From: Pseudomonadota bacterium
GTDB taxonomy: Bacteria > Pseudomonadota > Gammaproteobacteria > Steroidobacterales > Steroidobacteraceae
Assembly (NCBI GenBank): GCA_021816775.1
Contig: JAKAXA010000001.1
Coordinates: forward strand, 79,589 to 143,588
Reading direction: 5' to 3'
DNA length: 64,000 bases
This document shows positions 1-64,000 of the stretch, piece by piece. Made by a program: the position numbers and the translations under genes. The notes under the pieces were generated by a model. The model did not search any database. It was not told where the DNA came from and was given only the letters and a program-made list of their open reading frames with translations. How positions within the stretch are numbered: position 1 is the stretch's first letter; each line of letters starts with the position of its first letter.

Positions 1-2754
1 GACCTGCAGCAACCCTTTCCCGACCCGCGCCGAGCCTTCGACGGTGAGCCCGGTGTTGAGCAGCTGCGCCGTCAGGGCGAGATGGCTCATCAGCAAATTG
101 GTGCGGTACACGTCCGCGGTGGCGTCGACGACGCGCGCGACGCCGGCGAGGCGTGGGTCACCCACGGTTCCGCCGATCGTCGCGTCCGCAATCAGGACGC
201 CCGAGACCTCATCGACGCCCGGCATGTACAGGGAAACCAGGTTCAGCCGGTTGGTCTGCACGTGCACGCTGCCCTTGAGCGGCATGTCGCGCCAGTGGGA
301 CACTCCTCGCCCGATATCGAGCGTCGCCCCGAGCGTGCCGATGGCGCCCGAGGTGAGCGAGGCCTGCGCATGAATCATCCCAGGCCGCGCGGTGGCCGTG
401 AGCAGACCCGAGCCGATGGTCGTATGCTCGATCTTGCCGCTGACCAGCCGCCGCGACAGCACACCGCCCGTCAGGGTCATGTGCAGCGTTCCGACCGGCG
501 GCAGTCCCGGACGGCCGCTGAGTTCGACTCCGGCGTCGATCGTTCCCTGGTATTCGACCGCGGGGGTCATGCCGGCCGTCAGCGTTGCGAGCGGCAGCGC
601 GCTCGCGCTCACATACGCCGACCAGCCCGCGCTCGTCCAGGTCGCACCGGTGCACAATGCACCCGGTGTGCCGTCGAGGCACAGCGCGCTGAGCACACTA
701 CGCTCGCGCGAGAGGGACAGCGACGTCGCGTGCCGCAAATGCAGCCGCAACGACTGCGGCCCCGTCAGGTTGAACGCGGTGACCTCGCCGTTGAACACAC
801 CGCCTGCGAAGCTCCCGTCCGCCTGCGCCGCCAGATGCAGCCCGGGCGCATCGGCCTGCATGTGCGCCGTGAGATGCGACGCGCGGCCGGTCAGGGTGAA
901 CTCGAAGCTGCGCACCTGCCGGTGCCGGGTCCGCAGGTCGAGCAGCCGCACGGTCACGTTCGAGGGACGGCGGGACGTCGGGTCGAAATCAACGTCCGCC
1001 GCGACCGAGGCGAGCGAGTCCGCGCCGACGTGCAGATCCGTGCCCCGGAGCGAGGCGCGCACCTGCGGCGCGGCGAGCGGCCCGTCGATCGATCCGCTCG
1101 CCTCGATGCGCCCGCGGTCGGCGGCCGAGATCAGGCGCAGATCGCCGGCGAGCGCGAAGCGCAGCTTCGCCTGGTTGTCGATGCGGCCGTCGAGGTCGAG
1201 GCGCGTGCGCCCCAGTTTCAGGCGAACGTGCTCGAAAGACCACGTGCGGTGCTCGCGGATCACCTGCCCGCTGCCGCTGGCGCTCTGGCCGCGCACTTCG
1301 CCGCTGAGGCGCTCGATCCGCACGCTGAGCGGCGCCTCGGCGCCGAAGCCCACGCCCGAGGCGGTGAGCGCAAAGCCGATGCGGCCGCGCAGTTCGGGCC
1401 GCACGGCCGCCGGATTGATGCCGCGTCCGCTCGCGCGCAGCGACCAGCGCTTGAGCGGCAGCCATGCGAGCGTGCCGCCCGCCTCGACCTCGCCGCCGAG
1501 CACATGCAGCGTCGAGTGCTCCAACGTCAGCCCGGTGGAGGCGATCGAGGCGCTCAGAGTCATCGGCACCGGCGCCGAGGCGCCGACCTGCGCGAGGCCT
1601 TGCGCGCTGATGGCATACGGCAGCCGGCCGGACAACGTGAACTGGCCGGAGGCGCTGTGCACGCGCGCACTGCCGGCGAGCGGCCAGCGCAGCGCCTGCC
1701 AATGCCCCTGCAGATGCAGGTCCGGCCGTCCGCCGGCGAAGCGCGCTGTCCCGGATGCGCTCAGCGCCGCCCCCGAGGCCAGATTGCGGATCGCCACGCG
1801 GCTCGCGCTCAGCAAACCCCCGGCGTATTTTCCCGCGAGCTCGACGTGAAACGCTCCGGCGCCGAGCCCCGCCGGATCGACGGTGCCGCCGAGGGTGAAG
1901 CCGTCAACTCCCCCCGTCAGCGCCAGCTGCGCGCTGATCAGGCCGAAGCGGTCGGTACGATGCCAGTCCCGCAGATCCAGACCGCGGATGCCGAGCTCGC
2001 TCGCAGTGACCCAACGGCCGTTCCGGTGGCGCAGCACACCTTGCAGCGCCGCCGTGAACGGCGCATGCAGATGCGCCGAGACGGTGAGATTGGCGAGATC
2101 CCCGCGCAGCGCCACGGTCCCTGCCCAGTTCAGCCCGCGCGGGTCGCGCGAGGTGAAATCGCCCCCCACCGACAGCTGCAGCGGCCGGGCCGCGTGCAAC
2201 GACCCGGCGAGCGAGTAGCGCGCGTGTCCCATGCGCAGCGTCAGATGCGGCACGTCGACATCGCGATAGGCGATCTGCACGGCGCCGTCGAGATCCGTGC
2301 CGTTCAGCCGTCTGCCGTCCTCGAGCACCAGCGCGAGCGCACCGACGTGCACATGCGTGACACGGATGCCGAGCCACCAGGGCAGAAACTTCGGGTGCGC
2401 CACGGGCAGCGGCGCCACCGGCTTGATGCGCACATAGGCGTCCGCGATCGTCGTATCGGGGCTGACCAGGGTGCGCCAGGAGAGCGCGGAGAAGTGCACG
2501 CGCGTGTACACCCGGTCGAGCCGCAGGTACACGTGGCGCTGGTCGATCACCACGCGTCGCGCCCGTACGCCGCCCGCCAGGGTACCGCTCACCTGCTCGA
2601 TCCGCACCTGCGCCGTGCCGTAGCGCTGCGGCAGGTGCGCCACCAGAAAGCGCAACCCGCTCTGGGTGAAGACGATGAAATAGGCCGCCGCGGCGACGAA
2701 CGCCACCGCAAGAACGATCAGCAAACCGCCCACTGTCAGAACTCGGCGCATCAT
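1..2754 (-). CDS. tamB: TamB, translocation and assembly module inner-membrane subunit (C-terminus outside window)
   Basis: This is the N-terminal 918 codons of a very large protein; the frame stays open to the left edge, so the C-terminal DUF490 domain lies outside. A signal-anchor helix rich in V, L and A lies near residues 5-28. After it come long stretches of repetitive beta-strand sequence with recurring short phrases such as LRLDR, GTLAGG and DLHVGAD, typical of the TamB/AsmA-like family that spans the periplasm and passes lipid or helps insert outer-membrane proteins together with TamA. The start codon lies 10 nt after the tamA stop, so the two genes are co-transcribed as in other Proteobacteria. 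Two ATG codons occur in tandem (2754 and 2751). Assignment rests on tamA linkage, size and fold; no motif in the visible part is catalytic. Confidence 0.93.
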   Translation of the reverse strand, partial: MMRRVLTVGGLLIVLAVAFVAAAAYFIVFTQSGLRFLVAHLPQRYGTAQVRIEQVSGTLAGGVRARRVVIDQRHVYLRLDRVYTRVHFSALSWRTLVSPDTTIADAYVRIKPVAPLPVAHPKFLPWWLGIRVTHVHVGALALVLEDGRRLNGTDLDGAVQIAYRDVDVPHLTLRMGHARYSLAGSLHAARPLQLSVGGDFTSRDPRGLNWAGTVALRGDLANLTVSAHLHAPFTAALQGVLRHRNGRWVTASELGIRGLDLRDWHRTDRFGLISAQLALTGGVDGFTLGGTVDPAGLGAGAFHVELAGKYAGGLLSASRVAIRNLASGAALSASGTARFAGGRPDLHLQGHWQALRWPLAGSARVHSASGQFTLSGRLPYAISAQGLAQVGASAPVPMTLSASIASTGLTLEHSTLHVLGGEVEAGGTLAWLPLKRWSLRASGRGINPAAVRPELRGRIGFALTASGVGFGAEAPLSVRIERLSGEVRGQSASGSGQVIREHRTWSFEHVRLKLGRTRLDLDGRIDNQAKLRFALAGDLRLISAADRGRIEASGSIDGPLAAPQVRASLRGTDLHVGADSLASVAADVDFDPTSRRPSNVTVRLLDLRTRHRQVRSFEFTLTGRASHLTAHMQADAPGLHLAAQADGSFAGGVFNGEVTAFNLTGPQSLRLHLRHATSLSLSRERSVLSALCLDGTPGALCTGATWTSAGWSAYVSASALPLATLTAGMTPAVEYQGTIDAGVELSGRPGLPPVGTLHMTLTGGVLSRRLVSGKIEHTTIGSGLLTATARPGMIHAQASLTSGAIGTLGATLDIGRGVSHWRDMPLKGSVHVQTNRLNLVSLYMPGVDEVSGVLIADATIGGTVGDPRLAGVARVVDATADVYRTNLLMSHLALTAQLLNTGLTVEGSARVGKGLLQV

Positions 2755-2764
2755 GCAGGTCCGC

Positions 2765-4735
2765 TCACAACCTCGGCGAGAAGTTGATGTACAGGCGCGG
2801 GCTGCCAGGCTGCGACAGCGGCTCGCCCACGTCGATGCCGAGCGTCATCACCGGCAGGCGCACCCGGAACCCGATTCCCGCACCGTACTGCAGCAGGTGC
2901 GGGATGTGAAAGCTGTTGAAGGCGTTGCCGTAGTCGAAGAACGCGGCGATGCCCAGGTTGTGCGGCAGGTTGCGATCGATCTCCACGGTGCCGCTGATCA
3001 TGTCCTTGCCGCCGATCTGCTGCGGCAGCATCGGGCACTGGACGGGGTTGACGGCCTTCGCCGGGGGGCTCGTGCCGGCGTAGCAGGTGTAGTCGGTGGT
3101 GCTCTTCGTGCTCGGGTCGGTGATCTGGTAGACGCCGGTGGCGAAGAAGGTCTGGGCCGGCGAGAGCGAGTTGTACTCGAACCCGCGCACGCTACCCTCG
3201 CCGCCGGCGAAAAAACGCATCACCGGCGGCATGCTGTTGAAATGCGACACGGCGGTCGCACCGAACGCATCGCGCAGCAGCAGATGCCAGCCGGGCGCGA
3301 GCCTGAACACGCGCTCGAGCGCGACGCGCAGCTGCACGAAGTCCGCCTTCGAGCCGAGCGCGCCGTGCGAGCCGCGCAGCTCGATGGACACGCCGTGCTC
3401 GAAGATCGGCTCGCCGAAATAGCCGCTCGGCAGGGAGGTGATGTCGACTCCGGGCACCAGCATGTTGCCGACCACGCTCGCGATCGCGATCGGCGCCTTC
3501 ACTCTGTCGGTGCTGGTAATGCCGCAGCTCTGGCCGCCCGGGCCGAGCTTCCCGACCGGGCAGATGGGGCTGTCGACCGTGCCGGTGGTGTGCACCGCGT
3601 CGATGAACCAGATCGTCTGCCAGTGGCCCGTGACGCGGGTGAGATGGGCGCCCACGGTCATGGTGCGCGCGGTCACGGCCGCGAGGTCGCGCTGCTCGAC
3701 GCTGGCGGAGAAGGTGAGATTCTCGGTGGCCGGATCGCCGATCGGGATGATGTAGCGGCTCTGCAGGCTGTACTTGGTGAGCTGCGCGGCCTCCAGGTCG
3801 ACACTCATCCGGTCGCCCTCCTCGTTGACCCGGCGGTCCTGCCAGCTGATGATGCCGCGCGCACCGGTGTCGGTGGCGTAGCCGGCCGCGAACGAATAGA
3901 CGTTTCGCCGGCTTGGCTTGGCGCTGATGTGCACCGGCACGGTGTGGCCGGTCTTGTCCGGCGTGCCGGGCACCACCTCGAGGTCGGAGAAATACCCGGT
4001 GTCATCGAGCACGAACTGGGTGCGCAGCACCTGTGTCAGATCGAACAGCTGACCCGGACGATAACGCAGAAACCGGCGCACGAGCCTGTTCTTCACGGCG
4101 CTCTGGCGGATGTGCGTCGTGCCGAAGCGGTAGCGCACCCCGGTGGCGAGCGTGAGCGCGATGCTGGCGCTCTTGCGGCGCGGGTTGACCAGGACCTCGT
4201 GGCGCGTCAGACGCGCCTCGACATAGCCGTAGGTCGCCGCGGTCTGCAGCAGCTCGCTCTTGAGCCGTTCGTAGGCCGCTTCGTTCAGACGCTGTCCCGG
4301 ATGAAAGGGCAGGTCGCCGGTGATGCGCGTGAACAGCGGGTCATCGGCGCCCGGCCCGGTGACGCGCACGTCGACCGTGCGCAGGATGACCGGCGGGCCC
4401 GGGTCGATCTGGAGCACCACGTGCCAGTCGTTCGCACCGGTCTGTCGCACTGTCGGATGAACGGTGGGCTGGAAGTAACCGTACGGCTCGAGCGCGGCGC
4501 TCACCTCGCTCTGCACGCGGTTCTCGAGCCGTTCGATGATTTCGGCGTCCAGGTGCCGGCTGTTCTTGTACCGCTCGAAGCTGAGGTAGGCGAGGACGTT
4601 GGCGCGCAGCTCGCGATCCACGCCACGGACCGTCACCCGGATGTCGGCATGCGCGGCGGCGGCGGCGAGCAGCAACACCAGCACCACCGGGACTCGCGTC
4701 CATCGAGCCCCGCGAAACCGAAAGCGACTCGCCAT
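2765..4735 (-). CDS. tamA: TamA, Omp85-family outer-membrane assembly protein
   Basis: 656 residues. A cleavable signal peptide (residues 1-30, ending AAAHA) precedes POTRA-type modules (about 31-270) and a C-terminal beta-barrel of the Omp85/BamA superfamily. The barrel shows an FAAGYATD-like strand, an FFAGGEGSVRGFEY motif (the conserved RGF of the lid loop) and a GxGFRVRLPVMTLGIDVG segment near the end. Family role: it forms an outer-membrane barrel that works with TamB across the periplasm in assembly of a subset of outer-membrane proteins and in phospholipid homeostasis. Length is near that of typical TamA (about 570-680). It is the first gene of a tamA-tamB operon with its own upstream region. 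The final residue is Leu rather than the usual Phe. Confidence 0.95.
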   Translation of the reverse strand: MASRFRFRGARWTRVPVVLVLLLAAAAAHADIRVTVRGVDRELRANVLAYLSFERYKNSRHLDAEIIERLENRVQSEVSAALEPYGYFQPTVHPTVRQTGANDWHVVLQIDPGPPVILRTVDVRVTGPGADDPLFTRITGDLPFHPGQRLNEAAYERLKSELLQTAATYGYVEARLTRHEVLVNPRRKSASIALTLATGVRYRFGTTHIRQSAVKNRLVRRFLRYRPGQLFDLTQVLRTQFVLDDTGYFSDLEVVPGTPDKTGHTVPVHISAKPSRRNVYSFAAGYATDTGARGIISWQDRRVNEEGDRMSVDLEAAQLTKYSLQSRYIIPIGDPATENLTFSASVEQRDLAAVTARTMTVGAHLTRVTGHWQTIWFIDAVHTTGTVDSPICPVGKLGPGGQSCGITSTDRVKAPIAIASVVGNMLVPGVDITSLPSGYFGEPIFEHGVSIELRGSHGALGSKADFVQLRVALERVFRLAPGWHLLLRDAFGATAVSHFNSMPPVMRFFAGGEGSVRGFEYNSLSPAQTFFATGVYQITDPSTKSTTDYTCYAGTSPPAKAVNPVQCPMLPQQIGGKDMISGTVEIDRNLPHNLGIAAFFDYGNAFNSFHIPHLLQYGAGIGFRVRLPVMTLGIDVGEPLSQPGSPRLYINFSPRL

Positions 4736-4774
4736 TTAGCGCTCAGACTCCAACCGGCCGGCCATAAACGATAC

Positions 4775-4780
4775 ATTGTA
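4775..4780 (-). promoter_or_regulatory. candidate -10 box of tamAB
   Basis: Read on the minus strand this hexamer is TACAAT, one mismatch from the sigma-70 consensus, about 40 nt before the tamA start codon. No good -35 hexamer is visible at 16-19 nt, so the call is tentative. Confidence 0.35.
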
Positions 4781-4790
4781 GTCTGTCCTG

Positions 4791-4805
4791 ACCGTGCTTC
4801 ACGGT
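4791..4805 (-). terminator. hairpin after the NRDE gene
   Basis: A perfect inverted repeat ACCGTG-CTT-CACGGT lies about 20 nt after the stop of the upstream minus-strand gene and just before the putative tamA promoter. There is no T-run, so it may be only a weak or Rho-assisted terminator. Confidence 0.35.
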
Positions 4806-4824
4806 GCCGGTTCCCCCGCTGGGC

Positions 4825-5610
4825 TCAGCACCATTGGTCCGCTGCCAGCCGGTAGTCGCGCTCCCCGGCGGGGCGGCCCAGGCGATCGAAACGCCGCTCG
4901 CACATGCGCAGCGCGCCGCCCGCCTCCAGGAGCAGAACCGTGGAGCAGCGCGTGCCGAACTCGGGGTGCTCGACGAAGGGCGCCGAGAGCGCCCGCTCCC
5001 AGGACGCCGCGCAATCGCCCGCCGCCGCTCCGTCTCGCACCTCAGCCGGGCGGCGGTCATCGAGCATCTCGAGCAGGGCCGCGGGCCCGTCCGCTGCGCC
5101 CGCCTCAGCGAGCCAGCGCTCGAACGCGCCCCGCACCCGGGTCAATTTCGGCCAAGGGGTGTCGAGGCGATGATTGGAGAGGCCGTACACGCCGGGGTCG
5201 AGCCGCTGCGCGAACGGCTCCGTGCGGTTCGAGCCGTACCACAGCGACTCGGCGTCCGCGAGCAGCAGATTGAACCCGCCGTAGCGGCCGGCGAGCGGCG
5301 CGAGCGCCCCGAGATACCCGCCGGGACCGTCCGCTGCCGCAAGGTAGCCGGGAATCAGCCCGCCGCGCGATGCAGCGCCCGCCGGGGCGCTCTGGCGCTC
5401 CCGATAATTGGTGACGACGCCGAAGCGGCGGCGGCGGTCGATGCCGAGCCACGTGCCGCCGGCGCGCAGGTCACGGCCCGCGAGCAGCCCCTCGGGCTGC
5501 GGCCACGGCCCGAGCGGCGCGGCCGGGCGGTCGTGATATTCGTCGCGGTTCGCCGCGACGATCAGGCGATAGCGCGGATGGGCGCGCCAGGCGAGCACCA
5601 GCAGACACAC
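4825..5610 (-). CDS. NRDE-family (TANGO2-like) protein
   Basis: 261 residues. The hallmark Asn-Arg-Asp-Glu motif (AANRDEYHDRP) sits near residue 20, directly after the conserved opening CLLVLAWRAHPRY, which matches the family start almost exactly. A GTG at 5610 is therefore chosen; it overlaps the nudC stop by one base (TAGTG), implying translational coupling. Other family marks are GGTWLGIDRRRRFGVVTNYR, a GLSNHRLDTPWPK segment and a C-terminal GTRCSTVLLL. Eukaryotic TANGO2 has been linked to haem or lipid handling; the bacterial role is not settled. Last gene of a flhC-like/nudC/NRDE run. Confidence 0.9.
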   Translation of the reverse strand: MCLLVLAWRAHPRYRLIVAANRDEYHDRPAAPLGPWPQPEGLLAGRDLRAGGTWLGIDRRRRFGVVTNYRERQSAPAGAASRGGLIPGYLAAADGPGGYLGALAPLAGRYGGFNLLLADAESLWYGSNRTEPFAQRLDPGVYGLSNHRLDTPWPKLTRVRGAFERWLAEAGAADGPAALLEMLDDRRPAEVRDGAAAGDCAASWERALSAPFVEHPEFGTRCSTVLLLEAGGALRMCERRFDRLGRPAGERDYRLAADQWC

Positions 5611-6509
5611 TACGGATGCGCTCCGAGCCAGGCATCGATCAACCGCCGGGAAATCGAATGCGGCGGCGGCAGATGAATCTCCCCGCCGCGCAGCGCCTCG
5701 CGGGAGAACCAGCGCGCATCCTCGAGTTCCCCGCCGACGCGCACCGGAGCCGGCGCGCCGAGCGCCTGGAAGCCCACCATGAGCGATGCCGGGAAGGGCC
5801 AGGGCTGCGAGGAGTCGTAGCGGGCGCAGAGCACCTGAACGCCGGTCTCCTCCATGACCTCGCGCCGCACCGCATCCTCGAGGCTCTCCCCGGGCTCGAC
5901 GAAGCCGGCGATGGTCGAATAACGCCCCGGCGGCCAGGTGGATTGCCGTCCGAGCAGCGCTCGCTCCCCGTCGGTCACCAGCACGATGATCGCCGGATCG
6001 AGGCGTGGGAAATACTCCTCGGCGCACTGCGGATCAGCGCACACCAGGCTGTGGCCGGCGCGCGCCGGCTCGGTCGGCCCGCCGCAGACGCCGCAGAAGC
6101 GCTGGCGCGCACGCCAGACCGACAGCGCCCGCGCATAGGCGAGCAGCCCCGCCTCCTCGGCGTCGAGCTGGGGCGAGAGGGGCCGCAGCTCCTCAAAGGC
6201 CGTCCCCTCGGGCAGATCCACGTCCTGCCACTCGGGCGCAAGCGCGAGCAGCACACAGCGCCGCTGCCGGAACCAGCCGAGCAGCATGAAACGGTCGGGC
6301 TCGGCCGCCGCCACCGCCGGATGCCGGCCGGAAACGAACGCGATGCGCGGCTGCGGGGCCCCGTGCAGCAGCAGGCCGGTGCCGCGGGCCAGCAGAAACT
6401 GCGTATGCGGATCGGCGAGCGCGCTCGCCAGCCAGTCCGCCTGCTCGCGCAGCTCGGTGCGGCGGTCGACGTACGCGCCGGAGAAGAAGTTCGGCCGAGC
6501 TGAATGCAT
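5610..6509 (-). CDS. nudC: NAD(H) diphosphatase NudC (Nudix hydrolase)
   Basis: 299 residues from the ATG at 6509; an in-frame ATG 60 nt upstream would add a low-complexity basic tail and reach back into the preceding gene. A zinc-ribbon (C139, C142, C157, C162) is followed by a complete Nudix box at residues 202-224 (GFVEPGESLEDAVRREVMEE and onward) and the NudC subfamily signature SQPWPFP at 234-240, so substrate class is well supported. The family cleaves NADH or NAD into NMN(H) and AMP and removes NAD caps from RNA in some bacteria. Sits 19 nt after the flhC-like gene and overlaps the next gene by one base. Confidence 0.94.
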   Translation of the reverse strand: MHSARPNFFSGAYVDRRTELREQADWLASALADPHTQFLLARGTGLLLHGAPQPRIAFVSGRHPAVAAAEPDRFMLLGWFRQRRCVLLALAPEWQDVDLPEGTAFEELRPLSPQLDAEEAGLLAYARALSVWRARQRFCGVCGGPTEPARAGHSLVCADPQCAEEYFPRLDPAIIVLVTDGERALLGRQSTWPPGRYSTIAGFVEPGESLEDAVRREVMEETGVQVLCARYDSSQPWPFPASLMVGFQALGAPAPVRVGGELEDARWFSREALRGGEIHLPPPHSISRRLIDAWLGAHP

Positions 6510-6528
6510 GGCAGGGTTGCGGCGACGC

Positions 6529-7092
6529 CTAGTCGCCGTGCGGCTTCCGTCCTCCTTTCGGGGGTGCACAATGATCGCACCAACGGGCGCGGACCGGGAA
6601 CCGCTCGACCACCATGTAGGCGTGACACTTGATGCAGCGGCGCACCGTCAGCTGCTCGCCGCTGCGCAGGCATTGCACCAGGAACAGCGCGTGCTCGAAG
6701 GAGATCGCCGGCTGCGGCACCGCCGCTGTGTAGTAATCGTAGACGTCGCACAGCATCGCGCCCATGCGCCGGCGCGCCGCCGCGCACTGCCGCCGGGCGG
6801 CAGGCTGCTCGCGCACCAGCCCGCAGGCGCAGTACACGCCCGCCAGGAGCGACGCCTCGGTGCGCACGCGCGCGGAGCGTGTGAAGTAGCCCGCCTGCTG
6901 CGGAGATTTGCCGCGATGCCGCGGCAGATGGTGCGGGCCGCCGCAATAGCGCTGCCAGAGCTTGCGGATGCGGTGGTCGGTGAGCCCCGTGAACATGCGG
7001 ACCGTGCGCGTGCGCGCCTCGTGGCGCACGAACCGCAGCGCCAGCTGGAAGCTCTCCAGCTCCCCCTCGTAGCGATCTTCGAGGATACGCAT
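6529..7092 (-). CDS. FlhC-like zinc-binding transcriptional regulator (orphan)
   Basis: 187 residues. It resembles the flagellar activator FlhC: an N-terminal helical part with TDHRIRKLWQRYCGG, equivalent to the FlhC helix-turn-helix region that ends in a Gly-Pro turn, and a C-terminal zinc knuckle CIKC...WCDHC (C153, C156, C172, C175). FlhC normally works as a complex with FlhD, but no flhD or flagellar gene is in the window. It may regulate non-flagellar genes or pair with a distant flhD. It is the first gene of a leftward run with nudC and the NRDE gene and diverges from an uncharacterised gene 170 nt away. Confidence 0.72.
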   Translation of the reverse strand: MRILEDRYEGELESFQLALRFVRHEARTRTVRMFTGLTDHRIRKLWQRYCGGPHHLPRHRGKSPQQAGYFTRSARVRTEASLLAGVYCACGLVREQPAARRQCAAARRRMGAMLCDVYDYYTAAVPQPAISFEHALFLVQCLRSGEQLTVRRCIKCHAYMVVERFPVRARWCDHCAPPKGGRKPHGD

Positions 7093-7262
7093 GACCCTTC
7101 CTTTTCAGGCAGTAGTGTGCGTCCCCTGCAGAGCATTGTCCGGCATTCCGGCCAAAGCACAAGCGGGCGAATCTGCAAAATTTGATGCAAATGCGGGGTG
7201 GCCGGCGGGCGCGACCGCGCTACCATCGGCGGCGGGGGACGGAGTCGCACGGAGGACGCGTG

Positions 7263-7925
7263 ATGTCTGATCACGATTGGGAGGCTCAGACCGAGCACGG
7301 GCCGCGCGGCGCCGCGGTGCCGCGCGAGGTCATCGAGACGCTGCCCGAACTGAACGACTACTGTCTGCAGGTGCTGGCCGAGCAGGCGCGCGCGGGTTGC
7401 ACCCACGCCGCCGCGGCGAAGATCGGGCAGGGGTGGCTGGCGCTTGATGCGCCGGCGCGCCGGCGCGCGGCCAATCACCCGTTTCTCCTGTTCGACGCGG
7501 GGCTGTCCGATCCGCGCCGCTGGCGCAACCTTGACCGCGCGCAGGTGCAGGATGCGCCGCCCGGGACCTATCAGGCCCTGTTCACGGTATCGCAGGCCAT
7601 CGCCGCCACGGAGCGGGTCCTCGTCTTCGCCTGGTCGCTGGCCCGACGCCACGCCGTGCAAGCGCGCCTGGCGCTCGGCATGCACCCGCTGTGCCTCGAG
7701 TGGATCACCGCGCACAGCGTGCTGGCCGCTCATCAGCTCGGACGCCGCCAGTGGATGTGGCTGCGCCCCCGTTGGCTGAACAGCCCGGAGTTCTGGGACG
7801 AGTTGCTGCGGGGGGCCGCCGAGGGGGGCGCGGCGCATCTGCGCGCCCGGGTGCAGGGCATCCGGCTGCTCGCGGCCGAGACAGCCGCCGCGATGCGCCA
7901 GGGTGGCGAGGACGAGGCCGACTAG
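7263..7925 (+). CDS. uncharacterised protein, mostly helical
   Basis: 220 residues starting at an ATG preceded by a strong GGAGGA ribosome-binding site; an in-frame longer reading begins upstream in Arg-rich, non-protein-like sequence. No signal peptide, membrane helix or known motif is recognised. The sequence is Ala/Arg/Leu-rich with many predicted helices and a Trp-rich middle (QWMWLRPRWLNSPEFWDELL). It diverges from the FlhC-like gene, and its stop codon abuts that of the isoaspartyl peptidase with no spacer. Function unknown. Confidence 0.75.
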   Translation: MSDHDWEAQTEHGPRGAAVPREVIETLPELNDYCLQVLAEQARAGCTHAAAAKIGQGWLALDAPARRRAANHPFLLFDAGLSDPRRWRNLDRAQVQDAPPGTYQALFTVSQAIAATERVLVFAWSLARRHAVQARLALGMHPLCLEWITAHSVLAAHQLGRRQWMWLRPRWLNSPEFWDELLRGAAEGGAAHLRARVQGIRLLAAETAAAMRQGGEDEAD

Positions 7926-8831
7926 TCAGATGGCGATCTGACGCATGCCGCTCGAGTCACGCGCGCCGCGGAACATGCCCTCGGTGCTGAAATCCAGGCT
8001 GATCCGCCCGTCGGCGTCGACGGCGATGATCCCGCCTGCGCCGCCGAGCGCACGCAGCCGCTCGTGCAGCGTCTCGCGCACCGCCTCCGCGAGGCTTACG
8101 CCGCGGTACTCCACCGAAGCACAGACGTGGTGGGCGGCGACCAGGCGCATGAAGTACTCGCCATGCCCGGTGGCCGACACGGCGCACACGCCGTTGCGGG
8201 CGTAGGTGCCCGCGCCGATGATCGGTGAATCCCCCACTCGTCCCGGCCGCTTGTTGGCCATGCCGCCGGTGGAGGTGGCCGCCGCGAGATTGCCCCCCGC
8301 ATCGCGCGCCACGGCGCCGACGGTGCCCTGCGAGGAGGGCATCAGCTCCGAGACGCTGCGTCCGCCGCGCAGCAGGTCCAACTCGGCCTGACGCTCGGCG
8401 GTTCGGAAGTAGACGTTCGGCACGAGCTCGAAGCCTTCCTCGAGAGCGAACTCCTCGGCGCCCGCGCCGACCAGCAGGACGTGACGGGATTTCTCCATCA
8501 CGCGCCGCGCCAGCTCGATCGGGTGTCTCACGTGCCGGACCGCGGCAACCGCGCCGGCGCGCAGCGTGCTGCCGTCCATCACCGCGGCATCGAGTTCCGC
8601 GCCCCCTTCGCTGGTGAGCGCCGCGCCGCGGCCGGAATTGAAGAGTGGATCGTCCTCGAGCACGCGCACCGCGGCAATGACCGCCTCGAGACTCGAGCCG
8701 CCGTGCTCGAGCACCCCGTAGCCCTCATCGAGCGCCGCCGCCAGCGCCTCGCGGTATTGCTGCTGCCGGGCAGCTGACAGTCCCCGGGCCGGCAATCCGC
8801 CGGCGCCGCCATGAATCGCAATGGCATACAT
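7926..8831 (-). CDS. iaaA: isoaspartyl peptidase / L-asparaginase, Ntn-hydrolase type
   Basis: 301 residues, a typical length. The N-terminus AIHGGAGG is characteristic of plant-type asparaginases. The autoproteolysis site is SSQGT-VGAVARD, giving Thr170 as the new N-terminal nucleophile of the beta subunit; the following TSTGGMANKRPGRVGDSPI and the GTYA and ATGHGEYF segments are family marks for substrate and structural contacts. The enzyme hydrolyses iso-Asp dipeptides and L-asparagine in the cytoplasm. The gene diverges from pyruvate carboxylase and is convergent with the uncharacterised gene on its other side. Confidence 0.94.
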   Translation of the reverse strand: MYAIAIHGGAGGLPARGLSAARQQQYREALAAALDEGYGVLEHGGSSLEAVIAAVRVLEDDPLFNSGRGAALTSEGGAELDAAVMDGSTLRAGAVAAVRHVRHPIELARRVMEKSRHVLLVGAGAEEFALEEGFELVPNVYFRTAERQAELDLLRGGRSVSELMPSSQGTVGAVARDAGGNLAAATSTGGMANKRPGRVGDSPIIGAGTYARNGVCAVSATGHGEYFMRLVAAHHVCASVEYRGVSLAEAVRETLHERLRALGGAGGIIAVDADGRISLDFSTEGMFRGARDSSGMRQIAI

Positions 8832-8905
8832 ATAGAACGAGTACCTCGCGCGCGATGCGTCCGCAGCCGCTATGATCGGAGCGGATTTTACGGGTGAAGG
8901 GCCTC

Positions 8906-11900
8906 ATGCCGCACAGGATTCGAAGCATTCTCATCGCCAATCGCGGCGAGATCGCCATCCGCGTGATGCGGGCCGCAAACGAGCTCGGCCTGCGCACCGT
9001 CGCCATTTATTCCCGCGAGGACCGCTTTTCCCTGCATCGCACGAAGGCCGACGAGGCCTATCTGGTCGGACCGGGCAAGGGACCGATCGAGGCGTACCTC
9101 GACATCGAGGACATTCTGCGCGTTGCGCGCGAGGCGCGCGTCGATGCCGTGCACCCGGGCTATGGCTTTCTCTCCGAGAATCCCGACTTCGCCGCGGGCT
9201 GCGAGCGCGCCGGCATCGTGTTCGTCGGGCCGGAGCCTCAAACCATGCGGCTGCTCGGCAACAAGGTCTCGGCACGCGATCTGGCCGCGCGCTCGGGCGT
9301 GGCCGTCATGCCCGCGACCGCGCCCCTGCCGCTGGAGTTCACCGAGTGCGCGCGTCTTGCCCGGCAGATCGGCTATCCGGTCATGCTCAAGGCGAGCTGG
9401 GGAGGCGGCGGGCGCGGGATGCGCGTGGTCGAGAGCGACGAGCAGTTGCAGGAGCTGCTGCCCGTGGCGCGCCGCGAGGCGAAGGCGGCGTTCGGCAATG
9501 ACGAGGTCTACCTCGAGAAGCTGGTGCGCCGCGCCCGGCACGTGGAGGTGCAGATCCTCGGTGATGCCCACGGGGGCCTGGTGCACCTGTTCGAGCGCGA
9601 CTGCACCGTGCAGCGGCGCAATCAGAAGGTGGTCGAGCGCGCCCCGGCCGTGTTTCTCACGGCGGCGCAGCGCGCCGAGATCTGCGCGGCGGCGCTCACC
9701 ATCGGCCGCGCCGCCCGCTACCGCAACGCCGGCACGGTGGAATTCCTCCAGGACGCCGACAGCGGCCGCTTCTACTTCATCGAGGTCAATCCGCGCATTC
9801 AGGTCGAGCACACGGTCACCGAGTGCGCCACCGGCATCGACCTGGTCAAGGCGCAGATCCGCATCGCCGAGGGCGCGCGGCTCGGCACGGCCGAGAGCGG
9901 CGTGCCGGCGCAGGAGGACATCCGCATCCAGGCCCATGCCCTGCAATGCCGGGTGACCACCGAGGATCCGGAGAACAACTTCATCCCCGATTACGGCAAG
10001 ATCAGCGCCTACCGCAGCCCGGCCGGCTTCGGCATTCGTCTCGATGCCGGCACCGCCTACACCGGCGCCATCATCACCCGCTCGTACGATTCGCTGCTGG
10101 TGAAGGTGACGGCCTGGGCGTCGACCCCCGAAGAGGCCATCGCGCGCATGCACCGCGCGCTGTGGGAGTTCCGCATCCGCGGCGTGGTCACCAATCTGCG
10201 CTTCCTCGACCAGGTGATCAGCCATCCGCGTTTCGCCGACGGCGCCTACACCACCCGGTTCATCGACGAGACGCCGGAGCTGTTCCGCTGGCCACGCAAG
10301 CGCGACCGCGCCACCCGCATTCTCACCTACATCGCCGAGACCATCGTCAACGGCAACCCCGAGACGCGCGCGCGGCCGCGCCCCGAGCGGATCGAGACCC
10401 CGAAGCTGCCGCCCGTGCCGCTCGCCGATCCGCCCCCCGGCGCCAAGCAGCGGCTCGAGGAGCTCGGCCCGGAGCGCTTTGCCCGCTGGATGCTCGCCGA
10501 GCAGCGCGTGCTGCTCACCGACACCACCATGCGCGACGCGCACCAATCGCTGCTCGCCACGCGCATGCGCACGATCGACATGGCGGCCATTGCGCCGTAC
10601 TACGCGAGCCTCACGCCGGAGCTGTTCTCGGTGGAATGCTGGGGCGGCGCGACGTTCGACGTGGCGATGCGCTTCCTGCGCGAGGACCCCTGGCAGCGTC
10701 TCGCGGTGCTGCGCGAGCGCATGCCGAATCTGCTGCTGCAGATGCTGCTGCGCTCGGCCAACGCCGTCGGCTACGCCAACTATCCGGACAACGTGGTGCG
10801 CTTCTTCGTCAAGCGGGCCGCCGAGGCCGGCATCGACGTGTTCCGCATCTTCGACTCGCTCAACTGGGTCGAGAACATGCGCGTCGCCATCGACGCGGTG
10901 CTCGAGACGGGCCGATTGTGCGAGGCGGCGATCTGCTACACCGGCAATCTCAGCGACCCGCACGAGAAGAAATACACGCTCGATTACTACCTGCGGCTCG
11001 CGCAGCAGCTGAAGGCCGCCGGCGCGCACGTGCTCGGCATCAAGGACATGGCGGGGCTGTGCCGGCCGCGCGCCGCGTTCGCGCTGGTCAAGGCCCTGAA
11101 GGAGCAGATCGGGCTGCCGGTGCACTTCCACACTCACGACACCAGCGGCATCGCCGCCGCGAGCGTGCTGGCGGCGGTCGAGGCCGGTGCCGATGCCGTC
11201 GACGGCGCCATCGATGCGATGAGCGGGCTCACCTCGCAGCCGAATCTCGGCTCGATCGTCGAGGCGCTGCGCCACGGTCCGCGCGATCCGGGCGTCGACC
11301 CCGCGAAGCTGCGCATGCTCTCGTCCTACTGGGAGCAGGTGCGCCGGCTCTATGCCGCGTTCGAGAGCGACATCCGCTCCGGCGCCTCCGAGGTGTACGT
11401 GCATGGCATGCCGGGCGGGCAATATACCAACCTGCGCGAGCAGGCCCGCGCGCTCGGCATCGACAGCGCGCACTGGCCGCAGGTCGCGCAGGCCTACGCC
11501 GACGTCAATCAGATGTTCGGCGACATCGTGAAGGTCACGCCAAGCTCCAAGGTGGTCGGGGACATGGCACTGCTGATGGTCACCAGCGGGCTGACGCCGC
11601 AGCAGGTGCTCGATCCGCAAGTCGATGTGCCGTTCCCGGACTCGGTGGTGCAGTTCTTCCACGGCGACCTCGGCCAGCCCTACGGCGGCTTTCCCCCGGC
11701 GCTGCAGCGCAAGGTGCTGAAAGGCGCCGAAGCGCTCGCCGAGCGGCCGGGCGCCTTGATGCCGCCCGTCGATCTGGCTGCCGAGCGCGCGAAGATCCAG
11801 CAGGCCACGCCGCGGACGGTCACCGACGATGACCTCGCGTCCTATCTGATGTACCCGAAGGTCTGGCTCGACTATGCCGCCGGGCAGGCGCGCTACGGCG

Positions 11901-12352
11901 ATGTCGGCATCCTGCCGACCTCCGTGTATTTCTACGGCATGGAGCCGGGAGATGAGATCAGCGTCGATCTGGAGCGGGGCAAGCGGCTGTTCGTGCGCTA
12001 CGTGGCCTGCAGCGAGATCCACGAAGACGGCATGCGCACGGTGTTCATGGAGCTGAACGGCCAGCCGCGCTCGCTGCGGGTGGCGGACCGCAGCCAGGTC
12101 GCCAAACGCCCGCCGCAGCGCAAGGCCGAGCCGGACGATGCCCGGCAGGTCGGTGCGCCCATGCCGGCCACGGTCGCGACGATCGCCGTGAGCGTCGGGC
12201 GCAAGGTGGCACGCGGCGACGTGCTGGTGAGTCTCGAGGCGATGAAGATGGAGACCCAGGTGCGTGCCGAGATCGACGGCGAGGTCGCTGAAGTTCTGGT
12301 CACACCCGGACAGCAGGTCGACCCGAAGGACCTGCTGATCGTGCTGCGCTGA
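8906..12352 (+). CDS. pyc: pyruvate carboxylase, single-chain
   Basis: 1148 residues from the ATG at 8906, which has AAGGG at a suitable distance; a GTG at 8894 is the alternative. Domains in order: biotin carboxylase (residues about 1-450; ILIANRGEIA, ATP-grasp GGGGRGMR, IEVNPRIQVEHTVTE), carboxyltransferase (about 530-800; TDTTMRDAHQSLLATRMRT, with a metal-site HTHDTSG), and a C-terminal biotin carrier domain with EAMKMET, Lys1114 being the biotinylated residue. It makes oxaloacetate from pyruvate and bicarbonate with ATP. That is the expected anaplerotic route for a cell feeding on sugars that enter as pyruvate or lactate, as the rhamnose genes here imply. Confidence 0.96.
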   Translation: MPHRIRSILIANRGEIAIRVMRAANELGLRTVAIYSREDRFSLHRTKADEAYLVGPGKGPIEAYLDIEDILRVAREARVDAVHPGYGFLSENPDFAAGCERAGIVFVGPEPQTMRLLGNKVSARDLAARSGVAVMPATAPLPLEFTECARLARQIGYPVMLKASWGGGGRGMRVVESDEQLQELLPVARREAKAAFGNDEVYLEKLVRRARHVEVQILGDAHGGLVHLFERDCTVQRRNQKVVERAPAVFLTAAQRAEICAAALTIGRAARYRNAGTVEFLQDADSGRFYFIEVNPRIQVEHTVTECATGIDLVKAQIRIAEGARLGTAESGVPAQEDIRIQAHALQCRVTTEDPENNFIPDYGKISAYRSPAGFGIRLDAGTAYTGAIITRSYDSLLVKVTAWASTPEEAIARMHRALWEFRIRGVVTNLRFLDQVISHPRFADGAYTTRFIDETPELFRWPRKRDRATRILTYIAETIVNGNPETRARPRPERIETPKLPPVPLADPPPGAKQRLEELGPERFARWMLAEQRVLLTDTTMRDAHQSLLATRMRTIDMAAIAPYYASLTPELFSVECWGGATFDVAMRFLREDPWQRLAVLRERMPNLLLQMLLRSANAVGYANYPDNVVRFFVKRAAEAGIDVFRIFDSLNWVENMRVAIDAVLETGRLCEAAICYTGNLSDPHEKKYTLDYYLRLAQQLKAAGAHVLGIKDMAGLCRPRAAFALVKALKEQIGLPVHFHTHDTSGIAAASVLAAVEAGADAVDGAIDAMSGLTSQPNLGSIVEALRHGPRDPGVDPAKLRMLSSYWEQVRRLYAAFESDIRSGASEVYVHGMPGGQYTNLREQARALGIDSAHWPQVAQAYADVNQMFGDIVKVTPSSKVVGDMALLMVTSGLTPQQVLDPQVDVPFPDSVVQFFHGDLGQPYGGFPPALQRKVLKGAEALAERPGALMPPVDLAAERAKIQQATPRTVTDDDLASYLMYPKVWLDYAAGQARYGDVGILPTSVYFYGMEPGDEISVDLERGKRLFVRYVACSEIHEDGMRTVFMELNGQPRSLRVADRSQVAKRPPQRKAEPDDARQVGAPMPATVATIAVSVGRKVARGDVLVSLEAMKMETQVRAEIDGEVAEVLVTPGQQVDPKDLLIVLR

Positions 12353-12400
12353 ACTTCGCTGCGGCGCAGCGGCAGACACATCGAATCACGACAGAATTGC

Positions 12401-12419
12401 GGCCCGCGGTTCGCGGGCC
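12401..12419 (+). terminator. hairpin between pyc and the MFS gene
   Basis: GGCCCGCG-GTT-CGCGGGCC is a perfect 8-bp stem with a 3-nt loop starting 48 nt after the pyc stop. No T-run follows, so termination strength is uncertain. Confidence 0.45.
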
Positions 12420-12441
12420 CCGCGGCTGAGGGGGCAAGCAG

Positions 12442-14022
12442 TTGGGCGAATGGTTCATGTTCGCGGACCGGCGCAGTCCGCTCGCCTTCTGGATCGGGAG
12501 TCTCGGCGTCGTGATCGGCGTGCTGCTGCACCTTCCGGCGTTCGTCACGGCGCGCGCCATGCACTACCGGATGACCGGCATGCCCATGGGAACGCCGATG
12601 CTCGTCGGCATGGCATGCATCCTCGGCGGCACGGCAGCGGCCGTCTACGGGCTGCAGCCGAAGAAGGCGAGTCCGCACGCCGCGATGGCGCACGAGCGCA
12701 TCGTGGCGCCGGAAGACGCGCCGCTCACTGCGTGGCACTGGGCGGCCGGCGCAGCGCTCGCAGTTGCGCTGGCGGTCGACATCATGAAAGTGAGCACGCT
12801 CGGGTTCGTGGTACCCGGAATGCGTGCCGAGTACGGCCTCAGCGCCGCGCATGTCGCACTGCTGCCGTTCCTGGCGCTGACGGGGGCGACGCTCGGCTCG
12901 TTCATCTGGGGCGCGCTCGCGGACCTCTATGGCCGGCGCGCCACCATACTGCTCGCCGCCGTCATGTTCATCGGCACCGCGATCTGCGGGGCGATGCCCT
13001 CGTTCAATTGGAATCTGCTCATGTGCTTTCTCATGGGCGCTTCCGCCGGCGGCCTGCTGCCGGTCGCCTACGCGCTGCTCGCCGAGATCATGCCGACGCG
13101 CCACCGCGGCTGGAGTCTCGTGCTCGTCGGCGGCGTGGGCGCGCTCGGCGGGTACGTTGCGGCGGCGGGGTTCTCGACGCTGCTGCAGCCGCACTTCGGC
13201 TGGCGGATCATGTGGTTTCTCAACCTGCCGTCGGGCCTGCTCCTGATCGCCCTCGCGCCGCTCATCCCGGAGTCGGCACGCTTTCTGATGCACATCGGCC
13301 GTCCCGAGGAGGCGCGCGCGACGCTCGAGCGCTTCGGCTCCGTGGTGATCACGCACTCCGAGGAGTGGGACGTGGAGGCGAGTCTCGACCACTCCCACCT
13401 GCCCCCGACGGACCGGCGCTTTCTCGGCACGACCTTGGCGCTGACCGTCGCCGGGCTTTCCTGGGGCTTCGTCAATTTCGGGCTGCTGCTGTGGCTGCCC
13501 GGGGAGCTCGTCGCAGAGGGCCGCAACATGGGGCTCGCCGCTGCCATCATCACCCGCTCCTCCCTCATCGCCGCGCCGGGCGTGGCGGTGGCGGCACTGC
13601 TGTATTCGCGCTGGAGCACCAAGGGGGCGCTGCTGCTCATGACGGGCATCACGGCGGTCGGTGCCCTCGCGCTCCTGCTGCGCCAGAGCGGCGTGTCCGG
13701 CGCTGAGAATCCGCTGCTGGCGCTGGCGCTGCTCATTGTCGGCTCGACCGGCGTCATTTCGATTCTGCTGCCGTATTCGGCGGAGAATTATCCGCTGCGC
13801 ATCCGCGGGCGGGCCACCGGCTGGGTCGCCGGCTGCAGCAAAGCCGGCGGCCTGATCTGTCAGGGACTCGGCGCGCTCGCTCTGGTGCCGGCGCTCGGCG
13901 TGTGCGCGGCGGCGATTGCCGTGGCGGTCGTGCTCGGCCTGGCCCTGATCGGCGCATACGGCGTGGAAACCCGCGGGCGTGACCTGCGCGAGCTCGAGCG
14001 CGCGGTGCCGGAACTGCGCTGA
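12442..14022 (+). CDS. MFS transporter, sugar-porter/aromatic-acid type
   Basis: 526 residues if the TTG at 12442 is used; GAGGGGG sits 7 nt upstream and supports it, while an in-frame ATG is 15 nt further on. Two extra hydrophobic helices (about 12-34 and 50-69) precede a standard 12-helix MFS core. The helix 2-3 loop reads GALADLYGRRATIL, the MFS signature, with LAEIMPTRHRGW and PESARFLMHIGRPEEA typical of the sugar-porter and related families. Substrate is unknown; the adjacent glycosidase and pentose enzymes suggest a sugar or sugar acid. Its stop lies one base from that of the convergent GH39 gene. Confidence 0.85.
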   Translation: MGEWFMFADRRSPLAFWIGSLGVVIGVLLHLPAFVTARAMHYRMTGMPMGTPMLVGMACILGGTAAAVYGLQPKKASPHAAMAHERIVAPEDAPLTAWHWAAGAALAVALAVDIMKVSTLGFVVPGMRAEYGLSAAHVALLPFLALTGATLGSFIWGALADLYGRRATILLAAVMFIGTAICGAMPSFNWNLLMCFLMGASAGGLLPVAYALLAEIMPTRHRGWSLVLVGGVGALGGYVAAAGFSTLLQPHFGWRIMWFLNLPSGLLLIALAPLIPESARFLMHIGRPEEARATLERFGSVVITHSEEWDVEASLDHSHLPPTDRRFLGTTLALTVAGLSWGFVNFGLLLWLPGELVAEGRNMGLAAAIITRSSLIAAPGVAVAALLYSRWSTKGALLLMTGITAVGALALLLRQSGVSGAENPLLALALLIVGSTGVISILLPYSAENYPLRIRGRATGWVAGCSKAGGLICQGLGALALVPALGVCAAAIAVAVVLGLALIGAYGVETRGRDLRELERAVPELR

Positions 14023-14023
14023 T

Positions 14024-15640
14024 TCAGCCTGCGCGGCGCAACAGCAGCAGCGCCAGGCCGTGCTGCGGTACGACGACGTCGATCTGGCCGTCGATCAGGC
14101 GCACGCGGCGCGGCGGCGCCAGCCGGCCGGCCGCGCGCAGCGCCGTGATCTGCTTTGGCGTCGGCCAGGACGGCCGCCCCATCGCGTCGAAGGCGCGCAG
14201 CACGTTGCTGTGTCGATCGTCGACGCGCCACAGGAGGCCGGCCGCGGAAGCCGGAAAGCCCCTCACCAGGATGTCGAACGCCCGATGGGACCGACGCGCC
14301 GGCGGCGGCGTGTAGTGCGGCCCGGTGCCGTCCGGCGGCGAGTAGTTCCACAGCGCCAGCACCAGCGATCCGTCGCGCCGGCGCGTGATCAGCGCGGAGC
14401 GCTCATCCGGCTGCAGCCGCAGGTGCCCCAGCTTGTGCAGCAGCGCGAAGGCGTTGAAGGCCGCCTTGGGGATGTCGTCCTCGGCGATGAGTCCGAAGCC
14501 GCCGTAGAACGGCTTGCGGATCACGCCGCCCTCCTCGAACACGTCCGAGAACGTCCAGTAACTCATGGCGTGCAGCAACCCGTCGCACTGGCGGATCGTC
14601 GAGGCGATCCACGGGCCCATGTAGGGCGTGTCCGTCACGTCCGGCTCATTGCTGTAGCTGGCATTGAATTCCGACAGAATCAGCGGCAGATGCGGATAAG
14701 GCGAGCGCCGGATCTCCTCGTGCACCTTGCGCACCGCGCGACACACCATCGTGCGCCGCGATACTTTCTCGTGCCTCCCGAACACGTTCTCCGGCGTGTC
14801 ATTGCCGTAAACGTGGGTGCTGACGAAGTCGATCGGCACGTGCACCTTGGCGACGTGATGCAGGAAGGCACTGACCCAGGCCGCCTGGGCGGTCGCCGGG
14901 CCGCCGACACGCAGCCGGCTGTTGACGCTCTTCAGCGCGCGCGCGGTGTGGTCGTAGAGCGCAAAGTAGGTCTTCTGCTTGGGGACGCCGCCCCAGAAGC
15001 CCAGATTCGGCTCGTTCCAGACCTCGAAATACCACTTGGCGACCTCGTCGATGCCGTAGCGCGCAATGAGATGCCGTGCGAGCGCCCTGATCATGGCGTC
15101 CCACGCCGCATAGCTGCGCGGCGGCGACACGTTCGGGTGATACCAGAATGAATTCACCATCTTGGGGTGGCTGGCGAGCGCCGTGGGCATGAAGTCCAGT
15201 TCCACGTAAGGGCGCACGCCGTGCGCGCGCAGCGCGTCCATGATCTGGTCCACGTAGGAGAAGTTGTACGGCGGACTCGCGGCCTTGCTCTTGGAATGCC
15301 CTGCGCGCCGGTTGTAGAAGAGCGCCGAGGGGCCCACCGCCAGCCCCACCCCATTGTCGAGCAGTCCGTGGAAGCGCACGTAGCGGATGCCCGTCGCCGC
15401 CTTCATCATGCCGAGGTCGCGCTGATAATTGGCGCGCAGCACCAGCAGCGCGTGGCCCGAGCCGAACATGTGCTCCCAGAAGTGGGGGAACGGCTTGCCG
15501 GGCGCGCGGGCATCGATGCGCAGCGTCTCGCTGGAGGCTGCATGGGGCGGCCGGGGCGGGCGCGGCGCGGCGGTATGGGCGCCGGAGCACGCGCAGCAGG
15601 CCAGCGGGGCGAACAGAGCCGTGAGAAATGCGCGATTCAT
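14024..15640 (-). CDS. GH39-like glycoside hydrolase (beta-xylosidase family)
   Basis: 538 residues with a secretion signal containing a cysteine cluster (C15, C16, C18), so it may be a lipoprotein. The catalytic TIM barrel shows the acid/base motif VWNEPNLGFW and the nucleophile region LILSEFNAS, the order and spacing of clan GH-A family 39 enzymes (beta-xylosidases, also alpha-L-iduronidases). A beta-sandwich domain follows. Family activity: release of xylose from xylo-oligosaccharides; a related specificity is possible. It lies next to a xylose-oxidising gene set, which fits a role in supplying xylose. It begins 24 nt beyond the aldehyde dehydrogenase stop region and is probably co-transcribed with that gene. 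Confidence 0.87.
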   Translation of the reverse strand: MNRAFLTALFAPLACCACSGAHTAAPRPPRPPHAASSETLRIDARAPGKPFPHFWEHMFGSGHALLVLRANYQRDLGMMKAATGIRYVRFHGLLDNGVGLAVGPSALFYNRRAGHSKSKAASPPYNFSYVDQIMDALRAHGVRPYVELDFMPTALASHPKMVNSFWYHPNVSPPRSYAAWDAMIRALARHLIARYGIDEVAKWYFEVWNEPNLGFWGGVPKQKTYFALYDHTARALKSVNSRLRVGGPATAQAAWVSAFLHHVAKVHVPIDFVSTHVYGNDTPENVFGRHEKVSRRTMVCRAVRKVHEEIRRSPYPHLPLILSEFNASYSNEPDVTDTPYMGPWIASTIRQCDGLLHAMSYWTFSDVFEEGGVIRKPFYGGFGLIAEDDIPKAAFNAFALLHKLGHLRLQPDERSALITRRRDGSLVLALWNYSPPDGTGPHYTPPPARRSHRAFDILVRGFPASAAGLLWRVDDRHSNVLRAFDAMGRPSWPTPKQITALRAAGRLAPPRRVRLIDGQIDVVVPQHGLALLLLRRAG

Positions 15641-15670
15641 TGCGGACTCTCCGAAATGCGCCGCCGGCGC

Positions 15671-17116
15671 TCAATCCAACTTGATCATGACGTGGCGCGG
15701 CACCGTGTAGTCCTCGAGCGCATAGATCGAGAGATCCGTGCCGTAGCCGGAGCGCTTGAAGCCGCCGTGCGGCATCTCGCGCGCCATGGTGCCGTGGGTA
15801 TTGATCCAGGTACAGCCGTACTGCAGCCGCGCAGCAACTCGCATCGCCTTGCCGACGTCACGCGTCCACACCGATGAGGCGAGTCCGTATTCCGAGTCGT
15901 TTGCCCAGCGCACCGCCTCCTCGGCGTCGGTGAAGCGCGTCAGCGTGACGACCGGGCCGAAGATTTCGCGCTGGACGATCTCATCCTCCTGCCGGGCGCC
16001 CGCGATCACGGTGGGCTCATAGAAAAACCCCGCGCCGTCGCGGGCGCGCCCGCCGGTGGTGACGCGCAGGTGCTGTCCCGCCACGGCCCGCTCCACGAAG
16101 CCCGCGACGCGGCTGCGCTGTTCTGCCGAGATCACCGGCCCCATGTCCACCGCGGGATGTGTCTGCGCACCGACGTTCAGTGTGCGTGCCGCCTGCGTCA
16201 CGTCGTCGACGACGCGCTCGTAAACCCGCGCCTCGACATACAGACGGCACGCCGCGGTGCAATCCTGGCCCGCGTTGTAGAACCCGGAAACGCGCATCGC
16301 CGCCGCGACGGCATCGAGATCGGCGTCCGCAAAGACGATCACCGGCGCTTTTCCACCCAGCTCGAGGTGGGTGCGCTTGAGGTTGCCGGCGGCCGCGGCG
16401 AGCACCTTCTGCCCGGTCGCGACGTCGCCGGTGAGCGAGACCATGCGTACGCGCGCGTGCGCGACCAGGGGCGCGCCGACGCTCTCGCCGCGGCCGCACA
16501 CGATATTGACGACACCCTTGGGAAGGATGTCGGCGAGCGCGCCGGCGAGCTTCAACACCGTGAGCGGTGTCTGTTCCGAGGGCTTCAGCACGACGGTGTT
16601 GCCGGCCGCCAGCGCCGGCGCCAGTTTCCAGGCGGCCATCATGAGCGGGTAGTTCCACGGCGCGATCGATCCGACCACACCGATCGGGTCGCGGCGGCTC
16701 AGGCTCGTGTGGCCGCGCACGTACTCGGCCGCGAGCGGCCCGCCCTGCATCCGCGCCGCACCGGCGAAGAAGCGGAACGCATCGGCGATGGTGGGCATCT
16801 CGTCCCGGCGCATCGCCTTCAGAGGCTTGCCGGTATTGAGGGATTCGAGTTCGGCGTAAGCGTCGGCCTGAGCGTCCAGGTGCGCGGCGATCTCGAGTAG
16901 CCGCCGCGAGCGGTGCGCCGGCGTGCTCTGCGCCCAGTGCTCGAACGCCGCGGCGGCGGCCTCGACTGCAGCCTCGAGCTGCTCGGCGGAGGCCTCCCGG
17001 ACCGATGCGATCGGTTGGCCGGTGGCAGGATCGAGAATGGATTCAGATGCGCCGAGACCCGCCACACGCTCGCCGTGGATCAGCAGGCGTGTTTCCAGGG
17101 GTGATGCGGGGGTCAT
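15671..17116 (-). CDS. NAD(P)-dependent aldehyde dehydrogenase, gamma-aminobutyraldehyde-dehydrogenase-like
   Basis: 481 residues from the ATG at 17116. All ALDH marks are present: APWNYP, the SLTGDVATG turn, the general base Glu252 in ELGGK, and the nucleophile Cys286 in the stretch [16 protein letters not shown], which is very like PatD/YdcW gamma-aminobutyraldehyde dehydrogenases, as is the C-terminal [13 protein letters not shown]. In this sugar-rich setting it could instead oxidise glycolaldehyde or lactaldehyde. It is the first gene before GH39 on the minus strand and faces a long intergenic region shared with the GntR regulator. Confidence 0.88.
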
Positions 17117-17563
17117 TTTTGTGTCCAGCCTTAACACTGCGTTTAGCTGTTGCGAACAGCACACGCATTGTCTCGATCCTGACGGACCTTCCAGCCGGTT
17201 CGCGCTTCCCAGCGGTCGGACTTGCCACGCTCGCCTGGGCCGAACGGCGTCTCGGATCCGCTCCACGCGCTTGACGTTCCGCTCACTCGACGGTAGAGGC
17301 CTTCGCCTGCCTGTGAACATACACAGCGGCGCGAACCGATGCAAGGTCTGGACAGCATCGTACCGGCCAGCGGACATCCCGCTGCGCGGTGATTTAAACC
17401 ACCGGGGTCGCGCTCGTCCGTGTTCGCTTCGCCGCTGCGCGCGATGCGCAGGTTTTGGCCTGCGGAACGTCTTGATAAGGTATGGTCGCCGCCGTGCCGC
17501 CCGATCCACCGGCGCGGAGCACTTGGTCGGCCGATAAATTGATGATAAACGGATGGTTTACCC
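17117..17563 (+). other. 447-bp intergenic region between ALDH and GntR genes
   Basis: No convincing gene is seen: the open minus-strand frame across it is Arg/Ser/Gly-rich without family features. It holds a short inverted repeat CGCAGG-N6-CCTGCG at 17447-17464 and, at its right end, the operator-like repeat listed separately. Both promoters (ALDH leftward, GntR rightward) must lie here, but no pair of strong sigma-70 hexamers stands out. Confidence 0.5.
17544..17562. promoter_or_regulatory. operator-like inverted repeat before the GntR gene
   Basis: GATAAAC-N5-GTTTACC (6 of 7 bases symmetric) ends one base before the regulator start codon. The position suggests autoregulation, perhaps by the FadR-subfamily protein encoded next to it; this is inference. 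Confidence 0.4.
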
Positions 17564-18379
17564 ATGCATCATCGTGCCGAGCCTGCCCACATGAACGCCG
17601 ATGACCGTCTCGGCCCGCGCCCGGGCGCACCCCGCCCGATGCCACGCTTCAGCCTGCTCGACCCCGAGCGCGGCAAGTCCAGCCACGACCAGATCGCCGC
17701 CATCCTCGGCACCGAATTGCTCCAGGGCCTCTACCCGCCCGGCAGCCCCATGCCCGCGGAGGCCGAGCTCGGCGCCCGCTTCCACGTCTCACGGACCGTG
17801 CTGCGCGAGGTGATGAAGACGCTGGCCGCGAAAGGTTTCGTGGTGCCCAAGACGCGGGTGGGGACGCGCGTACGCGATGCCGTCTTCTGGAATTATTTTG
17901 ACGCCGACGTGCTCGCGTGGCGGCTGCGCCTGGGGCTCGACGACGAGTTCCTGCGGACGCTGACCGAAGTTCGCCGCGCGCTGGAGCCGGCCGCCGCGGG
18001 GCTCGCCGCGCGGCGCCGGCTGCCGCAGGACATCGCCCGGCTGCGCGAGTGCGTGCGCCAGATCGGCCGGACCGATCACTCACGGCAAAGCTTCGCCGCC
18101 GCCGATCTCGATTTCCACGTGGCGATCGGCAGTGCCTCCGGCAATCCGCTCATCCGCTCCATCGCCAGCGTGATTGAGACGGCGCTGGTGGCCTCCTTCA
18201 CCTACAGCTCGCCGGCCGACAACCCGACGGACCATGCCGCCAGCGTCGCCGGTCACTCGGCGGTGGTCGATGCCATCGAGGCCGCAGACGAGTCGGGCGC
18301 AGCGCGCGGAATGCTCGCGGTGATCGACGCCGCCGTGCGGCGCATCGACGGGCGCAAGAAGCGGGGCGCGCCGCCGTGA
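17564..18379 (+). CDS. GntR-family regulator, FadR/FCD subfamily
   Basis: 271 residues. An N-terminal winged helix (about 38-108) shows PPGSPMPAEAELGARFHVSR then TVLREVMKTLAAKGF, the classic GntR recognition helix. A C-terminal all-helical FCD ligand domain (about 125-250) follows, with LRRALEP-like, DLDFHVAIGSASGNPL and the HSAVVDAIEAAD metal-ligand region. FCD regulators usually sense sugar acids or other carboxylates. The protein most plausibly controls the xylose-type genes next door. ATG 17564 is used; a second ATG at 17591 is possible. Convergent with xylB, 17 nt apart. Confidence 0.9.
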   Translation: MHHRAEPAHMNADDRLGPRPGAPRPMPRFSLLDPERGKSSHDQIAAILGTELLQGLYPPGSPMPAEAELGARFHVSRTVLREVMKTLAAKGFVVPKTRVGTRVRDAVFWNYFDADVLAWRLRLGLDDEFLRTLTEVRRALEPAAAGLAARRRLPQDIARLRECVRQIGRTDHSRQSFAAADLDFHVAIGSASGNPLIRSIASVIETALVASFTYSSPADNPTDHAASVAGHSAVVDAIEAADESGAARGMLAVIDAAVRRIDGRKKRGAPP

Positions 18380-18380
18380 A

Positions 18381-18395
18381 CGCCGGGTATCGGCG
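18381..18395. terminator. small hairpin between convergent gntR and xylB
   Basis: CGCCG-GGTAT-CGGCG fills the 17-nt gap between the two convergent stop codons; no T-run. Confidence 0.25.
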
Positions 18396-18396
18396 G

Positions 18397-19155
18397 CTAC
18401 ACCCAGCCGCCGTCGACGATGTACTGCTGGCTGGTGCAGGCGCTGGCCGCATCCGACGCCAGAAACACGATGACGTTCGCCACCTCGACGGGCTGCAGCT
18501 TGCGCTTCAGACACTGGTGCGCGGCGATCTCCTTTTCCGTCTCGGGCGTGACCCACTTCTCGAGCTGGCGAGCCGTCATGATCCACCCTGGCGCCACCGC
18601 GTTGACGCGGATCCCGTAGGGTCCGTAATCGCGCGCCAGCGAGCGGGTCAGGCCGAGGACGGCGGACTTCGCGGCGGTGTAGGCGACCATGCCGCCCTGG
18701 CCGATGATCCAGGAGATCGAGCCGAGATTGATGATGGCGCCGCCTGCGGCGGCCTTCATGCCCGGCAGCACCGCCTGCGCGCAGAAGAACTGCTGCTTGA
18801 GATTGACGGCGATTCGGCTGTCCCACAGAGCTTCGGTCACCTCCTCGGTCGGATGGCGCTCGTCGCTCGCGGCGTTGTTGACCAGCACCTCGACCGGCCC
18901 CAGGCGCGCGCTGATGGCCGCAATCGCGCGCCGCAGCGCCGGGACGCCGGTCAGATCGCAGTGCTCGAAGTGCACGGCGGCACCGGCCGCGGCGAGTTCC
19001 CGCACCAGGGCTCGCGAGGGCTCCTCGACTACGTCAATGAAGGCGACGCGCGCATGCTGCGCGGCGAACTGCCGCACGATCGCCTCGCCGATCCCCGAGC
19101 CCCCGCCGGTGACCAGAACGACCCGGTCTTTCAGGTCCGTATAGATGGCTGTCAT
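18397..19155 (-). CDS. xylB: SDR, D-xylose 1-dehydrogenase-like (XylB type)
   Basis: 252 residues. The Rossmann motif TGGGSGIG is at 16-23; the catalytic residues are Ser146 or Ser148, Tyr159 and Lys163. The sequence follows Caulobacter-type D-xylose dehydrogenase in subfamily-specific places: opening AIYxxLK, NLGSISW, RQLEKWVTPE, AAxQCLK and the ending IVDGGW. The enzyme oxidises D-xylose to xylonolactone with NAD in the Weimberg route; L-arabinose or other aldose use is possible. Divergent from the semialdehyde dehydrogenase gene across 126 bp, consistent with shared control. Confidence 0.84.
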   Translation of the reverse strand: MTAIYTDLKDRVVLVTGGGSGIGEAIVRQFAAQHARVAFIDVVEEPSRALVRELAAAGAAVHFEHCDLTGVPALRRAIAAISARLGPVEVLVNNAASDERHPTEEVTEALWDSRIAVNLKQQFFCAQAVLPGMKAAAGGAIINLGSISWIIGQGGMVAYTAAKSAVLGLTRSLARDYGPYGIRVNAVAPGWIMTARQLEKWVTPETEKEIAAHQCLKRKLQPVEVANVIVFLASDAASACTSQQYIVDGGWV

Positions 19156-19281
19156 CTGTCATCGCACTCCAGGGGAAGGTGGCGTTGCCCGGGCGCGCCG
19201 CTGCGCCCCGGCGGTGCGTGCATCATACTGCGCGCGCAGCCGCATTCGATTCGGACAACGGCATAGGAGCATCGCATTCAC

Positions 19282-20865
<1,584 letters not shown>

Positions 20866-20876
20866 TCCGCGCGGGC

Positions 20877-20899
20877 GCGCGCCGCACGATGCGGCGCGC
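20877..20899. terminator. strong GC hairpin between convergent genes
   Basis: GCGCGCCGC-ACGAT-GCGGCGCGC is a perfect 9-bp stem with a 5-nt loop lying between two convergent stop codons (20865 and 20902), well placed as a two-way transcription barrier; no T-run on either side. Confidence 0.5.
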
Positions 20900-20901
20900 C
20901 C

Positions 20902-21882
20902 TCACAGCGGTTCGGGCACCACGGCGCGCGCCTGCCCGTGCGCCAGCGGGTTGCGCAGCGGCAGCAGGAACGCATCCGCGCTGATGTCGAACACATCGCC
21001 GGGCTCGGCGCGGACCTGATCGCTGAAGGACAGGGTCGCGGTGCCGAAGAAATGCACGTGAACGTCCCCGGGCCGGCGGAAGTTGGCGTATTTGAAGTGG
21101 TGCTGCTCGAGGTTGGCGATCGAGTGCGACATGTTCGCCTCGCCGGTGAGGAACGGCTTCTCCCACAGCACCCGGGCGCCCCGCCGGATGCGGCTCATGC
21201 CGCGCACGTCGGCCGGCAGCGAGCCGGTGAGCAGCTCCGGCCCCAGCGCCACCGGACGGAGCTTGGAGTGCGCGAGCCACAGGTAGTTGTGCCGCTCGGT
21301 GATGTGGTCGGAGAACTCGTTGGCGAGGCAAAACCCGAGCCGCCGCGGCACGCCCTCGGGATCGATCAGATAGATGCCGGCGATTTCCGGCTCCTCGCCC
21401 CCGTCGAGGGCAAAGGCCGGCGAGACGAGCGGCGCGCCGCTCGGCACCACGCTCGAGCCATCGCCCTTGTAGAACCACTCCGGCTGGGCGCCGACGGCGC
21501 CCGGGGCGGGTTTACCGCCCTCGAGTCCTTCGCGGAAGATGCGCATCGAGTCGGTCTGACCCGACTCGGCGGTTGCGAGCGCGTGCATCTTGTCGCGGCT
21601 CTCCGCCGAGCCGAGATGCGTCAGCCCCGTGCCGGTGAGATACAGATGGGCCGGGTCCGGATGATCGATGGGCGGCAGCAGCCGCGCCCGGGTGAGCTCG
21701 AGGTGCCGCCCCGTCCGTACGCGCTCGACCGCCTGCGCCAGGCTGACACCATCGGCCATGGCGGCCGCGGCGAGGGCATACACGCTCGGGGTGTCCGCGA
21801 GCCGCTCGGCGCGCTCGGCATCCACCAGGACGGCGACGCAGCGCTCCCCGCCCGATTCGATCTGTACGAGACGCAAGGACAT
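20902..21882 (-). CDS. FAH-fold 2-keto-3-deoxy-pentonate dehydratase (XylX/AraD1-like)
   Basis: 326 residues from the ATG at 21882, which has GGGGAGAG 3 nt upstream; a longer reading exists but lacks a site. The fumarylacetoacetase-like fold is shown by LTGTGLTHLGSA, QPEWFYKGDGS, GGEEPEIAGIYLI, GFCLANEFSDH and the FFGTATLSF segment, the pattern of 2-keto-3-deoxy-D-xylonate / L-arabinonate dehydratases rather than of true FAH hydrolases. Product is 2,5-dioxopentanoate, the substrate of the neighbouring KGSADH. Divergent from the FucP-type carrier across a region with repeated operator-like motifs. Confidence 0.85.
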   Translation of the reverse strand: MSLRLVQIESGGERCVAVLVDAERAERLADTPSVYALAAAAMADGVSLAQAVERVRTGRHLELTRARLLPPIDHPDPAHLYLTGTGLTHLGSAESRDKMHALATAESGQTDSMRIFREGLEGGKPAPGAVGAQPEWFYKGDGSSVVPSGAPLVSPAFALDGGEEPEIAGIYLIDPEGVPRRLGFCLANEFSDHITERHNYLWLAHSKLRPVALGPELLTGSLPADVRGMSRIRRGARVLWEKPFLTGEANMSHSIANLEQHHFKYANFRRPGDVHVHFFGTATLSFSDQVRAEPGDVFDISADAFLLPLRNPLAHGQARAVVPEPL

Positions 21883-21948
21883 GGACTCTCCCCGCCCGGC
21901 CTGGACCGCGACGCTCCAGACCAAATCATAGTGCAACGGACGGCCATA

Positions 21949-22012
21949 TGTCTGAGTAAATGGCCGCCCTTGACAGGCGGCCGGAGCGCTCCTTATTGTC
22001 TGATTAATTGGC
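21949..22012. repeat. pair of 16-bp direct repeats, operator-like
   Basis: TGTCTGAGTAAATGGC (21949-21964) and TGTCTGATTAATTGGC (21997-22012) match at 14 of 16 bases, 48 bp apart, and bracket the promoter of the sugar carrier. A similar half, TTTAATGGC, occurs before the FAD oxidase at 24266-24274. Likely sites for one of the two GntR-type regulators. Confidence 0.5.
21970..21999 (+). promoter_or_regulatory. sigma-70-like promoter of the sugar carrier
   Basis: A perfect -35 TTGACA (21970-21975), an 18-nt spacer and TATTGT (21994-21999). The -10 overlaps the second direct repeat, so a protein bound there would block the promoter. Confidence 0.5.
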
Positions 22013-22070
22013 GAGCCGTGGCGCCGCGATGCGCGCGCAGGGCCGAGCCCACCGATCCGGAGCCCTTACC

Positions 22071-23381
22071 ATGGCAGTCATCATCGGCGGCGATTCAGGC
22101 GTGACGCATTCGCAGACAGGCACCTCGCAGAAGTACACGGGCGCCCTCGTCGTGCTCGCGACCGTGTTCTTCATGTGGGGCTTCGCCACCGTCCTGAACG
22201 ACACCCTGATCCCGCACCTGAAGTCGGCATTCCGGCTGGACTACGCGCAGGTTCTGCTCATTCAGTTCGTGTTCTTCCTGGCGTACCTGATCATGGCCAT
22301 GCCGTCGGCCAAGGTCCTCGAGCGCACCGGATACAAGCTGGCCGTCGTGCTTGGCCTGCTCGGCATGGCAGTGAGCGCCGCCGGGTTCATTCCCGCGGCC
22401 ATGCTCGAATCCTACGGGCTGTTCCTGGTGGCGCTGTTCCTGCTCGCCGCCTCGATCACGCTGTTGCAGGTGGCCGCCAACCCGTACGTCGCGGTGATCG
22501 GGCCGCCCGAGACCGCCTCCAGCCGGCTCAATCTCGTGCAGGCGTTCAATTCCGCCGGCACTTGGCTCGCGCCGCTGTTCGGCAGCCTGCTCATTCTCGG
22601 CCACGGCGCCGCGGGGGCGCACAGTGCCGCGCACCTGACGGCGCAGCAGCGCGCCGCGAGCGTGCATTCGGTCGAGCTGCCCTACGCGATCGTCGCGGCG
22701 GTGCTGCTGGCGCTGACCGTGCTCGTGTGGCGGGTGCGGCTGCCGGACCTCGGCAAGGAGACGCGGCGCGCAGCGCGCGCCGAGCGCGCCCGGCACAGTC
22801 TCTGGCGGCATCGCAACCTCGTATTCGGTATACCGGCGATCGCGCTCTATGTGATGTGCGAGGTCGCGATCGGCTCGACCCTCATCAACTTCATGTCCCA
22901 GCCGTCGATCGGCGCTCTGTCGCACGCGCGGGCCGCCGATTACCTCATGCTCTACTGGGGCGGCGCGATGACCGGCCGGTTCATCGGCTCGTGGTTCCTG
23001 CGCTGGATGCGCCCGCAGCGCGTCCTCGTGGCGGTGACGCTCGGGGCGCTCGCGCTGCTCGCCCTGACGATCGCCTCGAGCGGTCACCTGGCGATGTGGA
23101 GCCTGCTCGCGGTGGGCCTGTGCAACTCGATCATGTTCCCGACGATCTTCACGCTCGGCATCCGCGGCCTCGGCCCGCTCACCGAGGAAGGCTCGGGCCT
23201 GCTCGTCATGGCCATCGCCGGCGGCGGGCTCGCGGAACTGCAGGGCGTGCTGGCCGACTCCATCGGCCTGCACCTGTCCTACCTTCTGCCGTGGGCCGGG
23301 TACTGCTACGTGCTCTTCTACGCGCTGTGGGGCTACCGCCCTACCGGCGCCGTGCACGACGAGCAGCTGGTGGCCTCCTGA
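22071..23381 (+). CDS. MFS sugar:H+ symporter, FucP/GluP type
   Basis: 436 residues from the ATG at 22071 (residue 22 of the longest reading); upstream codons are Arg/Ala-rich and unlike a protein start. Twelve hydrophobic segments. The FucP family marks are TVFFMWGFATVLNDTLIPHLK in helix 1, VLLIQFVFFLAYL, LQVAANPYVAVIGPPE and SRLNLVQAFNSAGTWLAPL. Family substrates are L-fucose, glucose/galactose and related aldoses. Divergent from the XylX-like gene, so probably a pentose or related sugar importer for this module. Its last 41 nt overlap the end of the convergent GntR gene. Confidence 0.9.
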   Translation: MAVIIGGDSGVTHSQTGTSQKYTGALVVLATVFFMWGFATVLNDTLIPHLKSAFRLDYAQVLLIQFVFFLAYLIMAMPSAKVLERTGYKLAVVLGLLGMAVSAAGFIPAAMLESYGLFLVALFLLAASITLLQVAANPYVAVIGPPETASSRLNLVQAFNSAGTWLAPLFGSLLILGHGAAGAHSAAHLTAQQRAASVHSVELPYAIVAAVLLALTVLVWRVRLPDLGKETRRAARAERARHSLWRHRNLVFGIPAIALYVMCEVAIGSTLINFMSQPSIGALSHARAADYLMLYWGGAMTGRFIGSWFLRWMRPQRVLVAVTLGALALLALTIASSGHLAMWSLLAVGLCNSIMFPTIFTLGIRGLGPLTEEGSGLLVMAIAGGGLAELQGVLADSIGLHLSYLLPWAGYCYVLFYALWGYRPTGAVHDEQLVAS

Positions 23382-24114
23382 GGGGGCTGCCGCGCGTGGT
23401 GTCGAGCAGCGCCAGGCGCACCAGATCGGTCATGGCCGCGCGCGCGGCTGCCGGATCGCGCCGCTCGACCGCCTCGTAAACCCGCTGGTGATCGGGCAGC
23501 GGATCGCGCCTGAGCGGCGCGCTGCGCTGCTTGAAGATCGTGGTCCAGGTGACCGCGGCGGCGATGCCGCTGGTGAGGGAGGCGAGAAACGGATTGCCCG
23601 ACGCTTCGAGCAGCACCGAGTGGAACAGCCGGTCCGCCTGGCGACCCGCCTCGACGGCGAGGGACTCGGCGGCCATGTCATCGAGCGCGCGCCGCAGGGT
23701 GTGCAGCTGCTCGGTGCTGCGCCGTGTGGCGGCGAGCGCGGCCGCGGCCGGCTCGACGATGGTGCGCAGCTCGAACAGTCCGTTGAGCAGCCGCTCGTCG
23801 GGATGGGCGCTGAAGATCCACGAGACCACGTCCGGGTCGAGCAGATGCCAGACGCCCGGATCGCTCACGCGCGTGCCGAGCTTCGGCCGCGACTCGACCA
23901 GCCCCTTGGCCGCGAGGATGCGCAGCGCCTCGCGATAGGCGGTGCGGGACACCTTGAGCTGCTCGCTGGCGGCGATCTCCCCATCCAACACCCCGCCGGG
24001 CGCGAGCCGGCCGGTTACGATGCGCACGCCGAGGTCGCGGGCGATGGTTCCGTGCAGCCGCAGGGCCCTCGTGCCCGGGGCGCTGGCGGACGAAACGGGC
24101 GTCCTCGGTCGCAT
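23341..24114 (-). CDS. GntR-family regulator, FadR/FCD subfamily
   Basis: 257 residues from the ATG at 24114. The winged helix (about 20-95) shows GRLAPGGVLDGEIAASEQL, KVSRTAYREALRILAAKGLV and KLGTRVSDP. The FCD domain has RTIVEPAAAALAA, a LFHSVLLEASGNP helix (the family usually has DxxFH here; the Asp position reads R-L-F-H) and a C-terminal DHQRVYEAVERRD. WHLLDPDVVSWIF is like that of the first GntR protein (NYFDADVLAWRL), suggesting related sugar-acid ligands. Ends convergently with, and overlaps, the sugar carrier gene. Diverges from the FAD oxidase gene, its likely target. Confidence 0.9.
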   Translation of the reverse strand: MRPRTPVSSASAPGTRALRLHGTIARDLGVRIVTGRLAPGGVLDGEIAASEQLKVSRTAYREALRILAAKGLVESRPKLGTRVSDPGVWHLLDPDVVSWIFSAHPDERLLNGLFELRTIVEPAAAALAATRRSTEQLHTLRRALDDMAAESLAVEAGRQADRLFHSVLLEASGNPFLASLTSGIAAAVTWTTIFKQRSAPLRRDPLPDHQRVYEAVERRDPAAARAAMTDLVRLALLDTTRGSPLRRPPAARRARRR

Positions 24115-24225
24115 CGATGGCGTACTCTCGGAGCGGTTGAGGCCGGTGAGTATAACGCCCTGCGGCCGCGCCGAATCTCGAATCATCACCCTCGCGCTCG
24201 CTGCGCATCCAACACCGCGGACGGC

Positions 24226-24274
24226 TTGACGCTGGCCGGGCCGCCGACTCATGATATTTATATTATTTAATGGC
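24226..24274 (+). promoter_or_regulatory. candidate promoter and AT-rich operator before the FAD oxidase
   Basis: TTGACG (24226-24231), an 18-nt spacer and CATGAT (24250-24255), followed by a run of about 20 bases that is nearly pure A/T in otherwise GC-rich DNA and ends TTTAATGGC, the half-motif shared with the direct repeats at 21.9 kb. Confidence 0.4.
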
Positions 24275-24297
24275 TCAGGCAAGGCGGGGACAGCCCC

Positions 24298-25701
24298 ATG
24301 ACGCAACTGATCGAACAACTCGCGGCCGCGCTCGGCCAGGACGCCGTCCTCAGCGGCGCGGCGGCGCTCGAGGCGCGTGATGCCGCGCAGACGCACGGGC
24401 TCGCGGTCGATCTGGGCGCACCGCTTGCGGTTCTGCGGCCCCGCACGACGGCCGATGTGGCGCGCATTCTCAGGCTCGCGCATGCCGCGGGCCGGGCCGT
24501 GGTGCCGTGGGGCGGCTGCACGGGGCTGGTGGACGGGGCGAGCGCCGACGGCGCGCTGGCGCTGTCGCTCGAGCGGATGAACGCCATCGAGCAGATCGAC
24601 GAGACCAACCGCGTGATGCGCGTGCAGGCGGGCTGCGTTCTGCAGAAGGCCTGTGAGGGGGCCGAGGCCCGCGGCCTGCTCCTGCCGCTCGATCTGGGCG
24701 CACGCGGCTCGGCCACCGTGGGCGGGGTGATCGCCACCAATGCCGGTGGCAACCGGGTGCTGCGCTGGGGGATGACCCGCGACATGGTGCTCGGGCTCGA
24801 GGCGGTGCTGGCCGACGGCACGGTGGTCAATGCGCTGAACACGCTCATCAAGAACAACGCGGGCTACGATCTGAAGCAGCTGTTCATCGGCTCGGAAGGC
24901 ACGCTCGGCGTGGTGACGCGCGCCGTGCTGCGCCTGCGTCCGAAACCGCTGAGCGAGAACGTCGCGCTGCTCGCCGTGGACGCATTCGAGCACCTGCCGC
25001 GTACGCTCACGCGCCTCGAGCGCGAGTTGGGCGGCTCGCTGTCATCTTTCGAGGTGATGTGGGCGGAGTTCTATCGTCTGGTGACGACGGCGCCGGCGCT
25101 CGGCCGGCCGATCCTGCCGCACGGCCATCCGTTCTACGTCCTGGTCGAGACCCGCGGCGTGAATGCGTCGGCCGATGCCGAGCATTTCGAGAACGTGCTC
25201 GCGGGCGCGCTCGAGGCCGGTGAGGTGATCGATGCGGTCATTGCCAAATCCGATAGCGAGCGCAAGGCGATGTGGAGCCTGCGTGACGACGTGCCACAGG
25301 TGACGCGCGAGGGACCGATGTGCGCGTTCGATGTGAGTCTGAAGATCGACGACATGCCGGGCTACCTGGACGAAGTGCACCGCGCGCTCAAGGCGCGTTG
25401 GGGCAGCGAGTGCCGCTTCGTGGTGTGGGGTCATCTCGGCGACGGGAACCTGCATGTGATGGTCGGGGTCGGGGACGGATCGGCGCAGGCGCATCACGAG
25501 ATCGAGGCGCAGGTCTACGGCGCGCTCGCGCGGCGCCCCGGGGCGTCGATTTCCGGCGAGCACGGCATCGGCCTGCAGAAGCGCGACTACCTCTCTTGCT
25601 CGCGCACGCCCGAGGAAATCGCGCTGATGCGCACGATCAAGGCGGCCCTCGATCCGCGCAACATTCTCAATCCCGGCAAGGTGCTCGCCGGGTCGAGCTG
25701 A
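24298..25701 (+). CDS. GlcD-like FAD-linked 2-hydroxy-acid dehydrogenase
   Basis: 467 residues. An N-terminal PCMH-type FAD domain (about 35-215) carries VVPWGGCTGLVDGA and LDLGARGSATVGGVIATNAGG, the covalent or tight-FAD motifs of the GlcD/D-lactate dehydrogenase family. The C-terminal domain has the metal-site signature WGHLGDGNLHVMV and the closing SGEHGIGLQKRDYL, then LDPRNILNPGK. Members oxidise glycolate, D-lactate or D-2-hydroxyglutarate. Next to pentose genes, glycolate or a 2-hydroxy acid from a sugar acid is plausible. A decayed relative of its last 80 codons lies at 28.2-28.5 kb. Confidence 0.88.
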   Translation: MTQLIEQLAAALGQDAVLSGAAALEARDAAQTHGLAVDLGAPLAVLRPRTTADVARILRLAHAAGRAVVPWGGCTGLVDGASADGALALSLERMNAIEQIDETNRVMRVQAGCVLQKACEGAEARGLLLPLDLGARGSATVGGVIATNAGGNRVLRWGMTRDMVLGLEAVLADGTVVNALNTLIKNNAGYDLKQLFIGSEGTLGVVTRAVLRLRPKPLSENVALLAVDAFEHLPRTLTRLERELGGSLSSFEVMWAEFYRLVTTAPALGRPILPHGHPFYVLVETRGVNASADAEHFENVLAGALEAGEVIDAVIAKSDSERKAMWSLRDDVPQVTREGPMCAFDVSLKIDDMPGYLDEVHRALKARWGSECRFVVWGHLGDGNLHVMVGVGDGSAQAHHEIEAQVYGALARRPGASISGEHGIGLQKRDYLSCSRTPEEIALMRTIKAALDPRNILNPGKVLAGSS

Positions 25702-25781
25702 GGCCGCTGCGACCCGAACTCGCGCACCGCGCGGCATAGGTCAATGAGCAATCTCTTTTCGGCGGCTCAGGACGCGGATCG

Positions 25782-27986
25782 ATGCGCAAACTACTGATGG
25801 GATATTTGCTGGCCCTGCCGGTTGCTCTGTGCGCGCAAGCGCCCAAGGCGCACTGCACCGACGGAGCGCCGCAGCTTCGGGTGTTCACCATCGATCACCA
25901 GCTTCGCGCCAATTCCAGCGCCGACGTCCGTTTCCTGCTCTCCGCGCCCGCGGGAAAGGACGGTTTCATCCGCGTTGCCGGCGGCCACCTCGTTACGCCG
26001 GATGGCAAACGGTTCCGTATTTGGGGCGTCAACGTCACCGGCTGGACTCCAGGTTCGGCGTTGCTGCCTCGCAAACCAGACGCCAAAGTCTATGCGCGGA
26101 CCTTGGCTCAATTGGGCGTGAATTGCGTTCGCTTCCAGTTCCTGGATCTGACCAAGCAGCAACATCGCGCGGCGGGGAGGGTTCCTGTCACCTATACTCC
26201 GAGCGGCCTCCTGGATGGAGATGCGGCGACGAGCCAGGTCATGGATCATGGCCAATTGGACCGCCTCGACTATCTTGTCTACCAGCTGAAGAAGAATGGG
26301 ATTTACGTCGACTTCAACCTGAACGTCGGCCGCGTCTACAAAAGAGCAGACCATGTCCGCGACTACAAGCTGATTGGCGCCGCAAAGGCAATCACGGAAT
26401 TCGATCCGCGCCTGATCCAGCTCCAGAAGAACTACGCGCGGCAGTTGCTGACTCACTACAACCCTTACACCAAGACGAGATACAACGACGAGCCGGCAGT
26501 CGCCATCGTCGAAATCGTCAATGAAAACTCGCTTCTTGAGTTTTGGCAGAGAAATTGGCTCCGCGGCAAGCTCGTTCCCGGTGCGCCGCGCTTCCAGCTC
26601 GATTTGACGCCCTATTACAAAGCGATGCTGACACGCCAATACAACCGTTGGCTGAAAGCGACGTACCCTCCAGCGGAACTGAGCCGCCTTCGCAGGCTGG
26701 CCGGCCTCGGCGCGGGGCAGGGCTTTGCGATAACGCCGCGGCAGGACTTCGAGGCAACCCCGGCGCCCGTTTTCTATGCCGAGGCGGCCTTTTTCACGCA
26801 TGTTGAGGAGAGCTTCCTCCAAAACATGCGCTCGTACCTGAAGCAAACGCTTCATGTGAAGTCGCTGGTCATGGGGACAGCCGACCACACCTATTTCATC
26901 CCTGGCATGCCTCTGCTGCGTGCCAATGCCAAAATGGATATTCTGGGTGCGCACGGCTATTGGCAGCATCCGGCGATTACGGTTCACCGCAACACGCCGA
27001 TGGTCGACGATCCGCTGCATTCGCTCCCCGTGCTGCTCAGCCGCTCGGCAATGGTCGATAAGCCTTTCATCGTAAGCGAGGTGAATGAGCCGTTTCCCAA
27101 CGATTACGAGGCCGAGCTGATCCCCATTCTGGCTGCATACGGCGCGTTTCAGGATTGGGACGGGATTTTCATCTACAGTTTCGAGCCTAAAGTGACTGGA
27201 TTGTGGCGCCCGGTGATCGGCGACCACTTCGACGTTTCGCAAGATCCGGTCAAGATCGCGCAGATGCCCGTGGGCGCGCTTCTGTTCCTGCGCCACGATG
27301 TCGCTGCGGCCAAGCAGATCATCGAGCGCACTTATTCGACGAAGCAGGTCGACGAGAGCATGCGCCTTGCGCAGTCGTTCATGCCCTATTTCACTCCCGG
27401 CTTCCCGCTCTTTCTGCCCCTCGAGCACGGCGCGCGCATCCGCTGCCTGGATTGCGAGCCGACCCAAAGCTTTCATGACGAGCCGTCCGACCCTTTCCGC
27501 TCCGACACCGGACAGTTGGCCTGGTGGCATTCGCGCGCAAAGGGGGGCCTGGTAACGATTGACACTCCCAGGAGCACGGCCCTCGTCGGCTTCGTTTCGG
27601 CCTACGGGGTTGGAACCTCGCATCTATCCGCGGACGTTAAAGACAAATTCTGCTCCATCACCCTTTCCTCGCTCGATGGCAAGCCGTTGTCGACATCCTC
27701 CCTGATGCTGCTCACTGCAACCGGCAGGGTCGAAAACACCGGTTCGGTCTGGAATGCGAGCCGCACCAACTTAACTGTTTGGGGCAAGGCGCCGACGCGC
27801 ATCGAGGTGATCCGCGGGTGGGTCAAGCTGAAAGACATCGTCGGAGCGGTGGGAATGATCGTCACCCCGCTCGATGGCCAATCCCGTCCTCTGGGCGAGC
27901 TGCGGGGCAAGATGGTCGAAACCGGCTGGGAAATCCCCATTGGAGCCCAGCCGGCCACCAGCTACCTGATTCACGTCATTCGCTGA
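25782..27986 (+). CDS. secreted clan GH-A glycoside hydrolase, family not assigned
   Basis: 734 residues with a signal peptide (1-about 18, ending ALCAQA). A GH5-like TIM barrel begins with the strand GKRFRIWGVNVTGW and VNCVRFQFLD. A probable acid/base lies in VAIVEIVNENSLLEFW and a probable nucleophile in PFIVSEVNEPFPNDY, giving the two-glutamate layout of clan A. A C-terminal beta-rich part with LKDIVGAVGMIVTPLDGQ follows. Natural substrate cannot be read from the sequence. Base composition is visibly lower in GC than both flanks (some 60-nt lines near 53 percent), which points to recent transfer. Bounded on the right by a gene remnant. Confidence 0.8.
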   Translation: MRKLLMGYLLALPVALCAQAPKAHCTDGAPQLRVFTIDHQLRANSSADVRFLLSAPAGKDGFIRVAGGHLVTPDGKRFRIWGVNVTGWTPGSALLPRKPDAKVYARTLAQLGVNCVRFQFLDLTKQQHRAAGRVPVTYTPSGLLDGDAATSQVMDHGQLDRLDYLVYQLKKNGIYVDFNLNVGRVYKRADHVRDYKLIGAAKAITEFDPRLIQLQKNYARQLLTHYNPYTKTRYNDEPAVAIVEIVNENSLLEFWQRNWLRGKLVPGAPRFQLDLTPYYKAMLTRQYNRWLKATYPPAELSRLRRLAGLGAGQGFAITPRQDFEATPAPVFYAEAAFFTHVEESFLQNMRSYLKQTLHVKSLVMGTADHTYFIPGMPLLRANAKMDILGAHGYWQHPAITVHRNTPMVDDPLHSLPVLLSRSAMVDKPFIVSEVNEPFPNDYEAELIPILAAYGAFQDWDGIFIYSFEPKVTGLWRPVIGDHFDVSQDPVKIAQMPVGALLFLRHDVAAAKQIIERTYSTKQVDESMRLAQSFMPYFTPGFPLFLPLEHGARIRCLDCEPTQSFHDEPSDPFRSDTGQLAWWHSRAKGGLVTIDTPRSTALVGFVSAYGVGTSHLSADVKDKFCSITLSSLDGKPLSTSSLMLLTATGRVENTGSVWNASRTNLTVWGKAPTRIEVIRGWVKLKDIVGAVGMIVTPLDGQSRPLGELRGKMVETGWEIPIGAQPATSYLIHVIR

Positions 27987-28228
27987 GGGAGGCAGCTGTT
28001 CGGGCACAGGATCGGGTCACCGCGCTCGAGGAGGTGTGCTTGGCAGGCGTCCCGCTGAGCGTCGGCGGGCAGGCCAGGGCGCGGATCGGCATAGCGCCAG
28101 ATTGTGGCCACGAGTACATCGCGACGTTGCAGTGCAGTCGCGCGCTCATCGAGGACGCACGGATCAGGGTTATCGTGATTTCGTCTGGGCGATGCCGTGC
28201 CGCGAGGTCGACGGTGAACCGGGTTTCA

Positions 28229-28480
28229 TTGGAAACCTGCATGTGGTGGTCGGGCTCGGGGCGGATAGGCGCGGGCGCATCACGAACTCGAGGCACAGGG
28301 CTGCGGGCGCAGCGGCCCGGCTCGTCCATTTCCCGCGAGCGGGGCATCAGCCTGCGGAAGCGCCACTACTGGTCTTGCTCGCGCACACCCGAGGAGATTG
28401 TGCTGATGCGCCCGATCAGGGCGGCCCTCGATCCGCGCAATGATCTGAACCCCGGCAAGATGCTCACCGCGACGGGCTGA
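28229..28480 (+). pseudogene. remnant of a GlcD-like oxidase C-terminus
   Basis: The DNA aligns to the last roughly 255 nt of the FAD oxidase at 25447-25701, with small indels that break the frame once. Recognisable pieces are GNLHVVVGLG in one frame and, after a shift, SISRERGISLRKRHY, WSCSRTPEEIVLMRPI and LDPRNDLNPGKM, ending at an equivalent stop codon. The metal-site histidine stretch is disrupted (FIGNLH in place of LGDGNLH). The 242 bp before it (27987-28228) hold nothing recognisable, so the N-terminal nine tenths of this copy are gone. Confidence 0.82.
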
Positions 28481-28496
28481 GGCCGCCCGCCGCCCC

Positions 28497-29693
28497 TCAG
28501 CGGCCGGGCGGGACTCCGGGGCCGCGCAACAGATGCGGCCCGAGATCGCGCACTGTGCGGCAACTCAGCTGACCGAGCACGCGGTCGAGTTCGACCGTGA
28601 GCATCTCCAGGGCGCGCCGCACGCCGGACTCGCCGGCCGCTGCGAGCCCATAGAGCGCCGCGCGTCCGACCAGCACCGCATCGGCGCCCAGGGCGAGCGC
28701 CTTGGCAATGTCGGTGCCGCGCCGAAAGCCGCTGTCGATCAGCACGGTGAGCCGGTCGCCGACCTCGGCGGCGATCTCGCCGAGCATCTCGATGGGGGCG
28801 ACACAGTAATCGAGCTGGCGGCCACCGTGGTTGGTGAGCACGACGCCATCGCAGCCGAGCTCGGCGGCGCGGCGCGCATCGGCCACGCTGAGCACGCCCT
28901 TGATGAAGAGCTTGTGCGGCCAATGCTCCCGCACCCACGCGATGTCCTCCCACGTGATGGAGGGGAGGAACATCTGCGGAATGATGGTGCTGCCGCCGAC
29001 CGCGCTCGCCGCGCCCGGCGGCAGGAAAGCCTCGATGTTGCGGAAGCGCGGGATACCCCGACGCAGAAGGACTTGTGTCAGCCAACGGGGATGGCGGAGT
29101 GTGTCGAGCGCCGCGCGCAGGCGAGGGTGCCCGGGCGTGCGGTAATTGCGTTTGTCCCATTCACGGCTGCCGAACACGTTGGCGTCGCTGGTGAACAGCA
29201 TCGCCTCGTAGCCGCTCGCCGCCGCGCGGTGCATGATGTCTTCGGCGATCGCGCGGTTGCGCATGACGTAGAGCTGCATCCACAGCCGTCCGCCGGCCTG
29301 CTTTGCCACGTCCTCAAGCAGCGTCGTCGAGACGGTGCTCAGCGTATAGGGAATACCGAAAGCGGCGGCGGCCCGCGCGAGGGCAATGTCGCCCTGCGGA
29401 TGCAGCATGCCGTTCAGCCCCGTCGGGGCGATCGCAAGCGGCGCGCCGCAAGGCGCGCCGAGCAGTTCCGTAGCGAGGCTGCGCCCCTCGGTGTTGACGA
29501 GCGTCGGCGGCACGAACCGCAGCGCCGCGAAGGCCTCGCGGTTGCCGCGCAGCGTCGCCTCGTCCTCGGCGCCGCCCTCGACGTACTCGAAGACGAAGCC
29601 CGGCACGCGGCGGCGCGCCGCTTCGCGAAGATCGGCGATGTTCAACGCCGCGCTGAGATCGCGCCCGGTATAGGGCCGGCGTTTCCAGGGCAT
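28497..29693 (-). CDS. FMN-dependent alpha-hydroxy-acid dehydrogenase (L-lactate dehydrogenase type)
   Basis: 398 residues. The family of glycolate oxidase, LldD and mandelate dehydrogenase is shown by DLREAARRRVPGFVFEYVEGGAEDE, PLAIAPTGLNGM, WMQLYV, the FMN-binding FIKGVL, the active-site NHGGRQLD and DSGFRRGTDIAKALALGADAVLVGR. The enzyme oxidises an L-2-hydroxy acid to the 2-oxo acid, passing electrons to quinone or oxygen. Last gene of the ten-gene leftward operon, 50 nt after the SDR. L-lactate made by the nearby L-rhamnose route is one candidate substrate. Confidence 0.9.
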   Translation of the reverse strand: MPWKRRPYTGRDLSAALNIADLREAARRRVPGFVFEYVEGGAEDEATLRGNREAFAALRFVPPTLVNTEGRSLATELLGAPCGAPLAIAPTGLNGMLHPQGDIALARAAAAFGIPYTLSTVSTTLLEDVAKQAGGRLWMQLYVMRNRAIAEDIMHRAAASGYEAMLFTSDANVFGSREWDKRNYRTPGHPRLRAALDTLRHPRWLTQVLLRRGIPRFRNIEAFLPPGAASAVGGSTIIPQMFLPSITWEDIAWVREHWPHKLFIKGVLSVADARRAAELGCDGVVLTNHGGRQLDYCVAPIEMLGEIAAEVGDRLTVLIDSGFRRGTDIAKALALGADAVLVGRAALYGLAAAGESGVRRALEMLTVELDRVLGQLSCRTVRDLGPHLLRGPGVPPGR

Positions 29694-29743
29694 GTGCGGA
29701 CGCTCCGGTGACGTTCAGTTCGGTGGTTGCGCGGCAGTCCCGC

Positions 29744-30484
29744 TCAGATGCTCCAGCCGCCATCGATGACGTGGATCTGACCGGTGGTATAGGTGGCCCC
29801 GGCGAGATACACCACCAGCTCTGCGATCTCCTCCGGGCGGCCGATCCGGCCGATCGGCTGGCGGGCGACGAAGGCGGTGCGCGTCTGCTCGTAGTTTCCC
29901 TGGGAGCGCAGCCGCTGCTCGAGCGAGGGTGTCTCCACGGTCCCGGGACAGATGGCGTTGCAGCGGATGCCGCGGCCGACGAAGTCGGCGGCCAGGGACT
30001 TGGTGAGTCCGATCACCGCGGCCTTGGTCGTTGCGTACACGCACCGCACCGGCACGCCTTTGACGCTGCTCGCCACCGAGGACATGTTGATGATGCACCC
30101 GTCCCCGCGCTCGAGCATGCCCGGCAGCACGGCGCGGATCGTGCGGAACATCGATTTGACGTTCAGGTCGTAGGCGAAATCGAGCTCCTCATCGGTGCTG
30201 TCGAGGAGGGTCCCGTGGTGCACGCAGCCGGCGCAGTTGAAGAGAATGTCGACTGCCCCGGCACGCGCGACCGTCGCGGCGACACTCCCGGCGTCGCGAA
30301 CGTCCATGCGGTAGACCTCGATGCCCTGCCCGGCAATGGGTGCGAGGCGGGCCTCGTCGATATCGGTGGCGAGCACGCGCGCGCCCGCGGCCGCGAGCGC
30401 CAGCGCGCTCGCGCGGCCGATACCCTGGGCGGCGGCGGTCACCAGCGCGCTCTTGCCTTTCAGACTGATCGCAGTGTGGGGCAT
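29744..30484 (-). CDS. SDR of the DHRS6 / 2-keto-3-deoxy-fuconate dehydrogenase group
   Basis: 246 residues from the ATG at 30484. Motifs: AAAQGIGRA (the cofactor loop with AQ, typical of this group), NCAG, catalytic Ser135 or Ser136, Tyr150 and Lys154, and an Arg147 three residues before Tyr. The run VRCVYATTKAAVIGLTKSLA and CPGTVETPSLEQR closely follows DHRS6 and bacterial 2-keto-3-deoxy-L-fuconate 4-dehydrogenases. Probable NAD-linked oxidation of a hydroxy or keto-deoxy sugar acid. Lies 22 nt after the Gfo/Idh gene in the same operon. Confidence 0.85.
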   Translation of the reverse strand: MPHTAISLKGKSALVTAAAQGIGRASALALAAAGARVLATDIDEARLAPIAGQGIEVYRMDVRDAGSVAATVARAGAVDILFNCAGCVHHGTLLDSTDEELDFAYDLNVKSMFRTIRAVLPGMLERGDGCIINMSSVASSVKGVPVRCVYATTKAAVIGLTKSLAADFVGRGIRCNAICPGTVETPSLEQRLRSQGNYEQTRTAFVARQPIGRIGRPEEIAELVVYLAGATYTTGQIHVIDGGWSI

Positions 30485-30506
30485 GTCTCTCCTCGAATCG
30501 GCGACC

Positions 30507-31577
30507 TCAGGATTGCGGAACCGGCGTCGCCGGAGCTTCGTTGGCTCGGTAGCAAGCCTCGACCAGCGCCATGGTACGCCAGGCGTCCTCGACCGATGTC
30601 CGCAGCGTCTCGTCCTCGCCGCTCGCAAAGCGCTGAACATTGGACATCGTGCCGATGAAGGCGTCCGGAAACCACGCGCCCTCGAGCGGCACCGCCTGCC
30701 AGGGGCCGCCGCGCGGGGCGAGCCACAGCTCGTCGGGCTCGCCACGCGGATAATCGAGCAGCAGGCCGAGCTTCACCAGCGCCGCGCCGCGCTCCCCTTC
30801 GATGCGCAGCGTCGCATCCTGGAACCGTCGGCCGAAATCGTGGTGATGATTGATCGAGAGCGTCACCCGGCGCTCCGGCCCGTAATCGAGGATCGCAGAG
30901 GTGCGCGTCTGCGCCAGCGGGCTGCCCGGATAGTGGTACGTGCGAGCCAGCACGCCGCGCGGCTCGCCGGCGATCGCTCGAATGGTGTCGAGGTAATGAA
31001 TGGAGTGCGAGACGATCTCGACGCGGCGGTTGGGGATCAGATGCGGGAACAGCTCCCAGGGCGTCACCAGGCTCAGGTGCACCTCGATGTCGATCAGCCG
31101 CCCGAGGAGCCCCCGTTCCTGGGCGGCCGCGACGGCTTCCATCATCGGGGCGAAGCGCAGCTGAAAGTTCACGGCGGCGGCGAGATGTCGCTCGCGGCAG
31201 ACCGCGCGGATGGCGCTGGCCTGCGCGAGATCGAGCCCGAGGGGCTTCTGGATGAGCACCGCCGAGCCGGGCCTCAGTGCCGCGAGAATGGCGCGATGCG
31301 CGACCGGCGGGGCGCCGATATCGAAGATGCAGCCTTCGGTCGCGGCCGCTTCCTCCACGGACCCGAAGACTTGCTCGATGCCCCAGCGGCTGGCCGTGGC
31401 GCGCGCCTTGTCGGCGTCGACGTCGTAGACGCCCGCCACCGCGAAGCCGGCCTTGCGGTAGGCCGGCAGGTGCGCGTCGTTGACGATGCCGCCGGTGCCG
31501 ATGATGACGATGGGGCGCGGTGCGCCCGGCAGGGGATGGCGCTGGCGCAGGCCCGAGGCGTTCCACTCGGTGCTCAT
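30507..31577 (-). CDS. Gfo/Idh/MocA-family oxidoreductase
   Basis: 356 residues. N-terminal NAD(P)-binding fold: IVIIGTGGIVNDAHLPAYRK (GxGxI variant), then VYDVDADKA. The usual EKP signature reads QKPLGLDLAQA, keeping the catalytic Lys and Pro but replacing Glu by Gln. C-terminal domain: NFQLRFAPMM and SHSIHYLDTIRA, where the HxxH-like pair supports a substrate site. Members oxidise or reduce sugars, sugar acids and inositols; D-apiose dehydrogenase belongs to this superfamily, which is notable given the RuBisCO-like pair nearby. Its start overlaps the preceding gene by 4 nt (ATGA). Confidence 0.88.
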   Translation of the reverse strand: MSTEWNASGLRQRHPLPGAPRPIVIIGTGGIVNDAHLPAYRKAGFAVAGVYDVDADKARATASRWGIEQVFGSVEEAAATEGCIFDIGAPPVAHRAILAALRPGSAVLIQKPLGLDLAQASAIRAVCRERHLAAAVNFQLRFAPMMEAVAAAQERGLLGRLIDIEVHLSLVTPWELFPHLIPNRRVEIVSHSIHYLDTIRAIAGEPRGVLARTYHYPGSPLAQTRTSAILDYGPERRVTLSINHHHDFGRRFQDATLRIEGERGAALVKLGLLLDYPRGEPDELWLAPRGGPWQAVPLEGAWFPDAFIGTMSNVQRFASGEDETLRTSVEDAWRTMALVEACYRANEAPATPVPQS

Positions 31578-32764
31578 GCGATGATCACCTCGAGACGCCG
31601 CTGCGCCTCAGCGAGCAGCGCGCGGCTCGACTCGTCCGTGTCGAGCGCGCGCGCGAGCAGCTCATCGATCACCCGCGAGACTTCCGCGAGTCGCGGATGC
31701 AGGGGCAGTTCCCGGGCGTGCCCGTGCAGTGCATCCAGCTTGTGATAGAAGGGGATCAGGCGGTTGACCTCCTCGTCCGACCAGGTGGAGCGACGCACGC
31801 CGATCGCGCCCTCGAGTGTGGTCACCTTGTCCATCGCGCCCGTTGCGACGTGCCGCAGGAAGTCCCAGGCGAGCGCCTTCTGAGTCGAGCCCGAGGCGAG
31901 CGCGATGACCCAGTAGACGTTCAGCGAGACGCTGCGCCCGCCTGGTCCCTGCGGCAGCGGCGCGACCTCCACGCGGCCCTTGACCCGGCTCTCGGCCCAG
32001 GTCTCGGCGAGCGCCGCGAAGCCGAACCAGTTGGCCATCAGCGCCACCTTGCCGGCGCAGAACAGCAGGCCCGCCTTGACGCTGTCGAGCGCGCGCGCCC
32101 CCGGCGCGATCGCCGCCCCGTCGCGCGCGAGCCGGCGCAGAAAATCAAGCGCCGCCTCGGCCTCGCCCGTGCACAGCTGCGGCCGAGCGCCCGGGCCGAA
32201 GGGCTCCCCGCCGCGCGACCAGACATGGATGCAGAAGTCGTAAAAGCCGTTGTGTCCGTCGGGATACAGCGCCAGGGTCGTGCCATACACATTCTGCGCG
32301 GGAGCATGCAGCCGCCGCGCGGCGGCATGGAACGCCTCCCAGGTGCGCGGCACCTCGAGACCGGCCGCCTGCAGCAGGTCCTTGCGGTAGATCAGGCACT
32401 CCGGGCCATCGTGGTAGGGCAGCCCCCAGAACCCGCCGGCGAAATCCTGCAGTGTCACGAGCGAGCGGCTCCAGGCTGCAGGAAAGTCGGCGATCGGCGC
32501 GCGCGCCAGATGCGGGCGCAGATTCTCGATCAGGCCGGCCGATTGCGCCTCGGCGAGCCAGTCGGTCGAGAGAAACGCCAGATCGATCGAGCCGTCGCCG
32601 AGGCCGCCCGCAGCGAACAGCCGCGCATGCAGGTCGTTCAGCTCGAGGGCCTCGATCTTAAGGCCGACCGCCTCGCCGCGCGCGCGCGCGAAATCCGCGA
32701 ACTGCCGGCGGATGGCGCTCTCAAACGGGTCAAACCTGCGGACCGCTATGCGGACTGGGCGCAC
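31574..32764 (-). CDS. family-1 solute-binding-protein-like protein without signal peptide
   Basis: 396 residues, starting at a GTG inside the end of the IclR gene (35-nt overlap). The fold is that of sugar-binding family 1 (MalE-like) proteins: an alternating start RIAVRRFDPFESAIRRQFADF, DLAFLSTDWLAEAQSAGL, GLPYHDGPECLIYRKDLL, a TWEAFHAAARRL hinge, and KALAWDFLRHVATG. The polypeptide starts directly with the first beta strand, with no signal peptide or lipobox, and no family-1 permease or ATPase lies in the window. It is therefore probably cytoplasmic: a ligand sensor, or an enzyme derived from the binding-protein fold. A second such protein starts the facing operon. Confidence 0.82.
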   Translation of the reverse strand: MRPVRIAVRRFDPFESAIRRQFADFARARGEAVGLKIEALELNDLHARLFAAGGLGDGSIDLAFLSTDWLAEAQSAGLIENLRPHLARAPIADFPAAWSRSLVTLQDFAGGFWGLPYHDGPECLIYRKDLLQAAGLEVPRTWEAFHAAARRLHAPAQNVYGTTLALYPDGHNGFYDFCIHVWSRGGEPFGPGARPQLCTGEAEAALDFLRRLARDGAAIAPGARALDSVKAGLLFCAGKVALMANWFGFAALAETWAESRVKGRVEVAPLPQGPGGRSVSLNVYWVIALASGSTQKALAWDFLRHVATGAMDKVTTLEGAIGVRRSTWSDEEVNRLIPFYHKLDALHGHARELPLHPRLAEVSRVIDELLARALDTDESSRALLAEAQRRLEVIIA

Positions 32765-33569
32765 CGCGCACCTCCTCTTCGGGCTTCAGCCCGGCGTGCA
32801 CCGCGATCACGTCGGCGCAGGCCTTCAGCGCCGGAAGCATGCTCTCCAGACTCGGCCCGCTCTTTTCCTTCAGTGTGGCGATGGTCAGGGCCGCCTTGAT
32901 GGAAGAGCCGGGCGAGCCGACCGGCACGCCCAGATCAAGCCCGCCGACGAACCGCTCGCCCTCGGAGCGCTCGTAGCCGCGCGCGCGGATCGCCGCGAGG
33001 CGCTTCATGAACTGCGCGCGGGCGGCGGGCTTCTCGCGACGCCATTCGAGCTCGTGCGTGAGCAGCTCCTCGCAGTCCTCGGCATCCATGTTCGCGAGCA
33101 GCACGCGCCCCGAAGTGGTGTGCATGGGCGAGTGCTGCGAGCCGACTTCGACCGACAGGCGAAAGGGCCTCGGGCTCTCTTCCTGGGCCAGCACCAGCAC
33201 TCGCTCGCGGTGCAGCACGGACAGGTGGCACGACTCGCGCAGGTCCTCGGCGAGCCCGCGCATCAGCGGCTGTGCGGCCTTCAGGAGCACCTCGTAGGGT
33301 GAGTGAGTCCGCGAGAGCTCGAAAAGCTTGAGCGTCAGCGAATACGCGCCCGTGTTGGGTTCGCGCCTGAGGTAACCGCGGCTCTCCAGGCAGGCGAGCA
33401 TGCGAAAGATCTCCCCGGCCTGGCGGCTCAGGGCGCGGGCGAGCTGCGCCTGGGTGAGCGGCACGGCCTGGTCGGACAGGTATTCCAGGACATCGAGGCC
33501 CTTCTCCAGCGCCGGCACGGAGTACTTGGTGCGACGCTCCTCGAGACTGAGCAGCTTATCGTTCGTCAT
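32730..33569 (-). CDS. IclR-family transcriptional regulator
   Basis: 279 residues from an ATG with GGAGG 5 nt upstream. Winged helix (about 15-80): YSVPALEKGLDVLEYLSD, LTQAQLARALSRQAGEIFRML and LESRGYLRR. The effector domain (about 95-265) has SCHLSVLHRERVLVLAQ, HTTSGRVLLANM, and a C-terminal GGLDLGVPVGSPGSS that is slightly altered from the common AAPI/VP form. Lies in the middle of the ten-gene operon, so it is made with its likely targets. The inverted repeat at 38844-38860 between the two operons is a plausible binding site. Confidence 0.92.
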   Translation of the reverse strand: MTNDKLLSLEERRTKYSVPALEKGLDVLEYLSDQAVPLTQAQLARALSRQAGEIFRMLACLESRGYLRREPNTGAYSLTLKLFELSRTHSPYEVLLKAAQPLMRGLAEDLRESCHLSVLHRERVLVLAQEESPRPFRLSVEVGSQHSPMHTTSGRVLLANMDAEDCEELLTHELEWRREKPAARAQFMKRLAAIRARGYERSEGERFVGGLDLGVPVGSPGSSIKAALTIATLKEKSGPSLESMLPALKACADVIAVHAGLKPEEEVRGAPSPHSGPQV

Positions 33570-33584
33570 GCAACCTCCTTCAGC

Positions 33585-34616
33585 TCAGAGGACGGCTGGC
33601 TGGGATTGTGCCTGATGCGCATCCGGCGCGCCCGGCGGCGGGCCCGCGCTGTGGCGCGGCCTGCGCCGGCGCCCCCCCACCGTGTAGATGGCGGCGGCTG
33701 CGATCAGCACGCTGCCTTCGATCAGGCCCTGATAGTTCGCGCCGAGGTTCAGCACATTGAAGCCATTGGTCAGGGTGTACAGCACCAGCGCGCCGGCGAC
33801 GGTCTTGAGCACGCTGCCGGCGCCGCCGAAGAGCGATGTGCCGCCGAGGATCGCCGCCGCGATCACCGTCAGCTCCTCGCCCTGCAGAGCTGTCGGATTC
33901 ATGGCACCGAACCGCGAGGCGTACAGGACGCCGGCGAAACCTGCCGCCAGGGCCGAGAGCACGAACGCGCCGAGCTTGTAGCCACGCACGTTGATGCCCG
34001 CGAGCCGCGCCGCCTCGGGGCTTCCGCCCGCGGCATAGAGGCGCCGCCCCGCAGTGGTGAAGCGCAGCAGCAGCCAGGCGAGCAGCGTGAAGCCCGCCAT
34101 ATAGAAAATCGGCAGGGGCAGACCCGCGGCGCGCCCGCTCTCGAAGTTCGTCATGGCTTCGAGCGCGGCGGGCGTGCGGACCATCAGCGAGCGGCCGTCG
34201 GTGAGCACCAGCACCAGGCCACGGATCGCGGTGAGCGTGCCCAGCGTCACGATGAAGGCGTTGATGCCGACGAGCTCGACCATCACCCCGTTGAGCACTC
34301 CCACCGCGCCGGCGGTGGCGAGCGAGACGCCCATCGCGGCCCAGAAGCCGACGTGATCGATCACCAGGATGTTGACGGCCGCTGCGAGCGCGGCGACCGA
34401 GGCCACCGAGAGATCGAAGTTGCCCGTGATCAGCACCACGGTCATGGCCACACCCATGATGGCGACCGGCGCGGTCTGATAGAGGATGTTGATGAGGTTG
34501 ACGGGGCTGAGATAGCTCGGCCGGCCGAGCGCAGCGGTGATCACGGTCAGCGCGGCCACCAGCAGCGCCAGCGCGTAGTAGACGCCCGCTTCGCGCAGGC
34601 CCAGCATGCGTCGCAT
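33585..34616 (-). CDS. ribose-type ABC transporter permease
   Basis: 343 residues from the ATG at 34616, which has GGGGGA at a good distance; a GTG at 34637 overlapping the ATPase stop is the alternative. Multiple hydrophobic helices and the RbsC-family signatures GNFDLSVASVAALAA, the NAFIVTLGTLTAIRGLVL run and GGSPEAARLAGINVRGYKL, which includes the ATPase-contact EAA-like loop. Inner-membrane channel of a CUT2 sugar importer. Encoded between the ATPase and the IclR gene. Confidence 0.93.
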   Translation of the reverse strand: MRRMLGLREAGVYYALALLVAALTVITAALGRPSYLSPVNLINILYQTAPVAIMGVAMTVVLITGNFDLSVASVAALAAAVNILVIDHVGFWAAMGVSLATAGAVGVLNGVMVELVGINAFIVTLGTLTAIRGLVLVLTDGRSLMVRTPAALEAMTNFESGRAAGLPLPIFYMAGFTLLAWLLLRFTTAGRRLYAAGGSPEAARLAGINVRGYKLGAFVLSALAAGFAGVLYASRFGAMNPTALQGEELTVIAAAILGGTSLFGGAGSVLKTVAGALVLYTLTNGFNVLNLGANYQGLIEGSVLIAAAAIYTVGGRRRRPRHSAGPPPGAPDAHQAQSQPAVL

Positions 34617-34633
34617 TGATCCCCCCGAACCCC

Positions 34634-36154
34634 TCACTGTAATGTTTCCGGCCGGCGCAGCCCGGCAGCGGCGCCGGCGGCGAGCCGGATCAGCTCTGCC
34701 TCGTCGGTCTGCGCGGCGAGGCGTTCCGCCACGATCGCGCCCTCGCGCATGACGAGGATGCGGTCGGCTTCCTCGAGCAGCACTTTCAACTCGGAGTCGA
34801 CCAGGATGACCGCCACCCCGGAGGCGGCGAGCGCCCGGACCTGATCGAGGATTTCCGCCTTGGCGCCGACGTCGATCCCCGCGGTAGGCTCATCGAGCAG
34901 CAGCAGCCGCGTCGGTCCGCACAGCCAGCGGGCGATGCTCACCTTCTGGGCGTTGCCGCCGGAGAGCTCCCCGACCGGGGCATCGAGGGCGCGCGCCTTG
35001 ATCAGCAGGCGCCTGACGGCTCCGGCGGCGGCCTCGCGCTCGAGCTGCCCCTGCGGGAACACGCCCCAGCGCGAAAAGCGCGCCAGATGCGCGAGCGTTA
35101 TGTTCTGCCACAGCGGCAGGCCGGGCACCAGCGCCTGCGCGGCGCGGTCCTCGGGCACCAAGGCGATCCCGGCGCGCACCGAGGCGCCCGGGGAGCGCGG
35201 CACGGTCCGCCCGAGCAGGCGCACCGCGCCGCGCGCGGCGCGGTCGGCGCCGAAGATCGCATGGAGCAGCTCGCTGCGCCCCGAGCCGAGGAACCCGGCG
35301 ATCCCGAGCACCTCGCCGGCACGCACGCGCAAGGTGCACGGCGCCAGATGGCCGCGCGAGCGCAGTCCGTCGATCTCGGCAACGACCTCGGCGCCGGCAC
35401 GCGCCGCCGCCCTGGCAGTCCGATGAATCGGGCGCCCGGCGATCGCGGCGGCGAGCGCGGCTTCATCGACTGCGGCGGTCTCGGCGCTGATCACTGCGGC
35501 GCCGTCGCGCAACACGGTCAGCGCGTCGGTCAGAGCCAACGCTTCGTCGAGAAAGTGGGTCACGAACAGCACCGCGCGGCCCTCGGCGGCGAGTCGACGG
35601 ATCGCGCGATGCACGAGCTGCCGCTCGGGGGCGGCGAGCGAGGCTGTCGGTTCGTCCATGACGATGAGCTGCGCATCGGCCGCGAGCGCCTGCAGAATGC
35701 CGACCATCTGCCGCTCGCCGATCGCGAGCGCCGCGACCGGCGCCTCGGCGGGCAGGTGATAACCGATCGAGTCCATCAGCCGCGACAGCCGCCAGCGCTC
35801 CTCGCGGCCGCGCCGCCAGTATCCGCGCTGCCCGAGGAATACGTTCTCCCGCACCGACAGCGCCCCGACCAGAGGAATCTGCTGGTGCAGCGTGGCGATG
35901 CCGGCCGCGCGGGCACGTGCCGGATGCGGCCACAGCACTGCCGCGCCACGCCAGCGGATGGTGCCGGTGGTGGCCGGCGTGGCCCCGCAGAGGATGCGGA
36001 TGAGGGTCGACTTGCCCGCGCCGTTGGCGCCGAGCAGGCCGTGCACGGTCCCGGGCCCGACCGACAGATCTACCCCGCGCAGCGCGGCGGTGCCGTTGGG
36101 ATAGATCTTCCCCAGGCGTTCGAGCGATAGCAGCGGTTGGGGGGTGCTCGACAT
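34634..36154 (-). CDS. ribose-type ABC transporter ATPase, two nucleotide-binding domains
   Basis: 506 residues, typical of CUT2 ATPases (RbsA/MglA/XylG). First half: Walker A LLGANGAGKSTL, a degenerate signature LAIGERQM, Walker B QLIVMDEPTASL. Second half: the usual altered Walker A (GFLGSGRSELLHAIFGA), a good signature LSGGNAQKVSIARWL and Walker B LLLLDEPTAGIDVG. Such asymmetry is normal for the family. It energises uptake of a monosaccharide with the adjacent permease and binding protein. Starts 7 nt after the binding protein stop. Confidence 0.95.
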   Translation of the reverse strand: MSSTPQPLLSLERLGKIYPNGTAALRGVDLSVGPGTVHGLLGANGAGKSTLIRILCGATPATTGTIRWRGAAVLWPHPARARAAGIATLHQQIPLVGALSVRENVFLGQRGYWRRGREERWRLSRLMDSIGYHLPAEAPVAALAIGERQMVGILQALAADAQLIVMDEPTASLAAPERQLVHRAIRRLAAEGRAVLFVTHFLDEALALTDALTVLRDGAAVISAETAAVDEAALAAAIAGRPIHRTARAAARAGAEVVAEIDGLRSRGHLAPCTLRVRAGEVLGIAGFLGSGRSELLHAIFGADRAARGAVRLLGRTVPRSPGASVRAGIALVPEDRAAQALVPGLPLWQNITLAHLARFSRWGVFPQGQLEREAAAGAVRRLLIKARALDAPVGELSGGNAQKVSIARWLCGPTRLLLLDEPTAGIDVGAKAEILDQVRALAASGVAVILVDSELKVLLEEADRILVMREGAIVAERLAAQTDEAELIRLAAGAAAGLRRPETLQ

Positions 36155-36161
36155 GAACGGT

Positions 36162-37139
36162 TCACCACTGCGCGCGGCAGTCGCGTACGTTCGCCCGGGT
36201 GATACCGGGCGTTCGGTACGTGATGAACGCCGCGTGCAGGGGTTTCTTGCCCGTTACCTCGCCATAGAGCGCATCGAAAGCGAGCGCGCCGAGCTCGAGC
36301 GGCTTGTAGCACACCGTGCCGTCGATGCGTCCGGCCTCGAGCGAGAGGATGGCCAGGCGCGAACCGCCGATGCCGACCAGTTTCGCGTGCGAACCGGCGG
36401 AGCGCACCGCGCGGGCGCAGCCGACCGCCATGTCGTCGGCCTCGTTGAAGAACAGATCGACGTTGGGATGCGCCTCGAGAATATTCTGACAGGCCACGTC
36501 CGCGTCCTCCGTGCGCCAGTCGCCGGGCTGGGTCGCGACGATCCGGTAGCGAACGTGCGCCGCGCGCAGTCCCTGCTTGAATCCGTCCTCGCGCTGCAGA
36601 ACTTCGGGAAAACCGGGCGCGCCCTGGATGACGGCGATGTGCGCGATGCGGCCCGGCGGCAGCAGCCGGGCCGCCAGCCGGCCGGCCTCGCGGCCGGCGG
36701 CCGTCTCGTCCTGAGTAACCAGGGCGACGAGCTTCGGATAGACCTCGCGCAGCGGCCGCCGGCGCGGATTGCCGACCTGCGAGCCGACCGCCACGACGGG
36801 GATGCCGGCACGCGCCGCGTGGTTCACCCAGCTCTCGGCGATGACCGAATCGAGCGGCATGAGCACAATGCCGTTGACCCGCTCGGCGATCAGGTCCTGC
36901 AGATCGTTTGCCTGTTTCTGCACGCGGTTCTGGGCATCGAGGACGATGGCCTGGACGCCCGCGCGGGCGGCCGCCCGCTGGAAGCCCTTGGCGATGGCCG
37001 CGGCGAACGGATAGCTCAGCCCGGCGCTCGAGAGGCCGAAGCGCAGCGGTGCAGCGGCCGCTGCGCGCGCGAGCAACGCCCCGCACAGGGTCGCCGCAAC
37101 TGCCGTGGCGCGCCGGGTTCTCACCAGCTCGGCCCGCAC
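36162..37139 (-). CDS. ribose-type periplasmic sugar-binding protein
   Basis: 325 residues from a GTG, with a clear Sec signal peptide (1-about 30, ending ARAAAAA). The mature protein follows the RbsB/PF13407 fold: SYPFAAAIAKGFQRAAAR, NDLQDLIAERVNGIVLMPLDS, GIPVVAVGSQV, the ADDMAVG turn and GIGGSRLAILSLEAGRIDGTV. Ligand unknown. D-apiose-binding ABC components described elsewhere belong to this binding-protein family, which fits, but does not prove, an apiose reading of the locus. It follows the MaoC gene by 4 nt. Confidence 0.92.
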   Translation of the reverse strand: MRAELVRTRRATAVAATLCGALLARAAAAAPLRFGLSSAGLSYPFAAAIAKGFQRAAARAGVQAIVLDAQNRVQKQANDLQDLIAERVNGIVLMPLDSVIAESWVNHAARAGIPVVAVGSQVGNPRRRPLREVYPKLVALVTQDETAAGREAGRLAARLLPPGRIAHIAVIQGAPGFPEVLQREDGFKQGLRAAHVRYRIVATQPGDWRTEDADVACQNILEAHPNVDLFFNEADDMAVGCARAVRSAGSHAKLVGIGGSRLAILSLEAGRIDGTVCYKPLELGALAFDALYGEVTGKKPLHAAFITYRTPGITRANVRDCRAQW

Positions 37140-37143
37140 GGTG

Positions 37144-37596
37144 TCATGCCAGTGCCTCGCGCCGCTCGACCAGATACAGGTGGTCGCAGGCGAGGACGGT
37201 CTGACCGTCCTGGTTGGCGATTTCGACCTGCTCCACGATGATGCCGTGGGTTTTGTGCTTGGGATGGTCGCGCCGGCCGCTGATGCGCGCGGTCACCGTG
37301 AGAGTATCGCCGATGAACACCGGGCGGATGAAGCGCACGCGATCATACCCATACGACATCGCTCTCGGGTTGATGGTGTTGGCGGTCATCCCGATGCCGA
37401 TGCTCAGCACCAGCGTGCCATGGGCGATGCGCCGCTTGAAGGGCTGCTGCGCGCACCACTGCGCGTCCATGTGGTGCGGGAAGAAATCCCCGGTCTGGCC
37501 CGCGTGGATCACGATGTCCGCCTCGGTGAGCGTGCGGCCGAACGTGCGCCGCTCGGCGCCGATCTCATAATCCTCGAAGTACTGCTCGACGCTCAT
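37144..37596 (-). CDS. MaoC-like hotdog-fold dehydratase
   Basis: 150 residues from the ATG at 37596, overlapping the CoA-transferase stop by 4 nt (ATGA). Hotdog-fold enoyl-CoA hydratase 2 features: [23 protein letters not shown], the active-site DFFPHHMD region (Asp-x-x-x-x-His as in MaoC/PhaJ) and [10 protein letters not shown]. Members hydrate or dehydrate (R)-3-hydroxyacyl-CoA or related thioesters. The pairing with a family III CoA-transferase suggests a small acyl-CoA module at the head of a sugar uptake operon. Confidence 0.9.
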
Positions 37597-38801
37597 GCCG
37601 GCTCCCCCGGCGAGTCGAGCCCGAAGCGGCGCAGGATGTCGTCGGTGTCGCGGCCGAGCGTCGGGGCGCCGCGCGCGGCGCCGAGCACCGTCCCGTCGAT
37701 GCGGATCGGGCAGCGCGTCGTGCGCAGGCTGCCGTGATCGGCGTCGCGGATCTCCTGCGTCAGCGCGAGCGCCGCGAAACCCTCGTGCTCGAGCAGCTGC
37801 GGCCAGGTGAACACCTCGGCGCACCACACGTCGGCCGGCTCGAGGATCGCCAGCCAGTGCGCGGTCGGCTGGGCGGCGAGGTGCGCCGCGAGTGCGGTCT
37901 TGATCCGGGCCCGCTCGGTGAACCAGACGTCCGGATCGGTGCAGGCCCGCAGCGGCTCGCAGCCGATGAGCGCCCCGAGCCGGTCGATCGGGGCCATGGC
38001 GACCGCGAGATAGCCGTCGGCGGTCTGATAGATGCCGTACGGCGCGCCGAGGTACACGCTGGCGTTGTTGACTGCGTCGCGGGCCGGCTGCTGGCCGTCG
38101 CCGTTCAGAAACGCGGTGAACTGCTCGAACTGCATGTCGATGGCGGACTCGAACAGGCTCACGTCCACCCGTCCGCCCTTTCCGGTGCGCCCGCGCCGCA
38201 CCATCAGCGCGAGCACCCCCTGGCACAGGTGCGCGCCGGCCATCAGGTCGGCGATGGACACGCCCATGGGCACCGGCCCCTGCGTGGCATCGCCCGAGAG
38301 CCAGGCCAGTCCCGACATGGCCTGAACGAGCAGGTCCTGCCCCGGCTTCGTGCGCCAGGGCCCTTCGGTACCGTAGCCGGTGATGGCCGCGTAGATCAAG
38401 CGCGGGTTCAGGGCCACCACCGTGGCGTAGTCGAGGCCGAGACGGTCCATCACGCCTGGGCGGAAATTGTGAACCATCACGTCGGCGCGCCGGATCAGCG
38501 CCTTGACCCGCGCCAGATCGTCGGGATTCTTCAGGTCCGCGGCGAAGCTTGCCTTGTTGCGGTTGATGGTATGAAAGAGCGTGCTGTCCCCGCCGAAGGA
38601 CTGATCGGCAAGATAGAGGCGGCGGCACAGATCCCCCCCCTGTGGACGCTCCACCTTGATGACCTCGGCACCGAGATCCGCCAGCCGCAGGCAACAGGAA
38701 GGCCCGGCTAGAAACTGGCTGAAATCCAGCACCAGCACCCCCTCCAGCGGTCGCTCCGCGGTCGTCCTCGGCGCCTCGCGGTCCGCGTGCGCTGTCTTCA
38801 A
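37593..38801 (-). CDS. CaiB/BaiF family III CoA-transferase
   Basis: 402 residues. Family III marks: [77 protein letters not shown] and the nucleophilic Asp in [10 protein letters not shown]; near the C-terminus [17 protein letters not shown] is also conserved. The enzyme moves CoA between acyl-CoA and a carboxylic acid. First gene of the ten-gene leftward operon; which acid it activates is not evident. A sugar-derived hydroxy acid dehydrated by the next-encoded MaoC protein is one possibility. Confidence 0.92.
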
Positions 38802-38843
38802 CCCGGCTCCTCGCGTATAGTTTGCATATAAATGCTATGTTCG

Positions 38844-38860
38844 TTGACAAACGGTGTCAA
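38844..38860. promoter_or_regulatory. operator-like inverted repeat in the divergent promoter region
   Basis: TTGACA-AACGG-TGTCAA is a perfect 6-bp inverted repeat between the divergent CoA-transferase and solute-binding-like genes; its left arm is also a perfect -35 hexamer. A second AT-rich symmetry, GCAT-ATAA-ATGC (38824-38835), lies just to the left. Both are good candidates for the IclR protein of the operon. Confidence 0.5.
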
Positions 38861-38898
38861 CCCGACGGTCGGGGCCGCCGGACGGACGGGGGTGGGCG

Positions 38899-40035
38899 AT
38901 GCGCAAAGACGGGGCGAACCTGCTGCGGGGCATGACTTGGGATCACCCGCGCGGCTACGGGCCGCTGGCGGCCTGCTCGGCCGCCTGGCTCGAGCGCACC
39001 GGGGTGCGGATCGAGTGGGAGCGGCGCTCGCTGCAGGATTTCGAGTCCTTTCCGGTGGCCGAGCTGGCCGCCCGCTACGACCTGATCATCATCGATCACC
39101 CGCACGTCGGGCAGGTGACGGGCGAGGGCTGCCTGGCGCCGCTCGATGCGGGCCCCGATCCGGACGATGCGGCGCCCGCGGCGGTCGGGGCCTCGCTCTC
39201 GAGCTACCGGTGGGAGGGTCGGCTCTGGGCGCTGCCCATCGATGCGGCGGCACAGGTTCAGGCCTGGCGGCCGGACCGCTTGAGCGCCCCGCCCGCCGAC
39301 TGGCCAGCCACGCTCGAGCTGGCGGCGGACGGCGCGGTACAGTGCCCGCTGCGTCCGCCGCATAATCTGATGGCGCTGTTCACGCTGTGTGGACTGGCCG
39401 GACATCCGGCCCGAGCGAGCGGCGCGGAGCTGTTCGAGCCGGCGGCGGGGTGTGAGGCCTATGAGCGTCTGCTGGAGCTCGCCGCGCGAGTCGATCCGCT
39501 GTGCGGCGAACAGGATCCGATCGCGGTGCTGGAGGGGATGGCGGCGCCGGACTCGCCCACGGTCTGCGTGCCCCTCATCTATGGTTATGTCAGTTATTCC
39601 AAGCGCGGTGCCCGAGGGGCGCGCATCGCATTCGCGGATCTCGCGCCGCTCGCGCGCGGCGGAGCGTGCGCCGGCTCGGCGCTCGGCGGCACCGGCATCG
39701 CCGTTTCGGCGCGCTCCGCCGAGCGCGCCGCCGCGATCGCCTTCGCCCGCTGGGTCGCGGGCCGCGAGGCGCAGTGTGGAGCGTATCTCGCCGGCGGCGG
39801 CCAGCCGGCGCACCGGGCCGCCTGGGACGATCCGACCGCCAATGACGAGTCGCTCGGGTTCTACCGCAACACGCGCGCGACGCTCGAGGGCGCCTGGGTG
39901 CGCCCGCGTCACGCCGGCTACATGAGCTTCCAGGACGCCGCCGCGCGGCGCCTGCGGGCGGCGGTCGGCGCGCGGGAGCCGGCCGCCGCAGTGATCCGGG
40001 CGCTCAATCGACTGTATCGCGAGGTATCACCATGA
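38899..40035 (+). CDS. solute-binding-protein-like protein without signal peptide (second type)
   Basis: 378 residues from the ATG at 38899, preceded by a GGGGG site; a GTG 45 nt upstream is possible but would also give no signal peptide. It starts LRGMTWDHPRGYGPLAACSAAW, has DLIIIDHPHVGQV and YRWEGRLWALPIDAAAQVQAWRPD, then GTGIAVSARSAERAAAIAFARWVAG near the C-terminal third, the layout of a sugar-binding family 1 protein. There is no export signal and no matching permease. It is first in the operon with the GH127-type enzyme, RuBisCO-like protein and kinase, overlapping the next gene by 4 nt. Likely cytoplasmic role unknown. Confidence 0.8.
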   Translation: MRKDGANLLRGMTWDHPRGYGPLAACSAAWLERTGVRIEWERRSLQDFESFPVAELAARYDLIIIDHPHVGQVTGEGCLAPLDAGPDPDDAAPAAVGASLSSYRWEGRLWALPIDAAAQVQAWRPDRLSAPPADWPATLELAADGAVQCPLRPPHNLMALFTLCGLAGHPARASGAELFEPAAGCEAYERLLELAARVDPLCGEQDPIAVLEGMAAPDSPTVCVPLIYGYVSYSKRGARGARIAFADLAPLARGGACAGSALGGTGIAVSARSAERAAAIAFARWVAGREAQCGAYLAGGGQPAHRAAWDDPTANDESLGFYRNTRATLEGAWVRPRHAGYMSFQDAAARRLRAAVGAREPAAAVIRALNRLYREVSP

Positions 40036-41867
40036 ACCGACCCAGCTCACGCCGCGCATTTCTCCAATCGGCCGCGACGGCCGCCGGACTCGGGATCATC
40101 GGCGGCCGCGCTCGGTGGGCCCGCGCGCGCGCGCCGGCGGCGCGCGATGCCGCACCGGGCTCGGCCGTCGAGCGTCTGCGCGAGTTCGACTACGGCGATG
40201 TCGCCCTGACCGGCGGACCGCTGAAGGCGCAGTACGACTTCATTCACGCGCATTACCTGGCGCTCGACAACGACCGGCTGCTGCAGGTGTACCGCGAGCA
40301 CGCCGGCCTGCGCGCGCCCGGCATCGACATGGGCGGATGGTACGGCGCCGGGGGCTTCATTCCGGGTCACGCCTTCGGTCAGTACGTCTCGGGCATTGCG
40401 CGCTTCGGGCGCTGTACCGGCGATGCGGCGTGCCGCGCGAAAGTGCACGAGCTGATACGCGGCTTCGGCAAGGCGCTCGATGCCAACCCGGTTCCCTACG
40501 CCGGCGAGGGCGCCTGGAAGATGTGGCCGGCCTACGTGCTCGACAAGCACATGATCGGGCTGATCGATGCCTACCGGCTGAGCGGCATGCACCCGGCGCG
40601 CGGGCTGATTCCACGGGTGATCCGCGGCGCACTGCCGTTCGTCTCGCCGGTCAGCCGCGATCGGCTCGGCGTGAGGACCCCTCCCTACGACGAAACCTAC
40701 ATCGTCTCGGAGAACCTGTTCACCGCGGCGCAGCTGACCGGCGAGCGCAGCGTGCGCGATCTGGCGGTGAAATACCTGCTCGACAAACCGTATTTCGACC
40801 CGCTCGCGCGCGGCGAGAACGTGCTCGCCGGCCGTCAGGCCTACAGTCATGTCATGGCGCTGAGTTCGGCGGCCAAGGCCTATATCGAGCTCGGCGAACC
40901 GCGCTATCGGGACGCGATCGTCAACGGCTGGAGGTTCCTCGACGAGCAGAGCTACGCGACCGGCGGCTGGGGGCCGAGCGAGCTGCTGATCGCGCCCGGG
41001 AGCGGCGCGCTCTACTCGAGCCTGACCCAAACCGCGGATCACTTCGAGACGCCGTGCGGGACGTACGCGACCATGAAGCTCGCCCGCTATCTGCTGCGCT
41101 TCACGGGCGATGCGCGCTACGGCGACGGGCTCGAGCGGATCATGTGGAACGGGCTGCTCGCGGTCCGCCCGCCGGACTCCAACGGCAACTCGCCGTATTA
41201 TTCGAGCTACAACCCGGACGCGAAGAAAGTCTTTTATCCGCAGAAGTGGCCGTGCTGCTCCGGCACGCTGGTCCAGGGCGTGGCGGACTACGTGCGCAAC
41301 GTCTATTTTCATGCGCCCGGCTCGCTCTACGTAAACCTGTTTACGCCCTCGCGGGTCCGCTGGCGCACCGGCGGTCGGGCGGTGACCCTCACGCAACAGA
41401 CCGATTATCCGGCTGGCGAGTCGGTGACGCTGCACGTCGCGACCGCCGCGCCAGCGGCGTTCGCACTCCTGATCCGCGTCCCCGGCTGGCTGGGCACCGA
41501 GCCCGAGATCCGTGTCAACGGCCGGCGCGTGTCCGTGGCAGCCGGGCCGGGCACGTTTGCCGCGCTCAGGCGCACGTGGCGCGACGGCGACCGCGTGGAG
41601 CTGCACCTGCCCCAGGCGCTGCGCACACAGCCCGTCGACCGCTCCCATCCCGACACCGTCGCCCTGCTGCGCGGCCCGCTCGTCTACAGCGCGCTCAACT
41701 TCGCCGGCCCCGGCACACCCGTGCCGCGGCTCGAGGTGGCCGGGATCACGCCGGTCACGGGCATGGCCGAGACCTACCGGCAGATGGAGCGCGGACAGCA
41801 GATCCTCTTCGTGCCGTTCTACAAGGTTCTCAACGAGTCCTACAATGTCTACTTCCAGAGGGCCTGA
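40032..41867 (+). CDS. GH127-type (DUF1680) glycoside hydrolase with Tat-like signal
   Basis: 611 residues. A twin-arginine-like leader (SRRAFLQ at 6-12, then a hydrophobic run) suggests folded export. The (alpha/alpha)6 barrel of DUF1680/GH127 is shown by GGWYGAGGFIPGHAFGQYVSG, a HVMALSSAAKAYIELGE region, and the active-site set Glu339, Cys342, Cys408, Cys409 (FETPCGTY and KWPCCSGT). In characterised GH127 beta-L-arabinofuranosidase the zinc-thiolate set is Glu-x-Cys plus Cys-Cys; here Glu and Cys are separated by one more residue. Probable removal of L-arabinofuranose or a related sugar from plant glycans. Confidence 0.85.
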   Translation: MNRPSSRRAFLQSAATAAGLGIIGGRARWARARAPAARDAAPGSAVERLREFDYGDVALTGGPLKAQYDFIHAHYLALDNDRLLQVYREHAGLRAPGIDMGGWYGAGGFIPGHAFGQYVSGIARFGRCTGDAACRAKVHELIRGFGKALDANPVPYAGEGAWKMWPAYVLDKHMIGLIDAYRLSGMHPARGLIPRVIRGALPFVSPVSRDRLGVRTPPYDETYIVSENLFTAAQLTGERSVRDLAVKYLLDKPYFDPLARGENVLAGRQAYSHVMALSSAAKAYIELGEPRYRDAIVNGWRFLDEQSYATGGWGPSELLIAPGSGALYSSLTQTADHFETPCGTYATMKLARYLLRFTGDARYGDGLERIMWNGLLAVRPPDSNGNSPYYSSYNPDAKKVFYPQKWPCCSGTLVQGVADYVRNVYFHAPGSLYVNLFTPSRVRWRTGGRAVTLTQQTDYPAGESVTLHVATAAPAAFALLIRVPGWLGTEPEIRVNGRRVSVAAGPGTFAALRRTWRDGDRVELHLPQALRTQPVDRSHPDTVALLRGPLVYSALNFAGPGTPVPRLEVAGITPVTGMAETYRQMERGQQILFVPFYKVLNESYNVYFQRA

Positions 41868-43131
41868 GGCCGCACGCGTCGTCGCGCGCTACTGGATCGA
41901 GACCGCCCGCCCGCTGCAGGAGGCCGCCGCGACGATGGCCGGCGAACAGTCGACCGGCACGTTCGTGCGGGTCGCCGGAGAGACCGATGCGCTGCGTCAG
42001 CGCTTCGCCGCCCGCGTCGAGACGCTGACGCCCACCGGCGAGACCAACGCGCCGTCGCTTCCCGGGGCCTGGCAGCCGCGCGGCGGGGCGGCCGTGTGGC
42101 GCACCGCGGAGGTCACGCTCTCCTGGCCGCTGCATAACTTCGGACCGTCGCTGCCGAACCTGCTCGCCACCGTGGCGGGGAATCTGTGGGAGCTGAACGC
42201 GTTCTCGGGAATGCGATTGCTCGAGCTGGCGCTGCCGGCGGAGTTTCTCTCGGTGTACCCGGGTCCGCAGTTCGGCGTAGCCGGCACACGCGCCGTGAGC
42301 GGCGTGCACGGCCGACCGCTCATCGGCACGATCATCAAGCCGAGCGTCGGCCTCTCGCCGGACGCTACCGCGGCGCGGGTCGCCGAGCTCGCCGCCGCCG
42401 GCGTGGATTTCATCAAGGACGACGAGCTGCAGGCGGACGGCCCTCACTGTCCGTTCGAGGCCCGCTTCAGCGCAGTGATGCGTGTGCTGCGCGAGCACGC
42501 AGAGCGCACCGGGCACCGGGTCCTCTATGCGGTCAACATCACCGGCGAGATCGATCAGATGCTGCGCCGCCACGAGCGCGTCGTGTCCGAGGGCGGCAAC
42601 TGCGTCATGGTGAGCCTGCACAGCATCGGCCTGCCGGCGCTCACCGCGCTGCGCGCGCACTGTCAGGTGCCGATCCACGGGCACCGCAACGGTTGGGGCC
42701 TGCTCGGGCGCTCGCCGGCAATCGGCGTGAGCTTCCCGGCCTGGCAGAAGCTGTGGCGGCTCGCGGGCATCGACCACGTGCACGTCAACGGGCTCGACAA
42801 CAAGTTCTGCGAGAGCAACGAGTCGGTGATTGCCTCCGCGCGCGAGTGTCTCACGCCGATGTTCCCGCCGCCGGCGCGCGGTTGCGAAATCATGCCGGTG
42901 TTTTCCTCCGGTCAGACGGCGCTGCAGGTGCCGGGCACGTGGCAGGCGCTCGGCACGGTGGATCTCATTCACGCCTGCGGCGGCGGGGTCATCGGCCATC
43001 CCGGCGGCGCGGCCGCCGGCGTGCGCAGCCTGCGCCAGGCGTGGGAGGCGGCCGTCGCCGGCATCCCGCTCGGAGAATATGCCCGCGAGCACCGGGAGCT
43101 CGCCGACGCGATCGCGACCTTCGGCCGCTGA
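41845..43131 (+). CDS. RuBisCO-like protein (form IV), OiaX-like candidate
   Basis: 428 residues from the ATG at 41845, inside the end of the GH127-type gene (23-nt overlap). RuBisCO large-chain features: GTIIKPSVGLSP (Lys165, equivalent to the proton-shuttling lysine), the carbamylation and metal motif FIKDDE (Lys191, Asp193, Glu194), IHGHRNGWG (278 on), a loop-6-like VNGLDNKF with Lys320, VFSSGQ and GGGVIGHPGG for phosphate binding. Not a CO2-fixing enzyme by context: no small subunit, phosphoribulokinase or Calvin genes. With a DUF1537 kinase downstream it matches the 3-oxo-isoapionate-4-phosphate decarboxylase arrangement of D-apiose catabolism. Confidence 0.85.
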   Translation: MSTSRGPEAARVVARYWIETARPLQEAAATMAGEQSTGTFVRVAGETDALRQRFAARVETLTPTGETNAPSLPGAWQPRGGAAVWRTAEVTLSWPLHNFGPSLPNLLATVAGNLWELNAFSGMRLLELALPAEFLSVYPGPQFGVAGTRAVSGVHGRPLIGTIIKPSVGLSPDATAARVAELAAAGVDFIKDDELQADGPHCPFEARFSAVMRVLREHAERTGHRVLYAVNITGEIDQMLRRHERVVSEGGNCVMVSLHSIGLPALTALRAHCQVPIHGHRNGWGLLGRSPAIGVSFPAWQKLWRLAGIDHVHVNGLDNKFCESNESVIASARECLTPMFPPPARGCEIMPVFSSGQTALQVPGTWQALGTVDLIHACGGGVIGHPGGAAAGVRSLRQAWEAAVAGIPLGEYAREHRELADAIATFGR

Positions 43132-43139
43132 GGGGCATC

Positions 43140-44453
43140 ATGTCCTCTCCTCTGTATGCGTATTACGGCGATGACTTCACCGGCTCGACCGACGTGCTCG
43201 AGGTGCTGGCGTCGGCCGGCGTGCGCAGCGTGCTGTTCATCGGGCCGCCGAGCGCGATGCGCGAGCGGGGCTTTTCGGACTGTCAGGCCTTCGGCATCGC
43301 GGGCGACAGCCGCAGCCGCACCCCGCAGTGGATGAGCGAGCATCTGCCGGCGCTGTTTGCGCGGCTGGGCGAATTCGGTGCGCCGATCGCTCACTACAAG
43401 ACCTGCTCCACTTTCGACAGCTCGCCGCGGCTAGGCTCGATCGGCCGCGCACTCGAGATCGGCCGCGACACATGGGCGGGGCCTTTCATTCCGATCGTGG
43501 TCGCCGCACCGCACCTCGGCCGCTACGTGGCCTTCGGCAATCTGTTCGCAGCCGCCGGCGGCGTCGTGCACCGCATCGACCGCCATCCGAGCATGCGCGC
43601 CCACCCGGTAACGCCCATGCACGAGGCGGATCTGCGCCGCCACCTGGCCGCGCAGACCACCATGCGCGTCGGATTGGTCGCGCTGCCGACGCTGGCGCGC
43701 AATGCTGCCGCTGAGGCGCTGGCCGATTGCCAGAGCGCGGGCGAGGAGGCCGTGCTGTTCGATGGGGTCAGCGAGGCGGACCTCGCGCAGACCGGGCGAG
43801 TGCTGTGGCGTGCCGCCGAGCGCCACGCGCTGTTTTGCGCCGGCAGTTCCGGGCTGCCGTACGCTCTGCTCACGCCGTGGCGTGAGGCCGGGCTCATACC
43901 GGAGCGCTTCGAGCCGCCGCGGCACAGCAAGCCCGTGGACACGTTGCTGGTCATCAGCGGCAGCTGCTCACCGGTGACCGAGCGGCAGATTCACTCCGCG
44001 CTGCGTGCCGGCTATCACGGCATTGCGCTCGATCCGAAGGTGCTCCTCAGCGAAGCGCACGGTCCCCAGACAGGTGAGCGATTGGTACAGCAGGCGGTTT
44101 GCAATCTGCGCGCGGGCCGCAGCACCATCGTATACAGCGCTCTCGGACCCCTGGGCGCGGGCATATCCGCCTCGGGTGAGGCGCTCGGAAGATGCCTGGG
44201 CGATCTGCTCTCGCGCATCCTCGCCCAAGCGCCCGTGCCCCGCGTGTTGCTCGCCGGCGGCGACACCTCGAGCCACGCCGTCTCCCGGCTCGGTCTACAG
44301 GCTCTCACATGGCTTGCGAGTCTGGAGCCGGGCGCGCCGCTGTGCCGTGCCCACACCGACACGCAGAGCGGCCTCGACGGCTTGGAGCTGGTGCTCAAGG
44401 GCGGTCAGGTCGGGAGCGAGGCGTTCTTCGAACGCGTCCGGCTCGGGCGCTAG
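43140..44453 (+). CDS. DUF1537 four-carbon/branched acid sugar kinase, OiaK-like candidate
   Basis: 437 residues from the ATG at 43140, 8 nt after the RuBisCO-like gene. The family opening YAYYGDDFTGSTDVLEVLASAG carries the sugar-acid binding DDFTGS motif. A middle STFDSSPRLGSIGRALEI, the LLVISGSCSPVTERQI hinge and LLAGGDTSSHAV plus LVLKGGQVGSEAFF nucleotide-binding segments complete the OtnK fold. Family members phosphorylate erythronate, threonate, or 3-oxo-isoapionate (OiaK). Adjacency to a RuBisCO-like protein favours the last. Final gene of the four-gene rightward operon. Confidence 0.88.
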   Translation: MSSPLYAYYGDDFTGSTDVLEVLASAGVRSVLFIGPPSAMRERGFSDCQAFGIAGDSRSRTPQWMSEHLPALFARLGEFGAPIAHYKTCSTFDSSPRLGSIGRALEIGRDTWAGPFIPIVVAAPHLGRYVAFGNLFAAAGGVVHRIDRHPSMRAHPVTPMHEADLRRHLAAQTTMRVGLVALPTLARNAAAEALADCQSAGEEAVLFDGVSEADLAQTGRVLWRAAERHALFCAGSSGLPYALLTPWREAGLIPERFEPPRHSKPVDTLLVISGSCSPVTERQIHSALRAGYHGIALDPKVLLSEAHGPQTGERLVQQAVCNLRAGRSTIVYSALGPLGAGISASGEALGRCLGDLLSRILAQAPVPRVLLAGGDTSSHAVSRLGLQALTWLASLEPGAPLCRAHTDTQSGLDGLELVLKGGQVGSEAFFERVRLGR

Positions 44454-44667
44454 TCGGGCAACATGGAGCCGCTCGGCCGCAGCGTAAGCCCTAGGCGGCC
44501 CCGCGCCGCAGGGCTCTGTCTACGAATTCAGGGCGATGTCGCCGAGCCATTGCGCTGTTTGCGGCGCCAGAGGGAAGACAGTACGCGTTCTCGGACCCGC
44601 CAGCTGCGCGATAGTGTCTGCGCCTTGCGCGAAGCCGGTATGCCACCTGACTCGTGCGCCTCTAATT
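44454..44667. other. gene-poor stretch downstream of the kinase gene
   Basis: No gene is recognised in these 214 bp. Short open frames exist on both strands but show no family features and lack ribosome-binding sites; it may be a scar next to the decayed gene pair that follows. Confidence 0.4.
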
Positions 44668-44686
44668 CCCAAGCGCTTGGGTTTTT
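44668..44686 (+). terminator. Rho-independent terminator-like palindrome with T-run
   Basis: CCCAAGCGCTTGGG is a perfect 14-bp palindrome directly followed by TTTTT on the plus strand, the only hairpin with a T-run noted in the window. It lies about 215 nt after the kinase stop and 10 nt before the DUF4160 remnant. Confidence 0.6.
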
Positions 44687-44695
44687 GCTATCACC

Positions 44696-44941
44696 ATCCC
44701 GAGCGTGCTGAGACTCGACGGCCTGCGGGCCGTGAGCTAGCCAAACGATCACCGGCCCGCGCCCGTTCACGCGGTCGGACCCGACTCCGAGGCGGTGTTC
44801 GAGCGGCATTGTCCCGACGGGCCGCCGGCTCTGCACGAATCGACCGGATTCACGGCAGGCCGACTTCGCCGGGTCGGTGACCTCGGCAAGGCACTGATGA
44901 CCCTTTGCACCGCCTGGCAGACGATTCAGGACACTGGGTGA
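44696..44941 (+). pseudogene. decayed DUF4160-family gene
   Basis: The reading frame gives IPSVLRLDGLRAVS-stop-PNDHRPAPVHAVG, then SEAVFERHCPDGPPALHEST and a tail ending TAWQTIQDTG-stop, which follows the DUF4160 family (normally starting MPxVL, with VxIYPNDHRPAHVHV). Two lesions are visible: the expected start codon reads ATC at 44696 and an amber stop interrupts at 44738. DUF4160 proteins are usually encoded directly before a DUF2442 protein, in pairs suspected to be toxin-antitoxin-like. The stop overlaps an ATG in the arrangement TGATG, as in intact pairs. Confidence 0.72.
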
Positions 44942-45344
44942 TGCCGACATTCTCCGGGCCGAGAAACGCCTGCGTGGGCGCCTGCGGACACAGCCCCACG
45001 CCACGGGTGCCCACTATGATCGCCGCGCCGCGCAAGTCATCGTGAGCCTCAGCAGCGGGATCGAGCTCGGCGTGCCGGTGCGACTGGCACAAGGCCTCTC
45101 GGGCGCGTCGCACTCGGAACGGTCCGAAATCCAGATCACTCCAACGGGCCTGGGGCTGCATTGGCCGCCGCTGGATACGGACCTGTACCTTCCGGCGCTG
45201 ATCGAGGGACTATTCGGCACGCGCCGCTCGATGGCCCGCATGCTGGGCAAGCGCGGCGGGCAAGCGACCTCCGCCGCGAACACAGCCGCTGCCCGCGCGA
45301 ACGGCAGACGAGGAAGTCGGCCTCGCAAGGCGGCGCATGCATGA
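44940..45344 (+). pseudogene. DUF2442-family gene with frameshifted start
   Basis: The conserved frame reads DADILRAEKRLRGRLRTQPH, AQVIVSLSSGIELGVPVRLA, ITPTGLGLHWPPLDTDLYLP and an Arg/Ala/Gly-rich tail ending SRPRKAAHA, a good DUF2442 protein (DNA-binding-type antitoxin-like). The ATG at 44941 that overlaps the DUF4160 stop is one base out of frame with it, so translation from the natural start would fail; only a GTG at 45042 inside the domain remains. Most likely inactivated together with its partner. Confidence 0.68.
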
Positions 45345-45425
45345 GTCGATGACCCCGGCGACGTCACCCCGCGTCATTTTCGCGATGTCGGCGGCCGAAG
45401 AGCCGGGCGGCTCGGCGCGACGGCG

Positions 45426-46697
45426 CTAGCCCGGCGCGGCTTCCTCGAGCGCCTCGGGCTCAACTGCCAGCCCCGCCGTGCAATCGACGCGCGAGAATAC
45501 GATGGCCGCGACCAGCACCATCAGCGCCACCGCCTGCACGGGCAGTTCATAGTTGCCCGTGGCGCCGACGATATAGCCAAATGCAAGGGTGCACAGCACC
45601 CCGCCAGCCTGGCCCGCCGTGTTCATCACTCCGGTGGCCGCCCCGCCGTGATTGCCGCCGATGCTCATGCACATCGCCCAGGCTGCCGGCAGCATCAGAT
45701 CCATGGTCGCGAATCCGGCGGTGGCCAGGACCACGATCGCGATGCGGCCGGTGACGAGGCTCATGGCGAGCAGCAGCCCCGCGCCCACGATCAGGCAGCC
45801 GGCGGTCATCAGGCGCGTGGCGCTGCGCAGGCCGATCCTCAGTCCCAACCGGTCGCACACCGTCCCGCCGATGAGGTTGCTGCCGATGCCGAGCAGAAAC
45901 GGAAAGGCCGCATACACGCCCATTTGCCGCAGCGTGAAGTGCCCGGCGTGCACCATCCAGGTCGGAAACCAGTTGAAGTAAAACCAGCTGCCGGCGCCGT
46001 AACAGCCGTAGGCAAGCACGATGAGCCACAGCTGCGGCAGCCTCAGCAGGCGGCCGAGGGCGCCCCTGCCGCCGTGCGCATCGCCGTGGCGCTCGCCGAT
46101 TTCAGCAAGTTCCTCGGGACGAATGCCCGGCTGCTCGGCCGGACGGTCGTGATACCACAGCCACCAGGCCAGCGCCCATGCCGCGCCGATGACGGCCAAC
46201 ACCCAGAACACCGCTCGCCAGCCGAAGTGAATCGCGAGCGGCACCAGCAGCAGCGGTGCGAGCGCCCCGCCGAGACGGCTCGCCGCCCACACCGCACCCT
46301 GCCCGCGCGCCCGCTCGCGCGCCGGCAGCCAGCGCCACAGCACGCCGGAGGCGTTTGGATACGCCCCCGCCGAGCCGATGCCGAAGCAGAAGCGCACGAT
46401 GGCGAGTGGAATGAAGCGCGTGCACGCGCCGGTGAGCGCGGTGAAACCTGACCACCAGGCGGCGATGCGTGAGAGCTCGCGCCGCTGACCGTGACGATCG
46501 CCGAGAGCGCCGGATGGGATCTCGAACAAACCGTAGGCGATCACGTAGGCGCTGAGCACCCAGCCCCACTGCTCGGGGGTGAGCCCGAGGTCGTGCTGAA
46601 TGCTCGGACCCAGCACCGAGATGGCCATCCGGTCGAGGAAGGTGATGACCGAGACGACGCTCAGCAGCCCGACGACAGCATAGCGTTTCTTGAGCAT
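45426..46697 (-). CDS. MFS transporter, anion:cation symporter (ACS) type
   Basis: 423 residues, twelve hydrophobic helices. ACS-family marks (ExuT, GudP, DgoT): helix 1 VVSVITFLDRMAISVLGPSI, the signature loop FEIPSGALGDRHGQR, FGIGSAGAYPNASGVL, WLPARERARGQGAVWAASRL and a helix-7 GSWFYFNWFPTWMV. These carriers import hexuronates, aldarates and other sugar acids with protons. It is the last gene of the nine-gene rhamnose operon, starting at the base next to the racemase stop; a pectin-derived uronate or aldonate is a likely substrate. Confidence 0.9.
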   Translation of the reverse strand: MLKKRYAVVGLLSVVSVITFLDRMAISVLGPSIQHDLGLTPEQWGWVLSAYVIAYGLFEIPSGALGDRHGQRRELSRIAAWWSGFTALTGACTRFIPLAIVRFCFGIGSAGAYPNASGVLWRWLPARERARGQGAVWAASRLGGALAPLLLVPLAIHFGWRAVFWVLAVIGAAWALAWWLWYHDRPAEQPGIRPEELAEIGERHGDAHGGRGALGRLLRLPQLWLIVLAYGCYGAGSWFYFNWFPTWMVHAGHFTLRQMGVYAAFPFLLGIGSNLIGGTVCDRLGLRIGLRSATRLMTAGCLIVGAGLLLAMSLVTGRIAIVVLATAGFATMDLMLPAAWAMCMSIGGNHGGAATGVMNTAGQAGGVLCTLAFGYIVGATGNYELPVQAVALMVLVAAIVFSRVDCTAGLAVEPEALEEAAPG

Positions 46698-47372
46698 TCA
46701 GCCGGCCTCGAGGCCGAACACCTCGCGCACCTGACGCACGCCGGACTCGGGGCTCGACAGCACCGGCGCCTTGACGGCGCCCGCCGGCAGGGCCGCCACG
46801 ACCCGGGCCATGGACGCCTGCGCCAACACGATGACATCAACATCGCGCATCTTTTCGGTCAGCGCCGCGCTCACGAGGCGGTCGTGCGTGGCGGTATCGC
46901 CCGCGAGCACCGCCGCAAATGCGCCCTCGCACAGACACTCGACTACATCGATCGTGCGTCCTGCTTCAAGCGCAGCGGTCCGTACCAGGGCCGACGTGGG
47001 CTCGAGCGTCGTGCGAAGCGTAGCAAGGACTCCGATCCGCCGACCCTGCCGCACCGCGGCGCGCGCCATAGGCGCATCGACCCGCAGCACGGGCGGGTCG
47101 TACAGCTGCCGGGCAATGTCCACGGCCGGACCAATGGACGAGCAGGTCACCAGCACGCCGTCCGCGCCGGCCTCGAGCGCGGATCCGACCAGCGTGGCGA
47201 GCCGGCGCACGGTGGTCTTCTCCAGCCGCCCGGCCTGTATCGTGTTCTTGATCAGACTCTCATCGACGGTGTGGAAGATCTGCACCTCCGGCAGCCATTG
47301 CGCGCACAGGGATGCGAACAGAGGCGTCAAGACCGGCGAGGTGTGCAACAGGGCGAGCTTGCGATGCGGCAT
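46698..47372 (-). CDS. Asp/Glu racemase-superfamily protein
   Basis: 224 residues. Both catalytic Cys positions of the superfamily are considered: VLVTCSSIGPAVD has one clear Cys, but the second half reads VLAQASMARV where racemases have a Cys-containing motif, so two-base racemase chemistry is doubtful. GVLATLRTTLEPTSALV is the usual mid-region. Relatives include hydantoin racemase, maleate isomerase and decarboxylases using a single Cys. Encoded one base after the GH78 gene and directly before the ACS carrier in the rhamnose operon; its substrate there is unknown. Confidence 0.82.
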   Translation of the reverse strand: MPHRKLALLHTSPVLTPLFASLCAQWLPEVQIFHTVDESLIKNTIQAGRLEKTTVRRLATLVGSALEAGADGVLVTCSSIGPAVDIARQLYDPPVLRVDAPMARAAVRQGRRIGVLATLRTTLEPTSALVRTAALEAGRTIDVVECLCEGAFAAVLAGDTATHDRLVSAALTEKMRDVDVIVLAQASMARVVAALPAGAVKAPVLSSPESGVRQVREVFGLEAG

Positions 47373-47373
47373 G

Positions 47374-50300
47374 TCAGTCTCTCGTCAAGTCATAGGTTCC
47401 CGAGCCCAACTCGGCGGTGAAGGCGGCGGACCCCGGCGTCACGGGGCCGAGCGCGACCGCTCGCAGCGGCCCGCCGTCGGCGCGCCACTCGGCCGGCCGG
47501 CCCGGCAGATGCACCTCGGCGCGGCTGTTCGCCGGTACGCGCACCTGCAGCCGCGCGAGGCCACGCGGACCTCCCTCGAGCTCCGTCGAGATCGGACCGA
47601 GGCACGAGGCGTAGTGGGCGCGCACGCGCGGAATGCGCGCATCGAAGATCGGGTCGATCTTGATGCGCCGGAAGCCGGGCGCGGCCTCGTCGATGCCGCC
47701 GACGCGCCGGTACATGAACCCGACCACCGCGCCGAGCGCGTAATGATTGAAGGAGTTCATGGACTGATCGACCGCATTGCCGTTCCAGCGCTCCCACATC
47801 GTGGTCGCGCCGTGATCGATCATGTAGCCCCAGGACGGGTATTTCGTCTGCAGCAGCAGCGTGATCGCGAGGCGCTGCTGACCGGTGTCGGCGAGCGCAT
47901 CGAGCAGGCAGGGGGTGCCGAGAAAACCCGTGGACAGCAGGTTGCCGCGGGCCTCGACATTCGCGGCGAGCCGCGCCCCGGCGCGCGTGCGCAGCGCCCC
48001 CGGCACCAGTCCGAAGCGCAGCGAGAGCGCGTAGCTGGTCTGACTGCCGTTGCCGACGGTACCGTCCGCGCGGACGAATTCCCGCGCGAAAGCCTGTTCG
48101 ATGCCCCGGCGCATCCGCGCATAGCGCTGCGCCTGCTCAGCGTGACCGATGGCCGCGGCCATCTCGGCCATCAAGACCGCGCAGCGTGCCCAATAGGCCG
48201 TCGCCACGAGCGTCTTCGGCGTCGTTGCCTCGGCGGGATTCGGCGCGACATCAGGGTTGGTGGAGACCACCGACAGCCAGTCGCCCAGATCGAGGCCGCG
48301 ACGCTGCCGCCAGATGAAGTCCGGATTGGCCGCGGCCACGTAATCGACCCAGCGTTGCATGTGGATCCAGTTCTGTTCGATCACGGCGGTGTCGCCGTAG
48401 CGCCGATACAGCGTCCAGGGCAGGATCACGCCCGCATCGCTCCACCCGGCGGTCACCAGCTCGGGAAAGGAGCGCGGCTGGGGCGTGACGATGGGAAAGG
48501 CGCCATCGGGCGTTTGACCGGCGCGCACCTCGCCCAGGAAGCGGCGGATGAACGCGTCGACGTCCATGTTGAACGTTGCGGCGTCCAGGAACACCTGGAT
48601 ATCGCCCATCCAGCCCATGCGCTCGTCGCGCTGCGGGCAGTCGGTCGGCACGCCGAAGAAGTTCGAGCGCTGGCTCCACAGGGCGTTGTGCCAGATCTGC
48701 TGCGCGATCGGCTGCTCGAGCTCGAGCGCGCCGCTCTCGGCGGCATCGGTATGCGCCACCACGCCTTCGAGGGACTCGCGGGTAGGCACGCCGGGATAGC
48801 CGGTGATCTCCACGTAACGAAAGCCGTGATAGGTGAAATGCGGCTCGTAGATCTCGCCGTGCGGATCGCCGCGCAGCGTGTAGTGGTCCGTGGCACGCGC
48901 CGCACGCAGGTTCGATGTGTTGATGTTGCCGTCGAGGTAGAGGATCTCCGCGTGCCGCAGGCGCACCCTCGCGCCGGCCGGCCCCATCACGCGCAGCCGG
49001 CACCAGCCGGCGAAGTTCTGTCCGAAGTCGCATACGTAGACGCCCGGCCTTGGCTGCGTGATCGTGCGCACCGCCAGAGTCTCCACGGCGCGGATGGGCG
49101 GATCGACCTGCGCCACGAGCCGCTCGCGCGGCCGGGCGCCGATCGCGGCGGTCTGCCATGCGGACGCGTCGTAGCCCGGCCGATCCCAACCGGGCCGCTC
49201 CCGCCGCGCGTCGTAATCCTCGCCGTTGTAGATCTCCGACGAGAGGATCATCGAGTCGGCCAGCCGCCAGGTCGAGTCCGTGACGATGACATCACGGCTA
49301 CCGTCGGTGTACTCGAGGACCAGCTGCGCGAGAAAACGACGCGGACTGCCGGCGAGGGAATAACGCTCGTTCGTCCAACTGAATGCGGAGGCATACCAGC
49401 CGTCGCCGATCAACGCGCCGAGCGCGTTGCGGCCGGGATGCACCTGATCGCTGGCGTCGTAGCATTGATACAACACGCGGTCGCTGGCCACGGTGATTTC
49501 CGGCGACAGCCGGGCCGTACCCAGCCGCCCGCCGTTGAGGTACGGCTCATAGGCACCGAGAGCCGTCGCGTAGAGTCTGGCGCGCGCCAGTGGCTTGACG
49601 ACGTCGAATTCGCGGCGCGCGAACACCGCCGGGCGCGGCGGGCGCGGATCGCACGAGGGGGCGGTGGCGGCGGGACGCGCGCGTGGCCAGTCGCTGTCAT
49701 CGAAGCCTGGCTGGGTCCAGCCCGCCGGTGCCGTGCGCGAGGCTCGCCAAGCCGGTCCGCTCGGGAAACGGCCGATCGTTCCATCGCTGTGCCACACCTT
49801 CACCATCGCGGCGAGCGCACCGCCCGTCCCTGGCATGAAGGTGCCCGGATCGGCACGGCCGCTCACGGCTATGACGTGCGCGCCGGGGGTCGCCGGCAGC
49901 ACGATGCGCTGCATCGTCCCCCAGGGCCGCTCGGCGGGCAACGAGACCGGCTGACCGTCGATCCACACCCCGAGCAGGTCGTCCTTGGCGGATAACCATA
50001 GCTGCGCCTGACGCACGCCCGCGGGCAAGGTGAACCGATGGCGGAACTGTTGCGGTTCAGGCGCGAGCGCCGACGCGTCGCTCCAGATCCAGTGAATGCC
50101 GACCGCGCGGTCAGCGCGCTCGTGCGGGTCCTCGATGTCCAGCCATTCGGCCTGCCAGTCGGATGGCTGCAGCAGCCCCATCTCGAACCAGGCGGGCTCG
50201 CTGGGTGCCGATGGACGGTCGTCGCTGTCCCACACCTGCACCCGCCACCACACGCGCTGCGCAGAATGAAGCGTCCTGCCTTCGTAGAGCACCTCGAAGC

Positions 50301-50631
50301 AGCGGTCCGAGCGCACAACACCGCTGTCCCAGAGGTCCGCCCCGCCCGCCTCGAGTCGTTCGCGGGTCGAGGCGGCCGTGATGCGATAGGCGCCCTGCAG
50401 CACGCCGCGCGCACGGCTCGCGAGCTCCCAGGACAGGCGCGGCTGCGCGACCTCGAGGCCGAGCGGCTGCTCGCTGCGCTCCGCGCGCAGGCGCATCGCC
50501 CGGACCACCTCGGCACGCGGGGGGGCGGCATCTGCCTCGGCACCGCGCGCGCTCGAGGGCCTCAGCAGCGCCGGTGCGGCCGCGAGCAAACCCGTGCCGA
50601 GCAGCGCGCGGCGGCGGCTGATCCTGGCCAT
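47374..50631 (-). CDS. GH78 alpha-L-rhamnosidase
   Basis: 1085 residues from the ATG at 50631. A Tat-like leader (SRRRALL near 5-11, hydrophobic run to 22) is followed by GH78 modules: an Ig-like N-terminal domain (LRAERSEQPLGLEVAQPRLSW), lectin-like beta domains, YVCDFGQNFAGWCRLRVMGP, and the (alpha/alpha)6 catalytic domain with the signature DCPQRDERMGWMGD (general acid Glu) and GATTMWERWNG. It releases L-rhamnose from pectin side chains, flavonoids or glycolipids. Eleven nt after the SGNH esterase and one nt before the racemase-like gene, in an operon that then oxidises rhamnose. Confidence 0.94.
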   Translation of the reverse strand: MARISRRRALLGTGLLAAAPALLRPSSARGAEADAAPPRAEVVRAMRLRAERSEQPLGLEVAQPRLSWELASRARGVLQGAYRITAASTRERLEAGGADLWDSGVVRSDRCFEVLYEGRTLHSAQRVWWRVQVWDSDDRPSAPSEPAWFEMGLLQPSDWQAEWLDIEDPHERADRAVGIHWIWSDASALAPEPQQFRHRFTLPAGVRQAQLWLSAKDDLLGVWIDGQPVSLPAERPWGTMQRIVLPATPGAHVIAVSGRADPGTFMPGTGGALAAMVKVWHSDGTIGRFPSGPAWRASRTAPAGWTQPGFDDSDWPRARPAATAPSCDPRPPRPAVFARREFDVVKPLARARLYATALGAYEPYLNGGRLGTARLSPEITVASDRVLYQCYDASDQVHPGRNALGALIGDGWYASAFSWTNERYSLAGSPRRFLAQLVLEYTDGSRDVIVTDSTWRLADSMILSSEIYNGEDYDARRERPGWDRPGYDASAWQTAAIGARPRERLVAQVDPPIRAVETLAVRTITQPRPGVYVCDFGQNFAGWCRLRVMGPAGARVRLRHAEILYLDGNINTSNLRAARATDHYTLRGDPHGEIYEPHFTYHGFRYVEITGYPGVPTRESLEGVVAHTDAAESGALELEQPIAQQIWHNALWSQRSNFFGVPTDCPQRDERMGWMGDIQVFLDAATFNMDVDAFIRRFLGEVRAGQTPDGAFPIVTPQPRSFPELVTAGWSDAGVILPWTLYRRYGDTAVIEQNWIHMQRWVDYVAAANPDFIWRQRRGLDLGDWLSVVSTNPDVAPNPAEATTPKTLVATAYWARCAVLMAEMAAAIGHAEQAQRYARMRRGIEQAFAREFVRADGTVGNGSQTSYALSLRFGLVPGALRTRAGARLAANVEARGNLLSTGFLGTPCLLDALADTGQQRLAITLLLQTKYPSWGYMIDHGATTMWERWNGNAVDQSMNSFNHYALGAVVGFMYRRVGGIDEAAPGFRRIKIDPIFDARIPRVRAHYASCLGPISTELEGGPRGLARLQVRVPANSRAEVHLPGRPAEWRADGGPLRAVALGPVTPGSAAFTAELGSGTYDLTRD

Positions 50632-50642
50632 GACCGGATGCC

Positions 50643-51902
50643 TCAGCCGCGCGGGCCGGCGGCCACGGCGCGCGCGAGCGGCCGGCCCGGCGCAAACAAC
50701 TCCTTGTAGGCGGTCTCGGCCATGAGGTGATACCCGGCGTCGTTCGGGTGCAGATCGTCGCCGCACTGATCCGCGCCGATGTAGTGGTGCGGATGGCGCG
50801 GATCGCGCAGCGCGCCGTCGAAATGGATTACGCCGTCGAAGCCGCGGCCCTTGCGGATCCAGGCATTGACCTGCTCACGGACCTTCTCACCCTGGGGATG
50901 CTCGTACGTGGCCCCGAGGTAAGGCGTGAGCGTGCCGAGGAAGATCTTGATGCCGTGCGCGTGCGCGCGTCGGATCAGGTCGCGGTAAGCGCCGATGATG
51001 GCCGAGGCCGGCAGCGGACCGGTGTCGCCGCGCGGGTCGTAGGCCCACCCTATGTCATTGATGCCCTCGAGCAGGACGATGGCGCGCACGCCGGCGATGT
51101 CGAGCGCGTCGCGCCCGAATCGCGCCAGCGCTTTGGGGCCGGCGCCGTCGTGCAGCAGCCGATTGCCGCTGATGCCGGAGTTGATCACCACCCAGCGGCG
51201 GTCTGCGGCATGCGCCGCGAGCACACGGGCGAGTTGCTCCGGATAGTCGCGGTGCGTCCCGGGAGTGGAGCAGAAGCCCTCGGTGATGGAATCGCCGAAC
51301 GCGACCAGCACGGGATGGGGATCGACTGTGGTCACTTCAACGCCGCTGGCGAGCTCCGGTGCCTGGGGACGGGCGCCCTGCGGCCAGAGCGCCTCACTCA
51401 CGTGATTGCCCGGCGGCGACACCCACAGGTGTTTCAGATGGCCCGCCGGCGTCGCGCCCGAGGGGTAGTACACGGAGATCGCGACGTTCTCGAAGCGGTG
51501 AACCTTCATGTCGACGGGGTCGCTCATCCATGCCTTGCCGATGGGAATGACGCCACCGCGCCTGCCGCCGAAGGTCAGTACGTGAACGGCGCCCTGCAGC
51601 ACGCCGTTCGGCGAAGACACCGCGACGGTGACTTCGCCGAATCGCACCGGCGAGAGCCCGAGCTCGTTGGTCAGGCGCACGCGCACGCGGTTGCCGCCGG
51701 CCTCGAGCTGCACCACCTGGCGCACCGACTGATGCGTGAAGGTGCGCACCTGATTGCAGCCCCACACCGCAGTCGTCGGAAACGGCGGCGAATACCAGGC
51801 TTCAGTCCAGTGCCCGGCAGCCCACGCCGCCGGCGCGCCGATAAACACCGCGAGCAGCGCGGCGCCCCGCACGATTTTGCGGCCCCTGCGCCCGGCGCTC
51901 AT
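50643..51902 (-). CDS. secreted SGNH/GDSL hydrolase, carbohydrate-esterase-like
   Basis: 419 residues with a signal peptide (1-about 28). An N-terminal beta-sandwich (about 30-190) is followed by the SGNH fold: block I LVAFGDSITEGF (Ser nucleophile), block II NSGISGNR (Gly), block III LLEGINDIG (Asn) and block V DDLHPNDAGYHL (Asp and His). Members include rhamnogalacturonan and xylan acetylesterases. Position between RhaT and the rhamnosidase, with a 4-nt overlap with rhaT, suggests removal of acetyl groups from rhamnose-bearing pectin before GH78 acts. Confidence 0.9.
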   Translation of the reverse strand: MSAGRRGRKIVRGAALLAVFIGAPAAWAAGHWTEAWYSPPFPTTAVWGCNQVRTFTHQSVRQVVQLEAGGNRVRVRLTNELGLSPVRFGEVTVAVSSPNGVLQGAVHVLTFGGRRGGVIPIGKAWMSDPVDMKVHRFENVAISVYYPSGATPAGHLKHLWVSPPGNHVSEALWPQGARPQAPELASGVEVTTVDPHPVLVAFGDSITEGFCSTPGTHRDYPEQLARVLAAHAADRRWVVINSGISGNRLLHDGAGPKALARFGRDALDIAGVRAIVLLEGINDIGWAYDPRGDTGPLPASAIIGAYRDLIRRAHAHGIKIFLGTLTPYLGATYEHPQGEKVREQVNAWIRKGRGFDGVIHFDGALRDPRHPHHYIGADQCGDDLHPNDAGYHLMAETAYKELFAPGRPLARAVAAGPRG

Positions 51903-52981
51903 CCGCGCACCACGAGGTAGTTGCCGACACCGATCACGACCGTCGCGCCGACCAGGGTCGCGAGGCCCGCGGTCATGATGAGGAAGCTGCGCGCGCTCGC
52001 GCCCTTCCACTCCCTGAGCGCCAGGCCCCACAGGGTGGCAAAGATGATGATGCTGGACATGTGCAGCGTCCAGCTGGAGAAGGCGTATCGGCCCATCTGG
52101 CTTTCCCCCATGGTGTAGAAGAAGAACTGCAGGTACCAGGCCGTCCCGCCGAGGGCGCACAGCAGGTAGTTGCGCGGCAGGGAGACCTTCGCGCCGTCGG
52201 CGTCGATGCCCGCCTTGAAGTCCCGTCCGCTGGCGTTGCGCACGATCAGATACAGGCACCAGATGGCGTTGGTGGTGAAGCCGCCGAGCAGCACCACCAC
52301 GAGCACGGGCAGTCCCTGCCAGAGCAGGCCGGTGCCCTGCGCAAGCGTCAGATGCTGGATCGGCCCGCCGGCATCGAGCCCGTAGGCGAAGCAGCTGCTC
52401 ATGATGCCGGAGAAAATCGCTACCGCGATGCCCTTGCGGAAGTCGGTCTCGCGCGGCAGGGCGCGGTCCTGCTCGGTGAGATGACGTTCCGCCTGCTCGT
52501 GCTCCTTGTCATGGCCGGCCTTGCCGACGATGGCGATTCCCGCCAGCGCCACCGCCACGCCGAGCAGAACGATCTGCCCGCCGTCGCTGTGAATCAGGCT
52601 GCCGAACAGCTGGCCGCTCACCAGCGGCGGAATCAGCGTGCCGAAGGCGGCGGTGAGGCCCAGGGCGACTGCGGTGCCGAGGGAGATCCCGAGGTAGCGC
52701 ATGGTCAGGCCGAAAGTGAGGCCGCCGAAACCCCACAACACGCCGAAGAAGTAACACAACGCCAGCGTGCGCGGCGGCGTCGCCGCCAGCACGGCGAGCA
52801 GATGGTGGGTTTGCACGCCGGCGAACAGCCACGGCGCGATGATCCAGCTGAACACCCCGCCGACCAGCCAGAACACCTCCCACGACCAGCCGCGCACGGC
52901 GCGGTATGGCACGTAGAAGCTCGCCGAGGCGAGCCCGCCGATCCAGTGAAAGACGACGCCGAGGAGGGGATTGGGTGTCAT
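51899..52981 (-). CDS. rhaT: L-rhamnose:H+ symporter RhaT
   Basis: 360 residues, about ten hydrophobic helices, start ATG 52981. The family start NPLLGVVFHWIGGLASASFYVPY with the following KxVRGWSWE-like segment (here YRAVRGWSWEVFWL), FWGFGGLTFGLTMRYLGIS-like run, FSGIMSSCFAYG and FLQFFFYTMGESQMG are diagnostic of RhaT. It imports L-rhamnose across the inner membrane with protons. Sits in the operon between the lactonase and the SGNH esterase genes. Confidence 0.95.
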   Translation of the reverse strand: MTPNPLLGVVFHWIGGLASASFYVPYRAVRGWSWEVFWLVGGVFSWIIAPWLFAGVQTHHLLAVLAATPPRTLALCYFFGVLWGFGGLTFGLTMRYLGISLGTAVALGLTAAFGTLIPPLVSGQLFGSLIHSDGGQIVLLGVAVALAGIAIVGKAGHDKEHEQAERHLTEQDRALPRETDFRKGIAVAIFSGIMSSCFAYGLDAGGPIQHLTLAQGTGLLWQGLPVLVVVLLGGFTTNAIWCLYLIVRNASGRDFKAGIDADGAKVSLPRNYLLCALGGTAWYLQFFFYTMGESQMGRYAFSSWTLHMSSIIIFATLWGLALREWKGASARSFLIMTAGLATLVGATVVIGVGNYLVVRG

Positions 52982-53040
52982 ACCGGTCCGCCAGTTGGAA
53001 CGCGTGGAGATCGGGAGGCGCAGATCAGGGTCACGGCAGG

Positions 53041-53943
53041 TCAGATCCGGTAGATGCGCTCGGCCGTGCCGGCGAAGAGGTCGGCGCGCTCGGCCGCGCT
53101 CGCGCCGCCGAGGATCTGCCCGTAGGCCTCGAAGTACCGGCCGAACGTGCCGAACAGCCGATCGACGGGGAAATTGCTGGCGAGCATGGTGCGCGCCGCG
53201 CCGAATATCTCGAGCGTCTCGAGCACGAACGGGCGCAGCGACTCGCCGCTCCAGTGCCAGTCGAGCATCGCCAGACCGGAGATCTTCACCGCGACGTTCG
53301 GCTGCGCCGCAAGCAGCCGCATGCCGCTGCGCCAAAGCGCCAGTCCCGCCGCATCCTTCTCGAGCGGCATGCCGGTGTGGTTGAGAATCAGCGGCGTGTT
53401 GGGATGGTGCGCGGCGAGGCGGGCCGCAGCCGGCATTTGCGCCGGGTAGATCTGCAGGTCGAACGAGAGGCCGTGGCGCGCGAGCCGTGCAAAGCCGGCG
53501 TGCCAGGCGTCGTCCTCGAGCAGGTTGCGCGGGGTGTAGGTCCTGGCCGGATCCGGGTGCCAGTTGAGGATCTGACGGATGCCGCGCACGTTGCGATGCG
53601 CGGCGTGCTGTTTGAGCAGGGTCGCCGCGCCGGGCTTCTCGAGCTCGGCGTGGGCGACGATGGCCTGCGGCAAGCCGCGCGCGTCGGCGGTCTGCTGCAG
53701 CCAGCGGGTTTCGGCGAGGGCATCCGCAGGCTCGGCGCCCGCCTCGATGTGGACGATCTTGACCGGTCGGACGCCGCCGTCCGCCGCGTCGCGCAGATAC
53801 TCATCGAGCAGATAGTCGCGCGCGATGGGCGTGATGTCGCCGGTGATGCCCACGGGCAGCGGCGGGGTGAGCCAGGGATAGCGGATGCGCCTGAGGTCCC
53901 ACAGGTGCATGTGGGCGTCGACGAGAGCCGGCTTGTCGCTCAT
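53041..53943 (-). CDS. amidohydrolase-2 lactonase, probable L-rhamnono-1,4-lactonase
   Basis: 300 residues. TIM-barrel amidohydrolase 2 marks: VDAHMHLWD (metal ligands), VHIEAGAEPADALAETRWLQ, GIRQILNWHPDP, LILNHTGMPLE, VAVKISGL and the terminal ASNFPVDRLFG with its catalytic Asp. Close to L-fucono- and L-rhamnonolactonases of non-phosphorylative pathways. It opens the lactone made when a sugar dehydrogenase oxidises L-rhamnose, giving L-rhamnonate for the next enzyme encoded here. Confidence 0.85.
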   Translation of the reverse strand: MSDKPALVDAHMHLWDLRRIRYPWLTPPLPVGITGDITPIARDYLLDEYLRDAADGGVRPVKIVHIEAGAEPADALAETRWLQQTADARGLPQAIVAHAELEKPGAATLLKQHAAHRNVRGIRQILNWHPDPARTYTPRNLLEDDAWHAGFARLARHGLSFDLQIYPAQMPAAARLAAHHPNTPLILNHTGMPLEKDAAGLALWRSGMRLLAAQPNVAVKISGLAMLDWHWSGESLRPFVLETLEIFGAARTMLASNFPVDRLFGTFGRYFEAYGQILGGASAAERADLFAGTAERIYRI

Positions 53944-54025
53944 GACGGTCTCCGCGGGAATGCGCCCGGTGAGCCGGTCCCCGCCGGCAGGGGCGCGATG
54001 CGGGCGGTGCGTGCGGCGCAGCGCA

Positions 54026-54775
54026 TCAGTAGGTCGTACGTCCGCCGGAGATGTCGAACGTGGCGGCCGTGGAGAAGGAGCACTCCTCGCTCGAGAGCCA
54101 GCACACCAGCGCGGCGACCTCCTCGACCTCCCCGAGCCGGCCCATGGGGATCTTCGAGCGCATGTAGTCGATCTGGCTCTGCGGCAGCTGCGCGAGAATC
54201 GGGCTCTTGAAGGTCGCCGGCGTCACGCTGTTGACTCGAACGCCCGTCTGGGCGAGCTCCTTGCCGAGGGACTTGGTGAGGCCGATGACCGCGGCCTTGG
54301 CGGCCGAGTACGCCGAGGCGTTCGGATTGCCTTCCTTGCCCGCGACCGAGGCGATGTTGACGATCCGCCCGTAGCCGTTCTTCAGCATGTACGGCACGAC
54401 GGCCCGGCAGGAGTTGAAGACGCCGATGAGATCGACGTCGATGACGCGCCGCCATTCCTGCGGCGGATACTCCCACAGCGTGGCGGTGGGCCCGGTGATG
54501 CCGGCGCTCGCGATGAGCACGTCGATGCGCCCGAAGTCTGCGAAGGCGCGCTCGGCGGCGCGGGACACCTGCTCGGCGTCCGCCACGTCCACCTGGGCGG
54601 CTTGCGCGCCGGGAATCGCCTGCGCCGCCGCGCTCAGGGCTTTCTCGTCCCAGTCCCAGAGGCACACCTTGCCGCCCTCGGCGGCGATGCGCAGTGCCGC
54701 CTCGCGCCCGACGCCCGAGGCGCCGCCGGTGATGACCGCGGCCCGATGCTGGAAACGTCCCGAATACACACTCAT
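54026..54775 (-). CDS. SDR, probable 2-keto-3-deoxy-L-rhamnonate 4-dehydrogenase (LRA5-like)
   Basis: 249 residues. TGGASGVGRE at 16-25, catalytic Ser143, Tyr156, Lys160. The stretch WEYPPQEWRRVIDVDLIGVF, VNIASVAGKEGNPNASAYSA, TPATFKSPILAQLPQSQIDY and the ending FDISGGRTTY match the SDRs that accompany rhamnonate dehydratase in the bacterial diketo-hydrolase route. It would oxidise 2-keto-3-deoxy-L-rhamnonate to the 2,4-diketo form. An alternative is L-rhamnose 1-dehydrogenase. Placed 13 nt after the FAH hydrolase gene. Confidence 0.82.
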   Translation of the reverse strand: MSVYSGRFQHRAAVITGGASGVGREAALRIAAEGGKVCLWDWDEKALSAAAQAIPGAQAAQVDVADAEQVSRAAERAFADFGRIDVLIASAGITGPTATLWEYPPQEWRRVIDVDLIGVFNSCRAVVPYMLKNGYGRIVNIASVAGKEGNPNASAYSAAKAAVIGLTKSLGKELAQTGVRVNSVTPATFKSPILAQLPQSQIDYMRSKIPMGRLGEVEEVAALVCWLSSEECSFSTAATFDISGGRTTY

Positions 54776-54788
54776 GTCCCCGTCCTCC

Positions 54789-55643
54789 TCAGCGCCGCCG
54801 CCAGGCGTGCACGGTCTGGCTCTGTTCGCCGAGCTTCTCGATGCCGAGCCGGATTCGGTCCCCGGGCGCGAGATACACCGGCGCGGGCTTCTGCCCCATG
54901 CCGACGCCGGGCGGCGTGCCCGTGGTGATGATGTCGCCGGGCTCGAGGGTCATGAAGCGGCTGACGTAGCTCACCAGGGTCGCGACTCCGAAAATCATGG
55001 TGCGGGTGTTGCCCGTCTGCTTGCGCTCGCCGTTGACCTCGAGCCACATGTCGAGGTTCTGCACCTCGCCGACCTCATCGCGCGTCACGAGCCACGGGCC
55101 GACCGGGCCGAAGGTGTCGCAGCCCTTGCCCTTGTCCCAGGTGCCGCCGCGCTCGATCTGGTATTCACGCTCGGACAGATCGTTGACCACGACGTAGCCG
55201 GCGACGTATTGCAGCGCATCGGGCTCCTCGACGTAGCGGGCCGTGGTTCCGATCACGACACCGAGCTCGACCTCCCAGTCGCTCTTGCGGGAATCCTTCG
55301 GCAGCATGACCTCGTCGTTCGGGCCCTGCAGGCAGCTGACGGCCTTGGTGAAGACCACCGGCTCGGTGGGGATGGGCAGGTTCGATTCGGCGGCGTGGTC
55401 GGCGTAGTTCAGGCCGATGGCGATGAATTTGCGCGTGCCAGCGACGGGCACGCCGAGGCGCGGGCTGCCCGCCACGGCGGGCAGGCTCGCAGGATCGATC
55501 GCGGCCAGGCGCGCCAGACTCGCCGGCGCGAGATGCGCGGCGTCGAGGTCCGGGATCTTCCCGGCCAGTGAGCGGAGGGTGCCGTGCCCGTCGACGAGTC
55601 CGGGCTGTTCATGGCCGGCGGGGCCGTAGCGCAACAGTTTCAT
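54789..55643 (-). CDS. FAH-family hydrolase, probable 2,4-diketo-3-deoxy-L-rhamnonate hydrolase (LRA6-like)
   Basis: 284 residues. Fumarylacetoacetase-fold marks: FIAIGLNYADHAAESN, PVVFTKAVSCLQGPND, the metal-binding WEVELGVVIG (Glu-x-Glu) and GGTWDKGKGCDTFGPVGPWL, then GDIITTGTPPGVGMG. This subgroup cleaves 2,4-diketo-3-deoxy sugar acids. Here the product pair would be pyruvate and L-lactate. Gene order dehydratase-hydrolase-SDR-lactonase supports the assignment. Starts 57 nt after the rhmD stop. Confidence 0.87.
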   Translation of the reverse strand: MKLLRYGPAGHEQPGLVDGHGTLRSLAGKIPDLDAAHLAPASLARLAAIDPASLPAVAGSPRLGVPVAGTRKFIAIGLNYADHAAESNLPIPTEPVVFTKAVSCLQGPNDEVMLPKDSRKSDWEVELGVVIGTTARYVEEPDALQYVAGYVVVNDLSEREYQIERGGTWDKGKGCDTFGPVGPWLVTRDEVGEVQNLDMWLEVNGERKQTGNTRTMIFGVATLVSYVSRFMTLEPGDIITTGTPPGVGMGQKPAPVYLAPGDRIRLGIEKLGEQSQTVHAWRRR

Positions 55644-55700
55644 GGCGTATGGATCGATTTCCTGCAGCAGCGTGATTCAGGGGAAGACGGGGCGAACGAC

Positions 55701-56879
55701 TCAGCGCGGATACGGGCGGTGCAGCGGCAGGCCGCGGTTGAGCTCGACGCCGAAGCCCGGCGTGTCGGGAAGCTGCAGCCGCCCGTTGACGGGCACCGGC
55801 TCGCCGATCAGCTGCGGGTGGAACATGGGCACGACGCGGTCCGCCTCGGGCGCCATCATGAGGAATTCCGCGAAGGGACTGTTGTGGCGCGTGATGACGA
55901 AGTGATAGCTGTAGACGCTCGAGCCGTGCGGGATGACCAGCGCGCCGTGGCTGTCTGCGAGCGCGGCGATCTTCTGCAGTTCCGTCAGGCCGCCGCACCA
56001 GCCGACGTCGGGCTGGATGATGTCGCAGCAGCCCATCTCGAGCAGCATGCGAAAGCCCCATCGGGTCGCTTCGTGCTCCCCGGTAGTCACCAACATCCCG
56101 GGCGGCGTGCTACGCTTCAGCTGTGCGTAACCCCAGTAGTCATCGGGCGAAAGCGCCTCCTCGATCCATTTCAAGCCGTGCGCCTGCGCGCCATGCGCCA
56201 GCCTGACCGCATAGGGAAGGTCGAGGCTCATCCAGCAGTCGAGCATGAGCCAGAAGTCGCGGCCCACGCGGCTGCGCATCTCGCCGAGGGCCTCGAGATT
56301 GCGCCGCAGACCTTCTTCGCCTTCGGCCGGGCCGTGATGCAGCGGCAGTTTGCCGCCGATGAACCCGAGCTTCTGCGCCAGATCCGGCCGCGAGCCGGTC
56401 GCATAGAAGATGAGCTCGTCGCGGACCTTGCCGCCGAGCAGCTGATAGACCGGCTCGCGGCGCAGGCGCCCGAGCAGATCCCACAGCGCGAGGTCGACGC
56501 CGGAGATGGCGTTCACGACCAGGCCCTTGCGCCCGTAGTACTGGGTCGCGAAATACATCTGATCCCAGATCTGCTCGACGCACGTCGGATCGCGGCCCTC
56601 GAGAAAACGGGCGAGATGATGCTCGACGATGTAGGCAGCCGGCTCCCCGCCCGTGGTCACCGCGAATCCGATGGTGCCGTCGGCCGCTTCGATTTCGACC
56701 ACCAGCGTCCCGAGCACGTTGATGCCGAAGCTGCGCCGGCTCTGCCGATACTCCGGATAGCGGCTCATGGGCGTCGCGATGTGATCGTCTATCCAGTGGG
56801 CACCGGCCTGGTCGTGGTAATCGGCGCCACCGCCGCGGATGACGAAGGCGCGCACTTGTCGGATCAGCGGGAAGGTCAT
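55701..56879 (-). CDS. rhmD: L-rhamnonate dehydratase, enolase superfamily
   Basis: 392 residues from the ATG at 56879; the longer frame upstream is Arg/Pro-rich and unlike the family. Nearly every RhmD landmark is present: [66 protein letters not shown], the metal-ligand [30 protein letters not shown] and the acid/base HGSSVYSYH near the C-terminus, ending [16 protein letters not shown]. It dehydrates L-rhamnonate to 2-keto-3-deoxy-L-rhamnonate with Mg2+. First gene of the nine-gene rhamnose operon, divergent from the IclR gene. Confidence 0.96.
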
Positions 56880-56976
56880 GGACTGCGTCGGGTCTCGGGT
56901 CGCGGGCGAACGGGCCGGCTGTGGATCGCGGTGGTTGCGGCCGCGGCCTCTGTCCCACATACTAATACGGGTACCA

Positions 56977-56982
56977 TATAAT
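56977..56982 (+). promoter_or_regulatory. TATAAT hexamer overlapping the IclR start codon
   Basis: A perfect -10 hexamer whose last two bases are the first two of the ATG at 56981, inside an AT-rich patch with GGTACC symmetry. As a promoter it would start transcripts downstream of that ATG. Confidence 0.35.
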
Positions 56983-57868
56983 GAGAAGCACGCGACACGC
57001 AGGCCGGGACGAGCCCCTCGCCGCGCGCGGTGAGGCGCCGCAGCGCGCCCGCCTCGGCAGCCAGACGCTGCTGCGCGGACTCGACGTGATCGACGTCGTC
57101 GCCGAGGGGCCGATCAAGCTCGGCGATCTGGCGGCGCGGCTCGGTCTGACGCGCAGCACCACACACCGCCTGGCCTCGGCGCTGACCGACCGGCGCTACC
57201 TGTCGTTCGTGCCGCACAGCGGCTACAGCCTCGGCCCGAAGCTGCTCGAGCTCGGCTTCCGGGTGCGCGATGAGCTCGATCTGCCGCGCGTGGCGGCGCC
57301 GCATCTGGAGCGCCTGGCGCTGCTCACCGAGGACACCGTGCACCTCGGCGTGCTCGACCACGGCCACGTGCTGTACCTCGACAAGGTCCCCGGCAAGCGC
57401 CGCATCAATATCAGCTCGCGGATCGGCGAACTGCAGCCGGTGAGCTCCACCGGGCTCGGCAAGGCGCTGATCCTCGATCTCGACGACGACGCCTGGGTGG
57501 AGCTGTTTCGCACCGAGCGCGCCGAGCGGCGCAGCGAGATGAGCCTGCAGGAGTGGCTCGAGCGCATGCGCCGCTACGTGCGCGCCGGATACGCGTTCGA
57601 CCTGGAAGAGAACGAGGATCAGATCCGCTGCATCGCCGCGCCGATCCGCGACGTCGCCGGACGCACCATCGCGGCGATCAGTGTCTCGAGCGCGGCGCAG
57701 TACATGAGCGACCAGCGCATGCACACGCTGAGCCGGGACGTGCTCAACACCGCGCAGCGCATCAGCGAAGATCTCGGCTGGACCGGCCGGCACCCCGCCG
57801 CGCCGCGGGAGCGACGGCCGGCCGGCAACGCCAAGGCGCGGCCGCGCGTCGGCTCGCAGCGGCGCTGA
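56981..57868 (+). CDS. IclR-family transcriptional regulator of the rhamnose operon
   Basis: 295 residues. Winged helix (about 26-90): [40 protein letters not shown] and [19 protein letters not shown]. The effector domain has [50 protein letters not shown] and AAISVSS, all canonical. A basic tail ([14 protein letters not shown]) extends past the family end. Divergent from rhmD, 101 nt apart, so probably the local regulator. The start is uncertain because no ribosome-binding site precedes the ATG and a -10-like hexamer overlaps it. Confidence 0.9.
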
Positions 57869-57872
57869 TCGG

Positions 57873-57889
57873 GGGCTCCCGACGAGCCC
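57873..57889. terminator. hairpin between convergent IclR and GH78-like genes
   Basis: GGGCTC-CCGAC-GAGCCC fills the gap between the two convergent stop codons; no T-run on either strand. Confidence 0.4.
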
Positions 57890-60681
57890 TAACGGCTGGT
57901 CACGACGTATCGGCCCGCTCCCGTCAGCACCACGACGGCACGCTTGCCGCCGTCGGCGGGCCGGCCCGCCATAGGCGTGCCGTTGACCATCACCCGCGCA
58001 CCGGGAGCGGGAACCGGCACGGACACCCGCGCCTCGACCTGCGCGGGCAGATGAATCGTCGTGATGTAACCGTGCGCATCACGGATCGCGACGCGCAACA
58101 GCCCATGCGGCGTCGGCTCCGAGCCTTTCGCCCACTTCAGGCCGATCAGGTCCGGCCGGATGTCAACGCGCGCGAACCCGCCGGCGGTCGGCCGGATCCC
58201 CAGCACCTGGCTCATCAGCCACGGCGTGACGCCACTCGACCAGCCGTGCGCCAGGCTCACGCTGAAACCGGACACGTTGTCGGCCTGCAGGGACTCGTGG
58301 AAGAGAAAGCCCTTGAACCAAGTCGGGTTATAGCCTTCCCAGAAGCTGGTCGCGCCCTCGCGCACCATGCCGCCCCAGTAGCGGCGGATCCAGTTCAGTG
58401 CCGCGCGCCGGTGCCCCATCTTTGCCATCGCGCTGACGACGTAGAAGTTGTAATACGGCGTGATGACATAGGAGCTGTATTGCGGATTACCGGCCTGCGC
58501 GAGCACGTGGCGCCAGATCGCCTCGTACTGATCCCGGTGCGCAACGCCCGACAACACGGCGTAGGCATTGGGTTGCCAGCGATCCCCGAACGTGCCCTGC
58601 GCATCCCGCATGTACTTCTGCGCCGCGGCCTTGAGCGCCCTCGCTTCGCGCGCCATGCGTGCAGCGTTCTTCTCATCGTGCAGCACGCGCAGCAGATAGG
58701 CGCCGTCCCTGAAGGCCGCATAGTACTCGAACTGAGTCGCCATGCGCGTCTGCGCGGTGTAGCCGCTCATGCCGGGCGCCCAGTCGACGAACGGCCAGGC
58801 ATGCGTCAGGTCGGAGAAGAGATCGCGGCGATCGAGATCCTTCTCCATGTACTGTAACAGCTGCACGAGACGCGTGTGCACGCTGCGCAGTTGCCGCAGC
58901 GAGCCGGTATGCAGGTAATACTCACGCTCGCCGGTCACCCAGAACGCCGAGTAGCCGGGAATGCCGTTCACATGCTGCTTGATGGGCGCAGCGCCGAGCA
59001 GGCGGTTGAGCGTGTCGCGCATCAGGGAGTGATCGCCGAACACATCGGCGATGGTCCGCCCGCTGACGTCGAGATCCCCCATCCAGCGGTTGCGGTCCCG
59101 CTTGGGCGCATCCCAGATGTCATCCTGCATGCACAGGTGCGCCGTGTAAGCGCCGATGGCCCACATCTTGTTGAGCAGCGGATCGGAGGATTCGAACGAA
59201 CCCTGGTACTTGACCGGATACGCGATGCCGTCCAGGCGGATCGCGCGAAACGGCGTCGAGCGTCCGCCGGTGAAGCGGATGACCGCGTAGCGGAATGCGC
59301 TCTTCGGGCCATACCCGGTGCCGTGCGGCGGCAGATAGACCGGGTCCACGCCGAGGTAAGGCTGCATCAGCGCCTCGGCCTCGGATTCCCCGTACTGCAC
59401 GGTTACCTCTGCGGGCGAGCCCGAGGCGGACTTCAGTTCGATGCGGCCATTGACTTCGCGTCCGAAGTCGAGCTCGACCTGCGGAGCGTGCTGCAGCGAA
59501 ACGTGCGTACGGGGCAGCGTCACGGTGAATTCGCCGTGGTGCGGCCTTCCGGTCAGCGCGTGGACGTGCTGGATCGTGCCCACGCCCGCCGAGATGCGGC
59601 GCACCTCCATGGCCGCGAGCGCATAGTGCGCGAGAAACGGCGAAATGCCGTCGTAGCCCGGCCAGGCGTACATGCCCGCGTCGGCATTCGCCTGGAACAG
59701 GCCGATCGAGCTCTCGATGCCGCCGAGATCATCGACGCGGGGCCAGCCCGAGGCATCGAAGTGCGGGTCCTGCCATCCGCTGGCAACGCGCCCCGCCGTG
59801 CCGCGCCACTCGGCATCGCTCATCACCAGGGGTGTCGCCGGCATCGCGCGTCGCGCCGGCACGATCATCACCGCGAGCACCTTCCCGTCGCGCAGATGCC
59901 GGCTGACGGCCGACTCGGCTTCGTTGCCGGCCAGCGGCCCGCGCACCGCCTCGATGGCGAGCACGTTCCGGCCCGCATGCACAAGGCCGGTGACATCGCA
60001 CTCGTACACGCGAATGCCCATCGGCAAGTCCAGGTTCAGCTGGTAGTGGCCCACTTCCCTGCCGTTGAGATAGATCGTGGCGCGGCGTGGACCGGCTACA
60101 TACAGCGTGGCGTGCGCCGGAGGCGCCGTGACATCGAAGTCGCGCCGGAAATAGTGCGGCCCCAGACCGTATGCGCTCACTTTGTGCACGCGCGTCCAGA
60201 TATATTGCTCGGGCAGCGGGCGATGCAGAACGCGCTCGAGCTGGGAGGACTCGAGTCTGCGTGCCGGATCGAGCTCGCCATCCGCAATGTTCGTCACGCC
60301 ATCGGGAGGCTGGCGCAATTTGACTCGGGCGGGCGCGACGGGCACCTTCGCCAGCGCGGCGTCGATCTTCGCCAGCGCCGCGTCCGTCAGCCGTGTCGAA
60401 TCGAAGGGCTGCACCGCCTCCAGAGTCATGTGCCGGCCTCTGTCGGCGACGCGTGTGGCGCTGAATCCCGGCACGTATTCGTCGAGAATGGCGCGGGTCT
60501 TCGGGTTGGCGATCAGTGCGCCGATGGTGGAGTGCGCGACGCTGTATCCGCCCGGGCGTGCGACATCCGCTGCGGCGGGTCGCGCCTGCACCGCGGTCGT
60601 CGCGCAAAGCATCAGGAGGCAGCCGATGAGCAGGCCCGCGGCACTCAGCGGAATCAGGCGGGAGAGGGGTGGCTTTGGCAT
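57889..60681 (-). CDS. GH78-like secreted glycosidase with an N-terminal accessory domain
   Basis: 930 residues. Signal peptide (1-about 34, ending AVQARP). Residues 44-114 form a small separate domain (YSVAHSTIGALIANP, AILDEYVPGFSA, MTLEAVQPFDSTRLTDAALA). Then come a galactose-binding-like beta domain with FRRDFDVTAPPAHATLYVAG, and an (alpha/alpha)6 domain with DDIWDAPKRDRNRWMGDLD, aligned with the GH78 acid motif DCPQRDER but with Lys-Arg-Asp-Arg, and GATSFWEGYNPT. The acid Glu of classical GH78 is replaced by Arg in that motif, so specificity or mechanism may differ. Divergent from the GH42 pair. Confidence 0.82.
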   Translation of the reverse strand: MPKPPLSRLIPLSAAGLLIGCLLMLCATTAVQARPAAADVARPGGYSVAHSTIGALIANPKTRAILDEYVPGFSATRVADRGRHMTLEAVQPFDSTRLTDAALAKIDAALAKVPVAPARVKLRQPPDGVTNIADGELDPARRLESSQLERVLHRPLPEQYIWTRVHKVSAYGLGPHYFRRDFDVTAPPAHATLYVAGPRRATIYLNGREVGHYQLNLDLPMGIRVYECDVTGLVHAGRNVLAIEAVRGPLAGNEAESAVSRHLRDGKVLAVMIVPARRAMPATPLVMSDAEWRGTAGRVASGWQDPHFDASGWPRVDDLGGIESSIGLFQANADAGMYAWPGYDGISPFLAHYALAAMEVRRISAGVGTIQHVHALTGRPHHGEFTVTLPRTHVSLQHAPQVELDFGREVNGRIELKSASGSPAEVTVQYGESEAEALMQPYLGVDPVYLPPHGTGYGPKSAFRYAVIRFTGGRSTPFRAIRLDGIAYPVKYQGSFESSDPLLNKMWAIGAYTAHLCMQDDIWDAPKRDRNRWMGDLDVSGRTIADVFGDHSLMRDTLNRLLGAAPIKQHVNGIPGYSAFWVTGEREYYLHTGSLRQLRSVHTRLVQLLQYMEKDLDRRDLFSDLTHAWPFVDWAPGMSGYTAQTRMATQFEYYAAFRDGAYLLRVLHDEKNAARMAREARALKAAAQKYMRDAQGTFGDRWQPNAYAVLSGVAHRDQYEAIWRHVLAQAGNPQYSSYVITPYYNFYVVSAMAKMGHRRAALNWIRRYWGGMVREGATSFWEGYNPTWFKGFLFHESLQADNVSGFSVSLAHGWSSGVTPWLMSQVLGIRPTAGGFARVDIRPDLIGLKWAKGSEPTPHGLLRVAIRDAHGYITTIHLPAQVEARVSVPVPAPGARVMVNGTPMAGRPADGGKRAVVVLTGAGRYVVTSR

Positions 60682-60746
60682 GCGGACTCTCGTCTGGCGG
60701 ATGCAACTGCGGTGGGACGTGAAGCGTCGACCCTGAAGAGCGGTCC

Positions 60747-60786
60747 CAATATCTCATATTGTGGACTATAATTTCACGGGGTGAAA
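60747..60786. promoter_or_regulatory. two operator-like palindromes around a TATAAT box
   Basis: CAATAT-CTC-ATATTG (60747-60761) and TTTCAC-GGG-GTGAAA (60772-60786) are both perfect 6-bp inverted repeats with 3-bp centres, 25 bp apart. A perfect -10 TATAAT (60767-60772) lies between them facing the GH42 genes, with no good -35. The set looks like a tightly controlled divergent promoter for the glycosidases. Confidence 0.6.
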
Positions 60787-60842
60787 CATTGGGCCCTCGG
60801 GGGCCATCCGCCCCGGATTTCGCCTCGCACCCGGAGACGTCG

Positions 60843-62951
60843 ATGCCGCTGAACTCTGAGAGCCACCCGCGAAGGCGCGCGCGCGGATGCGCCGCGCCTA
60901 CTGCGCTGCTCGGCATCGTGCTGCTCGGTGGCAGCCTGTTCGGCGGCGGGCCGGCGCAGGCGGCCGCAGCCGCGCCGCCCCCGCTGCTGCTCGGCACCGC
61001 GTGGTACCCGGAGCAGTGGCCCGAGTCGCGCTGGCCGAAGGACCTCGCCCTGATGCAGGCGGCGCACATCCGCGTCGTGCGGGTCGGGGAGTTCGCCTGG
61101 AGCACCTTCGAGCCGCGCCAGGGCGTCTATCGCTTCGGCTGGCTCGAGCGCGCCATCGCCGAGGCGGCGCGCCACCACATCTTCGTGGTCATCGGCACGC
61201 CCACCGCCGCCCCGCCGGCCTGGCTCACCAGCCGCTATCCGCAGACCCTGCGCGTGCACGCCGACGGCCGTCGGGCGCAGCACGGCAACCGCCAGCAGTT
61301 CTCGTTCTCTAGCCCGCTGTACCGCAAGCTCTGCCGCGACATCGCCGCACGCCTGGCGCAGCACTTCGGACACAACCCCGATGTGATCGGCTGGCAGATC
61401 GACAATGAGATGGGCCCACCCTCATTCGACGCCGGGACGCGCCGCCGGTTTCACGCCTGGCTGCGGCGCAAGTATCACACCATCGCCGCGCTCAACCGGC
61501 ACTGGACGACCGCGTACTGGAGCGAGACGTACGATCACTTCAGGCAGGTGCCGCTGCGCGCCCAGGGCGAGAACCCCGGCCTGCTGCTCGACTTCAAGCG
61601 CTTCGTGAGCGCGACCTGGGCCAGTTATGTGGAAAATCAGGTCCGGGCGATCCGCCGCGCCGCCGCGCCGCGCCAGTTCATCACCACCAACACGACCCAC
61701 TGGGGCGATCAGTTCGATCAGTACGCGATCAGCCGCGAGCTGACTCTCGCCGCGTGGGACGATTACGTGCCGGACGGCCACTTTCACTGGCTCGAGAACG
61801 CCGTCCAGGATGATCTGGTGCGCGGCTACAAGCGCCGGGACTTCTGGGTGATGGAGACGCAGCCGGCGTTCGTCGACTGGGCGCCGGTCAACGCGGCGCT
61901 GCCGCCGTACCGCATGCGCGAGCTCGCCTGGCAGGACGTCGGGCACGGCGCCAACGCGGTGCTCTACTGGCAGTGGCGCAGCGCGCTCAACGGCCAGGAG
62001 CAGTACGACGGCACGCTCGTCGGGCCGGACGGCGAGCCGGTGCCGGCGTACCGGGTGGTGCAGGCAATCGGCGCCCAATTCGCGCTCGCGGGAGCGGCGC
62101 TCGCGGGCACGACGCCGCGCAGCCGCGTGGCGATGCTGCAGTCCTACGCCAGCCGCTGGGCCATCGACTTTCAGCGCCAGACCGTTCGCTTCGGTGTCGT
62201 GCACGAATTCACGGCGTTCTACCAGCCGCTCGAGCGGTTTGCGCAGTCGGTAGACGTGATTTCGCCGCGCGCGCCGCTCGGACGTTACCGGCTGGTGGTC
62301 GCGCCCGCTCTCAATGTGCTCTCGCGGGCCGAGGCGCGTCATCTGGCCGCTTACGTGCGCGCAGGCGGTCACCTGGTCCTCGGTCCACGCACCGGCATGA
62401 AGGATCCCTACGATGCGCTGTGGCCCGGGCGCCAGCCCGGTCCACTGGTGCCGCTCCTCGGCGGTCACGTCGGGCAGTACTACTCGCTGCTGAAGCCCGT
62501 GCCGCTGGCGGGGCGGCTCGGCTCGGGTCAGGCCTCCGTCTGGGCCGAAACGCTGGTTCCGCAAGCACCCGACACCCGCGTGCTGATGCGTTACGGCAAG
62601 AGCAACGGGTGGCTGGACGGCAAGCCCGCCATCATCACGCGCCGCGTGGGCAAGGGATCCATCACGTACATCGGTGCATGGCTCGATCCCCCGCTGATGA
62701 GCGCCGTGCTCGATGACCTCGCGCGAGCAGCGAACGTTCACCCTTTCATCCCCGGGGTGGCGCGCAACGTCGAGGTGTGCGAGCGGCTCGGTAACGGCAA
62801 GCGTGTGTGGATCCTCATCAACCACGGACGCAAGCGCCACTCTGTGCGCCTCCCGGCGCCGGCCTCCCCGCTGCTGACCGGCGGTCCGGCCCGCCGGACG
62901 GTAAAGCTCGCGCCCCATGAAGTCAGCGTACTGCTGGCGCCGCTCACATGA
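60843..62951 (+). CDS. GH42 beta-galactosidase, secreted
   Basis: 702 residues from the ATG at 60843 with GGAGA a few nt upstream. Signal peptide (1-about 42, ending AQAAA). GH42 marks: LGTAWYPEQWPESRWPKDLALMQ, VRVGEFAWSTFEP, the acid/base Glu189 in GWQIDNEMG and nucleophile Glu338 in FWVMETQPAFVDW, then the trimer-type domain B (AYRVVQAIGAQFALAG...RSRVAMLQSYASRWAI). It removes beta-galactosyl units from galactan or arabinogalactan side chains. Its stop overlaps the start of a second GH42 gene by ATGA. Confidence 0.94.
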   Translation: MPLNSESHPRRRARGCAAPTALLGIVLLGGSLFGGGPAQAAAAAPPPLLLGTAWYPEQWPESRWPKDLALMQAAHIRVVRVGEFAWSTFEPRQGVYRFGWLERAIAEAARHHIFVVIGTPTAAPPAWLTSRYPQTLRVHADGRRAQHGNRQQFSFSSPLYRKLCRDIAARLAQHFGHNPDVIGWQIDNEMGPPSFDAGTRRRFHAWLRRKYHTIAALNRHWTTAYWSETYDHFRQVPLRAQGENPGLLLDFKRFVSATWASYVENQVRAIRRAAAPRQFITTNTTHWGDQFDQYAISRELTLAAWDDYVPDGHFHWLENAVQDDLVRGYKRRDFWVMETQPAFVDWAPVNAALPPYRMRELAWQDVGHGANAVLYWQWRSALNGQEQYDGTLVGPDGEPVPAYRVVQAIGAQFALAGAALAGTTPRSRVAMLQSYASRWAIDFQRQTVRFGVVHEFTAFYQPLERFAQSVDVISPRAPLGRYRLVVAPALNVLSRAEARHLAAYVRAGGHLVLGPRTGMKDPYDALWPGRQPGPLVPLLGGHVGQYYSLLKPVPLAGRLGSGQASVWAETLVPQAPDTRVLMRYGKSNGWLDGKPAIITRRVGKGSITYIGAWLDPPLMSAVLDDLARAANVHPFIPGVARNVEVCERLGNGKRVWILINHGRKRHSVRLPAPASPLLTGGPARRTVKLAPHEVSVLLAPLT

Positions 62952-64000
62952 AGCGCGTCGTCCGACCGCGCGTAGCCTGCGCGGCTGCCTGCGCCGCACT
63001 GGCCTTCACGGCCGGCGGCCGCACGGCATCCGCTGCCGTTGTGCATCCGCGTCTGCCGTCCCCGGCCGTGCGCACCGCGCTCGGCCGGCTGTGGCTCGGC
63101 GCGGCCTGGTACCCGGAGCAGTGGCCCGAGTCCCGCTGGCCGAAGGCCCTCGCCCTGATGCAGGCCGCGGGCATCAATGTGGTGCGCGTCGGGGAGTTCG
63201 CCTGGAGCAGGCTCGAGCCGCACCAGGGCGTCTATCACTTCGGCTGGCTGGCGCGCGCGATCGCCGAGGCGGCACGGCACCACATTTACGTCGTGATCGG
63301 CACACCGACCGATGCGCCGCCGGTGTGGCTGACGAGCCGCTATCCGCAGGTGCTGCGCGTACATGCCGATGGACGGACGGCCCAGCACGGCAACCGCCGG
63401 CAGTTCTCGTATGCGAGTCCGCTCTATCGGAAATTCTGTCGCGACATCGTCACCCGCCTGGCGAGGCGCTTCGGCCACGACCCGGACGTCATCGGCTGGC
63501 AGATCGACAATGAATACACCAACGAATCGTACGACGCCGGCACGCGGCGGCAGTTCCAGCTGTGGCTCAAGCACCGTTTCGGCACGCTCGCGGCGCTCAA
63601 TCGGGACTGGACCACCGCGTACTGGAGCCAGACCTACACCGCCTGGAGCCAGGTCCCGCTGAATGCCCTGCCCGGCAACCCCGGCCTGATGCTCGCGCAC
63701 CGGCAGTTCGTCACCGCCACCTGGCTCGGGTTCCAACGCAATCAGCTGCAGGCGCTGCGCGCGCACATCGCGCCGCGGCAGTTCGTCACCACCAACATCG
63801 GCGGTCTCGGCTGGAGCGACAACTGGGATCACTATGTGATCACCCGTCCGCTCGACATCGCGGCCTGGGACGACTACGTCGGGGAAGGCCAGCTCGATTT
63901 CTACCGCAACGGCGCGATGAGCGATTTCGTGCGCGGCTGGAAACGGCAGGACTACTGGGTCATGGAGGCCCAGCCCGGCTTCGTCGACTGGGCGCCCGTC
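62948..64000 (+). CDS. second GH42 beta-galactosidase, N-terminal 351 codons (runs off window)
   Basis: A tandem relative of the preceding gene starting at an ATG that overlaps its stop by 4 nt. Own signal peptide (1-about 30). The catalytic half aligns colinearly with the first copy without gaps for some 280 residues, with both glutamates present (Glu189 in GWQIDNEYT, Glu340 in YWVMEAQPGFVDW). Differences cluster in loops after the acid/base (MGPPSF versus YTNESY) and between residues 285 and 320, so substrate preference has probably diverged. Incomplete only because the window ends. Confidence 0.93.
   Translation, partial: MKRVVRPRVACAAACAALAFTAGGRTASAAVVHPRLPSPAVRTALGRLWLGAAWYPEQWPESRWPKALALMQAAGINVVRVGEFAWSRLEPHQGVYHFGWLARAIAEAARHHIYVVIGTPTDAPPVWLTSRYPQVLRVHADGRTAQHGNRRQFSYASPLYRKFCRDIVTRLARRFGHDPDVIGWQIDNEYTNESYDAGTRRQFQLWLKHRFGTLAALNRDWTTAYWSQTYTAWSQVPLNALPGNPGLMLAHRQFVTATWLGFQRNQLQALRAHIAPRQFVTTNIGGLGWSDNWDHYVITRPLDIAAWDDYVGEGQLDFYRNGAMSDFVRGWKRQDYWVMEAQPGFVDWAPV

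What the first reader, a model, noticed from the sequence alone, without database searches (positions are those of the whole stretch)
41845..44453. RuBisCO-like protein plus DUF1537 kinase: candidate D-apiose branch
The RuBisCO-like protein keeps the carbamylation/metal motif KDDE and the lysines of the active site, yet sits with a DUF1537 kinase, a glycosidase, a ribose-type ABC importer and a Gfo/Idh oxidoreductase instead of Calvin-cycle genes. In the known oxidative D-apiose route a Gfo/Idh enzyme oxidises apiose, OiaK (DUF1537) phosphorylates 3-oxo-isoapionate and OiaX (RuBisCO-like) decarboxylates it. The neighbouring rhamnose genes fit, because apiose and rhamnose adjoin in rhamnogalacturonan II. 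The lactonase and oxidoisomerase of that route are not recognisable here, so a variant pathway is possible.
Basis: partly seen in the sequence, partly recalled or inferred. Interest (0 to 1): 0.82.

Follow-up and report, generated by a model that had tools for sequence, protein, structure and literature searches.

The report
Probable aceric acid breakdown gene module

Summary
The two genes are real and correctly placed: RuBisCO-like protein (RLP) 41845-43131 and DUF1537 kinase 43140-44453. Their best named families are OiaX and OiaK, but both miss the curated cut-offs (443 and 467 bits against 700), and the tree puts the RLP outside the OiaX clade. The apiose reading is not supported: no match to the apionate oxidoisomerase family in the genome, and the Gfo/Idh and ribose-type binding proteins are only 22-26% identical to those of apiose operons.

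What travels with RLP and kinase is an Asp/Glu-racemase-fold protein with one invariant cysteine (window 46698-47372). In 201 genomes sampled from the order of one relative, RLP and this protein occur in the same 24, always within 3 kb, and all 24 are among the 73 with an aceric acid hydrolase. In three of these and in a Chloroflexi genome the hydrolase lies directly beside the RLP. Many relatives also carry a transketolase set that I read as a separate apiose route.

Best reading: aceric acid from rhamnogalacturonan II is isomerised to a ketose, phosphorylated, then decarboxylated or split by the RLP. No activity is shown, and the window's own glycosidase is not the hydrolase ortholog.

The parts
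41845..43131 (+). RuBisCO-like protein of the OiaX/OiaT kin; proposed to decarboxylate (or transcarboxylate and split) a branched 3-oxo-acid phosphate
43140..44453 (+). DUF1537 kinase of the OiaK kin; proposed to phosphorylate the CH2OH next to the keto group
46698..47372 (-). Asp/Glu-racemase-fold protein with one invariant cysteine (ASP); proposed aldose-ketose (carbonyl-shift) isomerase
45426..46697 (-). MFS transporter, best match the D-galactonate transporter subfamily (215.6 bits, below its cut-off of 395); proposed importer of the sugar acid
   Evidence: a relative is seen in 22 of 26 window-clade loci
40032..41867 (+). GH127-type glycosidase with a twin-arginine-like leader (by eye) and conserved E339/C342/C408/C409; substrate open (not the aceric acid hydrolase ortholog)
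38899..40035 (+). solute-binding-protein-like gene without an obvious signal peptide by eye (SBPa), overlaps GH127 by 4 nt; belongs to a second conserved module
47374..50766 (-). GH78 alpha-L-rhamnosidase ORF, one base from the ASP gene (true start not settled)
33585..37139 (-). ribose-type ABC importer (RbsC, RbsA, RbsB); its RbsB is not close to that of apiose operons
30507..31577 (-). Gfo/Idh oxidoreductase; 22-26% identical to the Gfo/Idh of apiose-type loci; belongs to the second module

Best explanation
RLP, kinase and ASP form a catabolic module for aceric acid (3-C-carboxy-5-deoxy-L-xylose) freed from rhamnogalacturonan II. Proposed steps, all inferred: the free acid enters by a transporter (an MFS protein here, a sodium/bile-acid-type protein in several relatives); ASP shifts the carbonyl from C1 to C2, giving 3-C-carboxy-5-deoxy-pentulose; the DUF1537 kinase phosphorylates O1; the RLP acts on the resulting beta-keto acid with its tertiary hydroxyl, which is 3-oxo-isoapionate 4-phosphate with CH(OH)CH3 in place of CH2OH. 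An OiaX-like outcome is CO2 plus 5-deoxypentulose 1-phosphate, which a class II aldolase could split to DHAP and acetaldehyde. An OiaT-like outcome is 3-phosphoglycerate plus lactate. For the window clade I lean to the latter, because I saw no downstream sugar-phosphate enzyme that is constant in these loci. Shown: the genes, their families, and their co-occurrence and linkage. Inferred: substrate, isomerase role and products.
For: (1) In the DNA held for 81 RLP loci, ASP is seen in 33, ApnO in 14, both only in L015. (2) In 201 genomes sampled from the order of Olivibacter, RLP and ASP occur in the same 24, always within 3 kb, and all 24 are among 73 genomes over the aceric acid hydrolase cut-off (hypergeometric 1.6e-12, not corrected for kinship). 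(3) The hydrolase lies directly upstream of RLP in a Chloroflexi genome (over the cut-off) and three genomes of that order, and a near relative (748 bits, cut-off 950) in Desertihabitans; near-cut-off copies lie within 7 kb in two Opitutales and Bythopirellula and one of 779 bits about 20 kb away in Planctobacterium. (4) A split transketolase, part of a set that I read as a known apiose route, matches in 25 of 37 window-type genomes against 4 of 14 others at E 1e-40 (p 0.025), or 25 against 1 if only split copies of 223 bits or more count, a limit set after seeing the list (p 1.2e-4); it is on the RLP contig within 42 kb in 16. (5) No ApnO match in 28 of 31 window-type genomes. (6) Best transporter matches are of carboxylate types, though below their cut-offs. 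(7) ASP homologs in loci without an RLP match have OtnK-OtnC within 3.2 kb in 3 of 10 loci looked at. (8) Aceric acid fits the OiaK/OiaX substrate frame without any oxidation (chemistry from general knowledge).
Against: No activity is shown. The window GH127 is not the hydrolase ortholog (93 bits against 950), the own genome has no better match (93.6 bits), and its nearest solved relative is 5OPJ (153 bits; recalled as the GH146 beta-L-arabinofuranosidase BT0349), ahead of 5MQO (78 bits; recalled as BT1003). GH127 membership alone does not fix the substrate (passage in PMC5698469). 49 of the 73 hydrolase genomes of the order, and the control Bacteroides ihuae, lack the RLP. In the 51-genome set the hydrolase excess (7 of 37 against 0 of 14 at 748 bits or more, a limit set after seeing the list) is not significant (p 0.17). 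In Olivibacter the hydrolase stands in one cluster with a different conserved module (CaiB, MaoC, Gfo/Idh, two SBPs) and not with the RLP. RLPs with ASP are not one clade (4-6 changes). In L117 an OtnK 8.5 kb from ASP has its own OtnI beside it, so ASP need not be its isomerase. The own genome has no split-transketolase match either, so its apiose route, if any, is unknown. Desertihabitans has ABC-type transporter genes rather than the MFS or bile-acid type beside the module.
Confidence: 0.6

Rival explanations
1. A variant D-apiose route: the RLP and kinase still act on 3-oxo-isoapionate and its 4-phosphate, with ASP or another protein replacing ApsD, ApnL and ApnO.
For: Best family hits are OiaX and OiaK; the kinase is 49% identical to the kinase of a canonical apiose operon; in the tree the window clade neighbours ApnO-linked RLPs of Acidobacteriota; the own genome shows neither the split transketolase nor ApnO.
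Against: Many relatives of the same clade carry a transketolase set beside the module; no ApnO match in 28 of 31; Gfo/Idh and RbsB are remote; all carriers in the order-wide sample have aceric acid hydrolase.
Confidence: 0.15
2. The module serves another sugar acid from plant cell walls or soil (e.g. a tetruronate-like or other branched 3-oxo acid), and the hydrolase link reflects shared life on pectin.
For: ASP homologs also stand near OtnK-OtnC; further RLP-kinase groups with TRAP, SDR or KDG-permease neighbours suggest that this enzyme pair serves several substrates; 49 of 73 hydrolase genomes lack the module.
Against: All 24 carriers in a sample of 201 have the hydrolase, and it is the immediate neighbour of RLP in Bacteroidota and a Chloroflexi genome; I know of no other RG-II sugar that gives this beta-keto acid frame.
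Confidence: 0.2
3. The second module (SBPa, CaiB, SBPb, Gfo/Idh, MaoC) breaks down aceric acid through CoA esters, and RLP-kinase-ASP does something else.
For: In Olivibacter it shares a cluster with the hydrolase; in the window SBPa overlaps the GH127 of the RLP operon.
Against: Of the 7 genomes with a hydrolase-type match of 748 bits or more, RLP is on the same contig in 6 and MaoC in 1; Bythopirellula, one Opitutales genome and Planctobacterium have hydrolase-type gene and RLP but no MaoC match at 1e-20. MaoC was not searched in the order-wide sample.
Confidence: 0.05

Closest known systems
OiaX / OiaK branch of oxidative D-apiose catabolism (Carter et al. 2018, recalled; not held; one passage citing it seen in PMC6302742; canonical operon seen as L098)
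   Same: RLP next to DUF1537 kinase; same catalytic residues kept; same expected chemistry on a 3-oxo acid with tertiary hydroxyl
   Different: below both cut-offs, separate clade, no ApnO match, no TIM/RpiB pair in the loci; Gfo/Idh and RbsB remote; ASP, MFS and GH127 instead
OiaT-type RLP (transcarboxylase/hydrolase; the passage in PMC6302742 names RLPs of Agrobacterium radiobacter and Xanthobacter autotrophicus for decarboxylation and transcarboxylation/hydrolysis)
   Same: window RLP is 61% identical to the RLP of an ApnO and ApnL-like locus of a Xanthobacteraceae genome (L025), which I take as OiaT-like without a reference sequence
   Different: ASP instead of ApnO/ApnL in the window clade
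OtnK-OtnC (3-oxo-tetronate kinase and decarboxylase)
   Same: DUF1537 kinase followed by decarboxylation; ASP homologs stand near it on some plasmids
   Different: decarboxylase is of the class II aldolase family, not an RLP
Asp/Glu racemase superfamily
   Different: the place where racemases carry their second catalytic cysteine (motif recalled) reads LAQASM, so not a standard two-base racemase

Membership tests
OiaX (NF042437) | score over the curated cut-off of 700 bits | tested here: not met
   443 bits
OiaX (NF042437) | place inside the clade of named OiaX proteins | tested here: not met
   5 named OiaX form their own 100/100 clade; window lies in another 26-row clade (100/98)
OiaX (NF042437) | decarboxylates 3-oxo-isoapionate 4-phosphate | not testable with these tools
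   needs enzyme assay
OiaK (NF042436) | score over the curated cut-off of 700 bits | tested here: not met
   467 bits; next best 3-oxo-tetronate kinase 200 bits
oxidative D-apiose pathway | ApnO oxidoisomerase encoded (PGDH_C family) | tested here: not met
   0 matches in the own draft genome of 97% completeness; positive control G023 rings
oxidative D-apiose pathway | ApsD-like Gfo/Idh and apiose-type RbsB | tested here: not met
   22-26% and 23-25% identity to three apiose-type loci
DK-MTP-1-P enolase (MtnW) | cut-offs of the two MtnW models | tested here: not met
   164 and 203 bits against 514 and 409
aceric acid hydrolase (NF049879), window GH127 | score over the curated cut-off of 950 bits | tested here: not met
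   93 bits; a relative beside RLP reaches 998
Asp/Glu racemase | superfamily fold and domain | tested here: met
Asp/Glu racemase | two catalytic cysteines | tested here: not met
   Cys77 is the only invariant cysteine in 21 aligned ASP proteins; the second-cysteine motif, placed from memory, reads LAQASM or alike

The most novel reading that the evidence does not exclude
A catabolic pathway for aceric acid, spread from Bacteroidota and Planctomycetota to Acidobacteriota and a haloarchaeon, in which a racemase-fold protein with a single catalytic cysteine acts as an aldose-ketose isomerase and a RuBisCO-like protein carries out the key carbon-carbon bond cleavage.
Probability: 0.55. Interest if true: 0.85.

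Novelty: new variant of a known kind. Interest (0 to 1): 0.72.

Why it matters
Aceric acid is a sugar of rhamnogalacturonan II, one of the most complex plant polysaccharides. I found no description of how any microbe breaks down the free sugar, but that rests on capped listings of five searches of one open-access library and on passages of a few papers; most subscription journals are not covered. If right, this gives a new substrate for the RuBisCO-like/DUF1537 pair, a new reaction type for the Asp/Glu racemase fold, and three genes that can be assayed directly. It also warns that genomes called apiose users from RLP and DUF1537 kinase alone may be wrongly labelled.

Tried and rejected
Position 279 of the RLP (Gly in 36 of 38 ASP-type rows, Ala in 5 of 5 OiaX) looked like a specificity mark but is also Gly in 6 of 17 ApnO rows and 23 of 33 other rows: dropped. 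The first two automatic gene calls broke up high-GC genes; replaced. The tree was affected by a distant RuBisCO that attracted long rows; repeated with MtnW. A tblastn query for the own aldolase was out of frame and gave nothing usable. Class II aldolases occur in 30 of 31 window-type genomes but also in 12 of 14 control genomes, so their presence says little; the own one (L104 5883-6596) overlaps a gene that I read as MtnA (IF-2B domain). (ApnO, 0 of 201) rang nowhere and by itself does not show absence; the same family does ring. The structure of GH127 could not be predicted.

Rows left out: L001 and L002 (own genome) from the count; L001, L002, L029, L065, L082 from the tree; L002 and L082; 30 of 80 loci from the genome sets; 6 of 37 window-type genomes. 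The 37 'window-type' genomes (own one included) contain four in which ASP was not seen (L006, L016, L018 near contig ends, L045). Of 163 plasmid records with an ASP match, 12 places were opened, two of them (L083, L091) on plasmids that also carry the RLP. Near copies were not removed before the Fisher and hypergeometric tests.
Full report
Observation. The RLP (41845-43131, 428 aa) and the DUF1537 kinase (43140-44453, 437 aa) are intact genes with both domains each. They follow a solute-binding-like gene and a GH127-type glycosidase with overlaps of 4 and 23 nt, so they look like one operon. The KDDE motif and the lysines align with the organism's ordinary RuBisCO, which sits on another contig.

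Family. NCBIfam puts OiaX first for the RLP (443 bits, cut-off 700) and OiaK first for the kinase (467 bits, cut-off 700). None of the 50 genomes tested, the own one included, reaches the OiaX cut-off: best RLP per genome 387-528 bits. Five PGAP-named OiaX proteins from plasmids are 42-46% identical to the window RLP. In a 92-row tree rooted with MtnW they form their own clade (100/100), while the window RLP lies in a 26-row clade (100/98) of Pseudomonadota, Sphingomonadales among them, and Acidobacteriota.

Apiose test. A canonical OiaX operon (L098) holds NanR, OiaX, kinase, a triose-phosphate-isomerase/RpiB pair, a PGDH_C protein (ApnO), an RbsB-DUF2291-RbsA-RbsC importer, Gfo/Idh and a further gene that I take for ApnL. 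In the own genome no ApnO-family match is found; of 31 window-type genomes searched, the own one included, 3 have one (G007, G013, G040), and the control G023 rings. The window Gfo/Idh and RbsB are 22-26% and 23-25% identical to those of three apiose-type loci. The TIM and RpiB proteins of L098 find no match in any other locus held at that time. So the apiose reading is not supported, although RbsABC and Gfo/Idh beside the RLP made it a fair guess.

What travels with this RLP. In the DNA held for 81 RLP loci (80 fetched, plus the window), an Asp/Glu-racemase-family gene (ASP) is seen in 33, ApnO in 14, both only in L015. A GH127 match is seen in 25 of the 37 loci of the ASP kind and in 1 of the other 44, L023 (the ASP kind includes four loci where ASP itself was not seen). 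The ASP kind spans Pseudomonadota, Acidobacteriota, Chloroflexota, Planctomycetota, Verrucomicrobiota, Bacteroidota, Bacillota, Actinomycetota and a haloarchaeon, and these RLPs are not one clade, so the pairing was made or kept more than once.

Order-wide test. In 201 genomes drawn evenly from the order of Olivibacter (L052), the RLP is in 24 and ASP in the same 24, each time within 3 kb. An aceric acid hydrolase over its cut-off is in 73, and all 24 are among them (hypergeometric 1.6e-12; 4.5e-12 without the seed genome; not corrected for kinship). In 12 of the 24 the two lie within 100 kb, and in 3 (G067, G185, G192) they are neighbours. The other 49 hydrolase genomes have no such RLP. The split transketolase is in 15 of 201 at E 1e-90, of which 12 carry the RLP.

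Hydrolase beside RLP elsewhere. A GH127 gene over the aceric acid hydrolase cut-off of 950 lies directly upstream of RLP in a Chloroflexi genome (998 bits). Genes just or well below it lie directly upstream in Desertihabitans (748), within 7 kb in two Opitutales (899, 894) and in Bythopirellula (943), and about 20 kb away in Planctobacterium (779), a member of the window clade. Olivibacter has one (1196) on another contig than its RLP. None of the 14 genomes without ASP has a match above 430 bits, but 7 of 37 against 0 of 14 is not significant by itself (p 0.17).

A separate apiose route beside it. Several of these loci carry an isomerase, split transketolase halves and an FGGY kinase. I read this set as the transketolase route for apiose; that is recalled and not confirmed by any search (one search found no paper with 'apulose'). 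Counting only split copies of 223 bits or more, a limit set after seeing the list, it is 25 against 1 (p 1.2e-4); two of the 25 have a stop inside the match. It is on the RLP contig within 42 kb in 16: 11 by the places by matching contig coordinates with GH127 places. The own genome and its closest relatives show none. Where apiose has its own route in the same cluster, the RLP module should serve something else.

Why aceric acid. From general knowledge, aceric acid is 3-C-carboxy-5-deoxy-L-xylose. PMC5698469 (passage) names BT1003 as its hydrolase in RG-II breakdown, and also warns that GH127 relatives can have other substrates. PMC12168206 and PMC6353982 (passages) list it among RG-II sugars. 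Moving its carbonyl from C1 to C2 gives 3-oxo-isoapionate with CH(OH)CH3 in place of CH2OH, so the OiaK and OiaX/OiaT steps can follow with no oxidation. The transporters beside ASP have their best matches among carboxylate carriers: a D-galactonate-type MFS here (216 bits, cut-off 395), a PanS/bile-acid-type protein in Olivibacter (218 bits, cut-off 400) with relatives in L009, Opitutales, Bythopirellula and Rufibacter. Neither reaches a curated cut-off, and Desertihabitans has ABC-type transporter genes instead.

Products. An OiaX-like RLP would give CO2 and 5-deoxypentulose 1-phosphate; class II aldolases stand 3 and 6 kb from the RLP in Bythopirellula and Natronoglomus, and the own genome has one beside an MtnA-like gene on another contig. 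An OiaT-like RLP would give 3-phosphoglycerate and lactate. The window RLP is closer to RLPs of ApnO loci such as L025 (61%) than to OiaX (42-46%), and I saw no constant downstream enzyme, so I lean to the OiaT-like outcome for the window clade.

Limits. The window's own GH127 is not the hydrolase ortholog; its closest solved relative is 5OPJ, so what it frees is open. A second conserved module (SBPa, CaiB, SBPb, Gfo/Idh, MaoC) shares the window cluster and also a cluster with the hydrolase in Olivibacter; its role is unknown. Co-occurrence shows association, not chemistry.

Literature. Five searches on aceric acid in one open-access library listed no described route for the free sugar; the lists were capped and I saw titles and starts of abstracts, plus passages of PMC10850190, PMC12168206, PMC5698469, PMC6353982 and PMC7939467. 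The key apiose paper is not held; I saw only a passage citing it (PMC6302742).

Noticed in passing
window 30507-40035 (SBPa, CaiB, MaoC, SBPb, Gfo/Idh); L108-L113: A second module of SBPa, CaiB, SBPb, Gfo/Idh and MaoC (all five or most of them) is kept together in Chloroflexi, Opitutales, Desertihabitans, Paenibacillus, Olivibacter and Acidobacteria genomes and in the window; the two solute-binding-like proteins show no obvious signal peptide by eye. In Olivibacter it shares a cluster with the aceric acid hydrolase and a rhamnosidase-like gene.
   Followed up: partly
L034, L038-L040, L046-L047, L087, L088, L103 and many of L053-L082 (Variovorax, Bordetella and kin): Further RLP-kinase groups have TRAP, KDG-permease or SDR neighbours; they probably act on other sugar acids.
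   Followed up: no
L086, L092, L095: ASP homologs stand within 3.2 kb of OtnK and OtnC, which might point to another way to make 3-oxo-tetronate.
   Followed up: partly
L048 7541-9265, L045 8148-9872, L037 7476-9209: A 574-577 aa protein beside the module in Paenibacillus; the L048 copy has no NCBIfam match at 1e-5 and no Pfam match at 0.01, the L045 copy no Pfam match at 1e-5.
   Followed up: no
G000 contig C83 67470-68393: The organism has a second, ordinary RuBisCO (451 bits), so it may fix CO2.
   Followed up: no
L104 4801-6596: An MtnA-like gene and a fuculose-phosphate-aldolase-like gene overlap by 4 nt in the own genome, as in a 5'-deoxyadenosine/methylthioadenosine salvage route.
   Followed up: partly
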